From positions 62,001-126,000 of the forward strand of contig JAKVHY010000014.1 in assembly GCA_023284085.1 (NCBI GenBank): a DNA stretch of 64,000 nucleotides. The letters run 5' to 3'. Position numbers and translations under genes: made by a program. Shown one piece after another: positions 1 to 64,000 of this stretch (position 1 is its first letter; each line of letters begins with the position of its first letter). Under the pieces are notes generated by a model. It was not told where the DNA came from and made no database searches. It saw nothing but the letters and a program-made list of their open reading frames with translations. This stretch comes from Shewanella benthica (GTDB lineage Bacteria > Pseudomonadota > Gammaproteobacteria > Enterobacterales > Shewanellaceae).

Positions 1-41
1 CCATGCTAGTCGCTTTTACCAAATTTAGCAGTTAAAAGTGA

Positions 42-62
42 CTATTCTACGTTCTGGATCTG
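42..62. repeat. Left attachment-site repeat (attL) of the yicC island
   Basis: These 21 bases match 21633-21653 at 20 of 21 positions; the single difference is T at 48 against A at 21639. Read on the minus strand they encode the last codons and TAG stop of YicC (QIQNVE), so this looks like the original 3' end of yicC displaced by integration. The island would lie between this copy and the one inside intact yicC. Excision was not tested, so the exact crossover is unknown. Confidence 0.85.
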
Positions 63-133
63 AATGTGGAGTGCTGGCATTTATCTGATTAAAATCAGCT
101 AAATGTGACTATCTTGTCTTTTTTATTGTGACA

Positions 134-153
134 TACCCACCGATATACTCACC
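134..153. repeat. Possible integrase arm-type sites, left end
   Basis: TACCCACC occurs at 134-141, followed by a one-mismatch copy at 146-153 (TACTCACC). The same 8-mer, in both orientations, occurs four times beside the integrase at the right end (21463-21551). Tyrosine integrases of this type bind short arm sites flanking the core att site, so the shared motif at both ends suggests that role. This is inferred from position and repetition only. Confidence 0.45.
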
Positions 154-175
154 GATTTGTTAAGTTCAATTCTAA

Positions 176-1117
176 TTATTGATCCAATACTTTTTTATAT
201 TCTCTTCTTATTAACTTCTCAAGAGTTTTATTAATTTTACTATCACTACGTTCAGCTAATTCTTCCAACATACCTTGGACATCATTACTCATTGTAATGT
301 TATAAGCTTTCTTCCCAACTAACCCATCTCTGTGCTTTTTTTGACTCCAGGCTTTTTTCATTCTGAGTACAAAGAGTTCTTTTTCTGCAGGGTGTCTAAG
401 CCAAGAATCTAATGTAACTACTATGGCATTATAGCGTTCTACATCATTTAGTGGCTTCAACATGTCATTTATCATTTGTTCGGAAAGCAAGTAATTCCAT
501 GCCCAATCGGTTTGGATGGTATTCGCTGCAGAAAGCCAAGTTACACTTTTTCGGTCAGATAAGCAGTTGTGACTATAACTCTTAAGATGATCCAAGAAAT
601 TCTTTAGGCTTTGAGTGTCAGCATGGCATTTATCAAAGAAATCAATAATCTCCTTTAGGCGCTCTTTACTGTTTGCAGGGTTAAGGTTTCCACCCATTTT
701 GTTGTATATACCATTTATAGATGAAGCTTCTGAGTGATACTTCATTATAAATAATGGTTGCGGGGGATTCCCAAGGAGAAGGAGGTCAGGTTCATCAGAA
801 ACCCTAAGGTAAAACCAGATAAAGTATATGAGGCGACTATTTTTTACGTCTAGCCAATCAAAGCTTGAATCCGGTAGCAAGTTTTTAATAATCGCACTTT
901 CTAAAATTGGAACAACACGCTCAGCATTCTGAAGACCTTCTTGTCCAAACACTTCTTGGATATGGCTATTAATTATCGATTCACATCGACTTTTATTCTC
1001 GGGAAACGGGCGTGAAAAGTTACCTCTAAAATCATATGTTAATACTCTTAGACATAGATGACCTTCCCTGATGTTGTTCAACTTAATCTGTTCAATATTA
1101 TTAATTTTTAACGCCAT
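176..1117 (-). CDS. Unknown 313-aa island protein with RHH-like C-terminus
   Basis: I do not recognise the family. The protein is soluble, with no signal peptide or membrane segment. Its last ~45 residues (KKAYNITMSNDVQGMLEELA and following) resemble a ribbon-helix-helix DNA-binding module: a short beta strand, then two helices, ending in a basic tail. The N-terminal ~260 residues are of unknown role. It is the gene nearest attL. Upstream of its start lie three AAAG-type repeats spaced 22 bp apart (1155-1211), which could be its own operator. The AT-rich coding sequence fits the island. A regulatory or partition-type role is possible but unproven. Confidence 0.6.
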   Translation of the reverse strand: MALKINNIEQIKLNNIREGHLCLRVLTYDFRGNFSRPFPENKSRCESIINSHIQEVFGQEGLQNAERVVPILESAIIKNLLPDSSFDWLDVKNSRLIYFIWFYLRVSDEPDLLLLGNPPQPLFIMKYHSEASSINGIYNKMGGNLNPANSKERLKEIIDFFDKCHADTQSLKNFLDHLKSYSHNCLSDRKSVTWLSAANTIQTDWAWNYLLSEQMINDMLKPLNDVERYNAIVVTLDSWLRHPAEKELFVLRMKKAWSQKKHRDGLVGKKAYNITMSNDVQGMLEELAERSDSKINKTLEKLIRREYKKVLDQ

Positions 1118-1699
1118 GATTTTCTCGGTTACTAAGTAGTTTTCAAGTTGTCTAAAAGTGTTTTTATATTTGTTTTAAAGTGTTTTTAAAATGTATCTAA
1201 AGTAGTGTTTATTCAACTGCAGTTTATAACTATCAACACCTTGAGGCAACATTAACCATGAATTTAGTATGTTTTGTCGAGTTTGTTAATGTAAGCATAG
1301 AGTGGAAGTCGTTTAATTGCTTTGGGTTTTGATACAAGCTCTCTATTGAGCATTGTTAATTGGTAGGCGCCTTGTGAGTAGGTCTACGCCAAATGACGTT
1401 CCACCTATAGGTTTTGTTATTAAGATTTTGCATAAGGCAAGAGTTGTTATCTTGAGGTCAGCTTTAGGGTATTCATTATTTATTAACTCCAGAGTAACTT
1501 GGGCGCTGTTATGTCAGTATTCCCTTTGGATTGACTTTGACAATAGTGGAATTGGCTTTGCATTAGCAGGGATCGCGAGGGGTGTTGTTTTCGGTATTAG
1601 TAATATACCTCTGTTCATAAATGCAGTAGTGGTTACATGAAGTGAGTAAAGAAATACATACATGACATAACCCTATGTAATAACCATAGGAGTACAAAC
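1118..1699. other. Long intergenic region in the island
   Basis: This stretch separates two divergent island genes. It contains the phased repeats at 1155-1211. A plus-strand open frame at 1353-1640 (95 codons) has only a TTG start, no convincing ribosome binding site and no recognisable family, so I do not call it a gene. The final ~30 bases before 1700 carry an AGGAG-type ribosome binding site for the next gene. Confidence 0.5.
1155..1211. repeat. Three 22-bp-phased direct repeats (iteron/operator-like)
   Basis: AAAGTGTTTTTA occurs at 1155-1166 and again at 1177-1188. A degenerate copy, AAAGTAGTGTTTA, starts at 1199. All three starts are exactly 22 bp apart, about two helical turns. They lie 38-94 bp upstream of the minus-strand gene ending at 1117. 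They could be operators for that protein or replication iterons. Confidence 0.5.
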
Positions 1700-2338
1700 A
1701 TGTCTCAATCTAATAAATACCCTCAATTAAATACACCAATCCAATACCAGTATTATCCAAACTATCTTCAGATCCTTGAGTCAGTCCTAATGCAGCAACT
1801 ACGGCACAATAATCGTGTGACATGTATGCGCGTTGATCTGCGCTTACCTAAAGCTTGGCACTACCAAGATCACAAAGTTATATCGCGTTTCATTGATGCT
1901 ATGAAATCAAGACTTAACTCCTGGGGAAATAAACGATGTAGAAGTGGGTCTATACACCATCCAATAGGTTTCAGTTACCTATGGGTACGGGAGCGCAACG
2001 AAGCCCATCATTGGCATTACCATTTCGTACTGTTCTTCAACAAGGATGCCTTTGCTCATATGGGGGCTTTAGATTTAAATCGATATAATATGTATTCACG
2101 TATTGTGGGTGCATGGGCTAGTGCGTTAGACATGCATGATATCGAAGCCAAGGTCCTAGTGCATATTCCGCAGAGGCCAGTGTATTACTTAAAGCAAAAC
2201 TCAAGTGACTTTCAAATTCAGGTGAATAGGTTTTGGCAACGATTTACCTATCTGGCTAAATCAAATACCAAAGTCATTGGTGATGGTCATAGAAATATTG
2301 GCTTTAGCTGTAAAGTGTTTAATGGATCTTCCAGTTAG
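1700..2338 (+). CDS. Inovirus Gp2 / YagK-YfjJ family protein
   Basis: The 212-aa protein has the layout of the inovirus Gp2-like family (YagK/YfjJ C-terminal domain). It has an RVDLRLP strand near residue 47 and a HHWHYHF cluster near residue 104 that resembles the metal-binding histidine motif of HUH replication endonucleases. The family occurs in filamentous phages and in CP4-like prophages such as the one carrying alpA in E. coli, and alpA and radC-like genes lie close by here too. A role in rolling-circle replication is inferred. The AGGAG motif about 10 bases upstream supports the start. A hairpin follows the stop. Confidence 0.75.
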   Translation: MSQSNKYPQLNTPIQYQYYPNYLQILESVLMQQLRHNNRVTCMRVDLRLPKAWHYQDHKVISRFIDAMKSRLNSWGNKRCRSGSIHHPIGFSYLWVRERNEAHHWHYHFVLFFNKDAFAHMGALDLNRYNMYSRIVGAWASALDMHDIEAKVLVHIPQRPVYYLKQNSSDFQIQVNRFWQRFTYLAKSNTKVIGDGHRNIGFSCKVFNGSSS

Positions 2339-2351
2339 ACAAAAAATAAAG

Positions 2352-2369
2352 GAGGGCTGTAAGGCCCTC
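2352..2369. terminator. Hairpin terminator between convergent genes
   Basis: GAGGGC (2352-2357) pairs with GCCCTC (2364-2369) across a 6-base loop. On the minus strand the stem is followed by a T-rich run (CTTTATTTTTT), so it may end transcription in both directions between the Gp2-like gene and the recombinase gene. Confidence 0.6.
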
Positions 2370-2376
2370 TTGAAAC

Positions 2377-2937
2377 TTATATCTCAAGCTCAACGAAATC
2401 CTTGTCTACATCCTCTTGCGTGATGCCGATGTATCTTAGTGTCACGCCCTCAGAGCCATGCCTGAGCATTTTCATTACTCGGCCTATGTCTTTGGTCTTT
2501 TGATAAAGATGGTAGCCTCTGGTCTTACGCATGGAGTGTGTGCCTAGGGCCAGTTTTAGTTCTTCTCCCACGAGTTGAAATGCCTTCGTCACTGCGCGTC
2601 TTGTTAGCGGTTTGGCTTGGGAGTGTTTAGCTTGGTTATTTCGATAGGATTGAAATAGGTAGATGTGGTGAGGGTGCCTTGCCCTGACCTCTTCAACGGC
2701 CTTGATGACTTTGGGGTTCAGTTTGATGTTCGCAACTTTACCGGTTTTCATCTCTCTGAGGATGAGTCTGTCTTGCTGCAAGTCACTAAATTTTATCGAG
2801 AGAAGGTCTGAAATGCGCAGTGCGAGGTTTAATCCGATGTTCCACACGTCTGACATCTGTTTACTGTAACGAACTTCCAGCAAGTGACTAATGAGGTTGA
2901 TGGTGTCTAATTTCTTGATTGCCTGGACTTCTGCCAT
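2377..2937 (-). CDS. Short tyrosine recombinase (catalytic domain only)
   Basis: The 186-aa protein is a tyrosine recombinase catalytic domain. The first active-site Arg lies in LALRISDLL, the HxxR box is HSMRKTR, and LRHGSEGVTLRYIG holds the second His and the nucleophilic Tyr. It lacks the usual N-terminal SAM-like core-binding and arm-binding domains of full-length integrases (300-400 aa), so it is a minimal form, as found in some phage and satellite elements. It is distinct from the full-length integrase at the other end of the island. It might catalyse excision of a nested element, resolve dimers or act as an accessory recombinase; the target is unknown. Confidence 0.8.
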   Translation of the reverse strand: MAEVQAIKKLDTINLISHLLEVRYSKQMSDVWNIGLNLALRISDLLSIKFSDLQQDRLILREMKTGKVANIKLNPKVIKAVEEVRARHPHHIYLFQSYRNNQAKHSQAKPLTRRAVTKAFQLVGEELKLALGTHSMRKTRGYHLYQKTKDIGRVMKMLRHGSEGVTLRYIGITQEDVDKDFVELEI

Positions 2938-3022
2938 GTCAGGTTCCTTTTTTCTGATATACCGTGGAATGAGGACGCTTAGAGGCTCGGGGATAGTAGA
3001 ACCGCATGTAGCCTGGGTTTGC

Positions 3023-3051
3023 AGGTTCCCGTTTTACTAATATGGGAACCT
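3023..3051. repeat. Inverted repeat downstream of the DUF2787 gene
   Basis: AGGTTCCC (3023-3030) and GGGAACCT (3044-3051) form a perfect 8-bp inverted repeat with a 13-base spacer, between the recombinase start and the DUF2787 stop. There is no T-run on either side, so it is not a standard terminator. It could be a binding site for the adjacent recombinase. Confidence 0.45.
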
Positions 3052-3062
3052 ACATTGGTGGA

Positions 3063-3476
3063 TTAATCGATATTGCTGTGAACTTGATATACGTCCATGT
3101 TGTGGTAAGCCACAAAGTTGTCGCTAAACAGGTTAATGAGTGACTGACCTTCTTGCTCGCTTAGCCAGCCACTGTAGAGGCTGTATACCTGCTTGCGGTT
3201 AAAACAGATGTCAATCTGTTTGACTAATTCAGGGTAGGGTTGGCCGTGATAAGCAAAGTCTGTCACGTAAACTAAATGCCAATGTGCCTCATGTTTTTCT
3301 AATCTGACCTCAACGGGATGAAAGCCGCCGCTTTCAGCAGAGTGATCTGGGTCTCTAAAGTTAAGGGTGATAGCACTGGCTTCTTGGGGATTGATGTTGG
3401 TTAGTTCCTTTTCAATGAGCTGATAAAATTGAATCGGCATAGTGGGTGTTTGGTTACGGTTGATGGTGTGGGTCAT
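3063..3476 (-). CDS. DUF2787 family protein
   Basis: The 137-aa protein shows the DUF2787 signature around residues 37-57 (LNFRDPDHSAESGG followed by HPVE). This uncharacterised family is common in genomic islands of Vibrio and Shewanella, usually near radC-like genes as here. It has no signal peptide or membrane segment. It follows the YeeU-like antitoxin gene on the same strand, in the position where a YeeV/CbtA toxin would be expected, but its sequence does not look like CbtA. The biochemical function is unknown. Confidence 0.75.
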   Translation of the reverse strand: MTHTINRNQTPTMPIQFYQLIEKELTNINPQEASAITLNFRDPDHSAESGGFHPVEVRLEKHEAHWHLVYVTDFAYHGQPYPELVKQIDICFNRKQVYSLYSGWLSEQEGQSLINLFSDNFVAYHNMDVYQVHSNID

Positions 3477-3613
3477 TGTTTTTCCTTTTCATATATTGAA
3501 GGCAAGCGACTACAGCCTAAGAGTGGTTTTTAGGCATGGCGTGCTTGTGGGGTATAGGGGTGTTTATGTTGGGTGTTTAACTTCTGGGTGACGTGTGCAT
3601 GGGTGGGGTTGTA

Positions 3614-3970
3614 CTAGGGAGTGAGAGTCTCCGTGAGTGTGGCGATTGGATAGATAGCGATGTACAGGTAACCATGACTGCCTAAGGTATCGGCTTCACA
3701 AGTAAAGCCAGCGTGTTGCAGTGTGATGCTGCGCTGTTTACGTGCATCGAGATGGCCCAAAGACACCTGGTTTTCAAGTTGTTTGATGATGTCAGGAAAG
3801 GCGTTATCCAGCTGCCTCCCTTGCTCAGGTGTAAATGTACCGATAAAACCTGAGCGGTCCCAAAGAAAATCGAGTCCGCTTCCGTTTAAGATTAACCTTG
3901 CACCAAATCGTGGGGTGATAGTGCGTTGTAGTCCCCATTGATAGGGGCGTGATTGTTGATTGGCTGTCAT
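3614..3970 (-). CDS. YeeU/CbeA-type antitoxin (type IV TA family)
   Basis: The 118-aa protein matches the E. coli YeeU/YafW/YfjZ family from memory: WGLQRTITPRFGARL, a DRSGF segment, LDNAFPDIIKQLE and CEADTLGSHGYLYIAIYP all have direct counterparts there. Family members counteract the YeeV/CbtA toxin by stabilising MreB and FtsZ filaments rather than by binding the toxin. In E. coli CP4-type prophages the order is radC-like, antitoxin, toxin. Here a radC-like gene is upstream, but no CbtA-like frame follows, so the antitoxin looks orphaned. Confidence 0.8.
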   Translation of the reverse strand: MTANQQSRPYQWGLQRTITPRFGARLILNGSGLDFLWDRSGFIGTFTPEQGRQLDNAFPDIIKQLENQVSLGHLDARKQRSITLQHAGFTCEADTLGSHGYLYIAIYPIATLTETLTP

Positions 3971-4021
3971 GGTGAAACTCCTCGTTGATGGAAGTGGAGA
4001 TGTTAGATGTGTTGCAAGGGC

Positions 4022-4402
4022 TTAGGTGTGGGTACTCCAGTTGGGCTTTGTATTGTTGCCATGGTTGAAGTAGATGCCGTTTATTGAGCGTTTCCATTGT
4101 TCTGTGGGTTGACCTTCGCCATTACAAACACAGGTAAATCGGCAAAAACCAATTTCCTTGGGCAGGTGCTCTACCATGTCCCTTGGGGAGACGAAGAGTA
4201 CTGTCTTATGCAGTGTGGGATTAGGCTTGATAATGGGCTTGCCAATTTCTTGGCCGATGTCATTGAGCGGCCTGACAAACATGGGCAAGACTAGCTCGAC
4301 CATCAGTCGCTTTGTTAAGTCGGGAAATGCGGCGCAGGCTTCAGCTACGCATGCTTGTGAAAAACTGTCTGTAAATTCAATCACGCTTACTCCTGGTGTC
4401 AT
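4022..4402 (-). CDS. Unknown 126-aa island protein
   Basis: I do not recognise this protein. It lies between the RadC-like gene and the YeeU-like gene on the same strand, with 51-53 bp gaps, so it is probably in the same transcript. It is soluble and has three cysteines in the central and C-terminal half (CRFTCVC near residue 90), which might bind metal. It does not resemble KlcA/ArdB antirestriction proteins or DUF987, which occupy similar positions in CP4-like prophages. The ribosome binding site is weak. Confidence 0.55.
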   Translation of the reverse strand: MTPGVSVIEFTDSFSQACVAEACAAFPDLTKRLMVELVLPMFVRPLNDIGQEIGKPIIKPNPTLHKTVLFVSPRDMVEHLPKEIGFCRFTCVCNGEGQPTEQWKRSINGIYFNHGNNTKPNWSTHT

Positions 4403-4455
4403 GAGGACCGCAGTGTGGACTCTGGGTGAGTCGTGTGCTGCGTTGAGAGGAGCGG

Positions 4456-4914
4456 CTATAACAGGCCTCGCTCGGCAAAGGAGACTGGGGTACGACCGAT
4501 GATGATGTGGTCCAAGACTCGAACGTCAATCAGCCCTAAAGCATCAGTTAATCGCTTCGTTATCTGTTTGTCTGCTGAGGAAGGTTCAGTTTCACCTGAA
4601 GGGTGGTTATGAGCGAAAATGACTGCAGAAGCGTTGACGGCCAATACGGCTTTGACCACTTCTCTAGGGTAGACGTGTGCAGTGTCGATGGTGCCGAAGA
4701 ACAGTTCATTGAATTCAATGAGCTGATGTTGGTTATCTAACATCATGACGGCGAACACTTCACGCTCATATCCAGCAAGCTTATAGGTTAAGAATTCTTT
4801 CGTTGCATCTGGGTTATTGAACGCATTTTTGTTGATGTATTTTTCTGCAATGATGCGAGCTGCTGAGCCAAGGATATCCATGGCTGTTGTCGGTGCATTG
4901 TTGGGCGTATGCAT
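4456..4914 (-). CDS. RadC-like JAB-domain protein (island copy)
   Basis: The 152-aa protein is the JAB/MPN domain of RadC without the N-terminal helix-hairpin-helix part. The zinc-binding JAMM signature HNHPSG followed by an Asp about 10 residues on (SSADKQ) is intact, and it ends like RadC (VSFAERGLL). Such short copies (YfjY/YeeS/YkfG type) are typical of CP4-like prophages and integrative islands. A second, full-length chromosomal radC lies at 29823-30500. It leads a minus-strand run with the unknown gene, the antitoxin and DUF2787. Its biochemical activity is not established. Confidence 0.85.
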   Translation of the reverse strand: MHTPNNAPTTAMDILGSAARIIAEKYINKNAFNNPDATKEFLTYKLAGYEREVFAVMMLDNQHQLIEFNELFFGTIDTAHVYPREVVKAVLAVNASAVIFAHNHPSGETEPSSADKQITKRLTDALGLIDVRVLDHIIIGRTPVSFAERGLL

Positions 4915-5067
4915 GTCTCAGTTCCTTGTGGTGGTTCTTAGGGCTATTCACTGAGTTAATATAGGTTTGAAGTGAGTTCGAGTGAGCGAAGAACTGGATT
5001 TGCGTGAAGTTGTATTGGGATTGTGAAAGGTTTGAAGGGAGGAGGGCGAGTTAAAAAATACCGTCTT

Positions 5068-5093
5068 GGGTAATTAAATGAGATTAATAACCC
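5068..5093. promoter_or_regulatory. Imperfect palindrome upstream of alpA
   Basis: GGGTAATTAA (5068-5077) and TTAATAACCC (5084-5093) form a near-perfect inverted repeat (9 of 10) ending 10 bases before the alpA start. It also lies between alpA and the divergent radC-like operon. The position suits an operator controlling one or both; the binding protein is unknown. Confidence 0.4.
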
Positions 5094-5103
5094 GGACTTC
5101 AAA

Positions 5104-5304
5104 ATGAATTTACTCAGATTAAAAGATGTTATCAAGTGTACTGGCTTAGCACGTTCAACCATTTACAAGTTTATGGACCAAGGGGCTTTCCCTAAACCCG
5201 CGCCTTTGGGGGCAAGAGCGGTTGCATGGGTAGAAGATGAAGTACAGGAGTGGGTGTTCGCGAGGATAGAAGAGCGTGACTTGGAAAATGATACGCTATC
5301 CTAA
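5104..5304 (+). CDS. AlpA-family regulator / excisionase-like protein
   Basis: The 66-aa protein is a typical AlpA: LLRLKDVIKCTGLARSTIY is the MerR-like winged helix-turn-helix start, followed by FPKPAPLGARAVAW and a WV..RIEERD tail. AlpA proteins activate excision of CP4-57-type prophages in E. coli, and related small proteins act as recombination directionality factors in mobilizable islands. Here it probably controls excision of the island by the integrase at 20223-21434, or transcription of neighbouring genes. There is no good ribosome binding site upstream. A hairpin follows at 5326. Confidence 0.85.
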   Translation: MNLLRLKDVIKCTGLARSTIYKFMDQGAFPKPAPLGARAVAWVEDEVQEWVFARIEERDLENDTLS

Positions 5305-5325
5305 AAGTCGGCTTGCTGCATAAAT

Positions 5326-5345
5326 GGAGGGCCGATAAGCCCTCC
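5326..5345. terminator. Bidirectional hairpin after alpA
   Basis: GGAGGGC (5326-5332) pairs perfectly with GCCCTCC (5339-5345) over a 6-base loop. It sits between the alpA stop and the stop of the convergent micro-ORF, which fits a shared terminator, although the flanking T-runs are short. Confidence 0.55.
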
Positions 5346-5366
5346 ACGAGTTTAAGCTAATGGACG

Positions 5367-5459
5367 TTAACGGTCAGTTTCAGCTGCCCACTTGTAACCT
5401 GCAATGACACCTAAGAGGAAGAGCTCTGCGATAGGTCGATGCATAACAAAACTAAACAT
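5367..5459 (-). CDS. Micro-ORF 2 (30 aa), translationally coupled
   Basis: A 30-residue frame begins with ATG at 5459 and ends in TAA. It is preceded by a very strong AAAGGAGG motif 6 bases upstream, which lies inside the end of micro-ORF 1. The predicted peptide begins MFSFVMHRPIAELFLLG and has a hydrophobic middle, then ends polar (AAETDR). It overlaps the preceding micro-ORF by 8 bases, which suggests translational coupling. I recognise no family. Possibilities include a small membrane protein or a toxin. It is too short to rest on coding statistics, so the ribosome binding site is the main evidence. Confidence 0.55.
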   Translation of the reverse strand: MFSFVMHRPIAELFLLGVIAGYKWAAETDR

Positions 5460-5529
5460 AGTTAGCCTCCTTTAATGCGCGATAGAGTCCAACCCCAACG
5501 GCAAAGCCTGCGATAAATGCTATAGGCAT
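5452..5529 (-). CDS. Micro-ORF 1 (25 aa), hydrophobic peptide
   Basis: A 25-residue frame starts with ATG at 5529, preceded by an AAAAGGAAAA ribosome binding site. The peptide starts MPIAFIAGFAVGVGLY, a glycine- and alanine-rich hydrophobic stretch long enough to sit in a membrane, then ends RALKEANYV. Its last codons contain the ribosome binding site of micro-ORF 2, and the two frames overlap by 8 bases. No family is recognised; the pair resembles small phage or satellite membrane peptides. Confidence 0.5.
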   Translation of the reverse strand: MPIAFIAGFAVGVGLYRALKEANYV

Positions 5530-5559
5530 ATTTTTTCCTTTTATAAGTGATGAATGGTT

Positions 5560-5594
5560 AACGCTACAGGTGGGCTAAGCCCACCTGTAGCGTT
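5560..5594. repeat. 35-bp inverted repeat (17-bp arms, 1-base spacer)
   Basis: AACGCTACAGGTGGGCT (5560-5576) is followed by a single A and then its exact reverse complement (5578-5594). It lies just upstream of the micro-ORF pair on the minus strand. No T-run follows on either side, which argues against a simple terminator. Candidates are a double-strand or single-strand origin, a transfer origin element, or a site recognised by the Gp2-like protein or the short recombinase. Confidence 0.75.
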
Positions 5595-6033
5595 GTTGTG
5601 TCGTGAATGAGAGACAGCATAATGATGATATAGGGGTGAAAAGAATTGGATTAGGTTAATGTTTAGTCGTTAGTTCTCATCATTCACTCTATGTTTTAAT
5701 CACACTGAATAGTTAGAAATAGGCTTGTTAAACTGTAAAATAAAGGGTTGTATGATTCTGAGTTAATCAACTACATGGTGGACGAGTTATATAAGGTTGA
5801 ATAAATGTGGAGAGGAATAGCCTTTAAGTTAGAAGGGCTATTAATATATAGTTTATATTGGAGGTTTACAATTCGCAGAATAACTATATTTTTCTTTAAA
5901 TACAGTTGAATATATCAATTATGGTGATATTGTTTAGGTGTTGTTTAGTTGCTGGAGTAGACTGAATCAGTAGCATAAATGGTTCCAGTGAAATGAATTT
6001 AATCCCACAGAGCATGTTTACAAGGATAGAAGC
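5595..6033. other. Intergenic region before the defence operon
   Basis: This AT-rich region of about 440 bp has no convincing gene on either strand. It must contain the promoter of the defence operon that starts at 6034, but I could not pick out an unambiguous -35/-10 pair. An AAGGA ribosome binding site lies just before 6034. Confidence 0.5.
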
Positions 6034-8193
6034 ATGATGGATAGTAGGCCTTATCTCAGTTCATCATTTGATGACCTCAATCAAAAATCTCATTCTTGTG
6101 ATAGTGATATCATAGTTCTCCAAAAAATCCTCCATGAGTTAACTTTTCGCAAGAAAAATAAAAGATCACCAGACCTTTCTAGTGCTATTCGTGATCGCAT
6201 TCAAAGCCTTAGTAGTTACTCGTCAGTTGCCGATGAATCTGGAAGTAAAGCGCAATCTTATGACTCAATTATTAGTGAAGTATGTATAAATCAAGCTGAA
6301 AATATACCTAAATATTGGGATCCGGAGCAAAGAGTTATTATTGAGCTCAATGCTGATGAAAGTAAGATTGTTGAAGCTGGACCGGGTACAGGAAAGACTG
6401 CTGTAGCCTGTGCTCGAGTAGCTTATTTGATCGAAAAGTGTGGTCTCGAAGCGTCAAAAATATTCTTGATTAGTTTTACTCGTACAGCGGTGAAAGAGCT
6501 TCGAGATCGAATTGAGGCTTTTGCTCAAGATTCAATTAATGTTGCAGGATTGCAAATCTTCACGCTCGATTCCTTTACTTGGCAGGTTCTTAGAGGGTTA
6601 GGTGATGATACAGCCGATCTAATGAGCAGCTATGAAATGAATATAAATAAGTTGATTGAGCAGTTGAAACATGGCGACTATCACTTACTGGATTATCTAG
6701 AAGAGTTTGAGCATGTTGTTCTGGATGAAGGGCAGGATTTGGTGGGTGAAAGGGCCGACTTAATATTGCAGATTATAAGTCGGCTGGAAGAGGAATGCGG
6801 AGTAACAATCTTTGCTGATAGTGCCCAGGCTATTTATGGTTTCACAGATGATTCTGATTTGAGTGACAGTTATAAATCTCTTACAGTTGTAGAGCGAATT
6901 ATGGAGGGGGAGTTGGATGGGATTGATAGAATCAAGCTTACTAATGTCCATCGGACCAATGATCCCCAATTAATAAAACTTTTCAAAGGTGGTCGTGAAA
7001 GGTTGCTTGATAAAAAAGAAAGTGATGTCGACGGTTGGTTGAGCATGAAACAGCTGATTAAAGAGTGTTCACATGGTGACGTCGAACGAATAAATAAGCA
7101 AAATCTTAGAGGGAAAAGAGATCATTTGGTGCTCTTTCGAACTCGTGCTGAGGTGTTAATAAATTCCTCTTATCTATGGTCTGATGACGTTGTACATAAA
7201 CTTCGTATGTCTGGTATTTCTCAACGTATACATCCTTGGATAGGACGATTGCTAGGTCAATATGAAGGTGATTTTTTAACTAAAGACGAATTTAATGGTT
7301 TATGGGCCACAAGAATTGGAAAAGACAATAACAGCTTCTTTCCACACAGAGAGGACTCTTGGAATCTACTTCTGAATAATGTCGGAGATAAGAATGATAG
7401 AGTCAGGATTGTACGCTTGCGTGAGATTCTTACTCGTGAAAGACCTCCTATAGACTTTCTTGTTGATGAAAGTCAATTAGCTGGCCCTGTACTTGGGACT
7501 ATCCACGCATCTAAAGGGCGTGAGGCAAATCAAGTTCATTTGATGCTTCCTCCTGATGATTTTATTGAGGGTAATATGCTCTCTCCATATGCTCAATCCC
7601 CCAGAAAGATTGCTGAAGAGGAGCGGGTTTTATTTGTCGGGGCTACCAGAGCAAAACAGAAACTAATGGTGGGGAAAGGTCAAAAAACGTATGCATCTAG
7701 GTTAGACAGTGGCCGTAGTTATAAAAAGCCTACTAACGGAAAACATCGGCGTATGGTTGAAGTAGGGCTTGTTGGTGATATTGATTCCCAAAGTATAGTA
7801 GATGGGCGCTTAGGCATTGATATCAATTATATACAAGACTGGTTTTGGCATCATGCAGCTAAGAAAGTAGAAGCTGAAGCTATTTTTGATTATAAGTTAC
7901 AAGCGAGGGTGTTGTTCGCTAAAGATGATGGTATTCCTGTTGCTTTATTAAGTAATTCTTTTAATCAAGATATTTGGAAGTTAGCAAAAACAGTAGCAAA
8001 AAAAGAAGGCTTTAAAAAACTTAAACCAAGTAAAATAATTAATAACATTAAGATAGTTGGTGTCACTACCATTGTGATCCCTGAAGTTCATCGTAGTAGC
8101 TTACCAGCCCCGTGGTGCCATAGTGGTTTTTTGATTGTGCCAGTTATTACAGGCTTTCCCATGGTCTATTTCAACCAATGGAATGAAAAATAA
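6034..8193 (+). CDS. UvrD-like superfamily 1 helicase of DISARM-like operon
   Basis: The 719-aa protein is an SF1A helicase. Walker A GPGTGKT is near residues 116-122, followed by SFTRTAVKEL (motif Ia). LDEGQD (motif II) is near 230, LGTIHASKGRE (motif V) near 490 and FVGATRAKQ (motif VI) near 535. About 110 residues of unknown function precede the motor, and about 150 follow it. It is the first gene of a four-gene run; the next gene starts 1 base after its stop. UvrD-like helicases unwind or strip DNA, and here it presumably acts in phage defence. It is not a standard DISARM subunit that I recognise, so its presence marks this as a variant. Confidence 0.85.
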   Translation: MMDSRPYLSSSFDDLNQKSHSCDSDIIVLQKILHELTFRKKNKRSPDLSSAIRDRIQSLSSYSSVADESGSKAQSYDSIISEVCINQAENIPKYWDPEQRVIIELNADESKIVEAGPGTGKTAVACARVAYLIEKCGLEASKIFLISFTRTAVKELRDRIEAFAQDSINVAGLQIFTLDSFTWQVLRGLGDDTADLMSSYEMNINKLIEQLKHGDYHLLDYLEEFEHVVLDEGQDLVGERADLILQIISRLEEECGVTIFADSAQAIYGFTDDSDLSDSYKSLTVVERIMEGELDGIDRIKLTNVHRTNDPQLIKLFKGGRERLLDKKESDVDGWLSMKQLIKECSHGDVERINKQNLRGKRDHLVLFRTRAEVLINSSYLWSDDVVHKLRMSGISQRIHPWIGRLLGQYEGDFLTKDEFNGLWATRIGKDNNSFFPHREDSWNLLLNNVGDKNDRVRIVRLREILTRERPPIDFLVDESQLAGPVLGTIHASKGREANQVHLMLPPDDFIEGNMLSPYAQSPRKIAEEERVLFVGATRAKQKLMVGKGQKTYASRLDSGRSYKKPTNGKHRRMVEVGLVGDIDSQSIVDGRLGIDINYIQDWFWHHAAKKVEAEAIFDYKLQARVLFAKDDGIPVALLSNSFNQDIWKLAKTVAKKEGFKKLKPSKIINNIKIVGVTTIVIPEVHRSSLPAPWCHSGFLIVPVITGFPMVYFNQWNEK

Positions 8194-8194
8194 T

Positions 8195-11100
8195 ATGCCA
8201 GATAAACAGTACTTGATTAACCGTCTAGCTCAAGACCTTATAGGACCGTTAAAAGATGATGAGCTACTATTCTCCTATCCCACCGATGTTTACTTAACAG
8301 GAATTTTATTTCCGCCCAAAAGTGATATTGCTGACGAAGAGTGTGATGAGCTCCAAGCTGAAGGTGGAGTAGGACATGATACTAATGTTCAGGGAAAGGG
8401 CGAAGTGTCTCTTGCAACTGTCAAGCGTCCAGCGAGTGCAGGCATATCTTTCGTTGTAAATAATAGTAAAACACCAGTGATTAATATAGAAGTCCGAGGA
8501 GCCATATATAGGCAAGAAGAAGAGTCGGCAAAGTTAGTGGAGGAAAATGGAGTTGGGATTAGAAAGGTTCCTTGGCGCCGAAAAGCGTTTAATACTTCTA
8601 TTTCCACTATAGCACTTGATTTAGGCTCAAAAGATTACCCACCATCAGTGACTGGGATAGAAGGGCTTGGTTTACATATTCGAACTAGTATCTGGGACAC
8701 TCGCTTATTAGTTACCGTTGCAATGATTAATCAACATAAGGTACCTGAAGTCTATGAGCGTACAAGTTATGAGGAGATTAGTTTTTTTCAAACTGAACTA
8801 GAAGTAACGACTGCTCTTGGTACTCAATTCTGCTCTAAGCCATTAGCAGGGTCTGCAATAGATGAAGATACACGTATGGCGCAACTTATTTACAGAGATG
8901 TAAAAGAGTATGCCGTTGGCCACACCTGTTCTGCTTATTGGGAGGAGTCAGAAAATCATATAAGTAAAGTTTTCTCTACTTGGTTGCCTTCAAGTAAGGT
9001 TAAATCAATGAGTAGCGAAGGGGTCAGAGAGTTTAGACCATTATCAGAGCAAGGTGTATTAAGTACGAAATGGCTATCAGAATCGAGTGGTGATGAGTTG
9101 GTCGCTGGTTTAAGGAAATTACCAAACTTATATTTTGAGTGGTATACGGCTCAAGCTAAGCAGATTGATGATTTGGAAGATGGACTTAAAGAGCAAGCAT
9201 ATAAGCATATAAATAATGCTGATAACGTACGTAATCGTATTGAGCAAGCCATTAATCTTATTGAAAAAGATAAACAAGTTGAAACTGCTTTTAGGCTTGC
9301 CAATAAGGCAATTCAGCTACAACGTACTTGGGCTGCACCATCAGAGGAAGATGCCCTCGTATGGTATCCATTTCAGTTAGGCTTCTTCTTACTTACTCTC
9401 GAATCCGTAGCGGATGAACATCATGAGGATAGAAATGTTGCCGATCTTCTCTGGTTCCCTACCGGAGGTGGTAAAACAGAGGCTTACCTTGGGTTGGTTG
9501 CATTTACACTATTTTTAAGGCGAATGCGCTATGGTGAAGCAGGAGCTGGTGTAGCTTCGTTTATGCGTTATACCTTAAGGCTGCTCACCGTTCAGCAGTT
9601 TCAACGTGCTGCGGCATTAATTTGTGCTTGCGATGCCCTCCGCCAACATCATGAAATGCCTGTAGATATACAGGAAAACTTAACTTCTATCCCTTTCTCT
9701 TTAGGTTTATGGGTAGGTGCTGATACAACCCCTAATAAGTTTAAAAATGCAGTAGTTGCAATGGCAGATTCTGCTGCTAAAAATAGACCGGATCAACTCA
9801 AATACTGTCCACGTCATATTAATACACTGCTGAAATGGCATGTGGATAAATCGAGGCAGGAAGTAACAGCGCACTGCGATGACCCCAAATGTTTATGGCA
9901 TAAAAATCCTTTGCCAATATGGACAATTGATGAAAATATTTATGAGAAGAAACCATCATTAGTTATTGGAACTATTGATAAGTTTGCTCAAATTGCCCGC
10001 AATCCTAAGACCACGCAGTTATTTGGTCATAATTCAATCTATCGTCAGCCTGATTTGATTATTCAAGATGAACTGCATTTGATCTCAGGCCCTTTAGGGA
10101 CTCTAGCTGGAATCTACGAGGTAGCAATCGATAAGCTATGTAGTCATGGCACCGTAATCCCTAAAATTATTGCATCGACAGCAACAATTAGACAAGCGTC
10201 TGCACAAATTCGTGCCTTATTTAATCGTGATACTTGTTTATTTCCACCTCCAATTTTAGATGCTCGTAACTCAGGTTTTGCCATCGAAGATAAGGACTCT
10301 CCTAGTCGACAGTACTTAGGGATTACAACTGCAGGTAGGTCCGCTAAATTTGCTCTTCAGGCCGTTGCAGCAAGTCTTATGCAAGGAGTAACATCTGATG
10401 TGATAAGCGATGATGCTCGTGATGATTTTTGGACTATGGTGACTTATTTTAATTCACTTCGAGAATTAGGCGGAGCACTAGTCTTAATGCAAGATGACGT
10501 TAGTAATTCTTTAATTGATTACGCAGCTCGTAGAGGTGAATTGCCTAGGAGTATTAGTGAGCCGATGGAGCTGACCAGTCGTGTTAGTTCATCTGAGATA
10601 AAGAACTACCTTGACCAATTGGCGACAAAATATAATGAACCCGGGGCTTGCGATGTGGTTTTAGCTAGCAATATGCTTAGTGTCGGTGTCGATGTGCCAA
10701 GGCTTGGCACCATGATTGTTAATGGTCAACCGAAGGGCGTTGCCGAGTATATTCAATCTACCAGCAGAGTTGGTCGCCGTCGTGGGGGACCCGGGGGCTT
10801 GGTATTGACAATTTATAATAATGCCAAGTGCCGAGATCGTTCACATTTTGAAACTTTTAGCTCTTGGCATTTAGCTCTTTATCGAGAAGTCGAAGCGACT
10901 AGTGTTACACCATTTGCACCACGTTCTCGTGAAAAAGCCTTGCATGCAATATTGGTTATTTTAGCCCGCCACTTAATTCCAGAACTTAATGAGGGAGTTT
11001 CAGTAGTCGGAGATTATCAAGATAAGCTTGAGGAGTTTATAGAATACATTGTAGACCGTGCCGAAGATATTGATCCTGAAGAGGCGCAGAATGTGAATTA

Positions 11101-11323
11101 TGACCTTCAAGGCTTTCTTGAGCAGTGGATCGGGAATGGTAGTGTTTATACACAATACTGGAGTGATAGAGCTTTTAATAGAAGTCTGATGCTATCAGCG
11201 GAAAAAGCTGCCGAGATTAAATCTCGCTCAGGGGTGTATAAAGGGCGAGCGATACCAACACCAAACTCTATGCGTAATGTAGAGCCCAGTTGTCTTTATG
11301 TTCTTGAAGAAAAACTAAGGTAA
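8195..11323 (+). CDS. drmA: DrmA-like helicase (DISARM core)
   Basis: The protein is a large SF2-type helicase of about 1042 aa. Walker A is FPTGGGKTEAYLG near residue 422, the DEAD-type box reads IQDELH near 623, STATI follows as motif III, and NMLSVGVDVPRLG and STSRVGRRRGG near 840-860 are motifs V and VI. The GGGKTE form, QDELH box and length fit DrmA of DISARM. It is directly followed by a DUF1998 DrmB-like gene, the hallmark pair. I chose the ATG at 8195, just after the upstream stop. An in-frame ATG at 8183 and a longer frame from 8135 would overlap the helicase gene. In DISARM, DrmA and DrmB form a DNA-engaging complex that recognises free DNA ends. Confidence 0.82.
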   Translation: MPDKQYLINRLAQDLIGPLKDDELLFSYPTDVYLTGILFPPKSDIADEECDELQAEGGVGHDTNVQGKGEVSLATVKRPASAGISFVVNNSKTPVINIEVRGAIYRQEEESAKLVEENGVGIRKVPWRRKAFNTSISTIALDLGSKDYPPSVTGIEGLGLHIRTSIWDTRLLVTVAMINQHKVPEVYERTSYEEISFFQTELEVTTALGTQFCSKPLAGSAIDEDTRMAQLIYRDVKEYAVGHTCSAYWEESENHISKVFSTWLPSSKVKSMSSEGVREFRPLSEQGVLSTKWLSESSGDELVAGLRKLPNLYFEWYTAQAKQIDDLEDGLKEQAYKHINNADNVRNRIEQAINLIEKDKQVETAFRLANKAIQLQRTWAAPSEEDALVWYPFQLGFFLLTLESVADEHHEDRNVADLLWFPTGGGKTEAYLGLVAFTLFLRRMRYGEAGAGVASFMRYTLRLLTVQQFQRAAALICACDALRQHHEMPVDIQENLTSIPFSLGLWVGADTTPNKFKNAVVAMADSAAKNRPDQLKYCPRHINTLLKWHVDKSRQEVTAHCDDPKCLWHKNPLPIWTIDENIYEKKPSLVIGTIDKFAQIARNPKTTQLFGHNSIYRQPDLIIQDELHLISGPLGTLAGIYEVAIDKLCSHGTVIPKIIASTATIRQASAQIRALFNRDTCLFPPPILDARNSGFAIEDKDSPSRQYLGITTAGRSAKFALQAVAASLMQGVTSDVISDDARDDFWTMVTYFNSLRELGGALVLMQDDVSNSLIDYAARRGELPRSISEPMELTSRVSSSEIKNYLDQLATKYNEPGACDVVLASNMLSVGVDVPRLGTMIVNGQPKGVAEYIQSTSRVGRRRGGPGGLVLTIYNNAKCRDRSHFETFSSWHLALYREVEATSVTPFAPRSREKALHAILVILARHLIPELNEGVSVVGDYQDKLEEFIEYIVDRAEDIDPEEAQNVNYDLQGFLEQWIGNGSVYTQYWSDRAFNRSLMLSAEKAAEIKSRSGVYKGRAIPTPNSMRNVEPSCLYVLEEKLR

Positions 11324-11330
11324 AAATGAC

Positions 11331-13169
11331 ATGCCAGTTAATGAAGTAGGTAAGGTTCGCCAAAGTGCAGTCATCATGAACTATGGGTCTGGAGCTATAG
11401 TGGATTTTCGAGTACCTAGTACCGGAGCGGCTGTTTCTATTGTTGCCGGAGGGCTAGAGCAGTGGACTAAAAAACTCAATGAAGCTGGGGGCTCTTCGCA
11501 AGATATGAAACGTTTAACAGAACCGCGTTTGGCTGAAAAACTTAAGGTCTCACATTTTCGTTTACCTCCAGTTTGTCCTGATAATCCACAGGAGGGTGAC
11601 GTTGTCATTCCGCTTGTGGGGGCTAGATTTCCTAGTTGGCTTCAATGTCCTGCTTGTAATACTGTTAAACCTGCACGTAAGTGGGGAAGCGAACCGGGTA
11701 ATCCATCACGGTTTTGTAGTCCCTGTAGTTTAAAGTTAACTTCTGATATTAAAGCATATGTAGTTCCTGTCAGATTCGTTGTAGCCTGTCGTAATGGTCA
11801 TTTGGATGATTTTCCTTGGTCTGAATGGGTACATCAAAATTCACAATGCAGGTCCAAGGAATTTAAGCTTAAATCTGAAGGGCCGGGACTAGCTGGTTTA
11901 TTTTTAAGCTGCCCTAAGTGTAAACAACGTCGCTCTATGGAACATATTTTTACGAAAGAGGCACATGAAGGAAGAGGGTGTAAAGGTGATCGCCCTTGGT
12001 TGTCTGATGGTCGAGAAGATTGTCAGCAAAAGCCTATTTCAATGCAAAGAGGTGCATCCAATCTATATTTTCCCATTATGGAGTCGGCATTAGTTATTCC
12101 TCCTTGGTCAGAAGAAGTTATTCGTCAGTTGGGCTATCGCTGGAATGATATTGTCACAGCTGTTTCTGCAGAAATGAGAAGTAATTATATCGATGCAATT
12201 TGGGATAAGCTTGTTGATGATGTAGGTGATATTGATATAGCTACGTTTAAAATTTTGGTAGAAGAAAAAGTTGTGGATTCTAAAGCTGCTAGTAGTGGCA
12301 ATTTACGTTGGGATGAATATCAACAATTCATGGTCGCCAGTGGTCGAACGGTAAAATCTGGTGATGAGTTTGAAGTTAGAGTTGAAACACCTTCTACAAG
12401 TATTCCTCATTTAGCCAATCTTCAGCGTGTTGTAAGCTTACGTGAAATACGTGTTCTTCGTTCATTTACTCGTATAGAGCCTTTGCCTGGCAATCCACCA
12501 GTTAAGCAACAGTTTTTATCTCATAACAGAATGGGGTGGTTGCCAGCAATAGATGTAAGAGGAGAGGGTATATTTATAGCGCTTGAAAAAAGTCGCCTCA
12601 AAAAATGGGAATTAAATAGAGCTGTTACTAACAGGGCTGCTGAAATTACAACTTATTCAGAGAGTCGTGTACTCAATCCTGACAATATTAGTGAGTTTAA
12701 AGTTAGTCCTGAGCTAGCTGCGCGTTATTTGTTATTACATTCCTTGGCTCATATTTTGATGAAACAACTTTCCCTTCAATGCGGTTATTCATCGGCATCT
12801 TTGCGCGAACGGCTTTATCTCGGTGAAGGTGATAAGGATATGGCCGGTATAATGATTTATACGGCAACTAGTGATTCTGACGGAACTTTGGGAGGGCTAC
12901 AGCGACAAGGGCAATCGGCACGATTTACTCCAATGTTTATAGAGGCTATTAGGTCCCATGAATGGTGTTCATCAGATCCACTTTGTATAAAGGGTTTAGT
13001 CGCTGCGACGGAGTCATCGACATTAGCTGCCTGTCATAGTTGTTTATTAGTACCGGAAACTTCCTGTGAAGACTTTAATCGGTTTCTTGATAGAGCTATG
13101 TTGATTGGTACACCTGAAGATCGCAGTATCGGCTTTTTTACTGACTTACTGTCTAAAGGAACTAAATAA
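11331..13169 (+). CDS. drmB: DrmB-like DUF1998 protein (DISARM core)
   Basis: The 612-aa protein starts with VRQSAVIMNYGSGAIVDF, the usual opening of DrmB. It carries cysteine pairs that look like zinc ribbons (CPACNTVKP near residue 108, FCSPCSL near 129, CPKCKQRR near 195). It has the DUF1998 block HSLAHILMKQLSLQCGYSS near residues 470-490, and a terminal C..C pair (AACHSCLL). It begins 7 bases after DrmA. DrmB partners DrmA in DISARM and stimulates its DNA binding and ATPase. The assignment rests on the opening motif, the DUF1998 block and the neighbour. Confidence 0.82.
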   Translation: MPVNEVGKVRQSAVIMNYGSGAIVDFRVPSTGAAVSIVAGGLEQWTKKLNEAGGSSQDMKRLTEPRLAEKLKVSHFRLPPVCPDNPQEGDVVIPLVGARFPSWLQCPACNTVKPARKWGSEPGNPSRFCSPCSLKLTSDIKAYVVPVRFVVACRNGHLDDFPWSEWVHQNSQCRSKEFKLKSEGPGLAGLFLSCPKCKQRRSMEHIFTKEAHEGRGCKGDRPWLSDGREDCQQKPISMQRGASNLYFPIMESALVIPPWSEEVIRQLGYRWNDIVTAVSAEMRSNYIDAIWDKLVDDVGDIDIATFKILVEEKVVDSKAASSGNLRWDEYQQFMVASGRTVKSGDEFEVRVETPSTSIPHLANLQRVVSLREIRVLRSFTRIEPLPGNPPVKQQFLSHNRMGWLPAIDVRGEGIFIALEKSRLKKWELNRAVTNRAAEITTYSESRVLNPDNISEFKVSPELAARYLLLHSLAHILMKQLSLQCGYSSASLRERLYLGEGDKDMAGIMIYTATSDSDGTLGGLQRQGQSARFTPMFIEAIRSHEWCSSDPLCIKGLVAATESSTLAACHSCLLVPETSCEDFNRFLDRAMLIGTPEDRSIGFFTDLLSKGTK

Positions 13170-14828
13170 ATGGCCAAAATGTTTCCTAAAAAATTACCCT
13201 TAGAAGTATTAAGTGAGCCTAAACGGTCTTCTGAAGTACAAGTATATAATGCTTTGAGGGAGCAATTGGATGACGATTATCATGTTTTCTATTCCAGTCC
13301 ATGGTTGGGTACGAACAGCGATGGTAGTGAGATCGATGGTGAGGCTGATTTTTTAGTTGCTCATTCGGAAAAAGGAATCCTTTCGATAGAGGTAAAGGGC
13401 GGGATTGTTGAAATAGATAGTGATGATAACTGGACTAGTACAGATAGATACAAGATTAAACGACATATTAAAAATCCAGTAAACCAAGCCCGTAGTAGCA
13501 AGCACCAGCTTCTTAAGAAACTCAAAGAATCTTCGTTATGGTCAACACGTTATATTTGTGTTCGCCATGGCGTAATTTTGCCGCATAGTGCTCGCCCTAG
13601 TCGTGATTTACGTCCAGATATGCCTTTAAATTTATTCGCTTTTGATACCGATATGGTAAGACTTAAAAATTGGGTTGATGAACGTTTTCAGTCTTTAGAT
13701 AATGGTGGCAGAGTAGAAAAGCCTCTGGGGATTGATGGGCTTTATGCTTTAGAAGATATGCTTGCTCGTGTTATAAAATTACGTGTACGTCTTGGGACTA
13801 ATGTTAATCAGGATCTTAAAGAGATTGCGCTAAAAACAAATGATCAAATTTTTATATTACGTGAAATGGAGGCTAATAACCGTATGGCTATCGCTGGTGC
13901 TGCAGGTACAGGGAAAACAATCCTTGCTATTGAAAAAGCAGTACAGCTAAACGATCAAGGAAAGAGGGTTTTATTGCTCTGTTTTAATCGTCCATTAGGT
14001 GGGGAGTTAAGGCGAACTTTTAAGGATTACCCTTCTGTAACTGCTACTCATTATCATCAGTTTTGTAGGGATGTTGCTTCAGGTGTTAAGAGATTCGGTT
14101 CCAGTTCTGAATTAGTTGATAATTTCATTGATAACTTCACTGAGGCTGGTCTTGAAGAGTTTGATGCTGTAATCATTGATGAAGGCCAAGATTTTAAAGA
14201 TGATTGGCTAATGGCTTTAGAGGTCGTCATTAAAGATAGTAGCAACGGTGTTTTATACATTTTTTATGATGATAACCAGAATGTTATGACGTCGAATGCT
14301 AGTTATATCAAAGCCCTACCATTAGCAAAGCATACTTTAACTCGAAACTTTCGCAATACAGAATCAATTTTCAAAATGGCAAAGCAATACTATAGAGGGG
14401 ATTTCGTTCGGCCAATAGGCCCTCGAGGCACAAAGCCGATATTGCACAGCATTAATAATGAAGCCGAATTGAAAGTTAAACTTGCAGAAAGGGTTGGGAG
14501 TCTGACAAAAGCTGAAGGATTAAATTATGGTGATATAGCAATATTATTTCCCTGTGAGAAAAGTATGAAATGTATGAGTGATGGCGCTAAACTTCGAGTT
14601 GGGCGACACAGTGCTTCAGATGCAGAGAATAGAAGTAGTGATCATGTTGTTATTGATACTATTCGCCGCTTTAAGGGATTAGAAAGTTCAGTTGTCTTGA
14701 TGGTAGTTAACAGCGAAACCAGTAATCGAGATGAATTATTGTACACTGGTATAACGAGGGGGCAGGCTATTTTGGAAATTTTTGGCCCCTCACATGTTTT
14801 GCACCAACTTGAAAAGAATAATGTTTAA
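13170..14828 (+). CDS. NERD nuclease domain fused to UvrD-like helicase
   Basis: The 552-aa protein starts immediately after the drmB stop. Residues ~20-130 form a NERD (nuclease-related) domain with GEADFLVAH and LSIEVKGG, the D...ExK pattern of PD-(D/E)xK nucleases. Residues ~230-540 form an SF1 helicase: AGAAGTGKT near 242, CFNRPLG, IDEGQDF near 336, LTRNFRNT, RFKGLES and TGITRGQ. In this operon it occupies the slot where canonical DISARM carries drmC, a phospholipase-D-like protein, and it may supply the nuclease activity instead. The catalytic triad looks intact by eye. Confidence 0.83.
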   Translation: MAKMFPKKLPLEVLSEPKRSSEVQVYNALREQLDDDYHVFYSSPWLGTNSDGSEIDGEADFLVAHSEKGILSIEVKGGIVEIDSDDNWTSTDRYKIKRHIKNPVNQARSSKHQLLKKLKESSLWSTRYICVRHGVILPHSARPSRDLRPDMPLNLFAFDTDMVRLKNWVDERFQSLDNGGRVEKPLGIDGLYALEDMLARVIKLRVRLGTNVNQDLKEIALKTNDQIFILREMEANNRMAIAGAAGTGKTILAIEKAVQLNDQGKRVLLLCFNRPLGGELRRTFKDYPSVTATHYHQFCRDVASGVKRFGSSSELVDNFIDNFTEAGLEEFDAVIIDEGQDFKDDWLMALEVVIKDSSNGVLYIFYDDNQNVMTSNASYIKALPLAKHTLTRNFRNTESIFKMAKQYYRGDFVRPIGPRGTKPILHSINNEAELKVKLAERVGSLTKAEGLNYGDIAILFPCEKSMKCMSDGAKLRVGRHSASDAENRSSDHVVIDTIRRFKGLESSVVLMVVNSETSNRDELLYTGITRGQAILEIFGPSHVLHQLEKNNV

Positions 14829-14869
14829 ATCGAACATTAACGTAAACTATTTATACCAGTTATTATGTG

Positions 14870-14890
14870 CCGCCATAGTAGATATGGCGG
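14870..14890. terminator. Terminator between defence operon and methyltransferase
   Basis: CCGCCATA (14870-14877) pairs with TATGGCGG (14883-14890) over a 5-base loop, followed by GCTTTATG. It lies between the stop of the NERD-helicase gene and the stop of the convergent methyltransferase gene, which suits a shared terminator. Confidence 0.6.
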
Positions 14891-14926
14891 GCTTTATGTC
14901 CAATGACGGTTTTCCATTGAATTAGA

Positions 14927-16312
14927 TTATGCCACTTTCGCTTGAGTCCTGTTTATTTGTTTTGCCTGTAATATTCGAGACTTCATTAGTTCTGCAACAG
15001 CTGTAAACACGGGAATAATAACTGAATTACCAAATTGACGATATGCTTGGGTATCTGATACAGGAATAATAAAGTCGCTGCATTTAGGTTTATCAAATCC
15101 CATTAGGCGAGCGCATTCTTTAGGCATGAGCCTACGGGGCCTATTGTTTTGGTTTTCTTGATTTGAAAAGTCTTGTTCTCCGAGTATTTTATCCCACCCT
15201 TGGTCGATTAAAATCTCTGAACCGTCTTTATGGTAGCGAGCAGATAAAGTTCTGGTTACTACGTCACTATTTTTTGGGTCTACTAAACCGTAGCCAAAAC
15301 CATTGCCTTTAGCCTTATGCTTTTTTGCGTAACCATATAGATATTCCCATAAACGTGGAGTCAGGGTATATCTTGCCTTTTCTTCTTCAGTAAGGTTATC
15401 AAGTAAGCTTGCAAAGGAGGGAACAGTCTCAGGAAAGTGAATGTTTTTAAGCGAAAATCCTTTAGTAATATTTAAATCTCTTTTGAAACCAACTAGTATA
15501 ATTCTTTCCCTGTGTTGAGGAAGGAAGTGTTTGCCGTCAATAATTTTAGGATCTTTCGTTCCAGATCCCTCAAACTCAATATCTGCCACGTCATAACCTA
15601 ATTCATCAAGTGCTTGGGTTATTATTTTAAAAGTATTGCCATGGTCATGACTTTTTAAGTTTTTAACATTCTCAAGAACAAATGTGCTCGGTTGTTTAGC
15701 TTTGATAATTCTGCAAACATCGAAAAATAAAGTGCCTTGAGCTTCGCATTCGAAACCATGTGCTCTGCCAAGAGAGTTTTTCTTTGATACTCCAGCAAGT
15801 GAGAAGGGCTGACAAGGAAAGCCTGCAAGAAGCACGTCATGGTCAGGAATGTGCTTTTGTATATTATTTGTAGCTTCAGTTTCAGAAACCGTGTCACTTT
15901 TATCTGTTAGAGTTATTTCACGTATATCTTGGTTAAAAGAGTGCTCTTCAGGATCACTGTAGTAATTAGCTTTGTATGTACGAACTGCATACTTGTTCCA
16001 TTCGCTAGTAAAAACACATTTACCACCAATAGATTCAAAGCCTTTACGTATGCCACCAATCCCGGCAAACAGGTCTATAAACTTGAAATCAGGGTTATCA
16101 TAGTGTTTAGGACGTTTGGGTAAGAGGCCTTTTAGAATACGGGTCTCTTCATTGGTAAGACTCTTATCTGACTTTCCTTTCAAAATACGGTTGATGGTTT
16201 CTCTACACCAGTCATTTTCAGTCCATGGATTTAGCTTGGCTGCGATTTGCTTTTGGTCATATATTTCGAGAAGTGTAGTGAGTAATTTAAGTGTTTTTTC
16301 GTTGCTAGCCAT
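14927..16312 (-). CDS. DNA cytosine-5 methyltransferase, Dcm/M.EcoRII type
   Basis: The 461-aa protein has all the main C5-methyltransferase motifs: [10 protein letters not shown] (I, residues 78-87), GFPCQPFS (IV, catalytic Cys167), ENVKN (VI, 214-218), PQHRERI (VIII), a target-recognition stretch, [13 protein letters not shown] (IX) and QFGNSV (X). The ~75-residue helical N-terminal extension is like that of Dcm and M.EcoRII, enzymes that methylate the inner C of CCWGG. A divergent EcoRII-type endonuclease gene 206 bp away makes it the protective partner of a restriction system. Because it also lies beside drmA/drmB, it could double as the DrmMII-type methylase of the DISARM-like module. 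Confidence 0.92.
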
Positions 16313-16518
16313 GAGAGCGCTTCTTTAACCAAGTTTGAGAACACGTACTCTATCACTCGTTTGACCCAGAGTAAAACGAAACTACTGTATAAATAGACAT
16401 AGGTAATGCATTAATGAATGTTCAACTATTGATAAGTAAATAGCCCAACAAATGAATTTGCTAACCAGTTAAAATCATAAGATAATCTAGTCATCACCAT
16501 AATGTAAGGTTATTAACT

Positions 16519-17766
16519 GTGTACGAAACATTAGAAGATATTTTTGAGGCTGTAGCAGTCAAGTACCTAAAAGCAGTTGATGTAAAAAGAGGTAACAATA
16601 ACAAAAAGGGCTCAAACCAGCATGAAATCGGTGGGTTAGTTAAAGCAGGGCTTGGACGAAAACTCGGTTTAACTAATGATGGAACCATCTTAAATTTCTC
16701 CGCCAAAATGGTATATATCTCTGATGACGAAAGTGAACCGGTTGTCTGTGAAGATACCGTTTCGTGGTATGACACCCGTTATAAGGACCCCTCAAGGGGC
16801 GCAGAGTACAGGCTTTATTATCATGATAATGAAGTTACACAGAGTTTTAGAGAAAGTGACTTTTTGTTGATAGCGCTTACAAAAGATCAAACATTGCTTC
16901 TTATTTTTGCACCAAAAGATAGTTCGGCAGAGGTTCAACTCAAGAGTATCTTTGGGGCCTTAAATCTTGATATTAATACAGCCTTGATAAATATTCCTGT
17001 CAATGAGACCTCTTTGGTCATTCCTGTGCGACTAGTATTAGCTCAGCTTGGTATCGATGTTAATACTTCAAAAGAAGATGATGAAAGTAAGCTTACTGAG
17101 CTACTAAATCGGTTTGATTCAAACTTTCCTAAAACACGTGTTTTTTCTGATTATTCACGAGAATTAGTTCAAAGTGAAATTTGTGCTGTTGAAGACCCAG
17201 ATCAAACTTTACTTGCCTGGATGGAAGCTGAAGAGCAAAATTTCAGATTGCTCGAAAGGCACATTGTATCTGAACAGCTGAAGCTAGGATTCGGAGCTTC
17301 AGGGCATGACGTTGACGCTTTTATCAAGTTTTCTCTTAGTGTTCAGAATCGTAGGAAGTCTCGGGCTGGACATGCTTTTGAACATCATATAGAGGCTATT
17401 TTTATAGCAAATAACCTTTCTTATAAGCGTGGTGGTAAGTCAGAGGGGAAGCAGACTCCAGACTTTCTCTTTCCAAGCCAAGAGGCATATCAAGATGGCA
17501 ATTTTGATGAGAGTAAACTGAGGATGTTAGGTGCTAAAACATCGTGTAAAGATAGGTGGAGGCAAGTACTTGCAGAAGCAAAGCGCATTGAGATAAAGCA
17601 TCTTTTAACTTTGGAGCCTTCTATTTCTGAAGAGCAAACAAAACAAATGGCAAGTTTAAAGCTTCAGTTAGTTGTCCCAAAGCCCCTTCATGAAACATAT
17701 TCCTCTAATCAATTAAATTATTTGCAGACATTAAAGAGCTTCATAGATGAAGTTCAAGCTCTTTAA
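16519..17766 (+). CDS. EcoRII-type type II restriction endonuclease
   Basis: The 415-aa protein has the length and two-part layout of EcoRII (404 aa): an N-terminal effector-binding half and a C-terminal catalytic half. The catalytic half reads RAGHAFEHHIEAIF, TPDFLFPS (314-320), LGAKTSCKDRWRQVLAEAKR (337-356) and KHLLTL. These are the conserved EcoRII-C blocks, with a PD...xK arrangement (Asp315, Lys340). EcoRII cleaves before CCWGG and needs a second site as allosteric effector. The start codon is GTG with AAGG about 10 bases upstream. It diverges from the cognate methyltransferase, which should protect host DNA. Confidence 0.88.
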   Translation: MYETLEDIFEAVAVKYLKAVDVKRGNNNKKGSNQHEIGGLVKAGLGRKLGLTNDGTILNFSAKMVYISDDESEPVVCEDTVSWYDTRYKDPSRGAEYRLYYHDNEVTQSFRESDFLLIALTKDQTLLLIFAPKDSSAEVQLKSIFGALNLDINTALINIPVNETSLVIPVRLVLAQLGIDVNTSKEDDESKLTELLNRFDSNFPKTRVFSDYSRELVQSEICAVEDPDQTLLAWMEAEEQNFRLLERHIVSEQLKLGFGASGHDVDAFIKFSLSVQNRRKSRAGHAFEHHIEAIFIANNLSYKRGGKSEGKQTPDFLFPSQEAYQDGNFDESKLRMLGAKTSCKDRWRQVLAEAKRIEIKHLLTLEPSISEEQTKQMASLKLQLVVPKPLHETYSSNQLNYLQTLKSFIDEVQAL

Positions 17767-17800
17767 AATTGAAATGAAGACTTGGGGGAGGGGGCGGAGC

Positions 17801-18610
17801 ATGGCAGGTAACTTGAATAGAGAGCTGATAGAAGTGGGTTATTTTTTATCTCGTCTGGGAGTGGATAAACCTCCCCAAGCTTTGAAAGCTACTAGCTGGA
17901 AGGAAGCATATTCAAAATTTTATTCATCATTTGGAATCTCAAAAACAGAAGAGGGGTTTAGAAATAGTCTGAAAAACTTGAGGGACCATTTTGATAGTCA
18001 TATTGATAACTCGCGAGTTGGCTGGATGAATGAGGCTGGATATCCGCAAGAATTATCTCAGATAAATCAGCAAGTCTTTGATGATTTAGAGAGATTAGAT
18101 GAGAAAAAATTATGGAAAAAAATTCAACCCTATGCAGTAACCTCTTATAATTCAAAACTAGCTAAAAGCAAGAACAATGAAGTAAACGAGAATGGATTGA
18201 AATTCTTTTCGTCAGAGTTTAGTGGTACCACAATATTTTCTGGTAGAGAAGAGGGATTTGCGACAGTAGAGCATGGCATGATTGTAGATCATCTGAAAGA
18301 CTGGGGTGAAGAAAGGTTCCCAAACCAAGTTATCTATAATACTCAAAAAGTTGATTTGGCGATTGAAATTTCTGGTACGTTAGAACATATTTTTGAAGTT
18401 AAAACCTCACTTGATACCCAATCAATTTATACCGCCGTGGGACAACTTTTTATGCATACAGCAGGAAATAATAATCTGTTGAAGTGGATAGTTTTACCTG
18501 AAGTTGGTTGTAAAAATGAATTAATAGAGTGCTTTAAGTTATTGGGACTAAGAATTTTGTTATTCAAGGTTATCGACGGAGTTGCCAAGTTCAAAGTTAT
18601 AAACCATTAA
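17801..18610 (+). CDS. Putative PD-(D/E)xK protein downstream of EcoRII-like enzyme
   Basis: The family is not recognised. The 269-aa protein is mostly helical in its first ~140 residues. The C-terminal half has a nuclease-like pattern: VDLAIEI (Asp185), HIFEVKTS (Glu199, Lys201) and VGQLF (Gln ~214), as in PD-(D/E)xK folds with a trailing Gln. I chose the ATG at 17801, which has a strong GGGGGAGGGGG/CGGAG ribosome binding site. The longer frame from 17747 would overlap the endonuclease gene. It is probably co-transcribed with the restriction enzyme. It may be a second nuclease or a restriction accessory protein. Confidence 0.65.
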   Translation: MAGNLNRELIEVGYFLSRLGVDKPPQALKATSWKEAYSKFYSSFGISKTEEGFRNSLKNLRDHFDSHIDNSRVGWMNEAGYPQELSQINQQVFDDLERLDEKKLWKKIQPYAVTSYNSKLAKSKNNEVNENGLKFFSSEFSGTTIFSGREEGFATVEHGMIVDHLKDWGEERFPNQVIYNTQKVDLAIEISGTLEHIFEVKTSLDTQSIYTAVGQLFMHTAGNNNLLKWIVLPEVGCKNELIECFKLLGLRILLFKVIDGVAKFKVINH

Positions 18611-18612
18611 GG

Positions 18613-18939
18613 CTAGTATTTCAGGCTCTTCTTTGTGAAAAAGACTTTTAACTCTTCAAAATAATCAGCTTCAAAAATAATCAGAGCATTATTACAGTTT
18701 AATTCGGGATGAAGGTCATCTCCTTCACTTTCAGCACTTGTGATGAGATACCTTTTAGTTTCATTCTCCCTATTTTCAACTAAGGCATGGTCAACCCATA
18801 GTACAAAATACTGACTGTTAAGTTTATAGTAAAAACTGGGGCTTACATCGTTGTGCCAGCTTTTATCTTTAAGAAAGGGGTAGTCAGTAAGGTTAAAACC
18901 AAGTTTGAAATTAAAACCAAACTCTTTTTGATATAGCAT
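18613..18939 (-). CDS. Unknown 108-aa island protein
   Basis: I recognise no family. The acidic, aromatic-rich protein has a short amphipathic start (MLYQKEFGFNFKLGF), no signal peptide and no membrane segment. Its stop is 2 bases from the stop of the convergent nuclease-like gene, so the two are tail to tail. An AAAGGAAC ribosome binding site lies just upstream of the start. The size and composition would suit an immunity or inhibitor-type small protein, but there is no direct evidence. Confidence 0.6.
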   Translation of the reverse strand: MLYQKEFGFNFKLGFNLTDYPFLKDKSWHNDVSPSFYYKLNSQYFVLWVDHALVENRENETKRYLITSAESEGDDLHPELNCNNALIIFEADYFEELKVFFTKKSLKY

Positions 18940-19128
18940 GTTAGTTCCTTTGTAATATTCATGTATATGTTATCGCGTTAGCTAGAATTTGGCGTTATTA
19001 AATAAAAGCAGGGCACAGCTTGATTAAGTTGGGGCCACCATTATCGTAGATGGCATCTACAGTATTCACATGTGAACTAGGATGACCATTTAGAAGTCAC
19101 ACCAAGTTGTTATGCTGCTTGATTCACA

Positions 19129-19449
19129 TCAGGCCGGATTCGATGTCGATATCATTTCATTTAAGAAGTCTTGAGTTGCTATGCTATTGATTGCTGTTCT
19201 TGCTGTATGGAAAACACGACACTCAGAATCATCCCACTCTTCGTCACATTCTGCATACATACAAATTTCAGCAGGCGATTTTAGAGAGTCAGGAGAGCCT
19301 GCATCCTCTGTGTCTTTGAGTACGAACAGATAACCCTGATGGTTTAGTACCATATAGTCGATACCGCCACCTGTAGCTAACGAAGTCATGCCATTGGCAA
19401 TAGCATAATCATAAATATCATCTGGAATGTTCAAAATAAACTCCTTCAA
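19129..19449 (-). CDS. Unknown 106-aa acidic island protein
   Basis: I recognise no family. It begins MKEFILNIPDDIYDYAIANG, a pattern seen in small proteins with a swapped-hairpin or RHH-like start. It has a very acidic middle (CDEEWDDSE) and four cysteines. An AAGGAG ribosome binding site precedes the ATG. An 11-bp-arm inverted repeat lies 36 bp upstream (19485-19512) and may regulate it. No membrane segment is seen. Confidence 0.6.
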   Translation of the reverse strand: MKEFILNIPDDIYDYAIANGMTSLATGGGIDYMVLNHQGYLFVLKDTEDAGSPDSLKSPAEICMYAECDEEWDDSECRVFHTARTAINSIATQDFLNEMISTSNPA

Positions 19450-19484
19450 ATTTAATATTAGTTAAATCGTAAAACTGAGTGTAT

Positions 19485-19512
19485 GCATGATTCAGATTAC
19501 TCTGAATCATGC
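19485..19512. promoter_or_regulatory. Perfect 11-bp inverted repeat upstream of the 106-aa gene
   Basis: GCATGATTCAG (19485-19495) and CTGAATCATGC (19502-19512) form a perfect inverted repeat with a 6-base spacer, 36 bp upstream of the start at 19449. Position and symmetry suggest an operator or a 5'-leader hairpin. There is no adjacent T-run to make it a terminator. Confidence 0.5.
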
Positions 19513-19654
19513 TAGCGTAATTACTATCCTAACCTGAATTTGGGGTGAGAAATTGAATTAATAACTCTAATTGTGATCAGGACTTTAGGCCAAGATTCAT
19601 CAATCACGTTGGGTAATATGATCGATGATATAGCAGTACTTTATTTGGTAATGA

Positions 19655-19900
19655 TTAAGGTGATTGATGCTCACTAAAAGCTTTTAAAAAGTCGTGTGCA
19701 GTTGTGTTACATGCTAGGCATACTTGCTCCAACTCTAGGATTTTAAGCTGCCTTTCGCCACTTTCATACTTTGATACGAAACTTTGAGGCTTGTCTAATT
19801 TTAGAGCTAGCTCACTTTGGTTGAGGCAAGCTTGTTTACGAACTAGTTTCAATTCGTTACGGAGTAACTCTTCTCTATCTGACCACTTAACTTTTTTCAT
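19655..19900 (-). CDS. XRE-family transcriptional regulator
   Basis: The 81-aa protein is essentially a single Cro/C1-type helix-turn-helix: LKLVRKQACLNQSELALKLD, then KPQSFVSKYESGERQLKILE, the recognition helix. The size matches controller (C) proteins of restriction systems and small phage repressors. It is divergent from the zinc-ribbon gene, and a perfect 12-bp-arm operator-like repeat (19923-19949) sits 23 bp before its start, so autoregulation is likely. It may control the nearby restriction genes or the integrase, but no copy of the operator was seen upstream of them. Confidence 0.85.
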   Translation of the reverse strand: MKKVKWSDREELLRNELKLVRKQACLNQSELALKLDKPQSFVSKYESGERQLKILELEQVCLACNTTAHDFLKAFSEHQSP

Positions 19901-19922
19901 GGGCTGATAGTATTTCAGTTTG

Positions 19923-19949
19923 CAAAATATCCCATTTTGGGATATTTTG
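19923..19949. promoter_or_regulatory. Likely operator of the XRE regulator
   Basis: CAAAATATCCCA (19923-19934), a TTT spacer and TGGGATATTTTG (19938-19949) make a perfect 12-bp inverted repeat in the divergent region between the XRE gene and the zinc-ribbon gene. XRE dimers typically bind sites of this symmetry beside their own genes. The AT-rich arms could also include a -10 element. Confidence 0.65.
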
Positions 19950-20014
19950 TTTGTGTAGATATCAACGAAAAATTGCCTTTAGTCTACATATATCTAACTG
20001 TGAGGATCGGAGTT

Positions 20015-20146
20015 ATGAAGTATAGAAGTTTTAAATTATTGACAATGAGTTCTGGAAAAAAATGCCCTGATTGTGGATCTTCAGACGATATTATTCCGTG
20101 GGATAATGGGTGGTGTTGCCGCGATTGTGGCTGTGAGTGGGACTAG
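20015..20146 (+). CDS. Zinc-ribbon miniprotein (43 aa)
   Basis: The ATG at 20015 follows GAGGATCGGAGTT, a usable ribosome binding site, and gives a 43-aa product. Residues ~16-43 form a compact zinc ribbon with KCPDCGSS and CCRDCGCEW: two CxxC knuckles about 18 residues apart. A longer frame from 19937 runs through the operator region and is less likely. Small zinc ribbons of this type often bind nucleic acid or partner proteins. The function here is unknown; it is divergent from the XRE gene. Confidence 0.6.
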   Translation: MKYRSFKLLTMSSGKKCPDCGSSDDIIPWDNGWCCRDCGCEWD

Positions 20147-20150
20147 TATT

Positions 20151-20196
20151 AACAACATAAGAAGGCCTTGCTAAAGCGAGGCCTTCTTATGTTGTT
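20151..20196. terminator. 46-bp hairpin between zinc-ribbon gene and integrase
   Basis: Two 21-base arms (20151-20171 and 20176-20196) are complementary at every position but one, a T-G wobble, with a TAAA loop. It lies between the stops of the convergent zinc-ribbon and integrase genes. It probably terminates both transcripts; the lack of a clear T-run leaves room for a role at the DNA level. Confidence 0.65.
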
Positions 20197-20222
20197 AAAG
20201 TGTTCAATGAGCAGAATTGATT

Positions 20223-21434
20223 TTAGGTAAGTATAGACTGGATCGTTTTTGATAATGTTTCATGAGCGGATAGTCGTTCTTCAAAATAATCATGCTGGTT
20301 ATAAATCCCCTCAATGCCTTTTAGTTTATGATTCAGGCATCGCTCGGCTACATGTCCTAGGGTGCCTTGTTTCGCGAGCTGGGTGCGGCAGGTACGACGT
20401 AAGTCATGGACGGTGAAATGGGCCATATCACCCATTTTATTGGTGGGTTGTTTCTTCTTACCGGCTTCATGGCCAAAGAGTTTGGTGATAGCTCTGTTTA
20501 ACGTATCTGAGCCCATGTGAGGGTTCTTGCTGGTTCTACGGCTTGGGAAGAGATATTCGGAACCACAGGCTCTAATCTTTAATTCTTGTATCCACTCCAT
20601 AACGATTTCAGGTAATGGAATTGCGATACCGACACCTGACTTGCTCCGCTCTTTTGGTAACTTCCATATCTGCTTTTCAAGATCAAATTCCTTCCATGGC
20701 GCTTCAGCCAATTCTGACTTTCTAACCCCTAAAGTAACAAGTAGTGCGCAAGCTAGATAATTATCACGGCTAAAGCTGTCGTTATTGTCACGTGCTGCAC
20801 GGAAAAACTGAGTGAGTTCTTCAATCGTTAAGGCTCTGTCTTTACTCTTTTCAACGCCACCAGCATCAGACACCGAAAATGCACTCGCTGGATTTGCTGC
20901 AAGCAGATCCAGTTTTATGCCGTGATTGAATAGTTGCTTACAGTACATGAGCGCATCGTTAGCGATAGCGGGGCGGCCAGTCTTTGCGATGACTTGCAAT
21001 AACTCTCTAATGTCTCTGGCGGTCACGCTAGCGATGCTGACGTCACCTATGTGTGGGGCAATATCTTTGCGATAGATACGTTCGGGGATTTGGTGGTGTT
21101 TGAGTCTTTTAATGTTACCGATATGCCAATCTGCAAAGAGATCATCTACGGTTTTAATTTCAGCTTGTTCAGCACGTTTTTTAGCAAGGAGAGGATCTAA
21201 CCCTTCACGGAACTGTTTCATTTTTATCGCAGCTTCGGCGCGTGCATCGGCCAGTGAAAGGTCACTGTATTTTGCTAGTGTCATTTCTTTGCGCTTTTTG
21301 TTGGCCGTGTACCTTAACATCCAAAAGGATTTACCAGACTTTGGGACAACAAAATATAACGCTTCGCCATCAGCGAATCGTCCAGGCTTTCCCTTGGATT
21401 TTGCAGCAACTTCTTTTGCGGTTAACTTGCCCAT
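20223..21434 (-). CDS. P4-type tyrosine integrase of the yicC island
   Basis: The 403-aa protein has the DUF4102 arm-binding domain at residues ~1-90 (GKPGRFADGEALYFVV, FWMLRY), a core-binding domain at ~100-180, and a catalytic domain at ~200-390. The catalytic residues are Arg in TLGVRKSELAE, the HDLRRTCRTQLA box, LNHK, and Tyr in IEGIYNQHDY. It lies about 200 bp from the attR repeat in yicC with its start facing it, the usual arrangement for an island integrase. It should insert the island at the 3' end of yicC and, with a directionality factor such as AlpA, excise it. The intergenic region beside attR holds repeated candidate arm sites. Confidence 0.93.
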   Translation of the reverse strand: MGKLTAKEVAAKSKGKPGRFADGEALYFVVPKSGKSFWMLRYTANKKRKEMTLAKYSDLSLADARAEAAIKMKQFREGLDPLLAKKRAEQAEIKTVDDLFADWHIGNIKRLKHHQIPERIYRKDIAPHIGDVSIASVTARDIRELLQVIAKTGRPAIANDALMYCKQLFNHGIKLDLLAANPASAFSVSDAGGVEKSKDRALTIEELTQFFRAARDNNDSFSRDNYLACALLVTLGVRKSELAEAPWKEFDLEKQIWKLPKERSKSGVGIAIPLPEIVMEWIQELKIRACGSEYLFPSRRTSKNPHMGSDTLNRAITKLFGHEAGKKKQPTNKMGDMAHFTVHDLRRTCRTQLAKQGTLGHVAERCLNHKLKGIEGIYNQHDYFEERLSAHETLSKTIQSILT

Positions 21435-21462
21435 AAGCCTTTAGTCTCCAGTCAAATATAAA

Positions 21463-21551
21463 GGTGGGTAACTTACCCACCACTACACATTGGCTGAATA
21501 CTAACATACTCGCCATATTACCCACCAATTAGTTCGAGAAGATGGTGGGTA
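21463..21551. repeat. Candidate integrase arm sites, right end
   Basis: The octamer TACCCACC or its complement occurs at 21463-21470 (reverse), 21474-21481, 21519-21526 and 21544-21551 (reverse), between the integrase start and attR. The same octamer recurs near attL at 134-141. A CTATGGAC direct repeat follows just after 21551. The pattern suggests integrase or accessory-factor binding sites. Confidence 0.5.
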
Positions 21552-21632
21552 TCTATGGACCTCTATGGACTGTGTTTATATAAAACCCTTATAAAACAGA
21601 AGGAGTAATGCTTTGTTGGATGTCTTTAGACC

Positions 21633-21653
21633 CTATTCAACGTTCTGGATCTG
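21633..21653. repeat. Right attachment-site repeat (attR) inside yicC 3' end
   Basis: This copy of the 21-bp repeat includes the TAG stop and last codons of intact yicC. It matches 42-62 at 20 of 21 positions. Integration here leaves YicC intact because the island brings its own copy of the gene end. Confidence 0.85.
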
Positions 21654-22496
21654 CTCGCGCATCTGCTCGATTAGCACTTTAAGCTCGACCGCGGCAGCGG
21701 TGATCTCGCCGCTGATAGATTTAGAGGCCAGTGTGTTCGACTCGCGGTTGAACTCCTGCATCATAAAGTCGAGACGACGGCCCTGGGCGCCACCTTTCTT
21801 GAGGATGCGCTGGGTTTCTGCGACGTGGGCGTCGAGTCTGTCCATCTCTTCTGCCACATCCATCTTCTGGGCGAGAATGACCATCTCTTGCTCCAGACGG
21901 GCAGGATCCAGTTCGCCGGTGATCTCGGCCAGACGGTTAGTTAACTTATCACGCTGCCATTGCATTACCGTGGGCATGTGTTCACGAACTACGGCGACTT
22001 GCACGACTATGGCATCCAGACGCGTTTGTAGCATGGTCTTAATGGCATCACCTTCGCGGCCGCGAGCTTCGATAAACTGGTCGATGGCGCTGTCGAAGGC
22101 AACCAATAGCTCCTTGCTTAATGCATCCATATCTTGCTCTGAACCTGACATCACACCTGGCCATTTAAGGATATCGACCAGATTGAGTTCCCCTTGACCG
22201 GCTTCCTGTTTGATCCAGTTGGCTGCGTTTACCAGCTGCTTGGCAAGATCTTGGTTGAGATGAAGTTCGTTGCTCTTGTTGTCGGCAAGATCGTATCTGA
22301 GGTTAACTTCAATTTTTCCACGGTTTAAACGCTTACGTAATTTGTCTCTGAGTATGGGCTCTAGGCTACGGAAATGTTCAGGCAGACGCAGATAAGTCTC
22401 CAGATAGCGCTGATTGACTGAGCGTATTTCCCAGGAGGCATTGCCCCAGTCTGCTTTATGCTCGATACGTGCGTAGGCTGTCATGCTTTGGATCAT
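21633..22496 (-). CDS. yicC: YicC/YloC-family endoribonuclease
   Basis: The 287-aa protein matches YicC along its full length: MIQSMTAYARIE, WEIRSVNQRYLE, LRLPEHFRSLEP, and near the C-terminus GRRLDFMMQEFNRESNTLAS. YicC is a cytoplasmic endoribonuclease; in E. coli it promotes degradation of small RNAs. A GGAAAAACC ribosome binding site precedes the ATG. It is divergent from rph, the usual gene order. Its 3' end is the integration target of the island, and the C-terminus is intact. Confidence 0.95.
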   Translation of the reverse strand: MIQSMTAYARIEHKADWGNASWEIRSVNQRYLETYLRLPEHFRSLEPILRDKLRKRLNRGKIEVNLRYDLADNKSNELHLNQDLAKQLVNAANWIKQEAGQGELNLVDILKWPGVMSGSEQDMDALSKELLVAFDSAIDQFIEARGREGDAIKTMLQTRLDAIVVQVAVVREHMPTVMQWQRDKLTNRLAEITGELDPARLEQEMVILAQKMDVAEEMDRLDAHVAETQRILKKGGAQGRRLDFMMQEFNRESNTLASKSISGEITAAAVELKVLIEQMREQIQNVE

Positions 22497-22688
22497 GGTT
22501 TTTCCAATTGTTTAACCGTGAAAGTGATCTGGGATTATAGACCTATGGCTGTAATGGTCAAAGCAAAGCCGTGCAGCTTTACTTTGTTGGGCTAAATAAC
22601 ATGGTATCCGTGGCCACATGCCCTTATACTATTGACCGAAAATAAGCAGCAAAAATCGCCAATCGATCCATGAATACAGGAATTATCT

Positions 22689-23402
22689 ATGCGCCCTAGT
22701 GACAGAACGCCAGCTCAATCTCGCCCAGTGACGATCACTCGTCAGTTTACAGCTCACGCTGAAGGCTCTGTTTTAGTCGAGTTCGGCGAGACAAAAGTAC
22801 TTTGTACGGCTAGCTTCGAAGTGGGTGTTCCTCGTTTTCTTAAAGGAAAAGGCCAAGGTTGGGTTACGGCTGAATATGGTATGTTGCCTCGCTCGACTCA
22901 TACTCGCATGAACCGTGAGGCGGCCCGTGGTAAGCAATCTGGTCGTACTCAAGAGATCCAGCGTCTTATCGGTCGCTCACTACGTGCTGCCGTGGATATG
23001 AAAGCCTTAGGCGAAAACACCATAGTTATCGATTGTGACGTGATTCAGGCCGATGGCGGCACACGTACAGCGGCTATCACCGGCGCCTGTGTAGCCTTGG
23101 TCGATGCGCTTAATTGGGCTCGTGGTAAGGGTATCTTGAAAACCAACCCGCTTAAGTTTCTTATCGCCGCGGTAAGTGTTGGTATCTATAAAGGTGAGCC
23201 AATCTGCGATCTTGAATATATCGAAGACAGTGAAGCTGAAACGGATATGAATGTGGTCATGACCGAAACCGGTCAGATGATTGAGATTCAGGGTACTGCC
23301 GAAGGCGAGCCATTCAGTCATGAAGAGTTGCTTAGTATGTTAGAACTGGCTAAGCACGGTATTCGTGAAATAGTCGATGTACAGAAAGCGGCATTGAACT
23401 AA
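22689..23402 (+). CDS. rph: Ribonuclease PH
   Basis: The 237-aa protein has normal length and the family blocks: [48 protein letters not shown] and [19 protein letters not shown]. RNase PH is a phosphate-dependent 3'-5' exoribonuclease that trims tRNA 3' ends in the cytoplasm and forms a ring hexamer. It is followed by a strong terminator and then pyrE, as in E. coli, where rph-pyrE coupling affects pyrimidine synthesis. Unlike E. coli K-12 the frame is intact. Confidence 0.97.
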
Positions 23403-23417
23403 AATTGAATTAAAGAT

Positions 23418-23443
23418 AAAAAGGACCCAATGGGTCCTTTTTT
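23418..23443 (+). terminator. Rho-independent terminator / possible pyrE attenuator
   Basis: AAAAAGGACCC and GGGTCCTTTTTT form a hairpin with a 3-base loop and a T-run. It lies between rph and pyrE, 56 bp before the pyrE start. In enteric bacteria pyrE is controlled by UTP-sensitive attenuation at this position, so this may be the attenuator rather than a plain terminator. Confidence 0.85.
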
Positions 23444-23498
23444 GAATAAGAATGTGTTGCTCAAACAAATATTAAAAGAGTTAAATTGAGGAGAGATT

Positions 23499-24140
23499 GT
23501 GAAAGGCTATCAGCGTGAGTTTATTGAGTTTGCCCTAGAGCGTCAGGTGTTGAGATTTGGCGAGTTTACGCTTAAATCCGGCCGTATCAGTCCCTATTTT
23601 TTCAATGCTGGTCTGTTTAATACCGGACGCGATCTAGCCCGTCTGGGGCGTTTTTACGCGACCGCTTTGGTCGACTCGGGCATAGAGCACGACCTGCTTT
23701 TCGGTCCTGCTTATAAAGGCATCCCTATTGCGACCACGACGGCAGTAGCCCTATGTGAGCATCATGATATCGATATACCATATTGCTTCAACCGTAAAGA
23801 GAAGAAACAGCACGGTGAAGGTGGCAGTTTAGTCGGTAGCGAGCTCAAAGGTCGTGTCATGCTGGTCGACGATGTGATCACTGCCGGCACCGCGATTCGT
23901 GAGTCGATGGAGATCATTCAGGCCCATGACGCTTCGCTAGCGGGCGTGCTTATTGCTCTGGATCGTCAAGAGAAAGGTAAGGGCGAGCTATCTGCTATTC
24001 AGGAAGTTGAACGTGACTTCGGTTGTGAGATCATCTCAATCATCAAGCTAGGCGATCTGATCAACTACTTGTCGGAAAAGTCGGGCATGGAAGCGCAGTT
24101 GGCTTCGGTGAGTGCTTATCGCGATAAGTACGGGATATAA
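23499..24140 (+). CDS. pyrE: Orotate phosphoribosyltransferase
   Basis: The 213-aa protein converts orotate and PRPP to orotidine monophosphate in pyrimidine synthesis. The PRPP-binding loop [14 protein letters not shown] lies near residues 123-136, [11 protein letters not shown] is the flexible-loop region, and [11 protein letters not shown] carries the catalytic lysines. The start is GTG with GAGGAGAG 6 bases upstream. It sits behind the rph terminator and may be controlled by it. Confidence 0.97.
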
Positions 24141-24149
24141 CGCTTTTTT

Positions 24150-24179
24150 GAGTTCCTAGGGTCTAGGTTCTAGGAACTC
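24150..24179. repeat. Hairpin between pyrE and folE
   Basis: GAGTTCCTAG (24150-24159) and CTAGGAACTC (24170-24179) form a perfect 10-bp stem with a loop containing a third GGTCTAGG-like motif. It lies between convergent pyrE and folE. It may act as a bidirectional terminator or be a dispersed REP-like palindrome. Confidence 0.55.
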
Positions 24180-24206
24180 GAATCTTGTGTTGTTAATTAC
24201 TCACTT

Positions 24207-24866
24207 TTAATTACTTAAGAATTCTGCGCGGGTCGCCGGGTTTGATTTGAAAATCCCACCCAGTGCGGTGGTAGTCGTCGAGCTGGTGGAGTCCATGATG
24301 CCACGAGACTTAACGCAGTAATGCACCGCATCCATCTTCACCGCCACATCTTTGGTTTCCAACAGAGTCTGTAAGGCCACTAACACCTGTTGAGTGAGGC
24401 GTTCCTGCACCTGAGGTCGTTGGGCAAAGAAACGCACGATACGGTTAATCTTGGACAGACCTATGATGTTCTTGCGTGGCAAATAAGCCACGGTCGCGAA
24501 ACCATCTATGGTGACCAGGTGATGCTCACAGGTACTGGTTAGGCTGATATCTTTGACCTTAACCATCTCATCGAAGCCCATCTTATTTTCTATGACGGTG
24601 ATCTTGGGAAAGTTAGCGTAATCTAAGCCGGAAAAAATCTCATCCACATACATCTTAGCGATTCGACGTGGGGTATCGATCAAACTGTCATCGGTCAGAT
24701 CCAGAGACATCAAGGTCAAGATCTCGCGCATATGATGCTCGATCTTCTCCTTACGCTCCTCTGCGCTGAATTCTGAAGGTAGCATAGGTGTCTCGAGTCC
24801 TCGGGCTAGTAAGGCCGTCTGAACTTGTATTGCTGACTCACTGAGCTGTGCTTCTTTCGATGTCAT
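24207..24866 (-). CDS. folE: GTP cyclohydrolase I
   Basis: The protein catalyses the first step of tetrahydrofolate synthesis, GTP to dihydroneopterin triphosphate. Zinc ligands lie in [13 protein letters not shown] and HYCVKSRG, and the family signatures [10 protein letters not shown] and [11 protein letters not shown] are present. I start at the ATG at 24866 (219 aa), which has GGAGG five bases upstream. A GTG four codons earlier overlaps that ribosome binding site and is less likely. It is a single gene, convergent with pyrE. Confidence 0.96.
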
Positions 24867-25050
24867 AGTGTCCTCCACTATTCTGATAGTGGTTATTTTC
24901 GGTGCGTATTTATGGCTGTAAATGTCGAATGTTAATTCGATTTAGCTAAAAGCCATGGGCTAGTTAGCATGGTCGTAGAATAATAAACGGACGGGGAGGA
25001 TACCCTGAATCGATGATAAATTATACCCAGAAAAGGCCTAGATAGAGAAA

Positions 25051-25071
25051 AGCCGATACTCAGTATCGGCT
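25051..25071 (-). terminator. Terminator of the S9 peptidase gene
   Basis: AGCCGATA and TATCGGCT pair around a 5-base loop. On the minus strand the stem is followed by TTTTCTCT, just downstream of the peptidase stop at 25090. Confidence 0.75.
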
Positions 25072-25089
25072 GTTTAACGATCATTATGT

Positions 25090-27087
25090 CTATATATTCA
25101 GATTTTCTTTTAAGAAGCTCAACATTTCGTCATAATATTTTGCCCTATGGCTGTCGTTATAAAAGCCGTGGCCTTCGTTACTCATGACCAATTTCTTATA
25201 CGGATAGTTGATGGCTTTCAAACTGTCTTCTAGGGATTCAAGCTGCTCGACAGGGGCTCGCTCATCTTCTCCTCCATGTACCAATAACAATTTAACTTTA
25301 AGTTTGTCGACATTGTGACTGGGAGACATTTTGACCAGCATGGCTTCGTCGGTACCAAGTACTTGTTTCAGGTACTTTCTACCGGCCTTTCGTCCCTGAA
25401 CATCTCCTTCTTCAAACATCAATTCAAGATCATATACCCCAGCAAAACCAATAGCACATTGAAAAAGTTCAGGGGCTAGTATGGAGCTTTGTAGCGCCGA
25501 ATATCCGCCAAAACTTCCGCCGACGATACAGATCCGGTTTTTATCGACATATCCTTGCTCTATGACATAGCGAGTGGCATCTATGATGTCATATTGAATA
25601 TCAGTACCCCACTTCAGGTAACCTGCTGCTTGAAATGATTCGCCGTAGCCACCAGAACCGCGGAAGTTTACTTGTAGTACCGCCATTCCTTCTCTGGCAA
25701 GCATTTGATTTTGTGGATCGAAGCGCCACCAATCACGTGGGCCGTGTGGGCCGCCATGTGGGTTAACGACCAGAGGTAAATTTTTGGCATCTTTTCCATG
25801 GGGAAGTGTGATGTAGCCATGAATCAACTTACCGTCGCGGCTAGTAAAGCTAATTGGCTTTACCTCTGCCATGAGTTCAGGGTCTAGCCAACTTTTTTTA
25901 GAAGCGAGATATTCGAGGGTGATTTTTGTTGTATCAAACACATAGTAATCACCTGGGTTACGGTCATTAAAAGCCATGATGATCAGTTTTTTTGAGTGAC
26001 GCGACTCGCTAACGATGCGAACCTGATGACCGGGGATCGATGCTAACAGTTGTTTTAATAATTTAGCGTGACCCTCTTTTTTGTTCACAAAGGCATATTC
26101 AGGATAACCACTTTCAAACTCAACTGCATAGAGTTGTTTTGTTTCTTGGTTGATCCAAAAATTACTAGGGTCGACAGTCTCATCTTGAATTATTTGTTTT
26201 TTAAGGCCTGTTTCTAGGTTTATCTTATATACACCTAAAGTCTGCCCCTGTTCACGGCCTGCTGCATAAATACTATTTTTGTCATCGGCGAAGGAGATGG
26301 GGCTGAAGTCAGTGAGCTCAAGGTCGAGCTTATCGGTATTTTGCCAGTCACCATCTTTACGGTAAAAGATCTTAGTAATGTTGTTTTTATCTTCGCCAGT
26401 GACAAAACGTACTTCGCCATCGTTATCCGTTAAAAATCGAGAGTAGCCAATAGGCGCTCGAGTAATTTTTTTACGTGTCCCTTTATATAAATCAACCCGA
26501 TAAACATCCTGATGCTTTTCATAATCCAAATTTCTTGAACTGCTCCATGGGATGGCATTAACCAGCATATAGCGATTATCATCCGGTAGCGGATCTAAGA
26601 TATAAGCCGTGGCTCGAATAGGGGATTGTTTTTTTATATGGCTGCCTGTTTGTTTCTCGCCACCATTGTAGCCAAATAGATACTTTGCCTTAGAGCCATT
26701 TGCATTGACCGCGAAGAGCTCACCATAGTAAATAGGGTGGTCTTGCCAACCTTTGAGGTATTCTTTTTGCAGTACAATGCGTTCGTCATTTACCCATGCA
26801 TAATTACCGACTTGAGCATTGCCTGGAAAGAACACTGCGTGATGCATTTTTTTTGTTTTGGCATCGAGAATGAGTAGTTTATTTTTTCCATCATGTTTAG
26901 TTATCGCGCTGATATAGTCGCCTGTCGGAGATATTTTTATATCTGAAAATTCAGCACCGCGGCTAAATTTTTGGGCGATAAGCGAGGTTTCGGCGGCAAG
27001 TGATGTGGCTAGTAGACTAAAGCTAATAAGCAGTAAGCCAAGTGGGCGCGTGAGTCTTATGTGACTTCCATGTAATGTGATTTTCAT
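25090..27087 (-). CDS. Secreted S9-family (prolyl oligopeptidase-like) peptidase
   Basis: The 665-aa protein has a signal peptide (residues ~1-32, LGLLLISFSLLATSLAAE), a beta-propeller-like middle, and a C-terminal alpha/beta-hydrolase domain. The catalytic Ser is in GGSFGGYS (~524), Asp in HGGEDERAP (~605) and His in NEGHGF (~640). It should be a periplasmic or exported dipeptidyl-peptidase or acylaminoacyl-peptidase type enzyme. I chose the ATG at 27087 because it begins the signal peptide and has GGAAG upstream. A longer frame to 27267 would overlap slmA. Confidence 0.88.
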   Translation of the reverse strand: MKITLHGSHIRLTRPLGLLLISFSLLATSLAAETSLIAQKFSRGAEFSDIKISPTGDYISAITKHDGKNKLLILDAKTKKMHHAVFFPGNAQVGNYAWVNDERIVLQKEYLKGWQDHPIYYGELFAVNANGSKAKYLFGYNGGEKQTGSHIKKQSPIRATAYILDPLPDDNRYMLVNAIPWSSSRNLDYEKHQDVYRVDLYKGTRKKITRAPIGYSRFLTDNDGEVRFVTGEDKNNITKIFYRKDGDWQNTDKLDLELTDFSPISFADDKNSIYAAGREQGQTLGVYKINLETGLKKQIIQDETVDPSNFWINQETKQLYAVEFESGYPEYAFVNKKEGHAKLLKQLLASIPGHQVRIVSESRHSKKLIIMAFNDRNPGDYYVFDTTKITLEYLASKKSWLDPELMAEVKPISFTSRDGKLIHGYITLPHGKDAKNLPLVVNPHGGPHGPRDWWRFDPQNQMLAREGMAVLQVNFRGSGGYGESFQAAGYLKWGTDIQYDIIDATRYVIEQGYVDKNRICIVGGSFGGYSALQSSILAPELFQCAIGFAGVYDLELMFEEGDVQGRKAGRKYLKQVLGTDEAMLVKMSPSHNVDKLKVKLLLVHGGEDERAPVEQLESLEDSLKAINYPYKKLVMSNEGHGFYNDSHRAKYYDEMLSFLKENLNI

Positions 27088-27230
27088 GTGTGTAACTTCC
27101 GTGTGGTGTAAATGTAAGCATTTCGTTTGATGGTAAGACAAAAGCCTTAGATGTTCAATAGAAACAAAGGAGTTGAAACAGAAGGAATCTGAAGAATAAG
27201 TGACGGCTGGGCCGCCACTTAGGTTGTTCT

Positions 27231-27824
27231 TTAACTTTGTAACAGTTGCTGTTGAATAAATATCCACTGTTGGTCGAAGTGCTGAGTCGGTTTTTGCTTG
27301 AACTCGCTGCGAACAAATTGAGCGATACGTCCTTCGGCGACGGCGAGTAATAGATTCGCCAGAATCGCCTCGTCCAGTTTGAAGCCCTTGCCTTCACGTA
27401 AGGTCTTCTCGCGGAGGATCTGTTTCAGATGGGTCTCTATCTTACAAAATATCAAATTAACCCGGCTGCGCAGGCGTTCATTTTCACCTAACAGGGCGTC
27501 GCCATTGAGAATTCGAGAGATCCCCGGGTTACGCTCGGAGAATATAAGCAGCAGTTGCAGCAATAACTGGCAGCGTTTCATGGTGTCTTTCTCCTCATCC
27601 ATGATGAGGTTGATGCGTGACAGCAGCGACTCTTCGATAAAGTCGATTAAGCCTTCAAACATGCGGGCCTTACTCGGAAAGTGACGATATAAGGCCGCCT
27701 CGGATACACCAACTTCGGCAGCGAGTTTGGCTGTGGTAATTCTTTGTCCTGGATTGGTTTCTAGCATGGTGGCTAGACATTGGAGAATATGTTCGCGGCG
27801 ATTAATTTTTGGGCTTGCAGCCAT
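27231..27824 (-). CDS. slmA: Nucleoid occlusion factor SlmA
   Basis: The 197-aa TetR-family protein has an N-terminal HTH ([20 protein letters not shown], residues ~28-47) and the conserved SlmA body ([20 protein letters not shown]). SlmA binds specific chromosomal sites and blocks FtsZ ring assembly over the nucleoid. It lies downstream of dut on the same strand, the usual order coaBC-dut-slmA. The length equals that of E. coli SlmA (198 aa). Confidence 0.95.
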
Positions 27825-27919
27825 TTAGTTTTCCTTCACTCGAATACGACAGGAGCTAGGTGATATTTTCATTTGCCTTTGAATGGAGCTTAGGCAAATG
27901 AATGTCACTCTTATTGATC

Positions 27920-27954
27920 ACACTCAGTTAGCTAATATTTAGCTGACTGAGTGT
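27920..27954. terminator. Hairpin between dut and slmA
   Basis: Two 16-base arms (27920-27935 and 27939-27954) pair with one wobble, starting ACACTCAG and ending CTGAGTGT. TTTTTCT follows on the plus strand. On the minus strand, the direction of dut and slmA, there is no T-run, so it may weaken rather than stop read-through. Confidence 0.5.
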
Positions 27955-27958
27955 TTTT

Positions 27959-28417
27959 CTATTGGGTACCTGAGTGGCCAAAGCCACCTTCGCCACGACT
28001 TGAATTATCAAATTCATCGACAAGCTTAAATTCAGCCTGTATTACCGGCACAAAGACCAGTTGGGCTAACCTGTCACCTATCTCTAAGGTAAAAGGTTTA
28101 CTGCCTCTGTTCCAGCAAGAGACCATAAGGGGGCCTTGGTAGTCGGAGTCGATCAGGCCGACTAAATTTCCAAGCACTATGCCATGTTTATGGCCTAAGC
28201 CCGATCGCGGTAAAATCATGGCCGCAAGTCCGGGATCGGCAACATGAATCGAAATACCGGTTGGAATTAAGATGGTTTCACCCGGCTCGACGATCATACT
28301 TGTCTCAATCATGGCCCTAAGGTCCATACCCGCACTGCCTGGTGTTGCGTAGGCGGGGAGAGGGTACTGTGAACCGATACGCGAATCGAGGATTTTAACT
28401 TCTATGGGTGTCTTCAT
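27959..28417 (-). CDS. dut: Deoxyuridine 5'-triphosphate nucleotidohydrolase
   Basis: The 152-aa trimeric dUTPase carries all five motifs: [35 protein letters not shown] and the C-terminal [10 protein letters not shown]. It hydrolyses dUTP to dUMP and PPi, keeping uracil out of DNA and feeding dTMP synthesis. Its start overlaps the coaBC stop by 4 bases, so the two are translationally coupled. Confidence 0.97.
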
Positions 28418-29703
28418 TTCTTGTCATCTTTTAAAATGGCTATTCGTTCGGCGACGATGCCGAGTAGTTGGCCAGCCAAGGTTTGCTTATCAGTTGCCGG
28501 AAGATCTTTTTGGCCCTTGGCCCAAATGACCTTGAGTGCATTATTATCGGCATTGAAGCCCAACTCAGGGTTAGACACATCATTGGCGGCTATCATATCG
28601 AGTTTCTTGCGCACCAGTTTATCTTTAGCGTAGCGTTCGACATCTTGGGTCTCGGCGGCAAATCCTAAAGTAAATGGTCTTGGACTATGGCTGGCAACGG
28701 TGGCTAAGATATCAGGATTTCTTACCAAGGCAAGCTGCATATCCTTGGATGATTTTTTTATCTTATCTGTTGCGACATCCGCCACTCGATAATCGGCCAC
28801 GGCGGCGCAACCGATGAAGATATCGTGATTGTCGACCCGGCTCATCACGGCCTCGAGCATGTCTTGGGTCGAGATAACATCGACTCGTTTGACCCCAGCT
28901 GGTGTCGCCAGGTTGACGGGTCCGGAGATTAAGGTGACCTCGGCGCCCATGTCGGCTGCCGCTTTAGCGATGGCGAAGCCCATCTTCCCCGAGCTATGAT
29001 TGGAGATATAACGCACAGGATCAATTGCTTCTCGCGTCGGTCCGGCAGTCAGCAGTAGTGAGTGGCCCGCCAGTAATTTAGGCGTGAAAAATTGCACTGT
29101 CAGAGCGACGATATCTAAAGGTTCGAGCATGCGTCCCGGGCCTATTTCGCCACAGGCCTGGCTGCCGGATGCGGGTCCCCAAATCCTAAGACCGCGTTTG
29201 GCTAAGTTTGCCAGGTTGTCTTGCGTCGCCTGATTGCGATACATCTGCTGGTTCATCGCCGGGCAAAGTATCACGGGGGCCTCGGTAGCTAAGCAAGTGG
29301 TGGTAATAAGCTCATCGGCCATACCTGCGTTTATTCGGGCTATCAGGTTGGCAGTTGCTGGGGCGACAATCACCAGATCCGCCCACCGAGCCAGCTCTAT
29401 ATGACCCATGGCCGCTTCGGCCCTAGTATCGAGTAGATCCGATGCCACCGGATATCCCGATAAGGCTTGCAAGGTAAGTGGAGTGATAAATTCCTTCGCG
29501 CTCTGACTCATTACTACACGTACGTCGAAGCCGCGCTCTTTTAAGCGTCGGATAAGATCGGCAGATTTATAGGCCGCGATTCCGCCGCCTATAGCGAGTA
29601 GGATATTTTTATTGGTCTGGCTTGAAGACTGATTTGAAATCTTACTTTGGCTCATACTTTTGCTCATAGACGGTGGCTCATAAGGATGACTCATGAGCAA
29701 CAA
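28414..29703 (-). CDS. coaBC: Bifunctional CoaBC (PPC decarboxylase / PPC synthetase)
   Basis: The protein is up to 429 aa. The N-terminal flavoprotein half ([31 protein letters not shown]) is the phosphopantothenoylcysteine decarboxylase, and the C-terminal half ([34 protein letters not shown]) is the synthetase. Together they make 4'-phosphopantetheine for coenzyme A. The frame has about 30 extra Ser/Gln-rich residues before the domain and several in-frame ATGs (29694, 29667, 29655); none has a strong ribosome binding site, so the start is uncertain. It is coupled to dut. Confidence 0.93.
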
Positions 29704-29822
29704 TGCAGTCGCTAAATTGAATTGCTGCCTAAGATATCACAAAGCTTAGGCAGTGGAGGATACAAGTTTTAGAAAACTCGACCATACTCTGCAGAAGATA
29801 AAAAATCACGCAAGGAGGGGTG

Positions 29823-30500
29823 ATGGGGATCAAAGATTGGCCGCCGGGTGAGGGGCCGCGAGATAAATTACTGAGTCATGGAGCGGGTCAGTTATCAGAT
29901 TCTGAGCTGTTAGCTGTGGTGCTTAGAAATGGCTTAAAGGGATTAAGTGCCGTTCAATTAGCTAGGAATCTAATTGCAGAGTTCGGCGGGATCAGGGAGC
30001 TACTGAAGGCGTCTCAGCATGAAGTTTGTAAATTGCCTGGTATGGGACCGGTAAAGTTTGCTCAAATTCAGGCTGCGGCCGAGTTGAGTACCCGGATTTC
30101 GGCGGAAAAGTTAAAAAGAGGCAAAATATTGAGTGATCCTGATTTAACTCGGGACTATTTAATGAGACAATTGCAGGATCGTGCCTATGAAGTGTTCGCC
30201 ATTTTGTTGTTGGACAGTCAGCACCGAGTCATTCAGTTTGTTGAATTATTCCGTGGCACCATAGATTCGGCGTCAGTTTATCCACGAGATGTGGTGTGTC
30301 TGGTGCTTGAGAAAAAAGCCGCGGCCGTGATTGTCTGCCACAACCATCCATCTGGAGTTGCGGAGCCAAGCTTGGCCGATAGGCGAATTACTGAGCGATT
30401 AAAGTGTGCCTTGGCAACCATAGATGTTTCCTTGTTAGACCATATGGTTGTAGGCGATCGCGAGATAGTTTCATTTGCAGAGCGGGGATGGATAGACTAA
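29823..30500 (+). CDS. radC: RadC family JAB-domain protein (chromosomal)
   Basis: The 225-aa protein has an N-terminal UPF0758/HhH region (GEGPRDKLLSHG, LPGMGPVKFAQIQAA) and a C-terminal JAB domain with HNHPSG and an Asp (SLADRR) as zinc ligands. RadC was once thought a repair protein; its biochemical role is unsettled. I use the ATG at 29823, spaced well from AAGGAGG. A GTG directly before it is too close. It is divergent from coaBC and upstream of rpmB, the conserved enterobacterial and Shewanella order. A short paralogue is in the island. Confidence 0.95.
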   Translation: MGIKDWPPGEGPRDKLLSHGAGQLSDSELLAVVLRNGLKGLSAVQLARNLIAEFGGIRELLKASQHEVCKLPGMGPVKFAQIQAAAELSTRISAEKLKRGKILSDPDLTRDYLMRQLQDRAYEVFAILLLDSQHRVIQFVELFRGTIDSASVYPRDVVCLVLEKKAAAVIVCHNHPSGVAEPSLADRRITERLKCALATIDVSLLDHMVVGDREIVSFAERGWID

Positions 30501-30628
30501 CTATTCCTTGATCTTTGCTTTTAGATCCTGTATAAAATGCGCCCTCTGTTGTGTGCCTCAGGCGACGGCCGTGTTCGAGGTGCATTAATGCTCGAGCGTT
30601 AAAATATATTGTTTTGGAGAAGTTTGAC

Positions 30629-30865
30629 ATGTCAAGAGTATGCCAAGTAACTGGCAAGAAACCAATGGTTGGTAACAACCGCTCGCACGCGAAGAATTCT
30701 ACGCGTCGTCGTTTTTTACCTAACCTACAAAACCATCGTTTTTGGTTAGAAGGCGAGAAGCGCTTCGTTAAGCTACGTCTTACCCCTAAAGGTATGCGTA
30801 TTATCGATAAGAAAGGTATTGAAGTTGTTGTTGCAGAACTTCGTGCACGCGGCGAGAAGGTATAA
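30629..30865 (+). CDS. rpmB: Ribosomal protein bL28
   Basis: The 78-aa protein ([30 protein letters not shown]) is the large-subunit protein L28, normal in length. A GGAGAAG ribosome binding site is upstream. It is followed 6 bp later by rpmG, and a terminator closes the pair. Confidence 0.98.
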
Positions 30866-30871
30866 TAAACC

Positions 30872-31045
30872 ATGGCTAAATCTAAAAGTAATCGTGAGAA
30901 GATCAAGCTAGTTTCTAGCGCTAAGACTGGTCATTTCTACACGACTGAAAAGAACAAACGTAACATGCCTGAAAAGATGGAAATCAAGAAATTTGATCCC
31001 GTTATCCGTAAGCACGTTATGTACAAAGAAGCTAAAATCAAGTAA
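30872..31045 (+). CDS. rpmG: Ribosomal protein bL33
   Basis: The 57-aa frame ([34 protein letters not shown]) is the large-subunit protein L33. It was read directly from the sequence because it is too short for many gene-finding thresholds. It lacks the Cys zinc knuckle, so it is the C-minus form. It is co-transcribed with rpmB. Confidence 0.98.
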
Positions 31046-31069
31046 TAACTTGTTGTTAACTTCTAATAA

Positions 31070-31096
31070 AGCCCCTGATTCAGGGGCTTTTTTTTG
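31070..31096 (+). terminator. Terminator of rpmB-rpmG
   Basis: AGCCCCTG and CAGGGGCT pair with a 3-base loop (31070-31088) and are followed by a run of eight T. It is a strong Rho-independent terminator 25 bp after rpmG. Confidence 0.95.
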
Positions 31097-31250
31097 CTTA
31101 AAATTTAGTTTGTTCAACTCATTGTCATATAGATCAAGTAAGATGAATAATCTAAATTGTTATTCATTTGTGCTTTTTTCATTTTATTAGTCCACGCCCT
31201 ATTTTAAAACAGTTTTTACATATCTATAGTTAAATATAAATGCTTTTATT

Positions 31251-31266
31251 TTGCATTAAAATGCAA
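31251..31266. promoter_or_regulatory. Candidate ArgR box upstream of argA
   Basis: TTGCATT (31251-31257) and AATGCAA (31260-31266) form a symmetric 16-bp site. A second, looser TGCATAAATGAATC lies at the argA start. ArgR boxes are 18-bp palindromes of the TGAAT-N4-ATTCA type, often in tandem, so this placement fits arginine repression of argA. The match to consensus is partial. Confidence 0.4.
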
Positions 31267-31313
31267 TATCATGCTTGTTATAGCCTACGGCTGTGGCCGT
31301 CTGTTTTGCATAA

Positions 31314-32657
31314 ATGAATCAAAGTGAGAATATATTCGTGCGTACCACTGAACTCGTTGATGGATTTCGTCACTCAGCTTCCTACGTCAATTCCCATAGG
31401 GGCAAGACCTTTGTGGTGATGCTTGGGGGCGAGGCGTTAGCTAACAAACAATTTCGTTCGATCATTAATGATATTGCCCTCTTGCATAGTCTGGGGATCA
31501 AGATTGTTCTGGTGCATGGTGCCAGGCCGCAGATTGATGAGGCTTTGGCGGACAAAGCCATCCTGCCTGAGTACTACAATGGCGTAAGGATCACCGACGA
31601 AGATGCCTTTAAGGTGATCAAACAAGTTGTGGGTGGACTGCAGCTGGATATTACCGCCAGGCTCTCCATGAGTCTGAGTAATACTCCGATGCAGGGGGCG
31701 CAGATCAATGTGGTGAGTGGTAATTTCGTTATCGCTCAGCCTCTTGGTGTCGATGATGGTGTCGACTATTGCCTGAGTGGCAAGGTCAGACGTATCGATG
31801 TGCAAGGCCTCAAGGGGCAGCTGGAAAGTAATAGCATAGTGTTACTCGGGCCCGTTGCCGCCTCTGTTACGGGAGAGAGCTTTAATCTGACCGCCGAAGA
31901 GGTCGCCACTCAGATCGCTGTGAAACTCAAAGCCGATAAGATGATAGGTTTTAGCTCACAGAAAGGCATCCTGGATAGCACAGGTCAGGTGCTGGCTGAG
32001 TTGATGCCAAATGATGCTCAAGCTATCTTGAACGATTTAGACTTAAGCTCGAGTGTCTGTCGAGGTACTAAAGCCTTTCTCAAGGCCAGCATAGATGCTT
32101 GCCGAAATGGTGTCTCCCGGTGTCACTTCGTTAGTTACCTGGATGATGGTGCCTTGTTGCAGGAGCTCTTCTCCAGAGATGGCATAGGTACCCAGATTGT
32201 AACCGAGAGTGCCGAACGTCTGCGTCGTGCCGGTATTGGCGATATCGGCGGGATCTTAGATCTGATCCGTCCGTTAGAGCAGAAGGGCATTCTAGTCCGT
32301 CGTTCCCGTGAGCAGCTGGAGATGGAGATTGAGCAGTTTATGCTTATCGAACGCGATAATCTGGTCATAGGCTGCGCGGCCTTCTACCCGTTCGAGGAAG
32401 ACAATGCCGGTGAGTTTGCCTGTCTGGTGGTGCATCCAGAATACCGGGATGCCGACAGGGGCAGCATACTGCTGAAGAATATTATCGGTCAGGCTAGAGT
32501 TAGGGGCTATTCAAAATTGTTTGCCCTGACCACGCGTAGCATTCATTGGTTCTTGGAACAGGGTTTCGATATCGTTGATGTGGAAACCTTGCCCGATAAG
32601 AAGAAGCAACTGTACAACTATCAAAGAAAATCCAAGATACTCGCCTTAGAACTATAA
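31314..32657 (+). CDS. argA: N-acetylglutamate synthase
   Basis: The 447-aa protein has an N-terminal amino-acid-kinase-like domain ([24 protein letters not shown]) and a C-terminal GNAT acetyltransferase domain ([17 protein letters not shown]) near residues 375-395. It makes N-acetylglutamate from glutamate and acetyl-CoA, the first step of arginine synthesis, and is normally inhibited by arginine through the kinase-like domain. It is monocistronic, with a strong terminator after it and ArgR-like sites before it. Confidence 0.96.
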
Positions 32658-32679
32658 GGTTCTGAGTCGCTGTAGATAG

Positions 32680-32706
32680 AAAATGCCAGCATTTGCTGGC
32701 ATTTTT
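32680..32706 (+). terminator. Terminator of argA
   Basis: AAAATGCCAGC and GCTGGCATTTTT pair around a 4-base loop with a T-run, 22 bp after argA and 26 bp from the convergent regulator stop, so it may serve both genes. Confidence 0.9.
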
Positions 32707-32731
32707 ATTGGGAATTGATCTGTCTAATGAT

Positions 32732-33454
32732 TCATTTGTCAGCCTGAGCTCTCAGGTATGCGGTATTGATGAGGATCTTTCGATATCCTATGCTGATAAA
32801 GCCATCCTTCTCTAATCCCACAAGTAGTTTATTGGCAGTTTGGCGTGACAGGTTGAGGAAGGAGGCCAAGTGTTCCTGAGTAACATCCACCTGTAACCAG
32901 CCGGGCTTGTCATCCATGGGCGTTGCACTGATCTGTGCCAGGATCTGGATCAGCATGCTGGCTCTGTCGCTGAGAGAATGCAGGGAGACAAACTCGGTCC
33001 AGCTCATGAGTAACTTAAATTGACGGTTAATCTCCGCCATTATCTTGGGGTATAAGTTGGGGTTCTTGCTACATAGTTTTCGTATTGCGATACCCGGGAT
33101 GACTATGATGTCTGAGTTCGCTGTGGCCACCCAATCATGGGACAAGGCTTGGTCATCGAAACAGGATATCCAGCCGATCCATCGGTTCGGTCCTATGGGA
33201 GGAAATCTCACCTCTTTACCGTCTAAGCTAGTGGCGACTATGTTTAAGCTGCCCTTGATCACGAACCTAATCTGATCTCCCACATCTTCTCTATGAGCAA
33301 TAACTGTTTCATTATCATAATGATAAATCTTGAGTTGTTTAAGAATGTAATCGACATCCTCAGACTTACAGGCATTAAAGACCTCCGAGCATTTCAGAAA
33401 ATCTTTAAGCTGTTCATCGGTGACTTTTATCTGAGATTGTCTATTTGGCGACAA
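32732..33454 (-). CDS. Crp/Fnr-family transcriptional regulator
   Basis: The 240-aa protein has a cyclic-nucleotide-binding-like sensor domain (residues ~25-140, including GSLNIVATSLDGKEVRF) and a C-terminal winged HTH (VTQEHLASFLNLSRQTANKL, ~193-212). It lacks the Fnr cysteine cluster and the full CRP cAMP-binding phosphate cassette, so the ligand is unknown. The start is TTG at 33454 with AGAGGG six bases upstream; no ATG occurs nearby. It is divergent from the broken secreted-protein/TonB receptor remnant, which it may once have regulated. Confidence 0.85.
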   Translation of the reverse strand: MSPNRQSQIKVTDEQLKDFLKCSEVFNACKSEDVDYILKQLKIYHYDNETVIAHREDVGDQIRFVIKGSLNIVATSLDGKEVRFPPIGPNRWIGWISCFDDQALSHDWVATANSDIIVIPGIAIRKLCSKNPNLYPKIMAEINRQFKLLMSWTEFVSLHSLSDRASMLIQILAQISATPMDDKPGWLQVDVTQEHLASFLNLSRQTANKLLVGLEKDGFISIGYRKILINTAYLRAQADK

Positions 33455-33541
33455 TTGACCCTCTCTATATCGACTAGGTTAATAAGCTACATACTTTTAC
33501 GAAAATGTAACATCTGTGTTTCATTTCCGATGGGGAGAAAG

Positions 33542-34024
33542 ATGAGTTACGCAATGACTAATATAATAAACACGCATCGCCTTAAATGGATATCTGTTTT
33601 TTTTCTAGGCATCAGCAGTCTGTCAGTTCAGGCTTCGCCTCAAGTACAGACACAGGCGTTAGACTATGAGAAGCCGACATCCGATGTCGGTGGCCCACGT
33701 ACCTGTTTCTGGAATCGAGGCCCTTTCAGTGCCGATCCCTATATCAATGTGGCCTATCCGGATGCAAACGTCTTCTATTGGGCGGCGACTTTCACTATAC
33801 CTAAGGGAGCTAAGTTGCAGATCGATGGTGAGTTTGCCCATGCACGCTACCAGTCATTGATCAGCTATGACGAAGGTGGGCGTCCTATGGACTCGGTTGC
33901 CGATTATCTGGTGGCACCTAAGCTGAATAATATTAATCCTTATCAGGCTGGCGCCGATCGTCAGGCAGAGAAACGCAGTTACCGCATCGCGGTGCAGACT
34001 GGCATGCCGCCGATCTTAACCTAG
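33542..34024 (+). pseudogene. 5' fragment of a secreted-protein gene
   Basis: The frame starts at ATG 33542 after GGGGAGAAAG and has a signal peptide (WISVFFLGISSLSVQA), then a mature region with TCFWNRGPFSADPY and FYWAATFTIPKGAKL. I do not recognise a named family, though it looks like the N-terminus of a much larger periplasmic protein. The clean coding sequence breaks off around residue 155 (IAVQTG) and reads only a few more codons to a stop. From that point the DNA codes, in another frame, for the end of a TonB-dependent receptor. It is therefore a truncated gene. Confidence 0.75.
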
Positions 34025-34644
34025 CGCTATTTTATATGGAGTTCAGCGATCTGCAGACATCGACATTCGATGGCAGCACAGGCTTCTATGTGGAAAATGG
34101 TGCCAAGGCAACCTCCTTCGGCCTGGAGCTGGATGGTCGTTGGGCGTTTGCCGATGATTGGTTATGGTCGGGAAGTCTGGGTTTACTCGATTTCAGTTGG
34201 GATGAGTTTACCGGTGCCAAGTGTTTTACTAGTTTGAGTCAAACATCGGAACTGGTGGAGGCTAATGGCAGCTCTTGTGACCTGTCAGGCCAGTCAAATG
34301 CTCTGTCGCCTAAGGTTTCGGGGAGCACCTGGCTCGAGTATCGTACCGAGTTGAGTAGCGACTATGACATTCGACTGATGGCGGAGACTGTGTTTAAGTC
34401 CAGCTACTTCACCAACGCTGATCTTAATCCTTATACCGAGCAGGCTGCATTTGCTAAATACAATGCGCAGATAGCCCTGATCAATACCGATTCGGATTGG
34501 CAGTTGGGCTTGATACTGAAAAACTTGAGTGATGAGATCACCATCAATAGTTCCTATGATATGCCGTTTACTCCAGGAGGTTACGTGGTTGATACCGAGC
34601 CTGGGCGCAGTGCGACTCTGCAGTTTAGCTATAAGTTCGAATAG
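34009..34644 (+). pseudogene. 3' fragment of a TonB-dependent receptor gene
   Basis: The frame codes for the C-terminal ~210 residues of an outer-membrane beta-barrel: NLALFYMEFSDLQ, ATSFGLELDGRW, LKNLSDEITINSSYD, and a final FSYKFE ending in an aromatic residue as outer-membrane proteins do. The TonB box, plug and most of the barrel (over 500 residues) are missing. It joins the secreted-protein fragment near 34000-34010, so a deletion between two formerly separate genes is the simplest explanation. A terminator follows. Confidence 0.85.
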
Positions 34645-34674
34645 TTGGTGCTACTAATGCTATAGAAAAAACAA

Positions 34675-34706
34675 GGCCCCTATTTCTATAATGAGAAATA
34701 GGGGCC
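34675..34706. terminator. Bidirectional terminator before rarD stop
   Basis: GGCCCCTATTTCT (34675-34687) pairs with AGAAATAGGGGCC (34694-34706) over a 6-base loop. On the minus strand it is followed by TTGTTTTTTCT, which suits rarD; on the plus strand it closes the receptor fragment. Confidence 0.9.
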
Positions 34707-34715
34707 TCTTGATGA

Positions 34716-35612
34716 TTAGCTTGTAGGTTGCTGTTTCTTGCGTTTGTAGAACATATCTATGGTGAATACGACCAAGGCTCCCCAGATAAACAAGAAGGTG
34801 ATTCCTTTCTCTAGATCGAATGATTCGCCATAGAGGGTGACAGCTAAGATAAACATGATACTAGGGCCGAGATACTGAATGAAGCCCAATACTGATAGCG
34901 GGATCCTCACCGCCGCAGCGGCGAAACAGAGCAAGGGTATGGTGGTCACTATGCCTGCCGCCAATAGCAGCAGATTGAGTGACATCTCGTTGGTCATCAT
35001 GTTGGTTAATGAGCCGCCCACATTGGCAAGCAGGTAGATGAGTGCAACCGGGAATAGGATGGCTGTCTCGACCAGCAAGCCTGTCTTGGCATCGACATTA
35101 ACCTTCTTACGTAGTAGACCGTAGAGGCCAAATGAGCAGGCAAGACCCAAAGATACCAGGGGAATTGAGCCAAACGAGATCAACTGAACCATAACGCCAC
35201 TAGCGGCCAGTGCGACGGCAAACCATTGCAGTTTCCGCAGTCGCTCGCCCAGAAAGGCCATGCCTAACATGACATTCACCAGAGGGTTGATGAAATAACC
35301 TAAGCTGGCATCCAACATATGATCATTATTGATGGCCCAGATAAACAGCAGCCAGTTAGCCGCGATCAGGATTGAGGTCAAGGTTAGCACCATGAGCTGC
35401 TTCGGCCGCTTCAACACTTGTCTGAGGCGAGAGAAACCACCGAATACCATCATGAGTATAGTGACAAACACGAATGACCAGATCACCCGATGTATTAAGA
35501 TCTCGGTTGCAGAAACCTGTCCCAGCAACTTGAAATACAGTGGCGCGAAGCCCCAGAGAGTATAAGCACAAATAGCAAAGACTATGCCTTTGCGGTGTTC
35601 AGAATCGAGCAT
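34716..35612 (-). CDS. rarD: RarD-type EamA-family inner-membrane transporter
   Basis: The 298-aa protein has about ten hydrophobic helices and the EamA/RarD opening GIVFAICAYTLWGFAPLYFK. Family members are drug/metabolite superfamily permeases; RarD is named for chloramphenicol sensitivity, with the substrate unproven. I start at the ATG at 35612, where the similarity to RarD begins. The frame runs on upstream over the yigI 3' end, which is unlikely to be translated. Order rarD-yigI-recQ matches E. coli without pldA. Confidence 0.9.
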   Translation of the reverse strand: MLDSEHRKGIVFAICAYTLWGFAPLYFKLLGQVSATEILIHRVIWSFVFVTILMMVFGGFSRLRQVLKRPKQLMVLTLTSILIAANWLLFIWAINNDHMLDASLGYFINPLVNVMLGMAFLGERLRKLQWFAVALAASGVMVQLISFGSIPLVSLGLACSFGLYGLLRKKVNVDAKTGLLVETAILFPVALIYLLANVGGSLTNMMTNEMSLNLLLLAAGIVTTIPLLCFAAAAVRIPLSVLGFIQYLGPSIMFILAVTLYGESFDLEKGITFLFIWGALVVFTIDMFYKRKKQQPTS

Positions 35613-35757
35613 GAATAGAACTACAAAATGAGAAAGTGCCTCATTGTATTCCTCAAGCCTTACAGCCTCAAGGTTAAAACTGTGATTAACAGTTTCATGC
35701 CTGCCTACTGAAAATGACACTAGGAAAGTCAGGTTGACAGACATGAACGGATTGGCA

Positions 35758-36222
35758 TTAGCCAACCATGTAGGTGCCAGTGCCGAAGGCGATGTGATCG
35801 CCACGCTCGTTATGCAGTTCCATGCGGCAGACTGACACACGATTTCCGGCGCGGATCACAGTGCCAGTGCCGGTAAATATCTCACCTCTGCCGGGCCTGA
35901 GGTAATCTATTCTTAGATCTATGGTGCCTAAAGTTTGCAAGCGGCTCTGTAGTTCTTCTACGCTCCAGTCGTCTCGGCTGGCGACTAAACCCGAGAAGGC
36001 GGTCAGTCCACCGACAACGTCGAGTACCGTGGCCGTGACGCCGCCATGGAGGATCTGCTGGTGGATATTGCCGATAAGCTCAGGCTTCATATTGACGCTA
36101 ACTTCGACGCCATCGATATCATAACGTTTGATGTCCATGCCCAAGAGGTTATGAAACGGCACTTGCTTATCGAACACCTCGGCCACTCTCTTAAGAATTT
36201 CGGCTTGCACTGGATTGGTCAT
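35758..36222 (-). CDS. yigI: YigI-family hot-dog thioesterase
   Basis: The 154-aa protein has the hot-dog thioesterase pattern: FHNLLGMDIKRYD, the active-site region LHGGVTATVLDVVGGLTA, and IDLRIDYLRPGRG. Related enzymes hydrolyse acyl-CoA thioesters. I prefer the ATG at 36222, spaced 6 bases from AAGGG, over the ATG two codons earlier. It is divergent from recQ. Confidence 0.9.
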   Translation of the reverse strand: MTNPVQAEILKRVAEVFDKQVPFHNLLGMDIKRYDIDGVEVSVNMKPELIGNIHQQILHGGVTATVLDVVGGLTAFSGLVASRDDWSVEELQSRLQTLGTIDLRIDYLRPGRGEIFTGTGTVIRAGNRVSVCRMELHNERGDHIAFGTGTYMVG

Positions 36223-36387
36223 AAGCATCCCTTAATACGACTTTAAATGGGTCGTTGATTATTATTAGAGCAATTAATCTATCGCTTATTTACCTTGGTA
36301 TGCAAGATTATTCTCAAACATTAGCCGATCATGAGAGACAAGAGGCGCGAGCTTTAATAGAATGGTCGGCCTAATTTCAGACTCCCG

Positions 36388-38220
36388 ATGCCCATGGACC
36401 AAGTGATGCCGCAACCTCAATCAGATCCACTCTCTTCGAGCCTGCAGTCGGTATTCGGCTACCGCACCTTCAGAAAGGGCCAGCGGGAGGTGATCGAGCA
36501 GATCTGTGCCGGTGTCGATTGCCTGGTGATCATGCCGACAGGTGGTGGTAAGAGCCTGTGCTATCAACTCCCTGCATTGCAGATGCCCGGTTTGACCATA
36601 GTGGTCTCACCGCTGATCTCCCTGATGAAAGATCAGGTCGATAGCCTGCAGCAGATGGGAGTCAATGCCGGATACCTAAATTCATCTCAGGCAGGGGAAG
36701 AGCGCGCCAGGATCCTCAGGGAGATGCACAGCGGCGAGCTAAAACTGCTTTATGTTTCTCCGGAGCGTTTGCTGCAAGCCAGCTTTATCGACCGTTTACA
36801 TGAACTGCATATCTCGCTTTTCGCCATAGATGAGGCCCATTGTATCTCCCAATGGGGTCATGATTTCAGGCCCGAGTATGCGGCGCTAGGCAGGCTGAGA
36901 CAGTATTTTCCCCATGTGCCTATCATGGCGTTGACGGCCACGGCGGATCAGGCCACCAGACTGGATATCTGCCAACGTCTGACCATTACTCCCTTCTCCT
37001 TTCTCACTAGTTTCGATCGTCCGAATATTCGCTACACAGTGGCCGAGAAGCTCAATGCCGCTAATCAGTTACGTCAGTTCGTTACTGCCCAGAATGGTAG
37101 CAGTGGCATCATCTATTGTGGCAGCCGTAGACGAGTCGATGAGGTAGCGGAGCGTCTGAGACTCCAGGGTCATAATGCCGACTCCTATCATGCGGGCAGG
37201 ACTCAGGAGGAGAGGGCCGATGTTCAAGACCGCTTCTTGAAAGATCAACTCGATATCGTGGTGGCAACCGTGGCATTTGGCATGGGCATCAACAAGTCCA
37301 ATGTTCGCTACGTGGTGCATTACGATATCCCCAAGAGCGTAGAGTCATATTATCAAGAGACGGGGCGCGCCGGACGTGATGGTTTAGATTCTGAGGCCTT
37401 GATGTTGTTCGACCCCGCCGATATCGGCCGGGTACGCCATCTGATACAGCAATCTGAGCCGGGTCCCCAGCAGCAGGTCGAGTTGCATAAGCTCAATACC
37501 ATGGCCGCTTTTGCCGAGGCGCAGACCTGTCGTCGTCAGGTGCTGCTGCACTATTTCGACGAGAGTGCCGAAGAGCCCTGTGGTAACTGTGATATCTGTT
37601 TGGACCCGCCTAAGCGATATAACGGCATTCAAGATGCACAGAAGGTACTCTCCAGCATCTATCGTTTGAAGCAAGGCTTCGGCATCAATCACCTCATCGA
37701 GGTGTTGCGTGGCTCTAAGGCCGCCAATGTGCTGGACCGCGGCCATGATAAGTTATCAACCTGGGGAATAGGCAAAGACAAGACTCATGAATATTGGTTG
37801 AGTATCATCAGGCAGATAATCCACTTAGGCTTTGCCAGTCAGGATATTACCCGGGGTTCGTCGGTCAAGTTGAACCCCTCGGCGCGAGCGGTGCTCAAAG
37901 GAGAAGTTGAGTTATTGTTGGCAGAGCCGAGAATCATACTGCAAACCACTTCTAAGCGTCGTAGTGGCAGTACTCGTGCGCCATTGAATTATGATCGTAA
38001 GTTATTTGCCAGATTGAAGCTGCTGCGTAGACGCTTGGCTGAAGAGCTGGATGTGCCGCCTTATCTGGTATTTAACGATGCGACCCTGGCCGAAATGGCG
38101 GCCATGACTCCCACGAGTCCAGGCGAAATGTTGGCTGTTAACGGTGTCGGTGAGCGTAAGTTAGGCCGTTTCGGTGGTGAATTCCTCGATGAGATCGCTA
38201 ATTACCTGGCTGATAGCTAG
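36388..38220 (+). CDS. recQ: ATP-dependent DNA helicase RecQ
   Basis: The 610-aa protein has Walker A MPTGGGKSLCYQ (residues ~50-61), DEAH near 148, the RQC zinc cysteines (CRRQVLLHYFDE and CGNCDIC), and a C-terminal HRDC domain (~530-605). RecQ is a 3'-5' helicase acting with RecJ in the RecF recombination pathway. The length equals that of E. coli RecQ. Immediately downstream the last ~60 bases of the gene are repeated (38230-38291). Confidence 0.97.
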   Translation: MPMDQVMPQPQSDPLSSSLQSVFGYRTFRKGQREVIEQICAGVDCLVIMPTGGGKSLCYQLPALQMPGLTIVVSPLISLMKDQVDSLQQMGVNAGYLNSSQAGEERARILREMHSGELKLLYVSPERLLQASFIDRLHELHISLFAIDEAHCISQWGHDFRPEYAALGRLRQYFPHVPIMALTATADQATRLDICQRLTITPFSFLTSFDRPNIRYTVAEKLNAANQLRQFVTAQNGSSGIIYCGSRRRVDEVAERLRLQGHNADSYHAGRTQEERADVQDRFLKDQLDIVVATVAFGMGINKSNVRYVVHYDIPKSVESYYQETGRAGRDGLDSEALMLFDPADIGRVRHLIQQSEPGPQQQVELHKLNTMAAFAEAQTCRRQVLLHYFDESAEEPCGNCDICLDPPKRYNGIQDAQKVLSSIYRLKQGFGINHLIEVLRGSKAANVLDRGHDKLSTWGIGKDKTHEYWLSIIRQIIHLGFASQDITRGSSVKLNPSARAVLKGEVELLLAEPRIILQTTSKRRSGSTRAPLNYDRKLFARLKLLRRRLAEELDVPPYLVFNDATLAEMAAMTPTSPGEMLAVNGVGERKLGRFGGEFLDEIANYLADS

Positions 38221-38291
38221 GAGTATGAACTAAGCCGTTTCGGCGGTGAATTATCTTGATAAGATCGCTAATTATCTAGCTGATAGCTAGG
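38161..38291. repeat. Diverged tandem duplication of the recQ 3' end
   Basis: The segment 38161-38221 (end of recQ including GCTGATAGCTAGG) is repeated with some changes at 38230-38291. A shorter third piece (GGGCTAAGCCGTTTC) lies just after, near 38310. The second copy has an in-frame stop and is not coding. It looks like a slipped or unequal duplication that has since drifted. Confidence 0.85.
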
Positions 38292-38316
38292 TAATCCTGA
38301 TGCAGGTGAGCATGGG

Positions 38317-40068
38317 CTAAGCCGTTTCTGTGCTAAGGCTTGCCTGTTTCCGGTTCTTCAACATTAACAGTTTTACCTTGGCTCGTTTTATCAAAGACTC
38401 GAGGCTGTCCTGCTGTTGTAATTTTGCATAGCCAATATTAGCTCGATCACCTTGCTGTAGTGGCAGCATCACTGCTTTAATCTGTTCGATAATCTTTAAG
38501 GTGCCTTTCTCCTGTGTATGGGGTAACAAGATCACCAACTCCTCGTCGATAGTCGTGGTGATTATGTCTTGCTCTCTGAGGAGGTTCTCCAGTCTCGTTT
38601 GCAAAATAGGTCGATCGGCATGAAAAATATGTCTGGAATCGATAAGAATAAGACTCAAGTGGACACCGACAAGTTTGCTGTGGCCGATCAGTTTATCTAT
38701 TCTCTGTTCGAGTGAACTGGCTATTTTGGGTGCTTGCGCGAGCTTAGTCGATTTTCGTCTCTGTCTTATGGTTATAAGAGCCACGAGGATGAATAGAGTC
38801 AGTAGCATATATTCACTCTTAAACTGAGTTTGACTGCCTAATATGGGACTGTGTTTATCTAGGGCAGAATGTGCAATCTGTTGTCGGCTCAGGCGAGTAT
38901 TTAATTGCTGTAAGCGCGTATCCTTGATGAAGTTAAAGGTATTTTCTGCAGCATCGAATTTGAGTACCTGGTAATGATATGCCTGTTCGAAATTGCCCTG
39001 ATCAAGGTAATAGGCACTCAAGACCTGATAACAAAGTACTAACTCATGATATTTAGAGGTTTGTAGACCCGTTGCTATGGCTTGGTTCATCAGGGTCATG
39101 GCTTTGGGCTGGTTGCCGCTTGTCAGTAGCACTTCGGCAAGTAGACGTTGGGTACGTAATTTTTCTATGGTGCTTTTTTGTTTAATGAAGGTATGTAAAC
39201 TGATCTCTAATAGTTGAATCGCTCGATTGTAATTTTCTCTACTATATTCCAGCTGCGCAATATCCTTGTAACTCACGGCAAGCTCGAAAGCCGTTTCGAG
39301 TTCTGGTAATAAATTTTTTGCCTCTTTAATCAGTTGGTCACTGGATATGGAGCGGTTAAGCTGAGCCATTTTTGCCACTTGTATGCTGGCTGTGAGTAGC
39401 ACCTTACCCTTGGGAGCATCTCTAACAAGGGCTTTTTCTAATAACAGGTAGGCTGGTTTAAATTGACTGTTTTTGGCTAGCAATTGGCTCATGGCGAGTG
39501 TGATACTGATCCTCGGTGCCAGCACCCAATTGACTGCTTGAAATTGAGTATCGGCATAGATATCACTGGCTAAACCGAGATCTTCGAATGCGCTGCTGTA
39601 GCTGTCCATCTGAGTGTCTATTATGCCTCTAAGCCTTAATCCATTCACCAGGGACTGAGGTTGTTTCAGCTCTCTGGACAGCATTATAGAGCTGTCTAGT
39701 ATGGGTAATGCCTGTCGGTAATCACCATAGTTACTGAATGCGCCTGCCATACAGTTGAGAAAATAGGGACGTGCCTGATCTAGCTTGAGAATCTTCGCCT
39801 TAGCTTCATTCATACGGGCGATGTTAATTGCCGCCTCATTTTCGCCTAATTGCAGGAAGGTTTCACATCTCAGTAGCGAGAGCCTTAATTTATCTGTCTC
39901 AGTAAGCTTGATGGGGGAGGTAATGTTTTCTAGGGTGTTAATCTCACTGAGGGCTTGACTAGGATATTGATAAAGGAGCCTGTCGATCGTATCGAGTCTG
40001 TCTTGTGTGTTTGCCCATGCTGGCGCTAGCCAGAACGTGAGGCAAAGCACTAAGAGACGAAAGATCAT
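38317..40068 (-). CDS. TPR sensor protein with degenerate GGDEF-like domain
   Basis: The 583-aa protein has a signal peptide (residues 1-20), ~350 residues of TPR-like helical repeats (AKILKLDQARPYF, FSNYGDYRQALPILD, YSRENYNRAIQLLE), one membrane helix (EYMLLTLFILVALITI, ~420) and a C-terminal ~150-residue cytoplasmic domain. That domain has the layout of a GGDEF cyclase, but the active-site loop reads TTTIDEELVILLP, so diguanylate cyclase activity is unlikely. It may be a periplasmic sensor whose output is protein interaction. It is a single gene, convergent with recQ. Confidence 0.75.
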   Translation of the reverse strand: MIFRLLVLCLTFWLAPAWANTQDRLDTIDRLLYQYPSQALSEINTLENITSPIKLTETDKLRLSLLRCETFLQLGENEAAINIARMNEAKAKILKLDQARPYFLNCMAGAFSNYGDYRQALPILDSSIMLSRELKQPQSLVNGLRLRGIIDTQMDSYSSAFEDLGLASDIYADTQFQAVNWVLAPRISITLAMSQLLAKNSQFKPAYLLLEKALVRDAPKGKVLLTASIQVAKMAQLNRSISSDQLIKEAKNLLPELETAFELAVSYKDIAQLEYSRENYNRAIQLLEISLHTFIKQKSTIEKLRTQRLLAEVLLTSGNQPKAMTLMNQAIATGLQTSKYHELVLCYQVLSAYYLDQGNFEQAYHYQVLKFDAAENTFNFIKDTRLQQLNTRLSRQQIAHSALDKHSPILGSQTQFKSEYMLLTLFILVALITIRQRRKSTKLAQAPKIASSLEQRIDKLIGHSKLVGVHLSLILIDSRHIFHADRPILQTRLENLLREQDIITTTIDEELVILLPHTQEKGTLKIIEQIKAVMLPLQQGDRANIGYAKLQQQDSLESLIKRAKVKLLMLKNRKQASLSTETA

Positions 40069-40406
40069 TGGGTGAAGCTCCGTTTACTTATTCGAAATCC
40101 ATGTGGCAGGCATTATAACTAATTTGATGCATTAAAAAACAACAGAGTATGATTTAGAACTATTTGTTGCAAAATCGACTTATTATCGAGATATCCTAGG
40201 TAAATGGCTGCTGATTATAGGGTTAATGAAAAGACAGCCGAGGTTTAAAGGTGTTTACTCTGGTCTAATCAGGTGAAAATGAAAAGAATGGGGTTGACAC
40301 TTGAGCCGCCACACGTTAAAAATTAACCGTTCTTTACGAAACTAACGTCATAATCGAGTATTAACTTGCTGCATAATTAATTATGCACACTGAATAAATA
40401 AGACAG
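40069..40406. other. Promoter and leader region of the leucine operon
   Basis: No protein gene is seen in this stretch. It lies between the divergent TPR gene and leuL and contains the likely leu promoter at 40294-40322. The left part should also hold the promoter of the TPR gene. Confidence 0.7.
40294..40322 (+). promoter_or_regulatory. Candidate sigma-70 promoter of leuLABCD
   Basis: A perfect -35 TTGACA (40294-40299) is followed after 17 bases by TAAAAA (40317-40322), a 4 of 6 match to the -10 consensus. It lies 84 bp upstream of the leader-peptide start, a normal distance for an attenuated operon. Confidence 0.6.
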
Positions 40407-40475
40407 ATGAATATAAAACGTGCATTACTCAACCTCCTCATTCTCATTCTCGCAGGTCCTGCGCGGAGGATGTAG
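40407..40475 (+). CDS. leuL: leu operon leader peptide
   Basis: A 22-codon frame begins ATG at 40407 (MNIKRALLNLLILILAG) and contains six leucine codons within nine residues, mostly CTC, plus isoleucines. It is followed by a Rho-independent terminator and then leuA, the classical layout of leucine attenuation: ribosome stalling at Leu codons when charged tRNA-Leu is low prevents the terminator forming. A weak AGA-type ribosome binding site precedes it. Confidence 0.9.
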   Translation: MNIKRALLNLLILILAGPARRM

Positions 40476-40508
40476 TGTTGCACACTCGATAGAGAAACAG
40501 CATTCACA

Positions 40509-40540
40509 AACCCCGCGCTAACAACCGCGGGGTTTTTTGT
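40509..40540 (+). terminator. Transcription attenuator of the leu operon
   Basis: AACCCCGCG (40509-40517) pairs with CGCGGGGTT (40526-40534) across an 8-base loop, followed by TTTTGTTTTT. The leader sequence GCAGGTCCTGCGCGGAGG (40452-40469) holds bases that could form the competing antiterminator. Confidence 0.9.
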
Positions 40541-40583
40541 TTTTAAGCGCAAATAATAATTAGGTCTTCCACGGAGAAACCAG

Positions 40584-42155
40584 ATGTCTAACCGAGTAAT
40601 TATTTTTGATACGACCCTACGTGATGGCGAACAGGCCTTGGCGGCAAGCTTAACGGTTAAGGAAAAGCTACAGATAGCGCTATCTCTGGAACGACTGGGT
40701 GTTGACGTGATGGAGGTGGGTTTTCCTGTTTCATCTCCGGGAGATTTTAAGTCTGTTCAGACCATAGCCCGTACGATAAAAAACAGCCGAGTCTGTGCTC
40801 TGTCCCGTGCCTTGGAAAAAGATATCGATGCAGCGGCTCAGTCACTGTCGGTTGCCGAACAGTTCCGTATTCATACCTTCATCTCCACTTCTACCATACA
40901 TGTTGAAAGTAAGCTGAAGCGTTCTTTCGATCAGGTATTAGAGATGGCGGTTGGCGCCATCAAGTATGCACGTCGATTCACCGACGATGTCGAGTTCTCC
41001 TGTGAAGATGCGGGTCGCACGCCTATTGACAACCTATGTCGCATGGTCGAAGAGGCGATTAAAGCGGGTGCCAGGACGATTAATATTCCCGATACCGTAG
41101 GTTACACCATACCAAGCGAATTTGGTTCCATCATAGAAACCTTGTTTAACCGAGTACCTAACATAGATCAGGCGGTGATTTCGGTTCACTGTCACGATGA
41201 CTTGGGCATGTCTGTCGCTAACTCGATAACGGCCATACAGCATGGTGCACGTCAGATTGAATGTACGGTCAATGGCATCGGCGAGCGGGCGGGTAACTGT
41301 TCTCTGGAAGAGATAGCCATGATCTTGTCTACCCGTAAGGCAAAACTTGGCTTCGAAACCGGTATCAATGCCAAAGAGATCCATCGTACTTCAAATCTGG
41401 TCAGCCAGTTGTGTAACATGCCAGTACAGGCTAACAAGGCGATAGTCGGTGCTAATGCATTCACTCATTCATCGGGTATTCATCAAGATGGCATGCTTAA
41501 GTCACAGAATACCTACGAGATCATGACGCCAGAGAGCATAGGGCTACCCCGTAATAATCTCAATATGACTTCGCGATCGGGACGTCATGTGATCAAGCAT
41601 CGCATGGCCGAGATGGGTTATAGCGAGAGCGATTACGATATGGATACCTTGTATACCTCCTTCGTCGAGCTGGCGGACAAGAAGGGTCAGGTATTTGATT
41701 ATGACCTCGAGGCACTGGTTTTCATAGAGGCTCAGGCCGATGAGGACGCGCATTATAAATTGCAGCAGCTGGTGGTCCATTCTGATTCTACCCAAGGAAA
41801 TGCAACTGCGACGGTTAAAGTTGAAATCGATGGGCAGACTGTCACAGAGGCGGCCACGGGTAACGGTCCTGTGGATGCTGCCTATAATGCCATCGCCCGT
41901 GCCAGCAAGTGTGAAGTGAATATTACCAGCTATAAGCTAAGCGCCAAGGGTGAGGGACAAGACGCCCTGGGTCAGGTCGATATCGAGGCGAGCTATCAGC
42001 AGCAGAGCTTCCATGGTGTCGGGCTAGCGACCGATGTGGTTGAGGCTTCGGTTCAGGCGCTGATACATGTGATGAACCTGACTTGGCGTGCAGATAAGGT
42101 TGCCGATTGCAAAGAGAAGATTCAGCAGAAGCATAGCGAGTTAGGCGGCGTATAA
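40584..42155 (+). CDS. leuA: 2-isopropylmalate synthase
   Basis: The 523-aa protein condenses acetyl-CoA with 2-ketoisovalerate, the first step of leucine synthesis. It has the HMGL-like catalytic barrel ([39 protein letters not shown]) and a C-terminal regulatory domain that normally binds leucine (~390-520). A GGAG ribosome binding site is upstream. It is the first structural gene after the attenuator. Confidence 0.97.
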
Positions 42156-42188
42156 GAAAGTTAATAATTATTTGAATAGTAAAATTAA

Positions 42189-43313
<1,125 letters not shown>

Positions 43314-43393
43314 TTAAGACGTTATATAAACATGACATGAGGGATGGTTTTACTGTCTCGGTTATTACATTAACTGTAGGGGAGAGCTAACTC

Positions 43394-44794
43394 ATGGCTA
43401 AGACTTTATATGAAAAGGTTTGGGATGCGCATATCGTCATTGAGAATGAGGGTGAAGCGCCACTTATCTATGTAGACAGACATCTGGTCCATGAGGTGAC
43501 ATCACCTCAGGCATTCAGTGGTTTGAGGGCGGCGGGTCGTAAAATGCGTGCGCCAGAGAAAACTTTCGCAACCATGGATCATAACACCTCGACTAAGAGT
43601 GCAAGCCTGGATGCTTTGAGTCCTATGGCTCGAATCCAGGTAGAAACACTGCAGGATAACTGTAAAGAGTTTGGTGTGCGCCTCTATGACATACATCATA
43701 AGAACCAAGGTATAGTGCATGTGATGGGGCCTGAGCTCGGCATCACCATCCCCGGTTCTGTTATCGTATGTGGCGACTCTCACACCGCCACTCACGGTGC
43801 ATTTGGTGCACTGGCGTTCGGCATTGGCACCTCTGAAGTTGAGCACGTGATGGCGACGCAAACCTTGCGTCAGTTAAAAGCTAAGACGATGAAGATTGTG
43901 GTACGTGGGCATGTCGCTGCCGGGATCACAGCCAAAGATATCGTGCTTGCCATCATAGGCAAGATTGGTATGGATGGCGGCACGGGTTATGTGGTCGAGT
44001 TCTGTGGTGAGGCTATCGAAGCCTTAACCATGGAAGGTCGCATGACTGTGTGTAATATGGCCATTGAGATGGGGGCTAAGGCGGGAATGATTGCGCCGGA
44101 TGCTACTACTGTCGAATATATGAAAGGGCGTGAATTTTCACCCAAGGGCAAAGCTTGGGAGCAAGCGGTAGCGGATTGGGCCGAATTAACAACCGATGAA
44201 GATGCAGTTTTTGATGCGATAGTCATGCTCGAGGCCGGTGATATAGCGCCGCAGCTCACATGGGGAACAAATCCGGGACAAGTCATTGCCATCGATGGCG
44301 TTGTACCAAACCCAGCAGATGAGCCAAACGCTACGGTTAGACACAGCATCGAAAAAGCGCTCAAGTATGTGGCGCTTTCAGCCGGGACTTGTATGACAGA
44401 TGTGAGTATCAACAAGGCCTTTATCGGTTCATGTACTAATTCTCGTATCGAAGACCTACGTGCTGCGGCCGCACAGGCTAAGGGCCGTAAGGTTGCCGCT
44501 GGTGTGATCGCGATTGTAGTACCAGGATCTGGCTTAGTTAAAGAGCAGGCGGAGGCCGAAGGACTGGATAAGATCTTTATCGACGCGGGATTCGAGTGGC
44601 GTCTACCGGGTTGCTCTATGTGTTTAGCGATGAACGATGATCGTTTAGAGGCTGGCGATCGCTGCGCCTCAACCAGTAATCGTAACTTCGAGGGTCGTCA
44701 GGGACGAGGTAGTCGTACTCACCTTGTTAGCCCAGCTATGGCCGCAGCGGCAGCTATTGCTGGTCACTTCGTAGATATTCGCAAACCTTACTAG
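43394..44794 (+). CDS. leuC: 3-isopropylmalate dehydratase large subunit
   Basis: The 466-aa aconitase-family protein works with LeuD to isomerise 2- to 3-isopropylmalate. The 4Fe-4S cysteines are in FIGSCTNSR and GCSMCLAMN, and [13 protein letters not shown] is the family signature. The 3' end with its ribosome-binding-like sequence is repeated downstream at 44837-44873. Confidence 0.97.
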
Positions 44795-44804
44795 GAGCAC
44801 CGAG

Positions 44805-44861
44805 ATGTATGAATTTTTTATAGCCGATGATGATGTCGTCGATATTCACAGAGCTTACTAG
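44805..44861 (+). CDS. 18-codon micro-ORF from duplicated leuC 3' end
   Basis: ATG at 44805, preceded by AGGAGCACCGAG, opens an 18-residue frame ending VVDIHRAY and TAG, which mirrors the leuC C-terminus VDIRKPY and its TAG. The 35-base segment at 44770-44804 matches 44837-44871 at about 30 positions, so the leuD ribosome binding region was duplicated together with the leuC tail. The micro-ORF may be a by-product, or it may keep leuC-leuD translation coupled. Confidence 0.45.
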   Translation: MYEFFIADDDVVDIHRAY

Positions 44862-44873
44862 GAGCACAGAGTA

Positions 44874-45479
44874 ATGAATCCATTTACCTCACACACTGGG
44901 CTTTCGGTCATGATCGATAGCGCTAATGTCGATACCGATCAGATCATCCCTAAGCAGTTTCTTTCTAAAGTTACTCGCGATGGTTTTGGTGTACACCTCT
45001 TCCATGATTGGCGTTATTTGGACGAGGCTGGCGATCAGCCAAATCCAGAGTTTAGCCTCAACTTTCCCAGATATAAGGGCGCATCGGTTCTCCTTACTAA
45101 GGAGAATTTTGGCTGTGGTTCTAGCCGTGAGCATGCTCCATGGGCGTTAGCCGATTTTGGTTTACGCGCCATTATCGCACCAAGCTTTGCCGATATCTTC
45201 TATGGTAACTCCATCAACAATGGCCTACTGCCGGTACGTTTGACTGATGTCGAAGTGCAGCAGTTGATGGATGAGGTTGAGGCACTAGAGGGCGCCGAGA
45301 TCAGCGTCGATCTTGAGGCCTTAACGGTCACATCTCCTTCGGGGGCAAGATTTAGTTTTGAGATTGAGACTTCGGCTCGACACAACCTACTCAATGGCTT
45401 GGATGCCATTGGTTTGACGTTAGGTTATGTCGATCAGATTGCGGCTTATGAAGCAAAACTCCCAAGCTGGAAGCTGTAA
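44874..45479 (+). CDS. leuD: 3-isopropylmalate dehydratase small subunit
   Basis: The 201-aa protein ([31 protein letters not shown]) is the swivel-domain subunit partnering LeuC. AGGAGCACAGAGTA precedes the ATG. It is the last gene of leuABCD and is followed by a terminator. Confidence 0.97.
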
Positions 45480-45970
45480 GCTTTTTTAAGCGTACATTTG
45501 TACTTAAGTGTTAAGAATCCTGAGCCGGGTGAACAAGTGTTGATCCGGCTTTTGTTTTAAATCCTAATCTACTTGCTTTATCTTATTGAAAGTATGGTTG
45601 TTTTATTTTTTCCGTGAACTAATGCAAGGTTTTGTTATTTTTACTAGTGATTTTAACTGCCAGATTTTTCCTGTTTAAGCTAACGTGTGTAAGTTGTCTC
45701 TATGGTGGTTGGCTATTGATTTTTATCATTATTTTTGTATCTCTAATCATATTCTCTCTATCCTGTGGTGACACAGCCTCATCATTGTTGACTCGAAGAC
45801 CGTTTTAAATAGCCATTTCATCTTAATAAATACTGCCTAGCTCACCATATCTAGTTAATTACTCTGAGTTATCTCTGTTGCTTGCAAAGATATTCTGCAT
45901 AAGTACACTCCAGATGCTAAAAATCGAGCTATTACTCTAAAGCTGATGTCGATTAAGAAAGATAATAATT
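45480..45970. other. Intergenic region between leuD and fadL-like gene
   Basis: It holds the leu terminator near 45523 and then about 400 bp of AT-rich DNA without a convincing gene. It must contain the promoter of the porin gene; several T/A-rich candidates exist and none stands out. Confidence 0.6.
45523..45558 (+). terminator. Terminator of leuABCD
   Basis: AGCCGG (45523-45528) and CCGGCT (45545-45550) pair across a 16-base loop and are followed by TTTGTTTT, 44 bp after leuD. Confidence 0.65.
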
Positions 45971-47344
45971 ATGGGAATAAAAACTAAGATGATGAACAAG
46001 CGCATAATATCTCTGGCCGTGACTGGGGTGCTCCTGGGAAGTGTATCTCATGTACAGGCGGCTGGTTTTCAATTAGCCGAGTACTCAGCCACGGGTCAGG
46101 GCCGTGCTTTCGCCGGTGAAGCGGCTATGGCCGATAATGCATCTACTCAGGCACGTAACCCTGCCATGTTGACCTATCTGGAAGGGACGAGTTTCTCAGC
46201 TGGTGGCATCTATGTGATGCCAAATGTAGATGTGACTGGTGATATCTCTATCGCTTCTCCGCTGTTCGGTTCACAGGCGATGACGATGAATGCCGATGCC
46301 ATAGATGTTGCCGATAATGCTCTGGTACCTAATTTTTATTTTTCTAGTCAGATTGATGATAGCTGGACTTGGGGGATGGCGGTTAACTCTAATTACGGTT
46401 TGACGACTGAGTTACCGGCCGATCATGCGGCGGCTATCTTCGGCAGCGAGACCTCGGTGACAACTGTCGAGTTTAATCCCAATATTGCATACAAGATCAA
46501 TCAAGCATTCAGTGTCGGTGCTGGCCTGAGAATCGTATACGGTGAGGGAAGTATCGGCGCATCGGCTCCTGGCTGGATCGATGGATTGAAGGCTCATCCT
46601 TCGCTGCCAGCAGACGTCGCAGCGGCTCTGCCAGCTGGTGGAACCAGCCTTAAGAGCATGGAAGGTGACGATATCGCCATGGGTTGGAAACTTGGTGCTA
46701 GCTGGCAGATAAATCCTGCACATCGTCTGGGTTTCGCCTATCACAGCGGTGTTGAACTGGAACTTGATGGTTCGGCTTCGGGACTGCTCTATACAGGTGG
46801 CCAAGATGTCGATATCGAAGGTAACTTGCCTCTGGAGTTACCGGCATTTGCCGAACTGGCTTCTTATCATCAGCTCAATGACAACTGGGCCATGCATGCC
46901 AGTGTGAACTGGACGCAATGGAGTGTCTTCGATGAATTAGTCGCTTATTTCCCGGGTGATGTTAAGCCTGTGGGTGGATTGGAGTCTGATCTGGTTAAAG
47001 AAGAGAACTTCAAAGATAATTGGCGCTTCGCACTGGGCTCTACATATCAATTAAATAATCAATGGCTGTTACGCACGGGTATCGCCTACGATAATACCGC
47101 AGTGGATGATGAGTATCGCACCATGACTATTCCGGATTCTGATCGTTTGTGGCTCAGCGTCGGTGCCGGTTATCAAGCCTTTGAGAATCTGACTGTGGAT
47201 TTTGCTGTGACTTATATTAAAGCTTACGGTGATGCACCGATCAATGAGTCGATGAATCTAATGGATCTGGCTCAGGTGAGCTTCGATGGTGAAGCTGTTG
47301 GCGATGTTTGGTTAGTCGGTATGCAGTTAAGCTATAAGCTATAA
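45971..47344 (+). CDS. FadL-family outer-membrane long-chain fatty acid porin
   Basis: The up to 457-aa protein has a signal peptide (VTGVLLGSVSHVQA) and the FadL hatch-domain start AAGFQLAEYSATGQGRAFAG plus DNASTQARNPAMLTYL, then a barrel of alternating strands ending in LVGMQLSYKL. FadL porins carry hydrophobic substrates such as long-chain fatty acids across the outer membrane. The actual start may be one of the in-frame ATGs at 45989 or 45992, which give a more usual signal peptide. A 7-bp repeat spans the stop codon. Confidence 0.9.
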   Translation: MGIKTKMMNKRIISLAVTGVLLGSVSHVQAAGFQLAEYSATGQGRAFAGEAAMADNASTQARNPAMLTYLEGTSFSAGGIYVMPNVDVTGDISIASPLFGSQAMTMNADAIDVADNALVPNFYFSSQIDDSWTWGMAVNSNYGLTTELPADHAAAIFGSETSVTTVEFNPNIAYKINQAFSVGAGLRIVYGEGSIGASAPGWIDGLKAHPSLPADVAAALPAGGTSLKSMEGDDIAMGWKLGASWQINPAHRLGFAYHSGVELELDGSASGLLYTGGQDVDIEGNLPLELPAFAELASYHQLNDNWAMHASVNWTQWSVFDELVAYFPGDVKPVGGLESDLVKEENFKDNWRFALGSTYQLNNQWLLRTGIAYDNTAVDDEYRTMTIPDSDRLWLSVGAGYQAFENLTVDFAVTYIKAYGDAPINESMNLMDLAQVSFDGEAVGDVWLVGMQLSYKL

Positions 47345-47358
47345 GCTATAAGCTATAA
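47332..47358 (+). repeat. 7-bp tandem repeat over the porin stop codon
   Basis: CTATAAG is repeated three times and followed by CTATAA. The stop codon of the FadL-like gene lies inside the run. Because 7 is not a multiple of 3, gain or loss of a unit would change the frame, but it would only affect the last residue or add a short tail. Confidence 0.9.
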
Positions 47359-47644
47359 ATTTGAATGGGTATAATATAAAAGAGTGCCTCACATATGTGG
47401 GGCATTTTTACTTCTGTTACATATATGAGGCTATATAAATCAGTGAAATGAGCTTACTCAAATCTCACTTTATCCTGTGTTTGCTGCATATATTCATCTT
47501 ACAATAGCTTACATATTGAATAGGCTCGAGGAATTGTCTATATTTTGTTAGTAAAATGAACTTCATAAGATTATATTCATCTAATATGATGAACTTAATC
47601 TGTGATCTATTTTAGATCGGCAACTAACAAACTAGAGGTGTGAT
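47345..47644. other. Intergenic region after the porin gene
   Basis: It contains the rest of the 7-bp repeats, a terminator at 47385-47409 and about 230 bp of AT-rich DNA that should hold the promoter of the next gene. No coding region is seen. Confidence 0.6.
47385..47409 (+). terminator. Terminator of the FadL-like gene
   Basis: TGCCTCACAT and ATGTGGGGCA (47385-47404) form a continuous stem with one T-G wobble, followed by TTTTTA. Confidence 0.8.
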
Positions 47645-48172
47645 ATGAAGCCCTATCTACTTGCGGCGACCCTGTCTTTACTTCCTTTTACCGCAATGGC
47701 TAATCAGACCTCTACCGAGATCGTCGAAGGATTTATCGCTGCTTATAACAGCCATGATGTCAAACAGATGGTGCAATACACGTCAGATGATGTGCGTTGG
47801 ATGCATGTTACCGGGACCAAGGTTGAGGTCGAAACCTCTAGCCAGAAAGAGTTTGCGGCCGCGATGGCGGATTACTTTGAGACATTGAAAGATGCTAATG
47901 CCACTATTCTTCAGATGATCGATTCGGGCAATTATGTCAGTACTGTGGAAAGGGTGACCTGGGACAATGATGGTGAGCAACTTAGTCAGTGCAGCATCGG
48001 CAATTTCCATATTAAAAATGGCAAGTTGGCCGAGTTTTGGTATCTGCCAGCTCATGCCTGTGATGAAATCACGGTTGAAGCCAATGCTGAAGAGCTCGAT
48101 CCAGCGAATGCTGTGGAACCAGAAACAATAGTGCAACCCGAAATAGGAGTGTTACAGGAGACTCAGCAATAA
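47645..48172 (+). CDS. Secreted NTF2-like/SnoaL-type protein
   Basis: The 175-aa protein has a signal peptide (residues 1-19, LLAATLSLLPFTAMA) and one NTF2-like domain of the SnoaL type: EIVEGFIAAYNSHDVKQMVQ, DDVRWMH, IGNFHIKNGKLAEFW. The last ~35 residues are an acidic, Glu-rich tail. These domains form a cone-shaped pocket and often bind small ligands; the ligand is unknown here. A GAGGTG ribosome binding site precedes the ATG. It is probably periplasmic. Confidence 0.75.
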   Translation: MKPYLLAATLSLLPFTAMANQTSTEIVEGFIAAYNSHDVKQMVQYTSDDVRWMHVTGTKVEVETSSQKEFAAAMADYFETLKDANATILQMIDSGNYVSTVERVTWDNDGEQLSQCSIGNFHIKNGKLAEFWYLPAHACDEITVEANAEELDPANAVEPETIVQPEIGVLQETQQ

Positions 48173-48184
48173 CCTGTATGGTTG

Positions 48185-48246
48185 TGACTGAGAAGTGGCA
48201 TCAGCAATTAGTTGAATGTTTTGACTGAGAAGTAGCATCAAGCATA
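48185..48246. repeat. Short direct repeat upstream of glpK
   Basis: TGACTGAGAAGTGGCATCAG (48185-48204) is repeated with small changes at 48222-48242 (TGACTGAGAAGTAGCATCA). The second copy lies about 15 bp before the glpK start, near its ribosome binding site. It could be a regulatory repeat or a small duplication. Confidence 0.7.
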
Positions 48247-48256
48247 GGAAAAAGTT

Positions 48257-49750
48257 GTGACCAAGAAATATGTGATTGCGTTAGATCAGGGGACTACAAG
48301 CTCAAGAGCTATCGTATTTGATCATGATGCCAATATTGTTGCCATGTCTCAGCGCGAATTTACCCAAGTATACCCTCAAGCAGGCTGGGTCGAGCATGAT
48401 CCTATGGAGATATGGGCATCTCAAAGTTCGACCCTGATCGAAGTGCTCGCCAGAGCCGATATTCACAGTGATGAGGTGGCCGCCATAGGCATAACAAATC
48501 AACGTGAAACTACGGTCATATGGGATAAAAAAACAGGTAAACCAGTATACAACGCCATTGTTTGGCAATGCCGCCGCAGCAGTAGTATCTGTGATGAACT
48601 CAAGTCACAAGGCTTAGAAGAATATGTACGTGAGTCTACCGGGCTCCTCTTGGACCCCTATTTTTCAGGCACTAAAATAAAGTGGATATTAGATAATATT
48701 CCCGGCGTGAGAGCTCGGGCGGAAAAAGGTGAACTCCTGTTTGGCACTATCGATACCTGGTTGGTGTGGAAATTGACCGAGGGCAAGGTTCATGTCACAG
48801 ATCCGACGAATGCGAGCCGCACCTTACTATTTAATATTCACACGCAGCAATGGGATCAAAAGTTACTCAAAGCACTCAATATACCCAGCTCCCTGTTACC
48901 CGAGGTTAAGCCATCTACTTGTATCTATGGTACGACAAGAATTGCAGGGGAAGGCGGGGAGATAGACATTGCCGGTATTGCCGGTGATCAGCAATCGGCC
49001 TTGTTTGGTCAGCTCTGTATCGATGAGGGCATGGCCAAGAATACCTATGGCACCGGCTGTTTTCTGTTGATGAATACAGGCAAACAGGCGGTGCGATCTA
49101 AACATGGCTTGTTAACTACTATAGCCATAGGTGCCAAGGGGGAAGTCAATTATGCCCTGGAGGGAGCTGTGTTTATGGGGGGCGCGACTATTCAATGGCT
49201 CAGAGATGAGCTTGGCCTTATTCGTGATGTTCAAGATACCGAATACTTCGCTTCCAAAGTAGCAGATACCAATGGTGTTTATTTGGTCCCCGCTTTTGTC
49301 GGTTTAGGTGCGCCTTATTGGGAGCCAAATGCTCGTGGTGCCTTAGTCGGTTTAACAAGAGGCTCCAATCGTAATCACATTATCAGAGCCGCACTAGAGG
49401 CTATAGCCTATCAGAGTCGTGATCTTCTCGAGGCGATGAGCAAAGACAGTGGAGTCATGTTAAAACAGCTTAACGTCGATGGTGGTGCCGTTGCTAATGA
49501 CTTTTTAATGCAGTTTCAAGCAGATATCAGCAACGTAGAGGTGCATCGTCCGGTTGTCACCGAGACTACGGCAATGGGAGCCGCTTTTTTGGCTGGTTTG
49601 GCTGTGGGGTTTTGGCAGTCTACGGCTGAGCTGAAACATAAAGCAAAGTTAGATAAATCCTTTAGTCCTGGTATTTCTGCTGAGGCTAGAGAGAGTCTTT
49701 ACCTCGGCTGGAAAGAGGCTGTTGCTCAAGTTACGTCAACCAATACCTAA
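48257..49750 (+). CDS. glpK: Glycerol kinase
   Basis: The 497-aa FGGY-family kinase phosphorylates glycerol to glycerol-3-phosphate. Family blocks are [52 protein letters not shown] and [15 protein letters not shown]. The start is GTG, preceded by AGGAAAAAG. No glpF, glpD or glpR lies next to it in this window, so glycerol uptake must be encoded elsewhere. Confidence 0.97.
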
Positions 49751-49812
49751 TTAAGGAAAGATCTTAGTGTGATTGGTTTTAACTATCTCTATATAATCAA
49801 CTGCTTACTAGG

Positions 49813-50121
49813 TTATATATCGATATCAATTCTGGGGAGTGGTGAGTTCACCGCTTCATGTTCGACGAGATCCCTGTTGGTTGCGTCTTCTCTTTCTCTT
49901 TCTTCTTTACTTGCTGGGTCACTACGGCGATCTCCGCGGCGCCTGTCTTGCGGTGATTTTCGTCGGTTAAGACTCTGTGGCAGTTGCGATTGTGGGGTCC
50001 CATGATCATCGGCAGCAATACTCGCACTATTGTCAGTTTTTTCTACCATCAAGCGTTTACGTTCAATGCTCCGCTGAATGGGGCGTGCAAGCATGGCATA
50101 AAGGCTATCTAAACCAACCAT
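49813..50121 (-). CDS. Unknown 102-aa protein with a highly basic stretch
   Basis: I recognise no family. GGGAGATATT precedes the ATG at 50121, which supports translation. The middle (LNRRKSPQDRRRGDRRSDP) is very basic and probably disordered, followed by an acidic stretch (EEREREDA) and a hydrophobic end (PLPRIDIDI). The position between glpK and the dcw cluster suggests a lineage-specific gene. No membrane segment is evident. Confidence 0.6.
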   Translation of the reverse strand: MVGLDSLYAMLARPIQRSIERKRLMVEKTDNSASIAADDHGTPQSQLPQSLNRRKSPQDRRRGDRRSDPASKEEREREDATNRDLVEHEAVNSPLPRIDIDI

Positions 50122-50608
50122 AATATCTCCCGTTAATTGCTCCTACTTAGTACTATCGGCAGTTCCTGCTTAATATTTAGTCATGATTAAGCGTTAAAGT
50201 TTGCTTTTCAGCTAGACCAATGATTAATCTTTGTTTATCTGGGCTTCTTTATTTATGAGCATTTTGGTGAGAATACGATGTAAATAGAGCTTTGATAATC
50301 GAATAGGAACGCTTAATTGCCAACTGAATCGAATATTTCTGGGATTTTCTACCACTTCTCACTTCTAGTATTCGACATTAGTTTCCTCTTCTGTCTGTTT
50401 TTTCAACTCTTTAGGGAGATAGGTCCACTTTTCCCCATCTAGTTTCGTTCACTCAATCATTTTTTAAACATGCTGCTAACCCGCTTGAGTACTGGATTTT
50501 TAAATAGGTGGTGCTCTTGACAAGTCTTGTGTTCTGTCTCTAGAATTAGCAGTTGTGGGAATTTGTGGATATATGTGGATCATTTACTGACAGCAAGGAC
50601 AAGCTAAC
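50122..50608. other. Promoter region of the dcw cluster
   Basis: This ~490-bp AT-rich stretch contains no convincing gene. Its right end holds the MraZ operator (50555-50584), overlapping the expected mraZ promoter. Confidence 0.7.
50555..50584 (+). promoter_or_regulatory. MraZ operator: three GTGG boxes at 10-bp spacing
   Basis: GTGG occurs at 50555, 50565 and 50575, each exactly 10 bp apart, ending 31 bp before the mraZ start. MraZ proteins bind tandem GTGG-type repeats in this position and repress the dcw cluster. The match to the known arrangement is strong. Confidence 0.85.
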
Positions 50609-51067
50609 GTGTTTCGTGGTGCGAGTGCTATAAACCTTGATACAAAAGGGCGGATCGCTATTCCTAAGCGCTACCGTGAGTCATTACGTGCCGAATATAA
50701 TGGTCAGTTAGTGATTACTGTTGATTTTCAATCATCATGTCTTCTGCTGTATCCATTAGATGAATGGAACAAGATTGAAGCAAAACTGCTCCTGCTCTCC
50801 GATACCCAAGCTTCTGAACGAGCGATGAAAAGATTGCTATTAGGCTATGCACACGAGTGTGAGCTAGATGGTAACGCTAGGTTATTACTTCCTCTGCCGT
50901 TACGTCAATATGCGAATTTAGATAAACACGCAATGTTAGTGGGGCAGTTAAATAAATTTGAGCTCTGGGATGAGGCTGCATGGCTGCAGCAGATAGAGCA
51001 AAGCCGAGAGACGATTCGTAGCGAAGAGTTCGCCAATAATGAACGTCTTGCCAATTTCTCACTGTGA
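50609..51067 (+). CDS. mraZ: Transcriptional regulator MraZ
   Basis: The 152-aa protein has two SpoVT/AbrB-like DNA-binding halves (GASAINLDTKGRIAIPKRYR and the later CELDGNARLLLPLPLR). It forms rings, binds the GTGG boxes upstream and represses the division and cell wall cluster. The start is GTG at 50609. It is the first gene of the dcw cluster. Confidence 0.96.
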   Translation: MFRGASAINLDTKGRIAIPKRYRESLRAEYNGQLVITVDFQSSCLLLYPLDEWNKIEAKLLLLSDTQASERAMKRLLLGYAHECELDGNARLLLPLPLRQYANLDKHAMLVGQLNKFELWDEAAWLQQIEQSRETIRSEEFANNERLANFSL

Positions 51068-51098
51068 TCAGTGACGCAAAAATAGATAGAAGATACTA

Positions 51099-52040
51099 AT
51101 GAGCCAAGAATTTTCACATTTATCAGTACTGCTTTCTGAAACGGTTGCAGGCCTAAACATAAAACAAGATGGCATCTATATCGATGGCACCTTTGGCCGA
51201 GGCGGGCATTCTCGTGAAGTGTTGAAGCACTTAGGTGAGAATGGCCGTTTAATTGCCATAGACAGAGATCCACAAGCCATTGAGGCTGCTAAGCAGTTTG
51301 CCGACGATAGCAGATTCAGCATAGTGCATGGTGGTTTTGGTCAATTGGCTACTTATGTTGAAGATCTTGGCTTGAAGGGCAAGATAGATGGTGTCTTGCT
51401 CGATTTTGGTGTTTCATCACCGCAACTGGACGATGCTGAGCGTGGATTCAGTTTCTTAAGAGATGGTCCACTAGATATGCGTATGGATAACTCTCAGGGT
51501 GAAACCGCTGCAGAGTGGATCGCCCGCGCCGAAATTGAAGATATGGCTTGGGTATTTAAAACCTATGGTGAAGAGAAAAATTCTCGTCATATCGCAAGAT
51601 GTATCGCTGCAGATAGACAAAAGACTCCTTTCTTGAGAACCAAGGAACTGGCGGATCTTATTGCTAGGATCTGTAAGAGTAAGGAACGCAATAAGCATCC
51701 AGCCACACGAGTATTTCAGGCCATACGCATCTACATCAATAGTGAATTAGAGCAGATCGATCAGGCATTAGAGGGGGCACTTGTAGTGCTGGCACCTCAG
51801 GGACGTTTATCGGTGATCAGTTTCCATTCTCTCGAAGATAGAATGGTGAAACGCTTTATTCGTCGCCATACCCAAGGGAAAAGTGTTCCTCATGGTTTAC
51901 CGATCACAGAGGCCGAACTCGATAAAACACGTTTGTTGAAGGGCATTGGTAAGGCGACCAAGCCTTCTGCCGAAGAGGTCGAGAGAAACAAGAGATCTCG
52001 TAGTTCTGTTTTGCGAGTTGCAGAGAGATTAGAGTATTAA
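51099..52040 (+). CDS. rsmH: 16S rRNA (cytosine1402-N4)-methyltransferase
   Basis: The 313-aa protein has the SAM-binding start [16 protein letters not shown] (residues ~28-43), [22 protein letters not shown], and [16 protein letters not shown]. It methylates N4 of C1402 in 16S rRNA together with RsmI. It lies 31 bp after mraZ. Confidence 0.97.
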
Positions 52041-52110
52041 TAATGGCTGTGGAAGCGAATGCTAATACCTGACTCATTGGTTATAAGCGTGTGTGGTAGG
52101 GAGTGCTGAT

Positions 52111-52425
52111 ATGGGGCAATCTCAGCTTAACCTGACTCGAATCATCCTACTCGATCTTTGGCATCATAAGTGGGTATTACTGCTTGCGGCGGCTGTGGTT
52201 GCTAACGCGATCACCATTGTATATACAAGCCATGTGAGCCGTAAATATATCAGCCAATGGGATCAGATGTGGCAGGAGAGAGATAGGTTAGATATCGAAT
52301 GGCGGAATCTATTGCTCGAAGAGCAATCTCAGTCTGAACATAGTCGAATTACCCGGATTGCGAGTAAGCAGTTAGACATGAGTCGGCCATTGCCTAAGGA
52401 AGAGGTCGTGGTAAGGATACCGTGA
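52111..52425 (+). CDS. ftsL: Cell division protein FtsL
   Basis: The 104-aa bitopic membrane protein has one helix at ~20-40 (WVLLLAAAVVANAITIVY) and a short periplasmic coiled coil (ERDRLDIEWRNLLLEEQS). FtsL forms the FtsQLB complex that activates septal wall synthesis. I start at the ATG at 52111, spaced well from AGGGAG. The longer frame from GTG 52093 overlaps that ribosome binding site. Confidence 0.93.
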   Translation: MGQSQLNLTRIILLDLWHHKWVLLLAAAVVANAITIVYTSHVSRKYISQWDQMWQERDRLDIEWRNLLLEEQSQSEHSRITRIASKQLDMSRPLPKEEVVVRIP

Positions 52426-52505
52426 TAATAATCCCGTTTATATATTGAAAATTTATAAACATCCACAGCTATAAACAATCAAGGATAGGTGATAACAAGA
52501 GCATC

Positions 52506-54248
52506 ATGAGGAAGATCAAGCAGGCTAAAAGGAAGCAAAAACCACAGCTCATTCACTGGCGTTTATACGTAGTGGTGGGGTTCGTCTGCCTGTTATTCAC
52601 CAGTTTGATTGGTCGTGCCGCCTATATTCAGATTATCGAACCTGAAAAGTTGCGCCATGAAAGTGATATGCGCAGCTTAAGAACGACCAGTAGAGAGGTT
52701 CAGCGGGGACTCATTACCGATCGTAATGGTGAAATGTTGGCTGTCAGTGTACCGGTGAAAGCCGTGTATGCCGATCCTAAAGTGGTTTACGACAAAAATG
52801 GCTTTGCCGATATGCGTCTTTGGCAGGCATTAGCCGATGTGCTCCATGAGCCTAAAGATAAGATTTTAAGTCGGATTCAAGCTAATCCTAAGCGACGTTT
52901 CACCTACTTAAAGCGTCAAGTGACCCCTGCGGTTGCCGATTACATCAAGAAACTCAAATTACCCGGAATATATCTTAAAGCCGAATCACGCCGTTATTAC
53001 CCTACCAGCGAAATCACCGCCCAATTGATCGGCATTACCAACATAGATGATGTCGGTATCGAGGGGATTGAAAACACCTATAACGACTGGTTAACGGGCA
53101 CGCCTTCGAAACAGAAGGTACGTAAATCCCGAGATGGACACGTAGTAGAGCGCCTGGACATGGTGCAAGAGGGTGAGAGTCCCAATGACTTGGTGTTGAG
53201 TATAGATCAACGTATTCAGCAATTAGCCTATCGTGAGATCAAGCGTATCACTAAGATCAATCAGGCTACGTCTGCTTCGATAGTCGTCATCGATGTCAAT
53301 ACTGGTGAAGTATTGGCGATGGCGAATACCCCATCCTATAACCCTAACTCCCGAGAAAACTTACAAAGTTATCGCATGCGTAATCGTGCGTTAACCGATG
53401 CCTATGAACCGGGTTCAACCATTAAGCCTTTCGTGGTCGCAGCAGCATTAGAAGCGGGGACCATTGACAAGGATCAGATATTTAAGACCTCACCGGGACG
53501 CATTCGGATCGGCGGTAAGATAGTGCGTGACGGCCGAAACTATGGTGACCTTTCTTTGGGTGAAGTATTGGTTCATTCCAGCAACGTTGGCATGACCCAA
53601 ATAGCCCTATCTATGCCGGTGCAGGAACTATTAGGTTATTACCAGGCCATGGGCTTAGGTAATTATTCAGGCATTAACCTTGCGGGAGAGAGTACGGGCT
53701 TGCTTCATGACCGTAGGCGCTGGTCTGAGTTTGAACGGGCGACGCTTTCTTTTGGTTATGCTCTCACAGTGACTCCGTTACAGATCGCAAGAATGTATGC
53801 CATGTTGGGCGGTAAAGGTGTCTTGTACCCATCTTCGATCTTGAAGCTCAAGCAGAAGCCTGAAGGCGTTCAGGTGATATCTCCGGAAGTTGCCCAGCAA
53901 GTGATGGAGATGCTGATAGGCGTGACTGAGGCTGGAGGCACAGCCAGAAAAGCTCATATTGAGGGCTATCCAGTTGCGGGCAAGACAGGTACGGCGCGAA
54001 AAGCCGTTGCTGGCGGCTATGGTGAAGACTATGTCGCCCTGTTTGCCGGTGTCGCTCCAGTGCATAACCCAAGACTTGCGATTGCAGTCGTGGTGAATGA
54101 GCCCAAAGGAGACAAGTATTATGGTGGCGATGTGGCTGGTCCTGCATTTGCTAAGGTGATGTCCGGGGCATTACAGATGCTGAATGTGGAGCCTATTTCC
54201 TCGAAAGAAAAAGTACGTCTACAGAGTCATGTCAGGAGAACAGAATAA
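52506..54248 (+). CDS. ftsI: Peptidoglycan D,D-transpeptidase FtsI (PBP3)
   Basis: The 580-aa class B penicillin-binding protein has a cytoplasmic start rich in lysine, one membrane helix (~22-42), a pedestal domain and a transpeptidase domain. Active-site motifs are STIK (Ser304), SSN (358-360) and KTGT (493-496). It cross-links septal peptidoglycan at the divisome. Its stop overlaps the murE start by one base. Confidence 0.97.
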
Positions 54249-55726
54249 TGCGGCTAAGTGATCTTTTAGCGCCTTGGCTGCATTACTCAGGGCCGGAATC
54301 ATTCAATAACATATCATTGGACAGCAGAGCGATTACTGCCGGGGATCTATTTATTGCGGTTGCTGGACATCTTGTCGATGGCAGAAAGTTTATTGGTGCA
54401 GCATTCGAGCAAGGTGCGGTAGCAGCCTTAGTCCACACCGACGATCCTGCAGAGCATGGTCGGCTCAAGCTTGAACAAACGGGCTCACCTCAGGTGTTGT
54501 TTTTCCAATTAAGCCAACACTTGTCGGCAATCGGGGCACAAGCATATCCATTAGGCGCACAGAGACTCAAACTCATAGGTGTTACCGGAACTAATGGTAA
54601 GACATCCATTACTCAATTGATGGCTCAGTTAGTCGCTCTTTTAGGCAAACAAGCTTCCTTGATGGGCACTTTAGGTAATGGTTTATGGGGGGACTTAGTC
54701 GACAGTGGCAATACCACGGCCGATCCCATCACTATTTCCGCCCAGTTACAGGCTTATAATCTGGCGGGTGCGGATTTGTGCGCCATGGAAGTATCCAGCC
54801 ATGGTCTTATTCAGGGGCGGGTTGAAGCCGTTCCTTTCGATGTCGCCGTATTTACTAATCTGAGCCGAGATCACTTAGATTACCATGGCACTATGGAGGC
54901 TTATGCCGACGCAAAGAAAAGGTTATTCAAGTTTACATCCTTGCAAAGCAGCCTGATAAATCTCGATGATGAAGTCGGACGCCAGTGGCTCTGTGAGGAG
55001 CAATCGGCTAAGTACATTGGTTTCAGTATCTGTTCGGCATATGCCGATACAGCGAGTATTTACACCCTAGATAATCACCAACACCATCAAGGCGTCACGG
55101 CGACGCTAGTCTGGCCCGAGGGGCAGGCTAAGTTGGCATCACCTCTGCTAGGTTGTTTCAACCTCTCCAATTTAGTCGCCGCATTGGGTGCCTTATATTT
55201 GATTGGCTACGATATGCGGGCGATGGTGGCCATGGCGCCTCAGCTTAAACCTGTTGCGGGAAGGATGGAGCGTTTTACCACAGCAAATGGTGTGACCCTA
55301 GTGGTCGATTATGCCCATACCCCGGATGCTATAGAGCAGGCTCTCAAGGCGTTGAGAGGCCATTGTGAAGGTCTGTTATGGTGTCTATTTGGCTGTGGTG
55401 GCGATCGCGATAAGGGTAAACGGCCACTGATGGCACAAGCTGCCGAAGCCTATGCAGATAAGGTGATGGTTACCAGTGATAATGCCAGGAGTGAATCTCC
55501 TGAAGTCATCATCGAAGAGATATTAGCGGGTTTGAGCGTCCCAAAGCGAGTGCTAACTCAAGTCAATCGGGAGAAAGCCATCAGACAAGTTGTTGCCTTA
55601 GCAAAGCCGGGAGATCTCGTCTTGCTGGCGGGGAAAGGACATGAAACCTATCAAGAAATAGCAGGTGAACGCTTGGATTATGATGAGAGAGCATTAGCTA
55701 AATCATTGGCTGGAGAGCGGATATGA
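54248..55726 (+). CDS. murE: UDP-MurNAc-tripeptide synthetase MurE
   Basis: The 492-aa Mur ligase has the ATP loop [23 protein letters not shown], and a meso-diaminopimelate-type recognition region reading DNARSESP, where the family usually has DNPR. The Arg that contacts the substrate carboxylate is kept. It adds meso-DAP to UDP-MurNAc-L-Ala-D-Glu in the cytoplasm. It overlaps murF by 4 bases. Confidence 0.97.
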
Positions 55727-57090
55727 TCCCATTGAATTTGTCGGGTATATGTCAACGCTTGAATGCCAGGTTAGTGGGGGCCGACGGTGAGTTTTGTCAT
55801 GTTTCCAGCGACAGCCGCGCTATCCCAGCGCACACTCTTTTTGTCGCCTTGAAAGGCGAGAAATTCGATGGACATAATTTTGCCAATATGGCAGTGGAAA
55901 ATGGGGCTATGGCCTTGTTGGTCGACCACGAATTGCCACTGAACATAGCGCAACTGATTGTTAAAGATACCCAGAAGGCGATGGGAGAGCTGGGTGCTTA
56001 TCTAAGAGAGCTTATTCAGCCAAAATCTGTCGCGTTAACCGGCTCAAATGGCAAGACCAGTGTTAAGGAGATGGTGGCGACCATCTTATCTCAAAGGCAC
56101 AAGGTCTTGTACACCGCAGGTAACTTCAATAATGAGATTGGCGTGCCTTTGACACTCTTACGCTTAGAGGCCGATGATGAATTTGGGGTGTTCGAGTTAG
56201 GTGCAAATCACAAGGGAGAGATAGATTACACCTCTTCCTTGGTCAAGCCTGATGTGGCCTTAGTGAACAATGTGGCGTCGGCGCACCTGGAGGGTTTTGG
56301 TTCTCTTGAAGGCGTTGCCAGTGCAAAGTCTGAAATATTTAATCATTTAGCAGCGACTGGGACGGCCGTTATCAATGCAGACGATCAGTTTGCGTCAGTA
56401 ATGATGTCGGCATCGATGAGTTTTACTCAGTTGACGTTTGGAGTCGAGTCAGAAGCAGATATTCAAGCATCTGATCTTGAAGCCGATTCAGTGGGGTGTT
56501 ACCGCTTCAAATTGAGTTACATGCAAGAGTCTGTTTTGATAGCTCTGCCACTATCTGGACGTCACCAGGTGAGCAATGCCCTAGCCGCTACGGCCATCTG
56601 TTTATCTTTTGGATTAACGCTAGATGAAATAAAATTAGGCTTGTCACTTCTGCTGCCTGTCAAAGGTAGAATGCTGCCCACTCAATTGGGGCGGGTCCGT
56701 GTGATCGATGATAGCTATAACGCTAACCCTGCTTCTGTCACCGCTGCAATCGACTGGCTTCAAGAAATTGAAGGTCATCGCTGTTTAGTGCTGGGTGATT
56801 TGGGAGAATTGGGTGACAATGCGTCCCTTTTGCATACTGAACTAGGCGAACTGACAAAACAAAGAGGCCTGGATTCGCTATTTACCTTAGGTGAACTCAG
56901 TGCTAATGCGAGTCGTGCCTTCGGGGTCGATGGCCATATTAGCCTCGAATGTTTGGTAGAAGATTTAATAAAAAATATTAAGCAGTTTCAAGGTGATGTA
57001 ACTGTTTTGGTCAAAGGATCACGTAGCGCCAAAATGGAGCGCGTGGTCGAAGCTTTAATACTTGCCTACGGGCGCGGGGAGTTTGTTTAA
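55723..57090 (+). CDS. murF: UDP-MurNAc-tripeptide--D-Ala-D-Ala ligase MurF
   Basis: The 455-aa Mur ligase has the ATP loop [28 protein letters not shown], and [16 protein letters not shown]. It joins D-Ala-D-Ala to the tripeptide precursor to complete the pentapeptide. It overlaps both neighbours (4 bases with murE, 1 with mraY), so translation is coupled. Confidence 0.97.
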
Positions 57091-58172
57091 TGCTGGTCTA
57101 TCTGGCGGAGTATTTAACTCAGTTTTATTCTGGGTTTAACGTTTTTTCTTATGTCACTTTCAGAGCCATCCTAGGTCTGATGACCGCTTTGGTCTTCTGC
57201 CTTTGGTGGGGACCAAAGATGATCGAGCGTCTACAGACGCTACAGATTGGACAGGTTGTGCGCAGCGATGGACCAGAATCACACTTTAGCAAGAGTGGTA
57301 CGCCAACCATGGGCGGTATTCTGATCTTGGCTGGTATTTTTATCAGTGTATTGCTTTGGGGTGATCTGGGTAGTCGATATGTTTGGGTCGTGCTGTTCGT
57401 ATTGGCGAGCTTTGGTCTTATCGGTTTCATCGATGATTATCGTAAAGTGGTTCGTAAAGATACCAAGGGATTGATTGCAAAGTGGAAATATATCTTGCAG
57501 TCAATAGCGGCCATCGTGATCGCGTTTTACCTTTATGCCTCTGCGGATACTCTGGGTGAAACCCAGCTCGTGGTACCATTTTTCAAAGATGTTATGCCGC
57601 AGATGGGGGCTTTCTTCATTGTCTTAGCCTACTTCACCATCGTTGGCTCGAGTAATGCGGTGAATTTAACCGATGGGTTAGACGGTTTGGCCATCATGCC
57701 TACGGTCATGGTTGCAGCTGCATTTGCCCTGATTGCCTATCTGTCTGGTCATGTACAGTTTGCTAACTATTTGCATATCCCTTATCTGCCTGGTGCTGGT
57801 GAACTGGTCATTGTCTGCACCGCGATTGTAGGTGCGGGTCTTGGTTTTCTCTGGTTTAACACCTACCCGGCTCAAGTCTTCATGGGAGATGTTGGATCCC
57901 TTGCTCTTGGGGCCGCATTGGGAGCCATCGCAGTCTTGGTACGTCAGGAGATCTTACTGGTCATCATGGGCGGTGTGTTCGTGATGGAAACCGTTTCGGT
58001 GATTCTACAGGTCGGATCATACAAGCTTCGTGGTCAGCGAATCTTCCGTATGGCTCCTATCCATCATCATTATGAATTGAAAGGTTGGCCCGAGCCCAGA
58101 GTGATCGTTCGATTCTGGATCATCTCACTGTTCTTGGTTCTGCTTGGCCTTGCCACGCTGAAGTTAAGGTAA
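57090..58172 (+). CDS. mraY: Phospho-MurNAc-pentapeptide transferase MraY
   Basis: The 360-aa integral membrane protein has ~10 helices and the catalytic Asp-rich blocks GFIDDYRKV and [14 protein letters not shown] plus [12 protein letters not shown] and the HHHYE-type loop [10 protein letters not shown]. It transfers phospho-MurNAc-pentapeptide to undecaprenyl phosphate, making lipid I. The start overlaps the murF stop by one base. Confidence 0.98.
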
Positions 58173-58178
58173 TTGACT

Positions 58179-59528
58179 ATGGAACTGCACAATTCGCACT
58201 TAGTTTTAGGATTGGGAGCCACCGGCCTCTCGGTTGTGCGCTATTTGTGCCAGCAGGGCATCACACCTCTAGTCATGGACAGTCGTGAACACCCTCCAGG
58301 GGCTAAGCAGCTAGCGCTCGAATTTCCTGAGGTGAACTTAATTACCGGCGGCTTCGATTGCCGCTATCTGGTGCAGGCCAGTCAAATAGTGATTAGTCCA
58401 GGCATAGCGATAGATACACCTGAGATCCGTGCAGCAATAGACATGGATATCGAGGTTATCGGTGATGTCGAGTTGTTCGCAAGAGCAATTAAAGACAGTA
58501 GCCCATGCGTCATAGGGATCACAGGATCGAATGGTAAGTCAACGGTCACCACGTTAGTGGGCGAGATGGCCAAAGCTGCCGGCCTTAATTATGCGGTGGG
58601 TGGCAACATAGGCATCCCGGTTCTGGATCTATTACAGAGTCCAATCGATCTTTATATACTCGAACTGTCCAGTTTTCAACTCGAGACAACTCATAGCCTG
58701 AATTGCATTGCGGCGACTTGCTTAAATATCAGTGAAGACCATATGGATCGTTATAGAGATCTAGAGGCTTACAGGCAAGCTAAGTTGTCCCTTTACGATC
58801 AGAGTAAGAGGGCCTTGTTTAATCGTGAAGACTCCCTGACTCAACCCAATGACCCGATGAACCAAAACAGCTTTGGTTTAACCTCGCCAGTCAACGATGA
58901 ATGGGGCGTCAAGGATGGCAAGATAGTCCATGGGACAACCGAGATTGTCTCATTACATGATGTTGCGATTGTCGGCAGTCATAATCATGCCAATTTAATC
59001 GCCGCCATGGCTCTGGCTTATCATGCCGGTATAGAAAAAGAATCCATGATTGAAGTGGCTAAGCATTTTACTGGCTTGGCTCACCGATGTGAGTTAGTGG
59101 CAAATATAGACGCAGTCTCTTATGTCAACGATTCAAAGGCGACAAATGTCGGTGCTACGGTTGCTGCATTGGAGGGCTTGAGTGAGCATTTAGGTGACAT
59201 TATTTTGATTGCCGGCGGCGATGGCAAAGGGGCCGACTTTAGCCCATTGGCAGCCGTATTAGATAAGGTTACTCACCTCATTACCTTGGGTAAAGATGGC
59301 GATGAAATTGCGGCATTAAAAGATAACTCCAAGCGAGTCGACTCAATGGCTGATGCCGTCAAGCAAGCCGCTGATTTGGCAACGGCTGGCGACATTGTCT
59401 TATTGTCTCCGGCTTGTGCGAGTCTGGACATGTATAAGAATTTTATGGCTAGGGGCGATGATTTTCGTCAACTGGTACAGGCGTTAAGTGCCAAAATCTT
59501 AGATCCTGAGACTGGTACAGATGTCTAG
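58179..59528 (+). CDS. murD: UDP-MurNAc-L-Ala--D-Glu ligase MurD
   Basis: The 449-aa Mur ligase has the Rossmann-type start LVLGLGATGLSVVRYL, ATP loop GITGSNGKSTVTTLV, NISEDHMDRY and VNDSKATNVGAT. It adds D-Glu to UDP-MurNAc-L-Ala. I use the ATG at 58179; a TTG two codons earlier is possible. It overlaps ftsW by 8 bases. Confidence 0.96.
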   Translation: MELHNSHLVLGLGATGLSVVRYLCQQGITPLVMDSREHPPGAKQLALEFPEVNLITGGFDCRYLVQASQIVISPGIAIDTPEIRAAIDMDIEVIGDVELFARAIKDSSPCVIGITGSNGKSTVTTLVGEMAKAAGLNYAVGGNIGIPVLDLLQSPIDLYILELSSFQLETTHSLNCIAATCLNISEDHMDRYRDLEAYRQAKLSLYDQSKRALFNREDSLTQPNDPMNQNSFGLTSPVNDEWGVKDGKIVHGTTEIVSLHDVAIVGSHNHANLIAAMALAYHAGIEKESMIEVAKHFTGLAHRCELVANIDAVSYVNDSKATNVGATVAALEGLSEHLGDIILIAGGDGKGADFSPLAAVLDKVTHLITLGKDGDEIAALKDNSKRVDSMADAVKQAADLATAGDIVLLSPACASLDMYKNFMARGDDFRQLVQALSAKILDPETGTDV

Positions 59529-60735
59529 CCAAGAGAGGCAAGTTAACTTGTTTGGCTCGTCTGTTACATGGCGCTGGCCCAACTTGTTTAAAGGCAATGA
59601 GGCTCCAGGCACACAGCTGTACGATCGTGCCTTGCTGTTCTCTATCCTCTCATTGATAAGTTTTGGTTTTGTCATGGTGATGTCGGCCTCTATGCCTGAG
59701 GCACAAAGCCTGACCGGTAATCCTTTTCACTTTGTTATCAGGCATATTGTTTATCTTATCGGCTGCGTGGTTATTTCTGCCGTAGTTCTGCAGATTGAGA
59801 TGAGTCGCTGGCAGAAGTTTAGCCCCATGTTATTGCTTATCGTAGGCATCATGTTGGTTGCGGTGTTGTTGGTAGGGACCACAGTGAACGGGGCTAAACG
59901 TTGGTTAACGATAGGGCCGATTAGAATACAGGTAGCAGAACTGGCCAAGTTTGCATTTGCCATCTATATGTCAGGCTACCTGGTGAGACGCCATGAAGAG
60001 ATTAGAGAAAATGCCAAGGGCTTCTATAAGCCTATTGCCGTGTTTGCGGTATATGCGGTGCTTATCTTGTTGCAGCCAGATCTTGGTACGGTTGTAGTCC
60101 TGTTTGTGGGCACAGTAGGCTTGCTATTTTTAGCCGGAGCTCGACTGTTTGATTTCTTTGCACTGATTTTGACCGGGGTGTTGGCGTTTGTGGCCTTGGT
60201 ATTATTGGAGCCATATAGAATGCGCCGGGTGACTTCTTTCTTAGACCCGTGGCAAGACCCGTTTGGCAGCGGTTATCAGTTAACTCAGTCTTTGATGGCC
60301 TATGGTCGTGGCGACTGGTTTGGGCAGGGGCTGGGTAATAGTATTCAAAAGCTCGAGTACCTGCCGGAAGCACATACAGATTTTATTTTTGCTGTAATAG
60401 GTGAAGAACTAGGTTTTGTGGGCATTATTGTCGTCTTGTCTGTGTTGTTCTTTGTCTCGTTAAGAGCGATTCGGTTAGGTAATTTATGTATCGCGATAGA
60501 TAAGGCCTTCGAAGGTTATCTCGCCTATTCCATCGGCATCTGGATCTGTTTTCAGACGGTTGTGAATGTGGGAGCGAGTATCGGCATGTTACCGACCAAG
60601 GGCTTGACCTTGCCATTTATCAGTTATGGGGGCAGTAGCCTCTGGGTTATGACGGCCGCAGCCATGATATTGATCCGCATCGATCATGAGCGGCGTTTGA
60701 GTTGTATCCAGGCAGTACAAGGAAAAATTAATTAA
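59521..60735 (+). CDS. ftsW: Septal peptidoglycan glycosyltransferase FtsW
   Basis: The 404-aa SEDS-family membrane protein has ~10 helices. Conserved segments are NGAKRWLTIGPIRIQVAELAK, LLQPDLGTVVVLF (with the catalytic-type Asp), PEAHTDFIFAVIGEELGF and LPFISYGGSS. It polymerises lipid II at the septum with FtsI. The start overlaps murD. Confidence 0.97.
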   Translation: MSSQERQVNLFGSSVTWRWPNLFKGNEAPGTQLYDRALLFSILSLISFGFVMVMSASMPEAQSLTGNPFHFVIRHIVYLIGCVVISAVVLQIEMSRWQKFSPMLLLIVGIMLVAVLLVGTTVNGAKRWLTIGPIRIQVAELAKFAFAIYMSGYLVRRHEEIRENAKGFYKPIAVFAVYAVLILLQPDLGTVVVLFVGTVGLLFLAGARLFDFFALILTGVLAFVALVLLEPYRMRRVTSFLDPWQDPFGSGYQLTQSLMAYGRGDWFGQGLGNSIQKLEYLPEAHTDFIFAVIGEELGFVGIIVVLSVLFFVSLRAIRLGNLCIAIDKAFEGYLAYSIGIWICFQTVVNVGASIGMLPTKGLTLPFISYGGSSLWVMTAAAMILIRIDHERRLSCIQAVQGKIN

Positions 60736-61832
60736 TGACAAATGTCTCCGCAGATAAACGTATCTTAATCATGGCCGGCGGTACAGGTGGCCATGTGTTT
60801 CCTGCATTAGCTGTCGCCAAATTTCTAAGCCAAAAAGGCTGGAAGGTGAGGTGGCTGGGTACGGCCGAGCGCATGGAGGCTCGTCTGGTGCCTCAGCATG
60901 GCTTCGATATTGATTTTATCGATATCAAGGGTGTCAGAGGCAACGGACTACTGCGTAAGTTAGCCGCGCCATTTAAGGTGATGCGCTCTGTGATGCAAGC
61001 GAAGGAAGTGATACAAGAGTTTAAGCCGGATGTCGTCTTAGGCATGGGTGGTTTTGCCAGTGGACCAGGTGGGGTTGCAGCGAGACTGATGGGAATACCT
61101 CTGGTGTTACATGAACAGAATGCCATCCCCGGGATGACTAACAAGTTGCTGTCTCGCTTTGCAAGCAAGGTATTATGTGCCTTCGAAGATACCTTCGAGC
61201 AAGTATCGGCTCAGGTCGTCGGTAATCCGATACGTAAAGAGTTGGTCGAGTTAGGCCAATCTGCAAAAGAAGACTGCGTCGAAGATGCATTAAAAGTATT
61301 AGTCGTTGGCGGGAGTTTAGGGGCGAAAGTATTTAATGATCTTATGCCCGGAGTGACTGACGCTGTGAGTAAGACTCACTCCATTACTGTCTGGCATCAA
61401 GTGGGTAAAGGCAATCTGGTATCGGTAAAAGGTGAGTACCAGCATCTAGGTCAAGACGGAAGCGTCATCGTCGCCGAGTTTATTGACGACATGGAAGCGG
61501 CCTATCGTTGGGCCGATGTCGTGTTATGCCGGGCCGGTGCCTTGACGGTATCTGAGTTAGCCGCCGTCGGTTTACCCAGTATTTTAGTGCCTTACCCGCA
61601 CGCGGTCGACGATCATCAGACAAAAAATGCTCAAGTGTTGGTGAATGCCGGGGGCGCATTTTTACTGCCTCAGACCATTTTGGATGCCGACAAATTAATC
61701 AATAAGTTACAGATATTAGCCTCCGACAGAGCCGAGCTTTGTCATATGGGCGCAAGAGCTAAAGATGTCGCTGTCATTGACGCCACCGAAAAAGTGGCTG
61801 AGGTTTGCATCGAGTTGGCGCAGAAGGATTGA
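60735..61832 (+). CDS. murG: MurG N-acetylglucosaminyltransferase
   Basis: The 365-aa GT28-family enzyme begins with the glycine-rich loop [16 protein letters not shown] and has [30 protein letters not shown] and [14 protein letters not shown]. It adds GlcNAc to lipid I to make lipid II on the inner face of the membrane. It overlaps ftsW by one base and is followed 1 base later by murC. Confidence 0.98.
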
Positions 61833-61833
61833 G

Positions 61834-63303
61834 ATGAGTAAGAGCAAAGAGAAATATTCACAGTTAAGAAGCATCATTCCTGAGATGAGACGAGTTAAGC
61901 ATATCTATTTCGTCGGTATCGGTGGTGCGGGCATGGGCGGAATAGCCGAAGTACTGGTCAATGAAGGCTACCGCTTATCCGGTTCTGATATTGCCGAGAA
62001 TACTGTCACTGAAAGGCTGAGAGCTTTAGGCGCTCAAATTTATATCGGTCATCAAGCAGAGCAGGTTCATGATGCAGATGTTGTGGTGGTATCGACCGCC
62101 ATTGATGCTGAAAACCCTGAGCTAGTCGCGGCGAGAAAGCTGAGAATACCCGTTGTTCAGCGTGCAGAGATGTTGGCTGAGTTGATGCGCTACCGTCACG
62201 GGGTTGCCGTTGCAGGCACCCATGGTAAGACAACCACAACTAGCTTGATTGCCAGCGTATATGCTCAAGCCGACCGAGATCCTACTTTCGTCATTGGTGG
62301 TCTGCTAAATAGTGCGGGAACCAATGCGAGATTAGGTCATAGTCGTTACCTTATCGCCGAGGCTGATGAGAGCGATGCGAGCTTCTTGCACCTGCAGCCC
62401 ATGGTCAGTGTGGTAACAAATATTGAAGCCGATCATATGGATACCTATGGCGGAGACTTTGAGAAATTAAAATCCACCTTCATAGATTTTCTGCATAATT
62501 TACCATTTTATGGTGTCGCAGTGATGTGTATCGATGACCCGGTTACCCGTGAACTACTGCCTAAAGTAGGCCGGAAAATTGTGTCTTACGGTTTTAGTGA
62601 AAATGCTGATATTCAGGCATTGAACTTTGTTCAGCAAGGTTATCGCAGTCACTTCACACTCAGACGAGAGGGTGTGGCAGACATAGAAGTGATGGTGAAC
62701 TTGCCTGGTGAGCACAATGTACTCAACGCATTGGCGGCAATAGCAGTGGCTACCGAAGATGAGATAGAAGATGAGGCCATTGTACGTGCCTTGGCTGAGT
62801 TTCAGGGCATAGGAAGACGTTTTGAGCAGCTGGGTACCTTTGCTACTGGCAAGGGTGAGGTGATGCTGGTCGATGATTATGGTCACCACCCTAGTGAAGT
62901 CGCCGCAACTATTAAGGCGGCAAGGCTGGGTTGGCCAGAAAAGCGTCTTGTGATGATTTACCAGCCACATAGATATAGCCGCACTCGAGACCTTTATGAT
63001 GATTTTATCGAGGTACTATCTCAAGTTGATAGCTTAATCTTACTCGATGTTTATGCCGCTGGAGAAGCGCCTGTACCGGGAGCCGATAGTCGGGCATTAT
63101 GTCGCTCCATTCGCTTGCGCGGGCAGCTAGATCCAATTTTTGTTGCTGGAGCAGAGCAACTGCTTAGCTTATTGCCGGATGTTCTACAGGGCGGTGACTT
63201 GTTACTGACTCAGGGGGCTGGCAATATCGGCGCCTTGTCAAAGTTAATTGCCCAAACAAACTTAGGTTTTGAGGCTGCAAGAATCGATACGGGTGGAGTG
63301 TGA
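61834..63303 (+). CDS. murC: UDP-N-acetylmuramate--L-alanine ligase MurC
   Basis: The 489-aa Mur ligase has [19 protein letters not shown] loop [36 protein letters not shown] and [10 protein letters not shown]. It adds L-Ala to UDP-MurNAc. I start at the ATG at 61834, directly after the murG stop. The longer frame from 61765 lies inside murG. Confidence 0.97.
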
Positions 63304-63434
63304 TTTTGTATTCTATGCCATTGAAGAAAATAGAGGTTTTGACCCTGAGCATAAGGTCTATATAATGACCGGTTTTCCTTGGCGTACCGATGAAAGGCAT
63401 TCACATCGAAATAGAGAGGTAAGGTGGGGTAATT

Positions 63435-64000
63435 GTGTCTTGGGGTGAGGTAGGTAGCCGTTGGAAGGCTAAGCTTTCGCGGGTGGATTGGTACCTCTGT
63501 TTTGGGGTGATATTTCTTTTCCTTGTTGTCATGGGATTATCTATGGCTGCGTGGAAGTTGAATTTGATACTCCATGATGCAGACGCCTTGCCTATCGAAG
63601 CTGTTGCCATTAAGGGTGAGCGAACGCATACCTCAGACGAGGAGATACAGACGGCCCTGCAGGGCTTGATGCAGAGAAGCTTTTTTTCTGCCGATGTCAA
63701 TCAAGTTCAAAAGGCATTAGAGGCATTGCCATGGGTTTATCAAGCGTCAGTTAGGCGGGAATGGCCTGCTAAATTGAAAGTCTACTTAGTCGAGCAAGAT
63801 GTGGTTGCCCATTGGAATGGCGATGCCTGGCTTAACAATCTTGGGGAGGTTTTCGATGCTCCTCAAAAAGAGGATATTGGTCCCTTGCCAAGATTAGGGG
63901 GTCCTGAAGATCAGGCTAAGATCGTGTTGACCACGTACCGGCAAGTGAGTGAGTTACTGAACATTAATGGCTTTGACTTAGAGGGATTAAGTTTGAGTCC
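63435..64000 (+). CDS. ftsQ: Cell division protein FtsQ (5' part, runs off the window)
   Basis: The GTG at 63435 opens a frame, still open at the window end, that reads as the start of FtsQ. It has a short cytoplasmic tail (MSWGEVGSRWKAKLSRVDWY), one membrane helix (~21-43), then the POTRA domain (IEAVAIKGERTHTSDEEIQT, ALEALPWVYQASVRREWP). FtsQ links the divisome to FtsL and FtsB. At least 188 residues are present. No ddl gene lies between murC and ftsQ. An AAGGTGGGG ribosome binding site precedes the GTG. Confidence 0.95.
   Translation, partial: MSWGEVGSRWKAKLSRVDWYLCFGVIFLFLVVMGLSMAAWKLNLILHDADALPIEAVAIKGERTHTSDEEIQTALQGLMQRSFFSADVNQVQKALEALPWVYQASVRREWPAKLKVYLVEQDVVAHWNGDAWLNNLGEVFDAPQKEDIGPLPRLGGPEDQAKIVLTTYRQVSELLNINGFDLEGLSLS

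What the first reader, a model, noticed from the sequence alone, without database searches (positions are those of the whole stretch)
6034..14828. DISARM-like operon with two UvrD-type helicases and a NERD nuclease in place of drmC
The drmA-drmB pair (GGGKTE/QDELH helicase followed by a DUF1998 protein) is the DISARM core. Canonical class 1 adds drmD, drmMI and drmC; class 2 adds drmE, drmMII and drmC. Here none of drmC, drmD or drmE is seen. Instead the pair is bracketed by an SF1 helicase with ~110-residue N- and ~150-residue C-terminal unknown regions and a NERD-helicase fusion, all in a run with gaps of 1, 7 and 0 bases. This may be a distinct, self-contained system sharing the DrmAB engine.
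Basis: partly seen in the sequence, partly recalled or inferred. Interest (0 to 1): 0.88.

Follow-up and report, generated by a model that had tools for sequence, protein, structure and literature searches.

The report
DISARM variant with extra helicase and nuclease
A four-gene bacterial operon keeps the two-protein motor of the anti-phage system DISARM but pairs it with a different helicase and a different DNA-cutting enzyme; the same set recurs in distant bacteria, so it looks like a real branch of a known defence family that we did not find described.

Summary
Window 6034-14828 encodes U (UvrD-type SF1 helicase), DrmA, DrmB and N (NERD nuclease-SF1 helicase), gaps 1, 7 and 0 bases if drmA starts at 8195. 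DrmA and DrmB match the solved Serratia DISARM pair; DrmA is below both NCBIfam DISARM cut-offs. No DrmC, DrmD, DrmE or DrmMI gene was found beside it.

It is not a one-off. U lies just upstream of DrmA in 74 of 130 loci examined (60 of the 80 nearest genome loci; a biased sample) and in 25 of 26 rows of the window's DrmA clade, the exception being a contig edge. Distances of U, A, B, N correlate at 0.90-0.95 over 26 loci. U's C-terminal domain was found in 3 of 789 genomes, each time beside DrmA. U is not detectably DrmE; N fills the drmC slot.

Such a methyltransferase occurs in 18 of 26 loci but is poorly co-inherited (r 0.38, 119). The operon lies on a probable yicC island (113-116).

Verdict: new variant of a known kind; mechanism inferred, no activity shown.

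The parts
6034..8193 (+). U: UvrD/Rep-like SF1 helicase, 719 aa; motor about residues 90-555, own C-terminal domain about 549-719; residues 1-25, 42-47, 59-89 and 271-276 have pLDDT under 50
   Evidence: PF00580, PF13361; AF2 model mean pLDDT 85.2, best chains UvrD (Z up to 31.8); Walker A G118, G120, K121 and D231, E232, Q234, D235 invariant in the 46 aligned rows
7678..8190 (+). U C-terminal domain, found only beside DrmA in the genomes sampled
   Evidence: AF2 pLDDT 95.5; no Pfam family matched by more than 1 of 46 members; profile hits 2 of 398 and 1 of 391 genomes, all beside DrmA
8195..11323 (+). drmA: YprA-family SF2 helicase (alternative ATG 8183; frame open from 8135)
   Evidence: NF038325 892.6 bits, PADLOC DrmA 4.9e-208; 7s9v_A E 3.8e-141
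11331..13169 (+). drmB: DUF1998/MZB protein
   Evidence: NF038324 479.7 bits, cut-off 240; 7s9v_B E 9.5e-86
13170..14828 (+). N: NERD nuclease domain (about residues 21-124) plus SF1 helicase, in the drmC position
   Evidence: PF08378; PADLOC RTasNERD-Hel, C3a187; E22, E58, D60, E74, K76 identical in 26 of 26 aligned N proteins
14870..14890 (+). possible terminator stem after N, in the gap to the convergent dcm gene
   Evidence: 9 such sites found against 8.0 +- 2.8 in shuffles, so weak
14927..16312 (-). Dcm-type m5C methyltransferase; candidate self-marking partner
   Evidence: NF007772 786.9 bits (cut-off 710); PADLOC oMTase 7.1e-205, MTase_II 2.3e-204, DrmMII 9.2e-114
16519..17766 (+). EcoRII-C type restriction endonuclease; probably a type II pair with the methyltransferase
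   Evidence: PF09019 226.8 bits

Best explanation
A DISARM-like anti-phage (anti-foreign-DNA) system. Inferred from homologues: DrmA and DrmB form the DNA-translocating core that loads on exposed 5'-overhang DNA and is damped by base methylation, as reported for Serratia DrmAB. Inferred here: U, an SF1A-type motor (3'-to-5' by analogy with UvrD) with a private C-terminal domain, joins the core at DNA ends or forks, and N supplies the nuclease (NERD) with its own motor, in the place taken by DrmC in canonical DISARM. The product would be a RecBCD/AddAB-like end-processing machine that unwinds and degrades unmarked DNA, with the neighbouring m5C methyltransferase (here a Dcm/EcoRII pair) marking self. 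Shown: gene content, conserved order, correlated distances, intact predicted catalytic residues. Not shown: complex formation, any enzymatic activity, phage defence, the role of methylation.
For: DrmA and DrmB each hit only the Serratia DISARM sequence among solved chains. U-A-B-N order in Azospirillum, R. rhizogenes, R. ruizarguesonis and Shinella records and in 17 of 56 U-bearing genome loci with at least 3.6 kb downstream; loci with U and N come from Alpha- and Gammaproteobacteria, Bdellovibrionota, Balneolota, Acidobacteriota, Chloroflexota, Bacillota and Melainabacteria. Distances of A, U, B, N correlate 0.897-0.950 (26 loci, 0 of 2000 permutations each). Predicted NERD residues intact in 26 of 26. 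U model is a UvrD fold. DrmC can occupy the N slot: L097 is U-A-B-DrmC. m5C methyltransferase in 18 of 26 loci. Methylation and 5'-overhang sensing of Serratia DrmAB: passages of PMC9142583.
Against: DrmA misses both NCBIfam DISARM cut-offs. N was not detected in 39 of 56 U loci of the genome set; in the actinomycete branch a sacsin/SF2 gene stands before U and mostly no N follows, so N is not essential to the class. Even in the window's own clade L024, L025 and L103 have the downstream sequence but no N. The methyltransferase is poorly co-inherited (r 0.375) and 8 of 26 loci show none in the stretch held, so self-marking by m5C is unproven; in the window it may serve only EcoRII. Four U loci (L014, L031, L039, L051) also carry class-1-like D and M1 genes, so U is not exclusive to an N-type composition. 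No phage data. The permutation test does not remove shared species history.
Confidence: 0.55

Rival explanations
1. Two adjacent modules: a U-DrmA-DrmB system, and an independent NERD-helicase defence gene of the kind also found with defence reverse transcriptases, placed downstream during island assembly.
For: N's best PADLOC model is RTasNERD-Hel from reverse-transcriptase defence loci; N was not detected in 39 of 56 U loci; N-family helicases stand upstream of DrmA in other clades.
Against: N starts at the base after drmB ends; N distances track A (r 0.934), B (0.925) and U (0.897) over 26 loci; in the window's 26-row DrmA clade, 18 of the 22 rows with at least 3.6 kb downstream carry N (includes the near-duplicate pairs L012/L015 and L021/L145).
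Confidence: 0.2
2. A class 2 DISARM in which U is a diverged DrmE and N replaces DrmC; nothing more than a divergent member.
For: Halobacterium class 2 is DrmE-DrmA-DrmB-PLD with a convergent cytosine methyltransferase, position for position like the window; the window methyltransferase matches a DrmMII model 9.2e-114.
Against: No homology of DrmE to the U profile: hmmsearch -2.0 bits, hhalign probability 0.1 percent (one DrmE sequence only); DrmE-bearing DrmAs lie in other clades; no DrmC.
Confidence: 0.15
3. A DNA repair operon, not defence: two repair helicases plus a nuclease working with a YprA-like helicase.
For: UvrD and NERD families include repair-type enzymes (recalled); the preprint PMC12458937 puts one YprA branch in repair (passages).
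Against: Patchy: none of 98 other relatives carries U (96 of them match only with generic helicases, best 38 bits); probably on a mobile island and on plasmids elsewhere; DrmA and DrmB fit DISARM models; restriction genes adjacent.
Confidence: 0.1

Closest known systems
DISARM class 1 (Serratia DrmAB; DrmD, DrmMI, DrmA, DrmB, DrmC)
   Same: DrmA-DrmB pair, A then B, matching solved 7s9v chains
   Different: No DrmC, DrmD or DrmMI beside it; the DrmA alignment starts at chain residue 182 against residue 56 of the open frame, so it appears to lack the long N-terminal part (called EVE-like in PMC12458937); U and N added
DISARM class 2 (DrmE, DrmA, DrmB, DrmC, DrmMII)
   Same: One large gene upstream of drmA, a nuclease downstream of drmB, convergent m5C methyltransferase (L139)
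   Different: U shows no homology to DrmE; NERD-helicase instead of a PLD nuclease
ARMADA type II (Bell et al. 2025 preprint, PMC12458937)
   Same: YprA-family helicase system that includes a GajB-like helicase (section 5 read)
   Different: [quoted passage not shown] the window has a split DrmA/DrmB and a DISARM-type DrmA
TALON (same preprint)
   Same: YprA-like helicase plus a NERD nuclease
   Different: TPR-CSD and TBP genes and a fused RNase H-like domain; an ARMADA-like, not DISARM-like, helicase; no UvrD gene is mentioned in the sections read
Gabija (GajB) and RT-associated NERD helicase
   Same: Nearest PADLOC profiles of U and N
   Different: No GajA or reverse transcriptase match among the ten window ORFs scanned; U has a C-terminal domain of its own

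Membership tests
DISARM type I (PADLOC definition, PMC9252829 passages) | DrmA and DrmB present | tested here: met
DISARM type I | DrmC present | tested here: not met
   no DrmC hit in ten window ORFs, six genes either side or 3.5 kb downstream; one DrmC model in the genome: best 21.5 bits, another contig
DISARM type I | DrmD and DrmMI present | tested here: not met
   neither home-made profile hits within 8 kb; one DrmD model finds only a 969-aa SNF2-type frame (112.8 bits) and weaker hits on other contigs, and also rings in all 14 control genomes
DISARM type II | DrmE present | tested here: not met
   0 matches in the genome to one DrmE model, PDLC02636; U not homologous to a DrmE. All PADLOC models were scanned for U, but only the best 25 of 49 hits were shown
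DISARM type II | DrmC present | tested here: not met
DISARM type II | DrmMII (m5C methyltransferase) | tested here: inconclusive
   adjacent m5C methyltransferase matches DrmMII 9.2e-114 but fits orphan/type II models better and pairs with EcoRII
DISARM_other (PADLOC: _other models generally need two components co-localised) | two DISARM components side by side | tested here: met
   DrmA + DrmB 7 bases apart; PADLOC itself was not run, only its models
NCBIfam DISARM DrmA models NF038325/NF038326 | score over curated cut-off | tested here: not met
   892.6 of 950; 669.7 of 999
NCBIfam DrmB family NF038324 | score over curated cut-off | tested here: met
   479.7 of 240
HIRAN domain (U C-terminus) | PF08797 match or clear fold match | tested here: inconclusive
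   five HLTF HIRAN entries among the top eight VIA rows at Z 3.6-4.0, all far below the noise level of 8, with TBP rows at about the same Z; PF08797 not among the 15 families matched by any of 46 members; hhalign probability 1 percent
DISARM | broad phage restriction with self-protection by methylation | not testable with these tools
   needs bench work

The most novel reading that the evidence does not exclude
U-DrmA-DrmB is the core of a third, widespread DISARM class, in which a dedicated UvrD motor with a private, possibly HIRAN-like (DNA-3'-end-reading) C-terminal domain delivers DNA ends to DrmAB, while the effector slot is filled interchangeably (NERD-helicase, DrmC, or other genes) and upstream partners vary by phylum (Hsp70 mostly in Bacillota, a sacsin/SF2 protein mostly in Actinomycetota).
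Probability: 0.4. Interest if true: 0.72.

Novelty: new variant of a known kind. Interest (0 to 1): 0.58.

Why it matters
DISARM's nuclease has been puzzling because DrmC is often missing and appears non-essential (passages of PMC9142583). A branch in which a NERD nuclease-helicase takes that place, next to a third motor that is near-constant within its clade, makes 'who cuts, and who loads DrmAB' testable in one compact four-gene operon. It would also tell annotation tools to look for a class that fits neither PADLOC type I nor type II.

Tried and rejected
U as DrmE: no profile support (one DrmE sequence). L124's 801-aa gene upstream of drmA as a DrmE reference: no PADLOC or NCBIfam model matched it, so it was not used as proof. 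One DrmE model to gather class 2 loci: 0 of 6 records and 0 of 398 genomes at E <= 1e-20; Halobacterium L139 was used instead. P0001 alone in viral contigs and genome contigs found no relative; the DrmA alignment A1 was then used. U C-terminal fold: Foldseek gave 0 matches at E <= 0.001, VIA at most Z 5.2 (top row 3k2y, which I recall as HIRAN-like; the Rad5 rows are also recalled to hold HIRAN). The HIRAN lead did not pass sequence tests (of five HIRAN stretches the L151 one was probably picked in the wrong frame, and one search had three on the wrong strand). Promoter scan no better than shuffles.

Counting errors corrected: one search labelled 66 of 127 rows U; several Streptomyces rows lacked U only because an antisense ORF was chosen, and a first six-frame count missed U where the DrmA frame was over-extended. 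One search, with a 250-bit threshold (generic UvrD/Rep: 114-139 bits), gives 60+6+6+0+1, and with the window 74 of 130. That includes the near-duplicates L012/L015, L021/L145 and L098/L099; L087 passes at 251. Three of 130 DrmA frames, under 900 aa, were left out of the tree. L015, L099, L145 were dropped before the distance test, which includes L065 (U downstream) and L089 (a gene between B and N). The U, N, C, D, E, M1, M5, S and H70 profiles were built from these same loci. The tree is a quick search with SH-aLRT only and flags long branches. L132 (3.4-kb contig) was left out of the random-sample flanks. No background rate for m5C methyltransferases was measured.

Literature: none of the papers listed (25 of 56 listed) showed U-A-B-N in its listing or in the passages read. 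Passages or sections were read of PMC12458937, PMC9142583, PMC11090510, PMC10270631, PMC10952713, PMC5704561, PMC7251935, PMC9252829. Figures and supplements were not seen, so the operon drawings and tables of PMC12458937 may show it; PMC11090510 announces a later paper on McrBC with a DISARM-like system. The original DISARM paper was not read.
Full report
Check of the observation. The four ORFs, their strand and their close spacing are as described. Profile scans identify a UvrD/GajB-type SF1 helicase (U), DrmA, DrmB and a NERD-SF1 helicase fusion (N). Among solved chains, DrmA and DrmB each match only the Serratia DISARM sequence of 7s9v/7s9w (E 3.8e-141 and 9.5e-86). DrmA stays below the NCBIfam DISARM cut-offs, DrmB passes its own.

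Directly downstream lie a convergent Dcm-type m5C methyltransferase (14927-16312) and an EcoRII-type endonuclease (16519-17766), then a 287-aa gene without a Pfam, PADLOC or NCBIfam match. The block probably sits on an island: a 14-bp repeat at 49-62 recurs at 21640-21653 in the 3' end of yicC, beside an integrase gene at 20223-21434. By my own estimate about 0.6 shared 14-mers are expected by chance in that search, so the evidence is the place of the repeat, not its length. yicC islands are on record in Shewanella (PMC8978831, start of abstract in the listing); the host here is unnamed.

Is the set conserved? tblastn with U in plasmids found the same four-gene order in Azospirillum ramasamyi, two Rhizobium rhizogenes plasmids and R. 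ruizarguesonis, and, by my own ORF call, in Shinella; Tsukamurella has U-A-B followed by a DEAD/DEAH-box helicase and a gene annotated 'restriction endonuclease subunit M'. A scan of genome contigs with a DrmA alignment returned the best 80 of 589 loci, and viral contigs 18. Six-frame scoring found U within 1.5 kb upstream of DrmA in 60 of the 80, 6 of 18 viral loci, 6 of 6 plasmid loci chosen by U, 0 of 16 plasmid loci chosen by DrmA as references, 1 of 9 random Pseudomonadota loci, and the window: 74 of 130. Of 56 U loci in the genome set with at least 3.6 kb downstream, 17 carry N; of the 60 U loci, 35 carry the sacsin/SF2 gene upstream and 7 an Hsp70 gene (identities).

Tree. In a quick DrmA tree of 127 rows, the window falls in a 26-row set (SH-aLRT 99) with U in 25; the exception, L023, has only 143 bp upstream of DrmA. 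A mostly Bacillota clade of 9 rows (Hsp70-U-A-B, often N) and a mostly actinomycete clade of 35 rows (S-U-A-B) also carry U. The 13 rows with DrmD- and DrmMI-like genes but no U (class 1) and the rows with DrmE-like genes (class 2) lie elsewhere; but four U rows, Tsukamurella and three Mycolicibacterium, also carry D- and M1-type genes, so U is not tied to one accessory set. L097 shows U-A-B with DrmC in N's place; its downstream gene matches DrmC 8.2e-30.

Co-inheritance. Over 26 loci with all four genes, pairwise distance correlations are A-U 0.929, A-B 0.943, A-N 0.934, U-B 0.950, U-N 0.897, B-N 0.925, with 0 of 2000 permutations as high for each. For the 18 loci with an m5C methyltransferase, A against methyltransferase gives 0.375 (8 of 2000), against 0.947 for A-U on the same loci. 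So the four genes travel together, and the methyltransferase is a frequent but exchangeable neighbour. No background frequency of m5C methyltransferases was measured, and shared species history was not removed.

Rarity and specificity. DrmB occurs in 11 of 398 Pseudomonadota genomes, the window's included; of 9 others with usable flanks, one is window-type (it is the same locus as L021). The U C-terminal profile hits 2 of 398 Pseudomonadota genomes (the window's and that same one) and 1 of 391 genomes in the class of G102 (G102 itself), each beside DrmA. Two of these three are the genomes around which the samples were drawn. None of 98 other relatives of the host carries U; their best hits, generic helicases, reach 38 bits.

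Anatomy of U and N. The U model (mean pLDDT 85.2) aligns to UvrD at Z up to 31.8 over about residues 90-565. Residues 549-719 fold confidently alone (pLDDT 95.5) without a clear known fold. Five HLTF HIRAN entries, which I recall as DNA-3'-end readers, are among the top eight weak rows (Z 3.6-4.0), but TBP rows score about the same and sequence tests do not support HIRAN. Motor residues of U are invariant in the 46 aligned rows; N's predicted nuclease residues E22, E58, D60, E74 and K76 are identical in 26 of 26.

Comparison with what is known. By the PADLOC rules (passages of PMC9252829) the locus fails type I (no DrmC, DrmD, DrmMI) and type II (no DrmC, DrmE) and fits only the catch-all pairing rule. 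The nearest architecture is class 2 of Halobacterium: DrmE-A-B-PLD with a convergent m5C methyltransferase; U stands where DrmE stands and N where the PLD nuclease stands, but U is not detectably homologous to DrmE. Bell et al. 2025 (PMC12458937; [quoted passage not shown] this is presumably one of those, and their figures and tables, not held here, may show it. The searches made did not turn up a description of U-A-B-N.

Mechanism. From the Serratia work (passages of PMC9142583) DrmAB prefers 5'-overhang DNA and is slowed by methylation. I infer that U and N extend this core into an end-processing helicase-nuclease, with N as effector and m5C as one possible self mark. The order, correlated distances and intact residues are shown; complex, activity and defence are not.

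Verdict. 

Noticed in passing
window 49-62 and 21640-21653: 14-bp direct repeat flanking the region; the right copy is in the 3' end of yicC (21633-22496, minus) beside an integrase (20223-21434): the operon probably rides on a yicC-inserted genomic island of about 21.6 kb.
   Followed up: partly
window 1700-5301: Island backbone genes: YagK/YfjJ family, an integrase-domain ORF of 186 aa (2377-2937), DUF2787, CbeA antitoxin, RadC, AlpA.
   Followed up: partly
window 17747-18610: 287-aa gene overlapping the EcoRII gene; no Pfam, PADLOC or NCBIfam match.
   Followed up: no
L037, L041, L044, L054, L067, L069, L083, L100: Mostly Bacillota loci place an Hsp70-like gene (about 480-515 aa; the L044 frame is 781) directly before U.
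   Followed up: partly
L042:1920-6548 and relatives: About 1,570-aa protein upstream of U in actinomycetes: N-terminal similarity to TmtA/sacsin and a C-terminal SF2 helicase.
   Followed up: partly
L011, L013, L017-L019, L021, L025, L096, L103: Divergent pair upstream of U: an SNF2-type helicase and a roughly 1,000-aa partner (its L013 member matches no Pfam or PADLOC model at the cut-offs used).
   Followed up: partly
L054:14993-17104: A UG19-type defence reverse transcriptase stands right after DrmB where N stands elsewhere.
   Followed up: no
L126:6138-9959: 1,273-aa protein with an MzaA-like sigma-70 domain directly before a DrmA gene in Streptomyces fungicidicus.
   Followed up: no
L080: The U gene appears split over reading frames in this Streptomyces assembly (assembly error or broken gene).
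   Followed up: no
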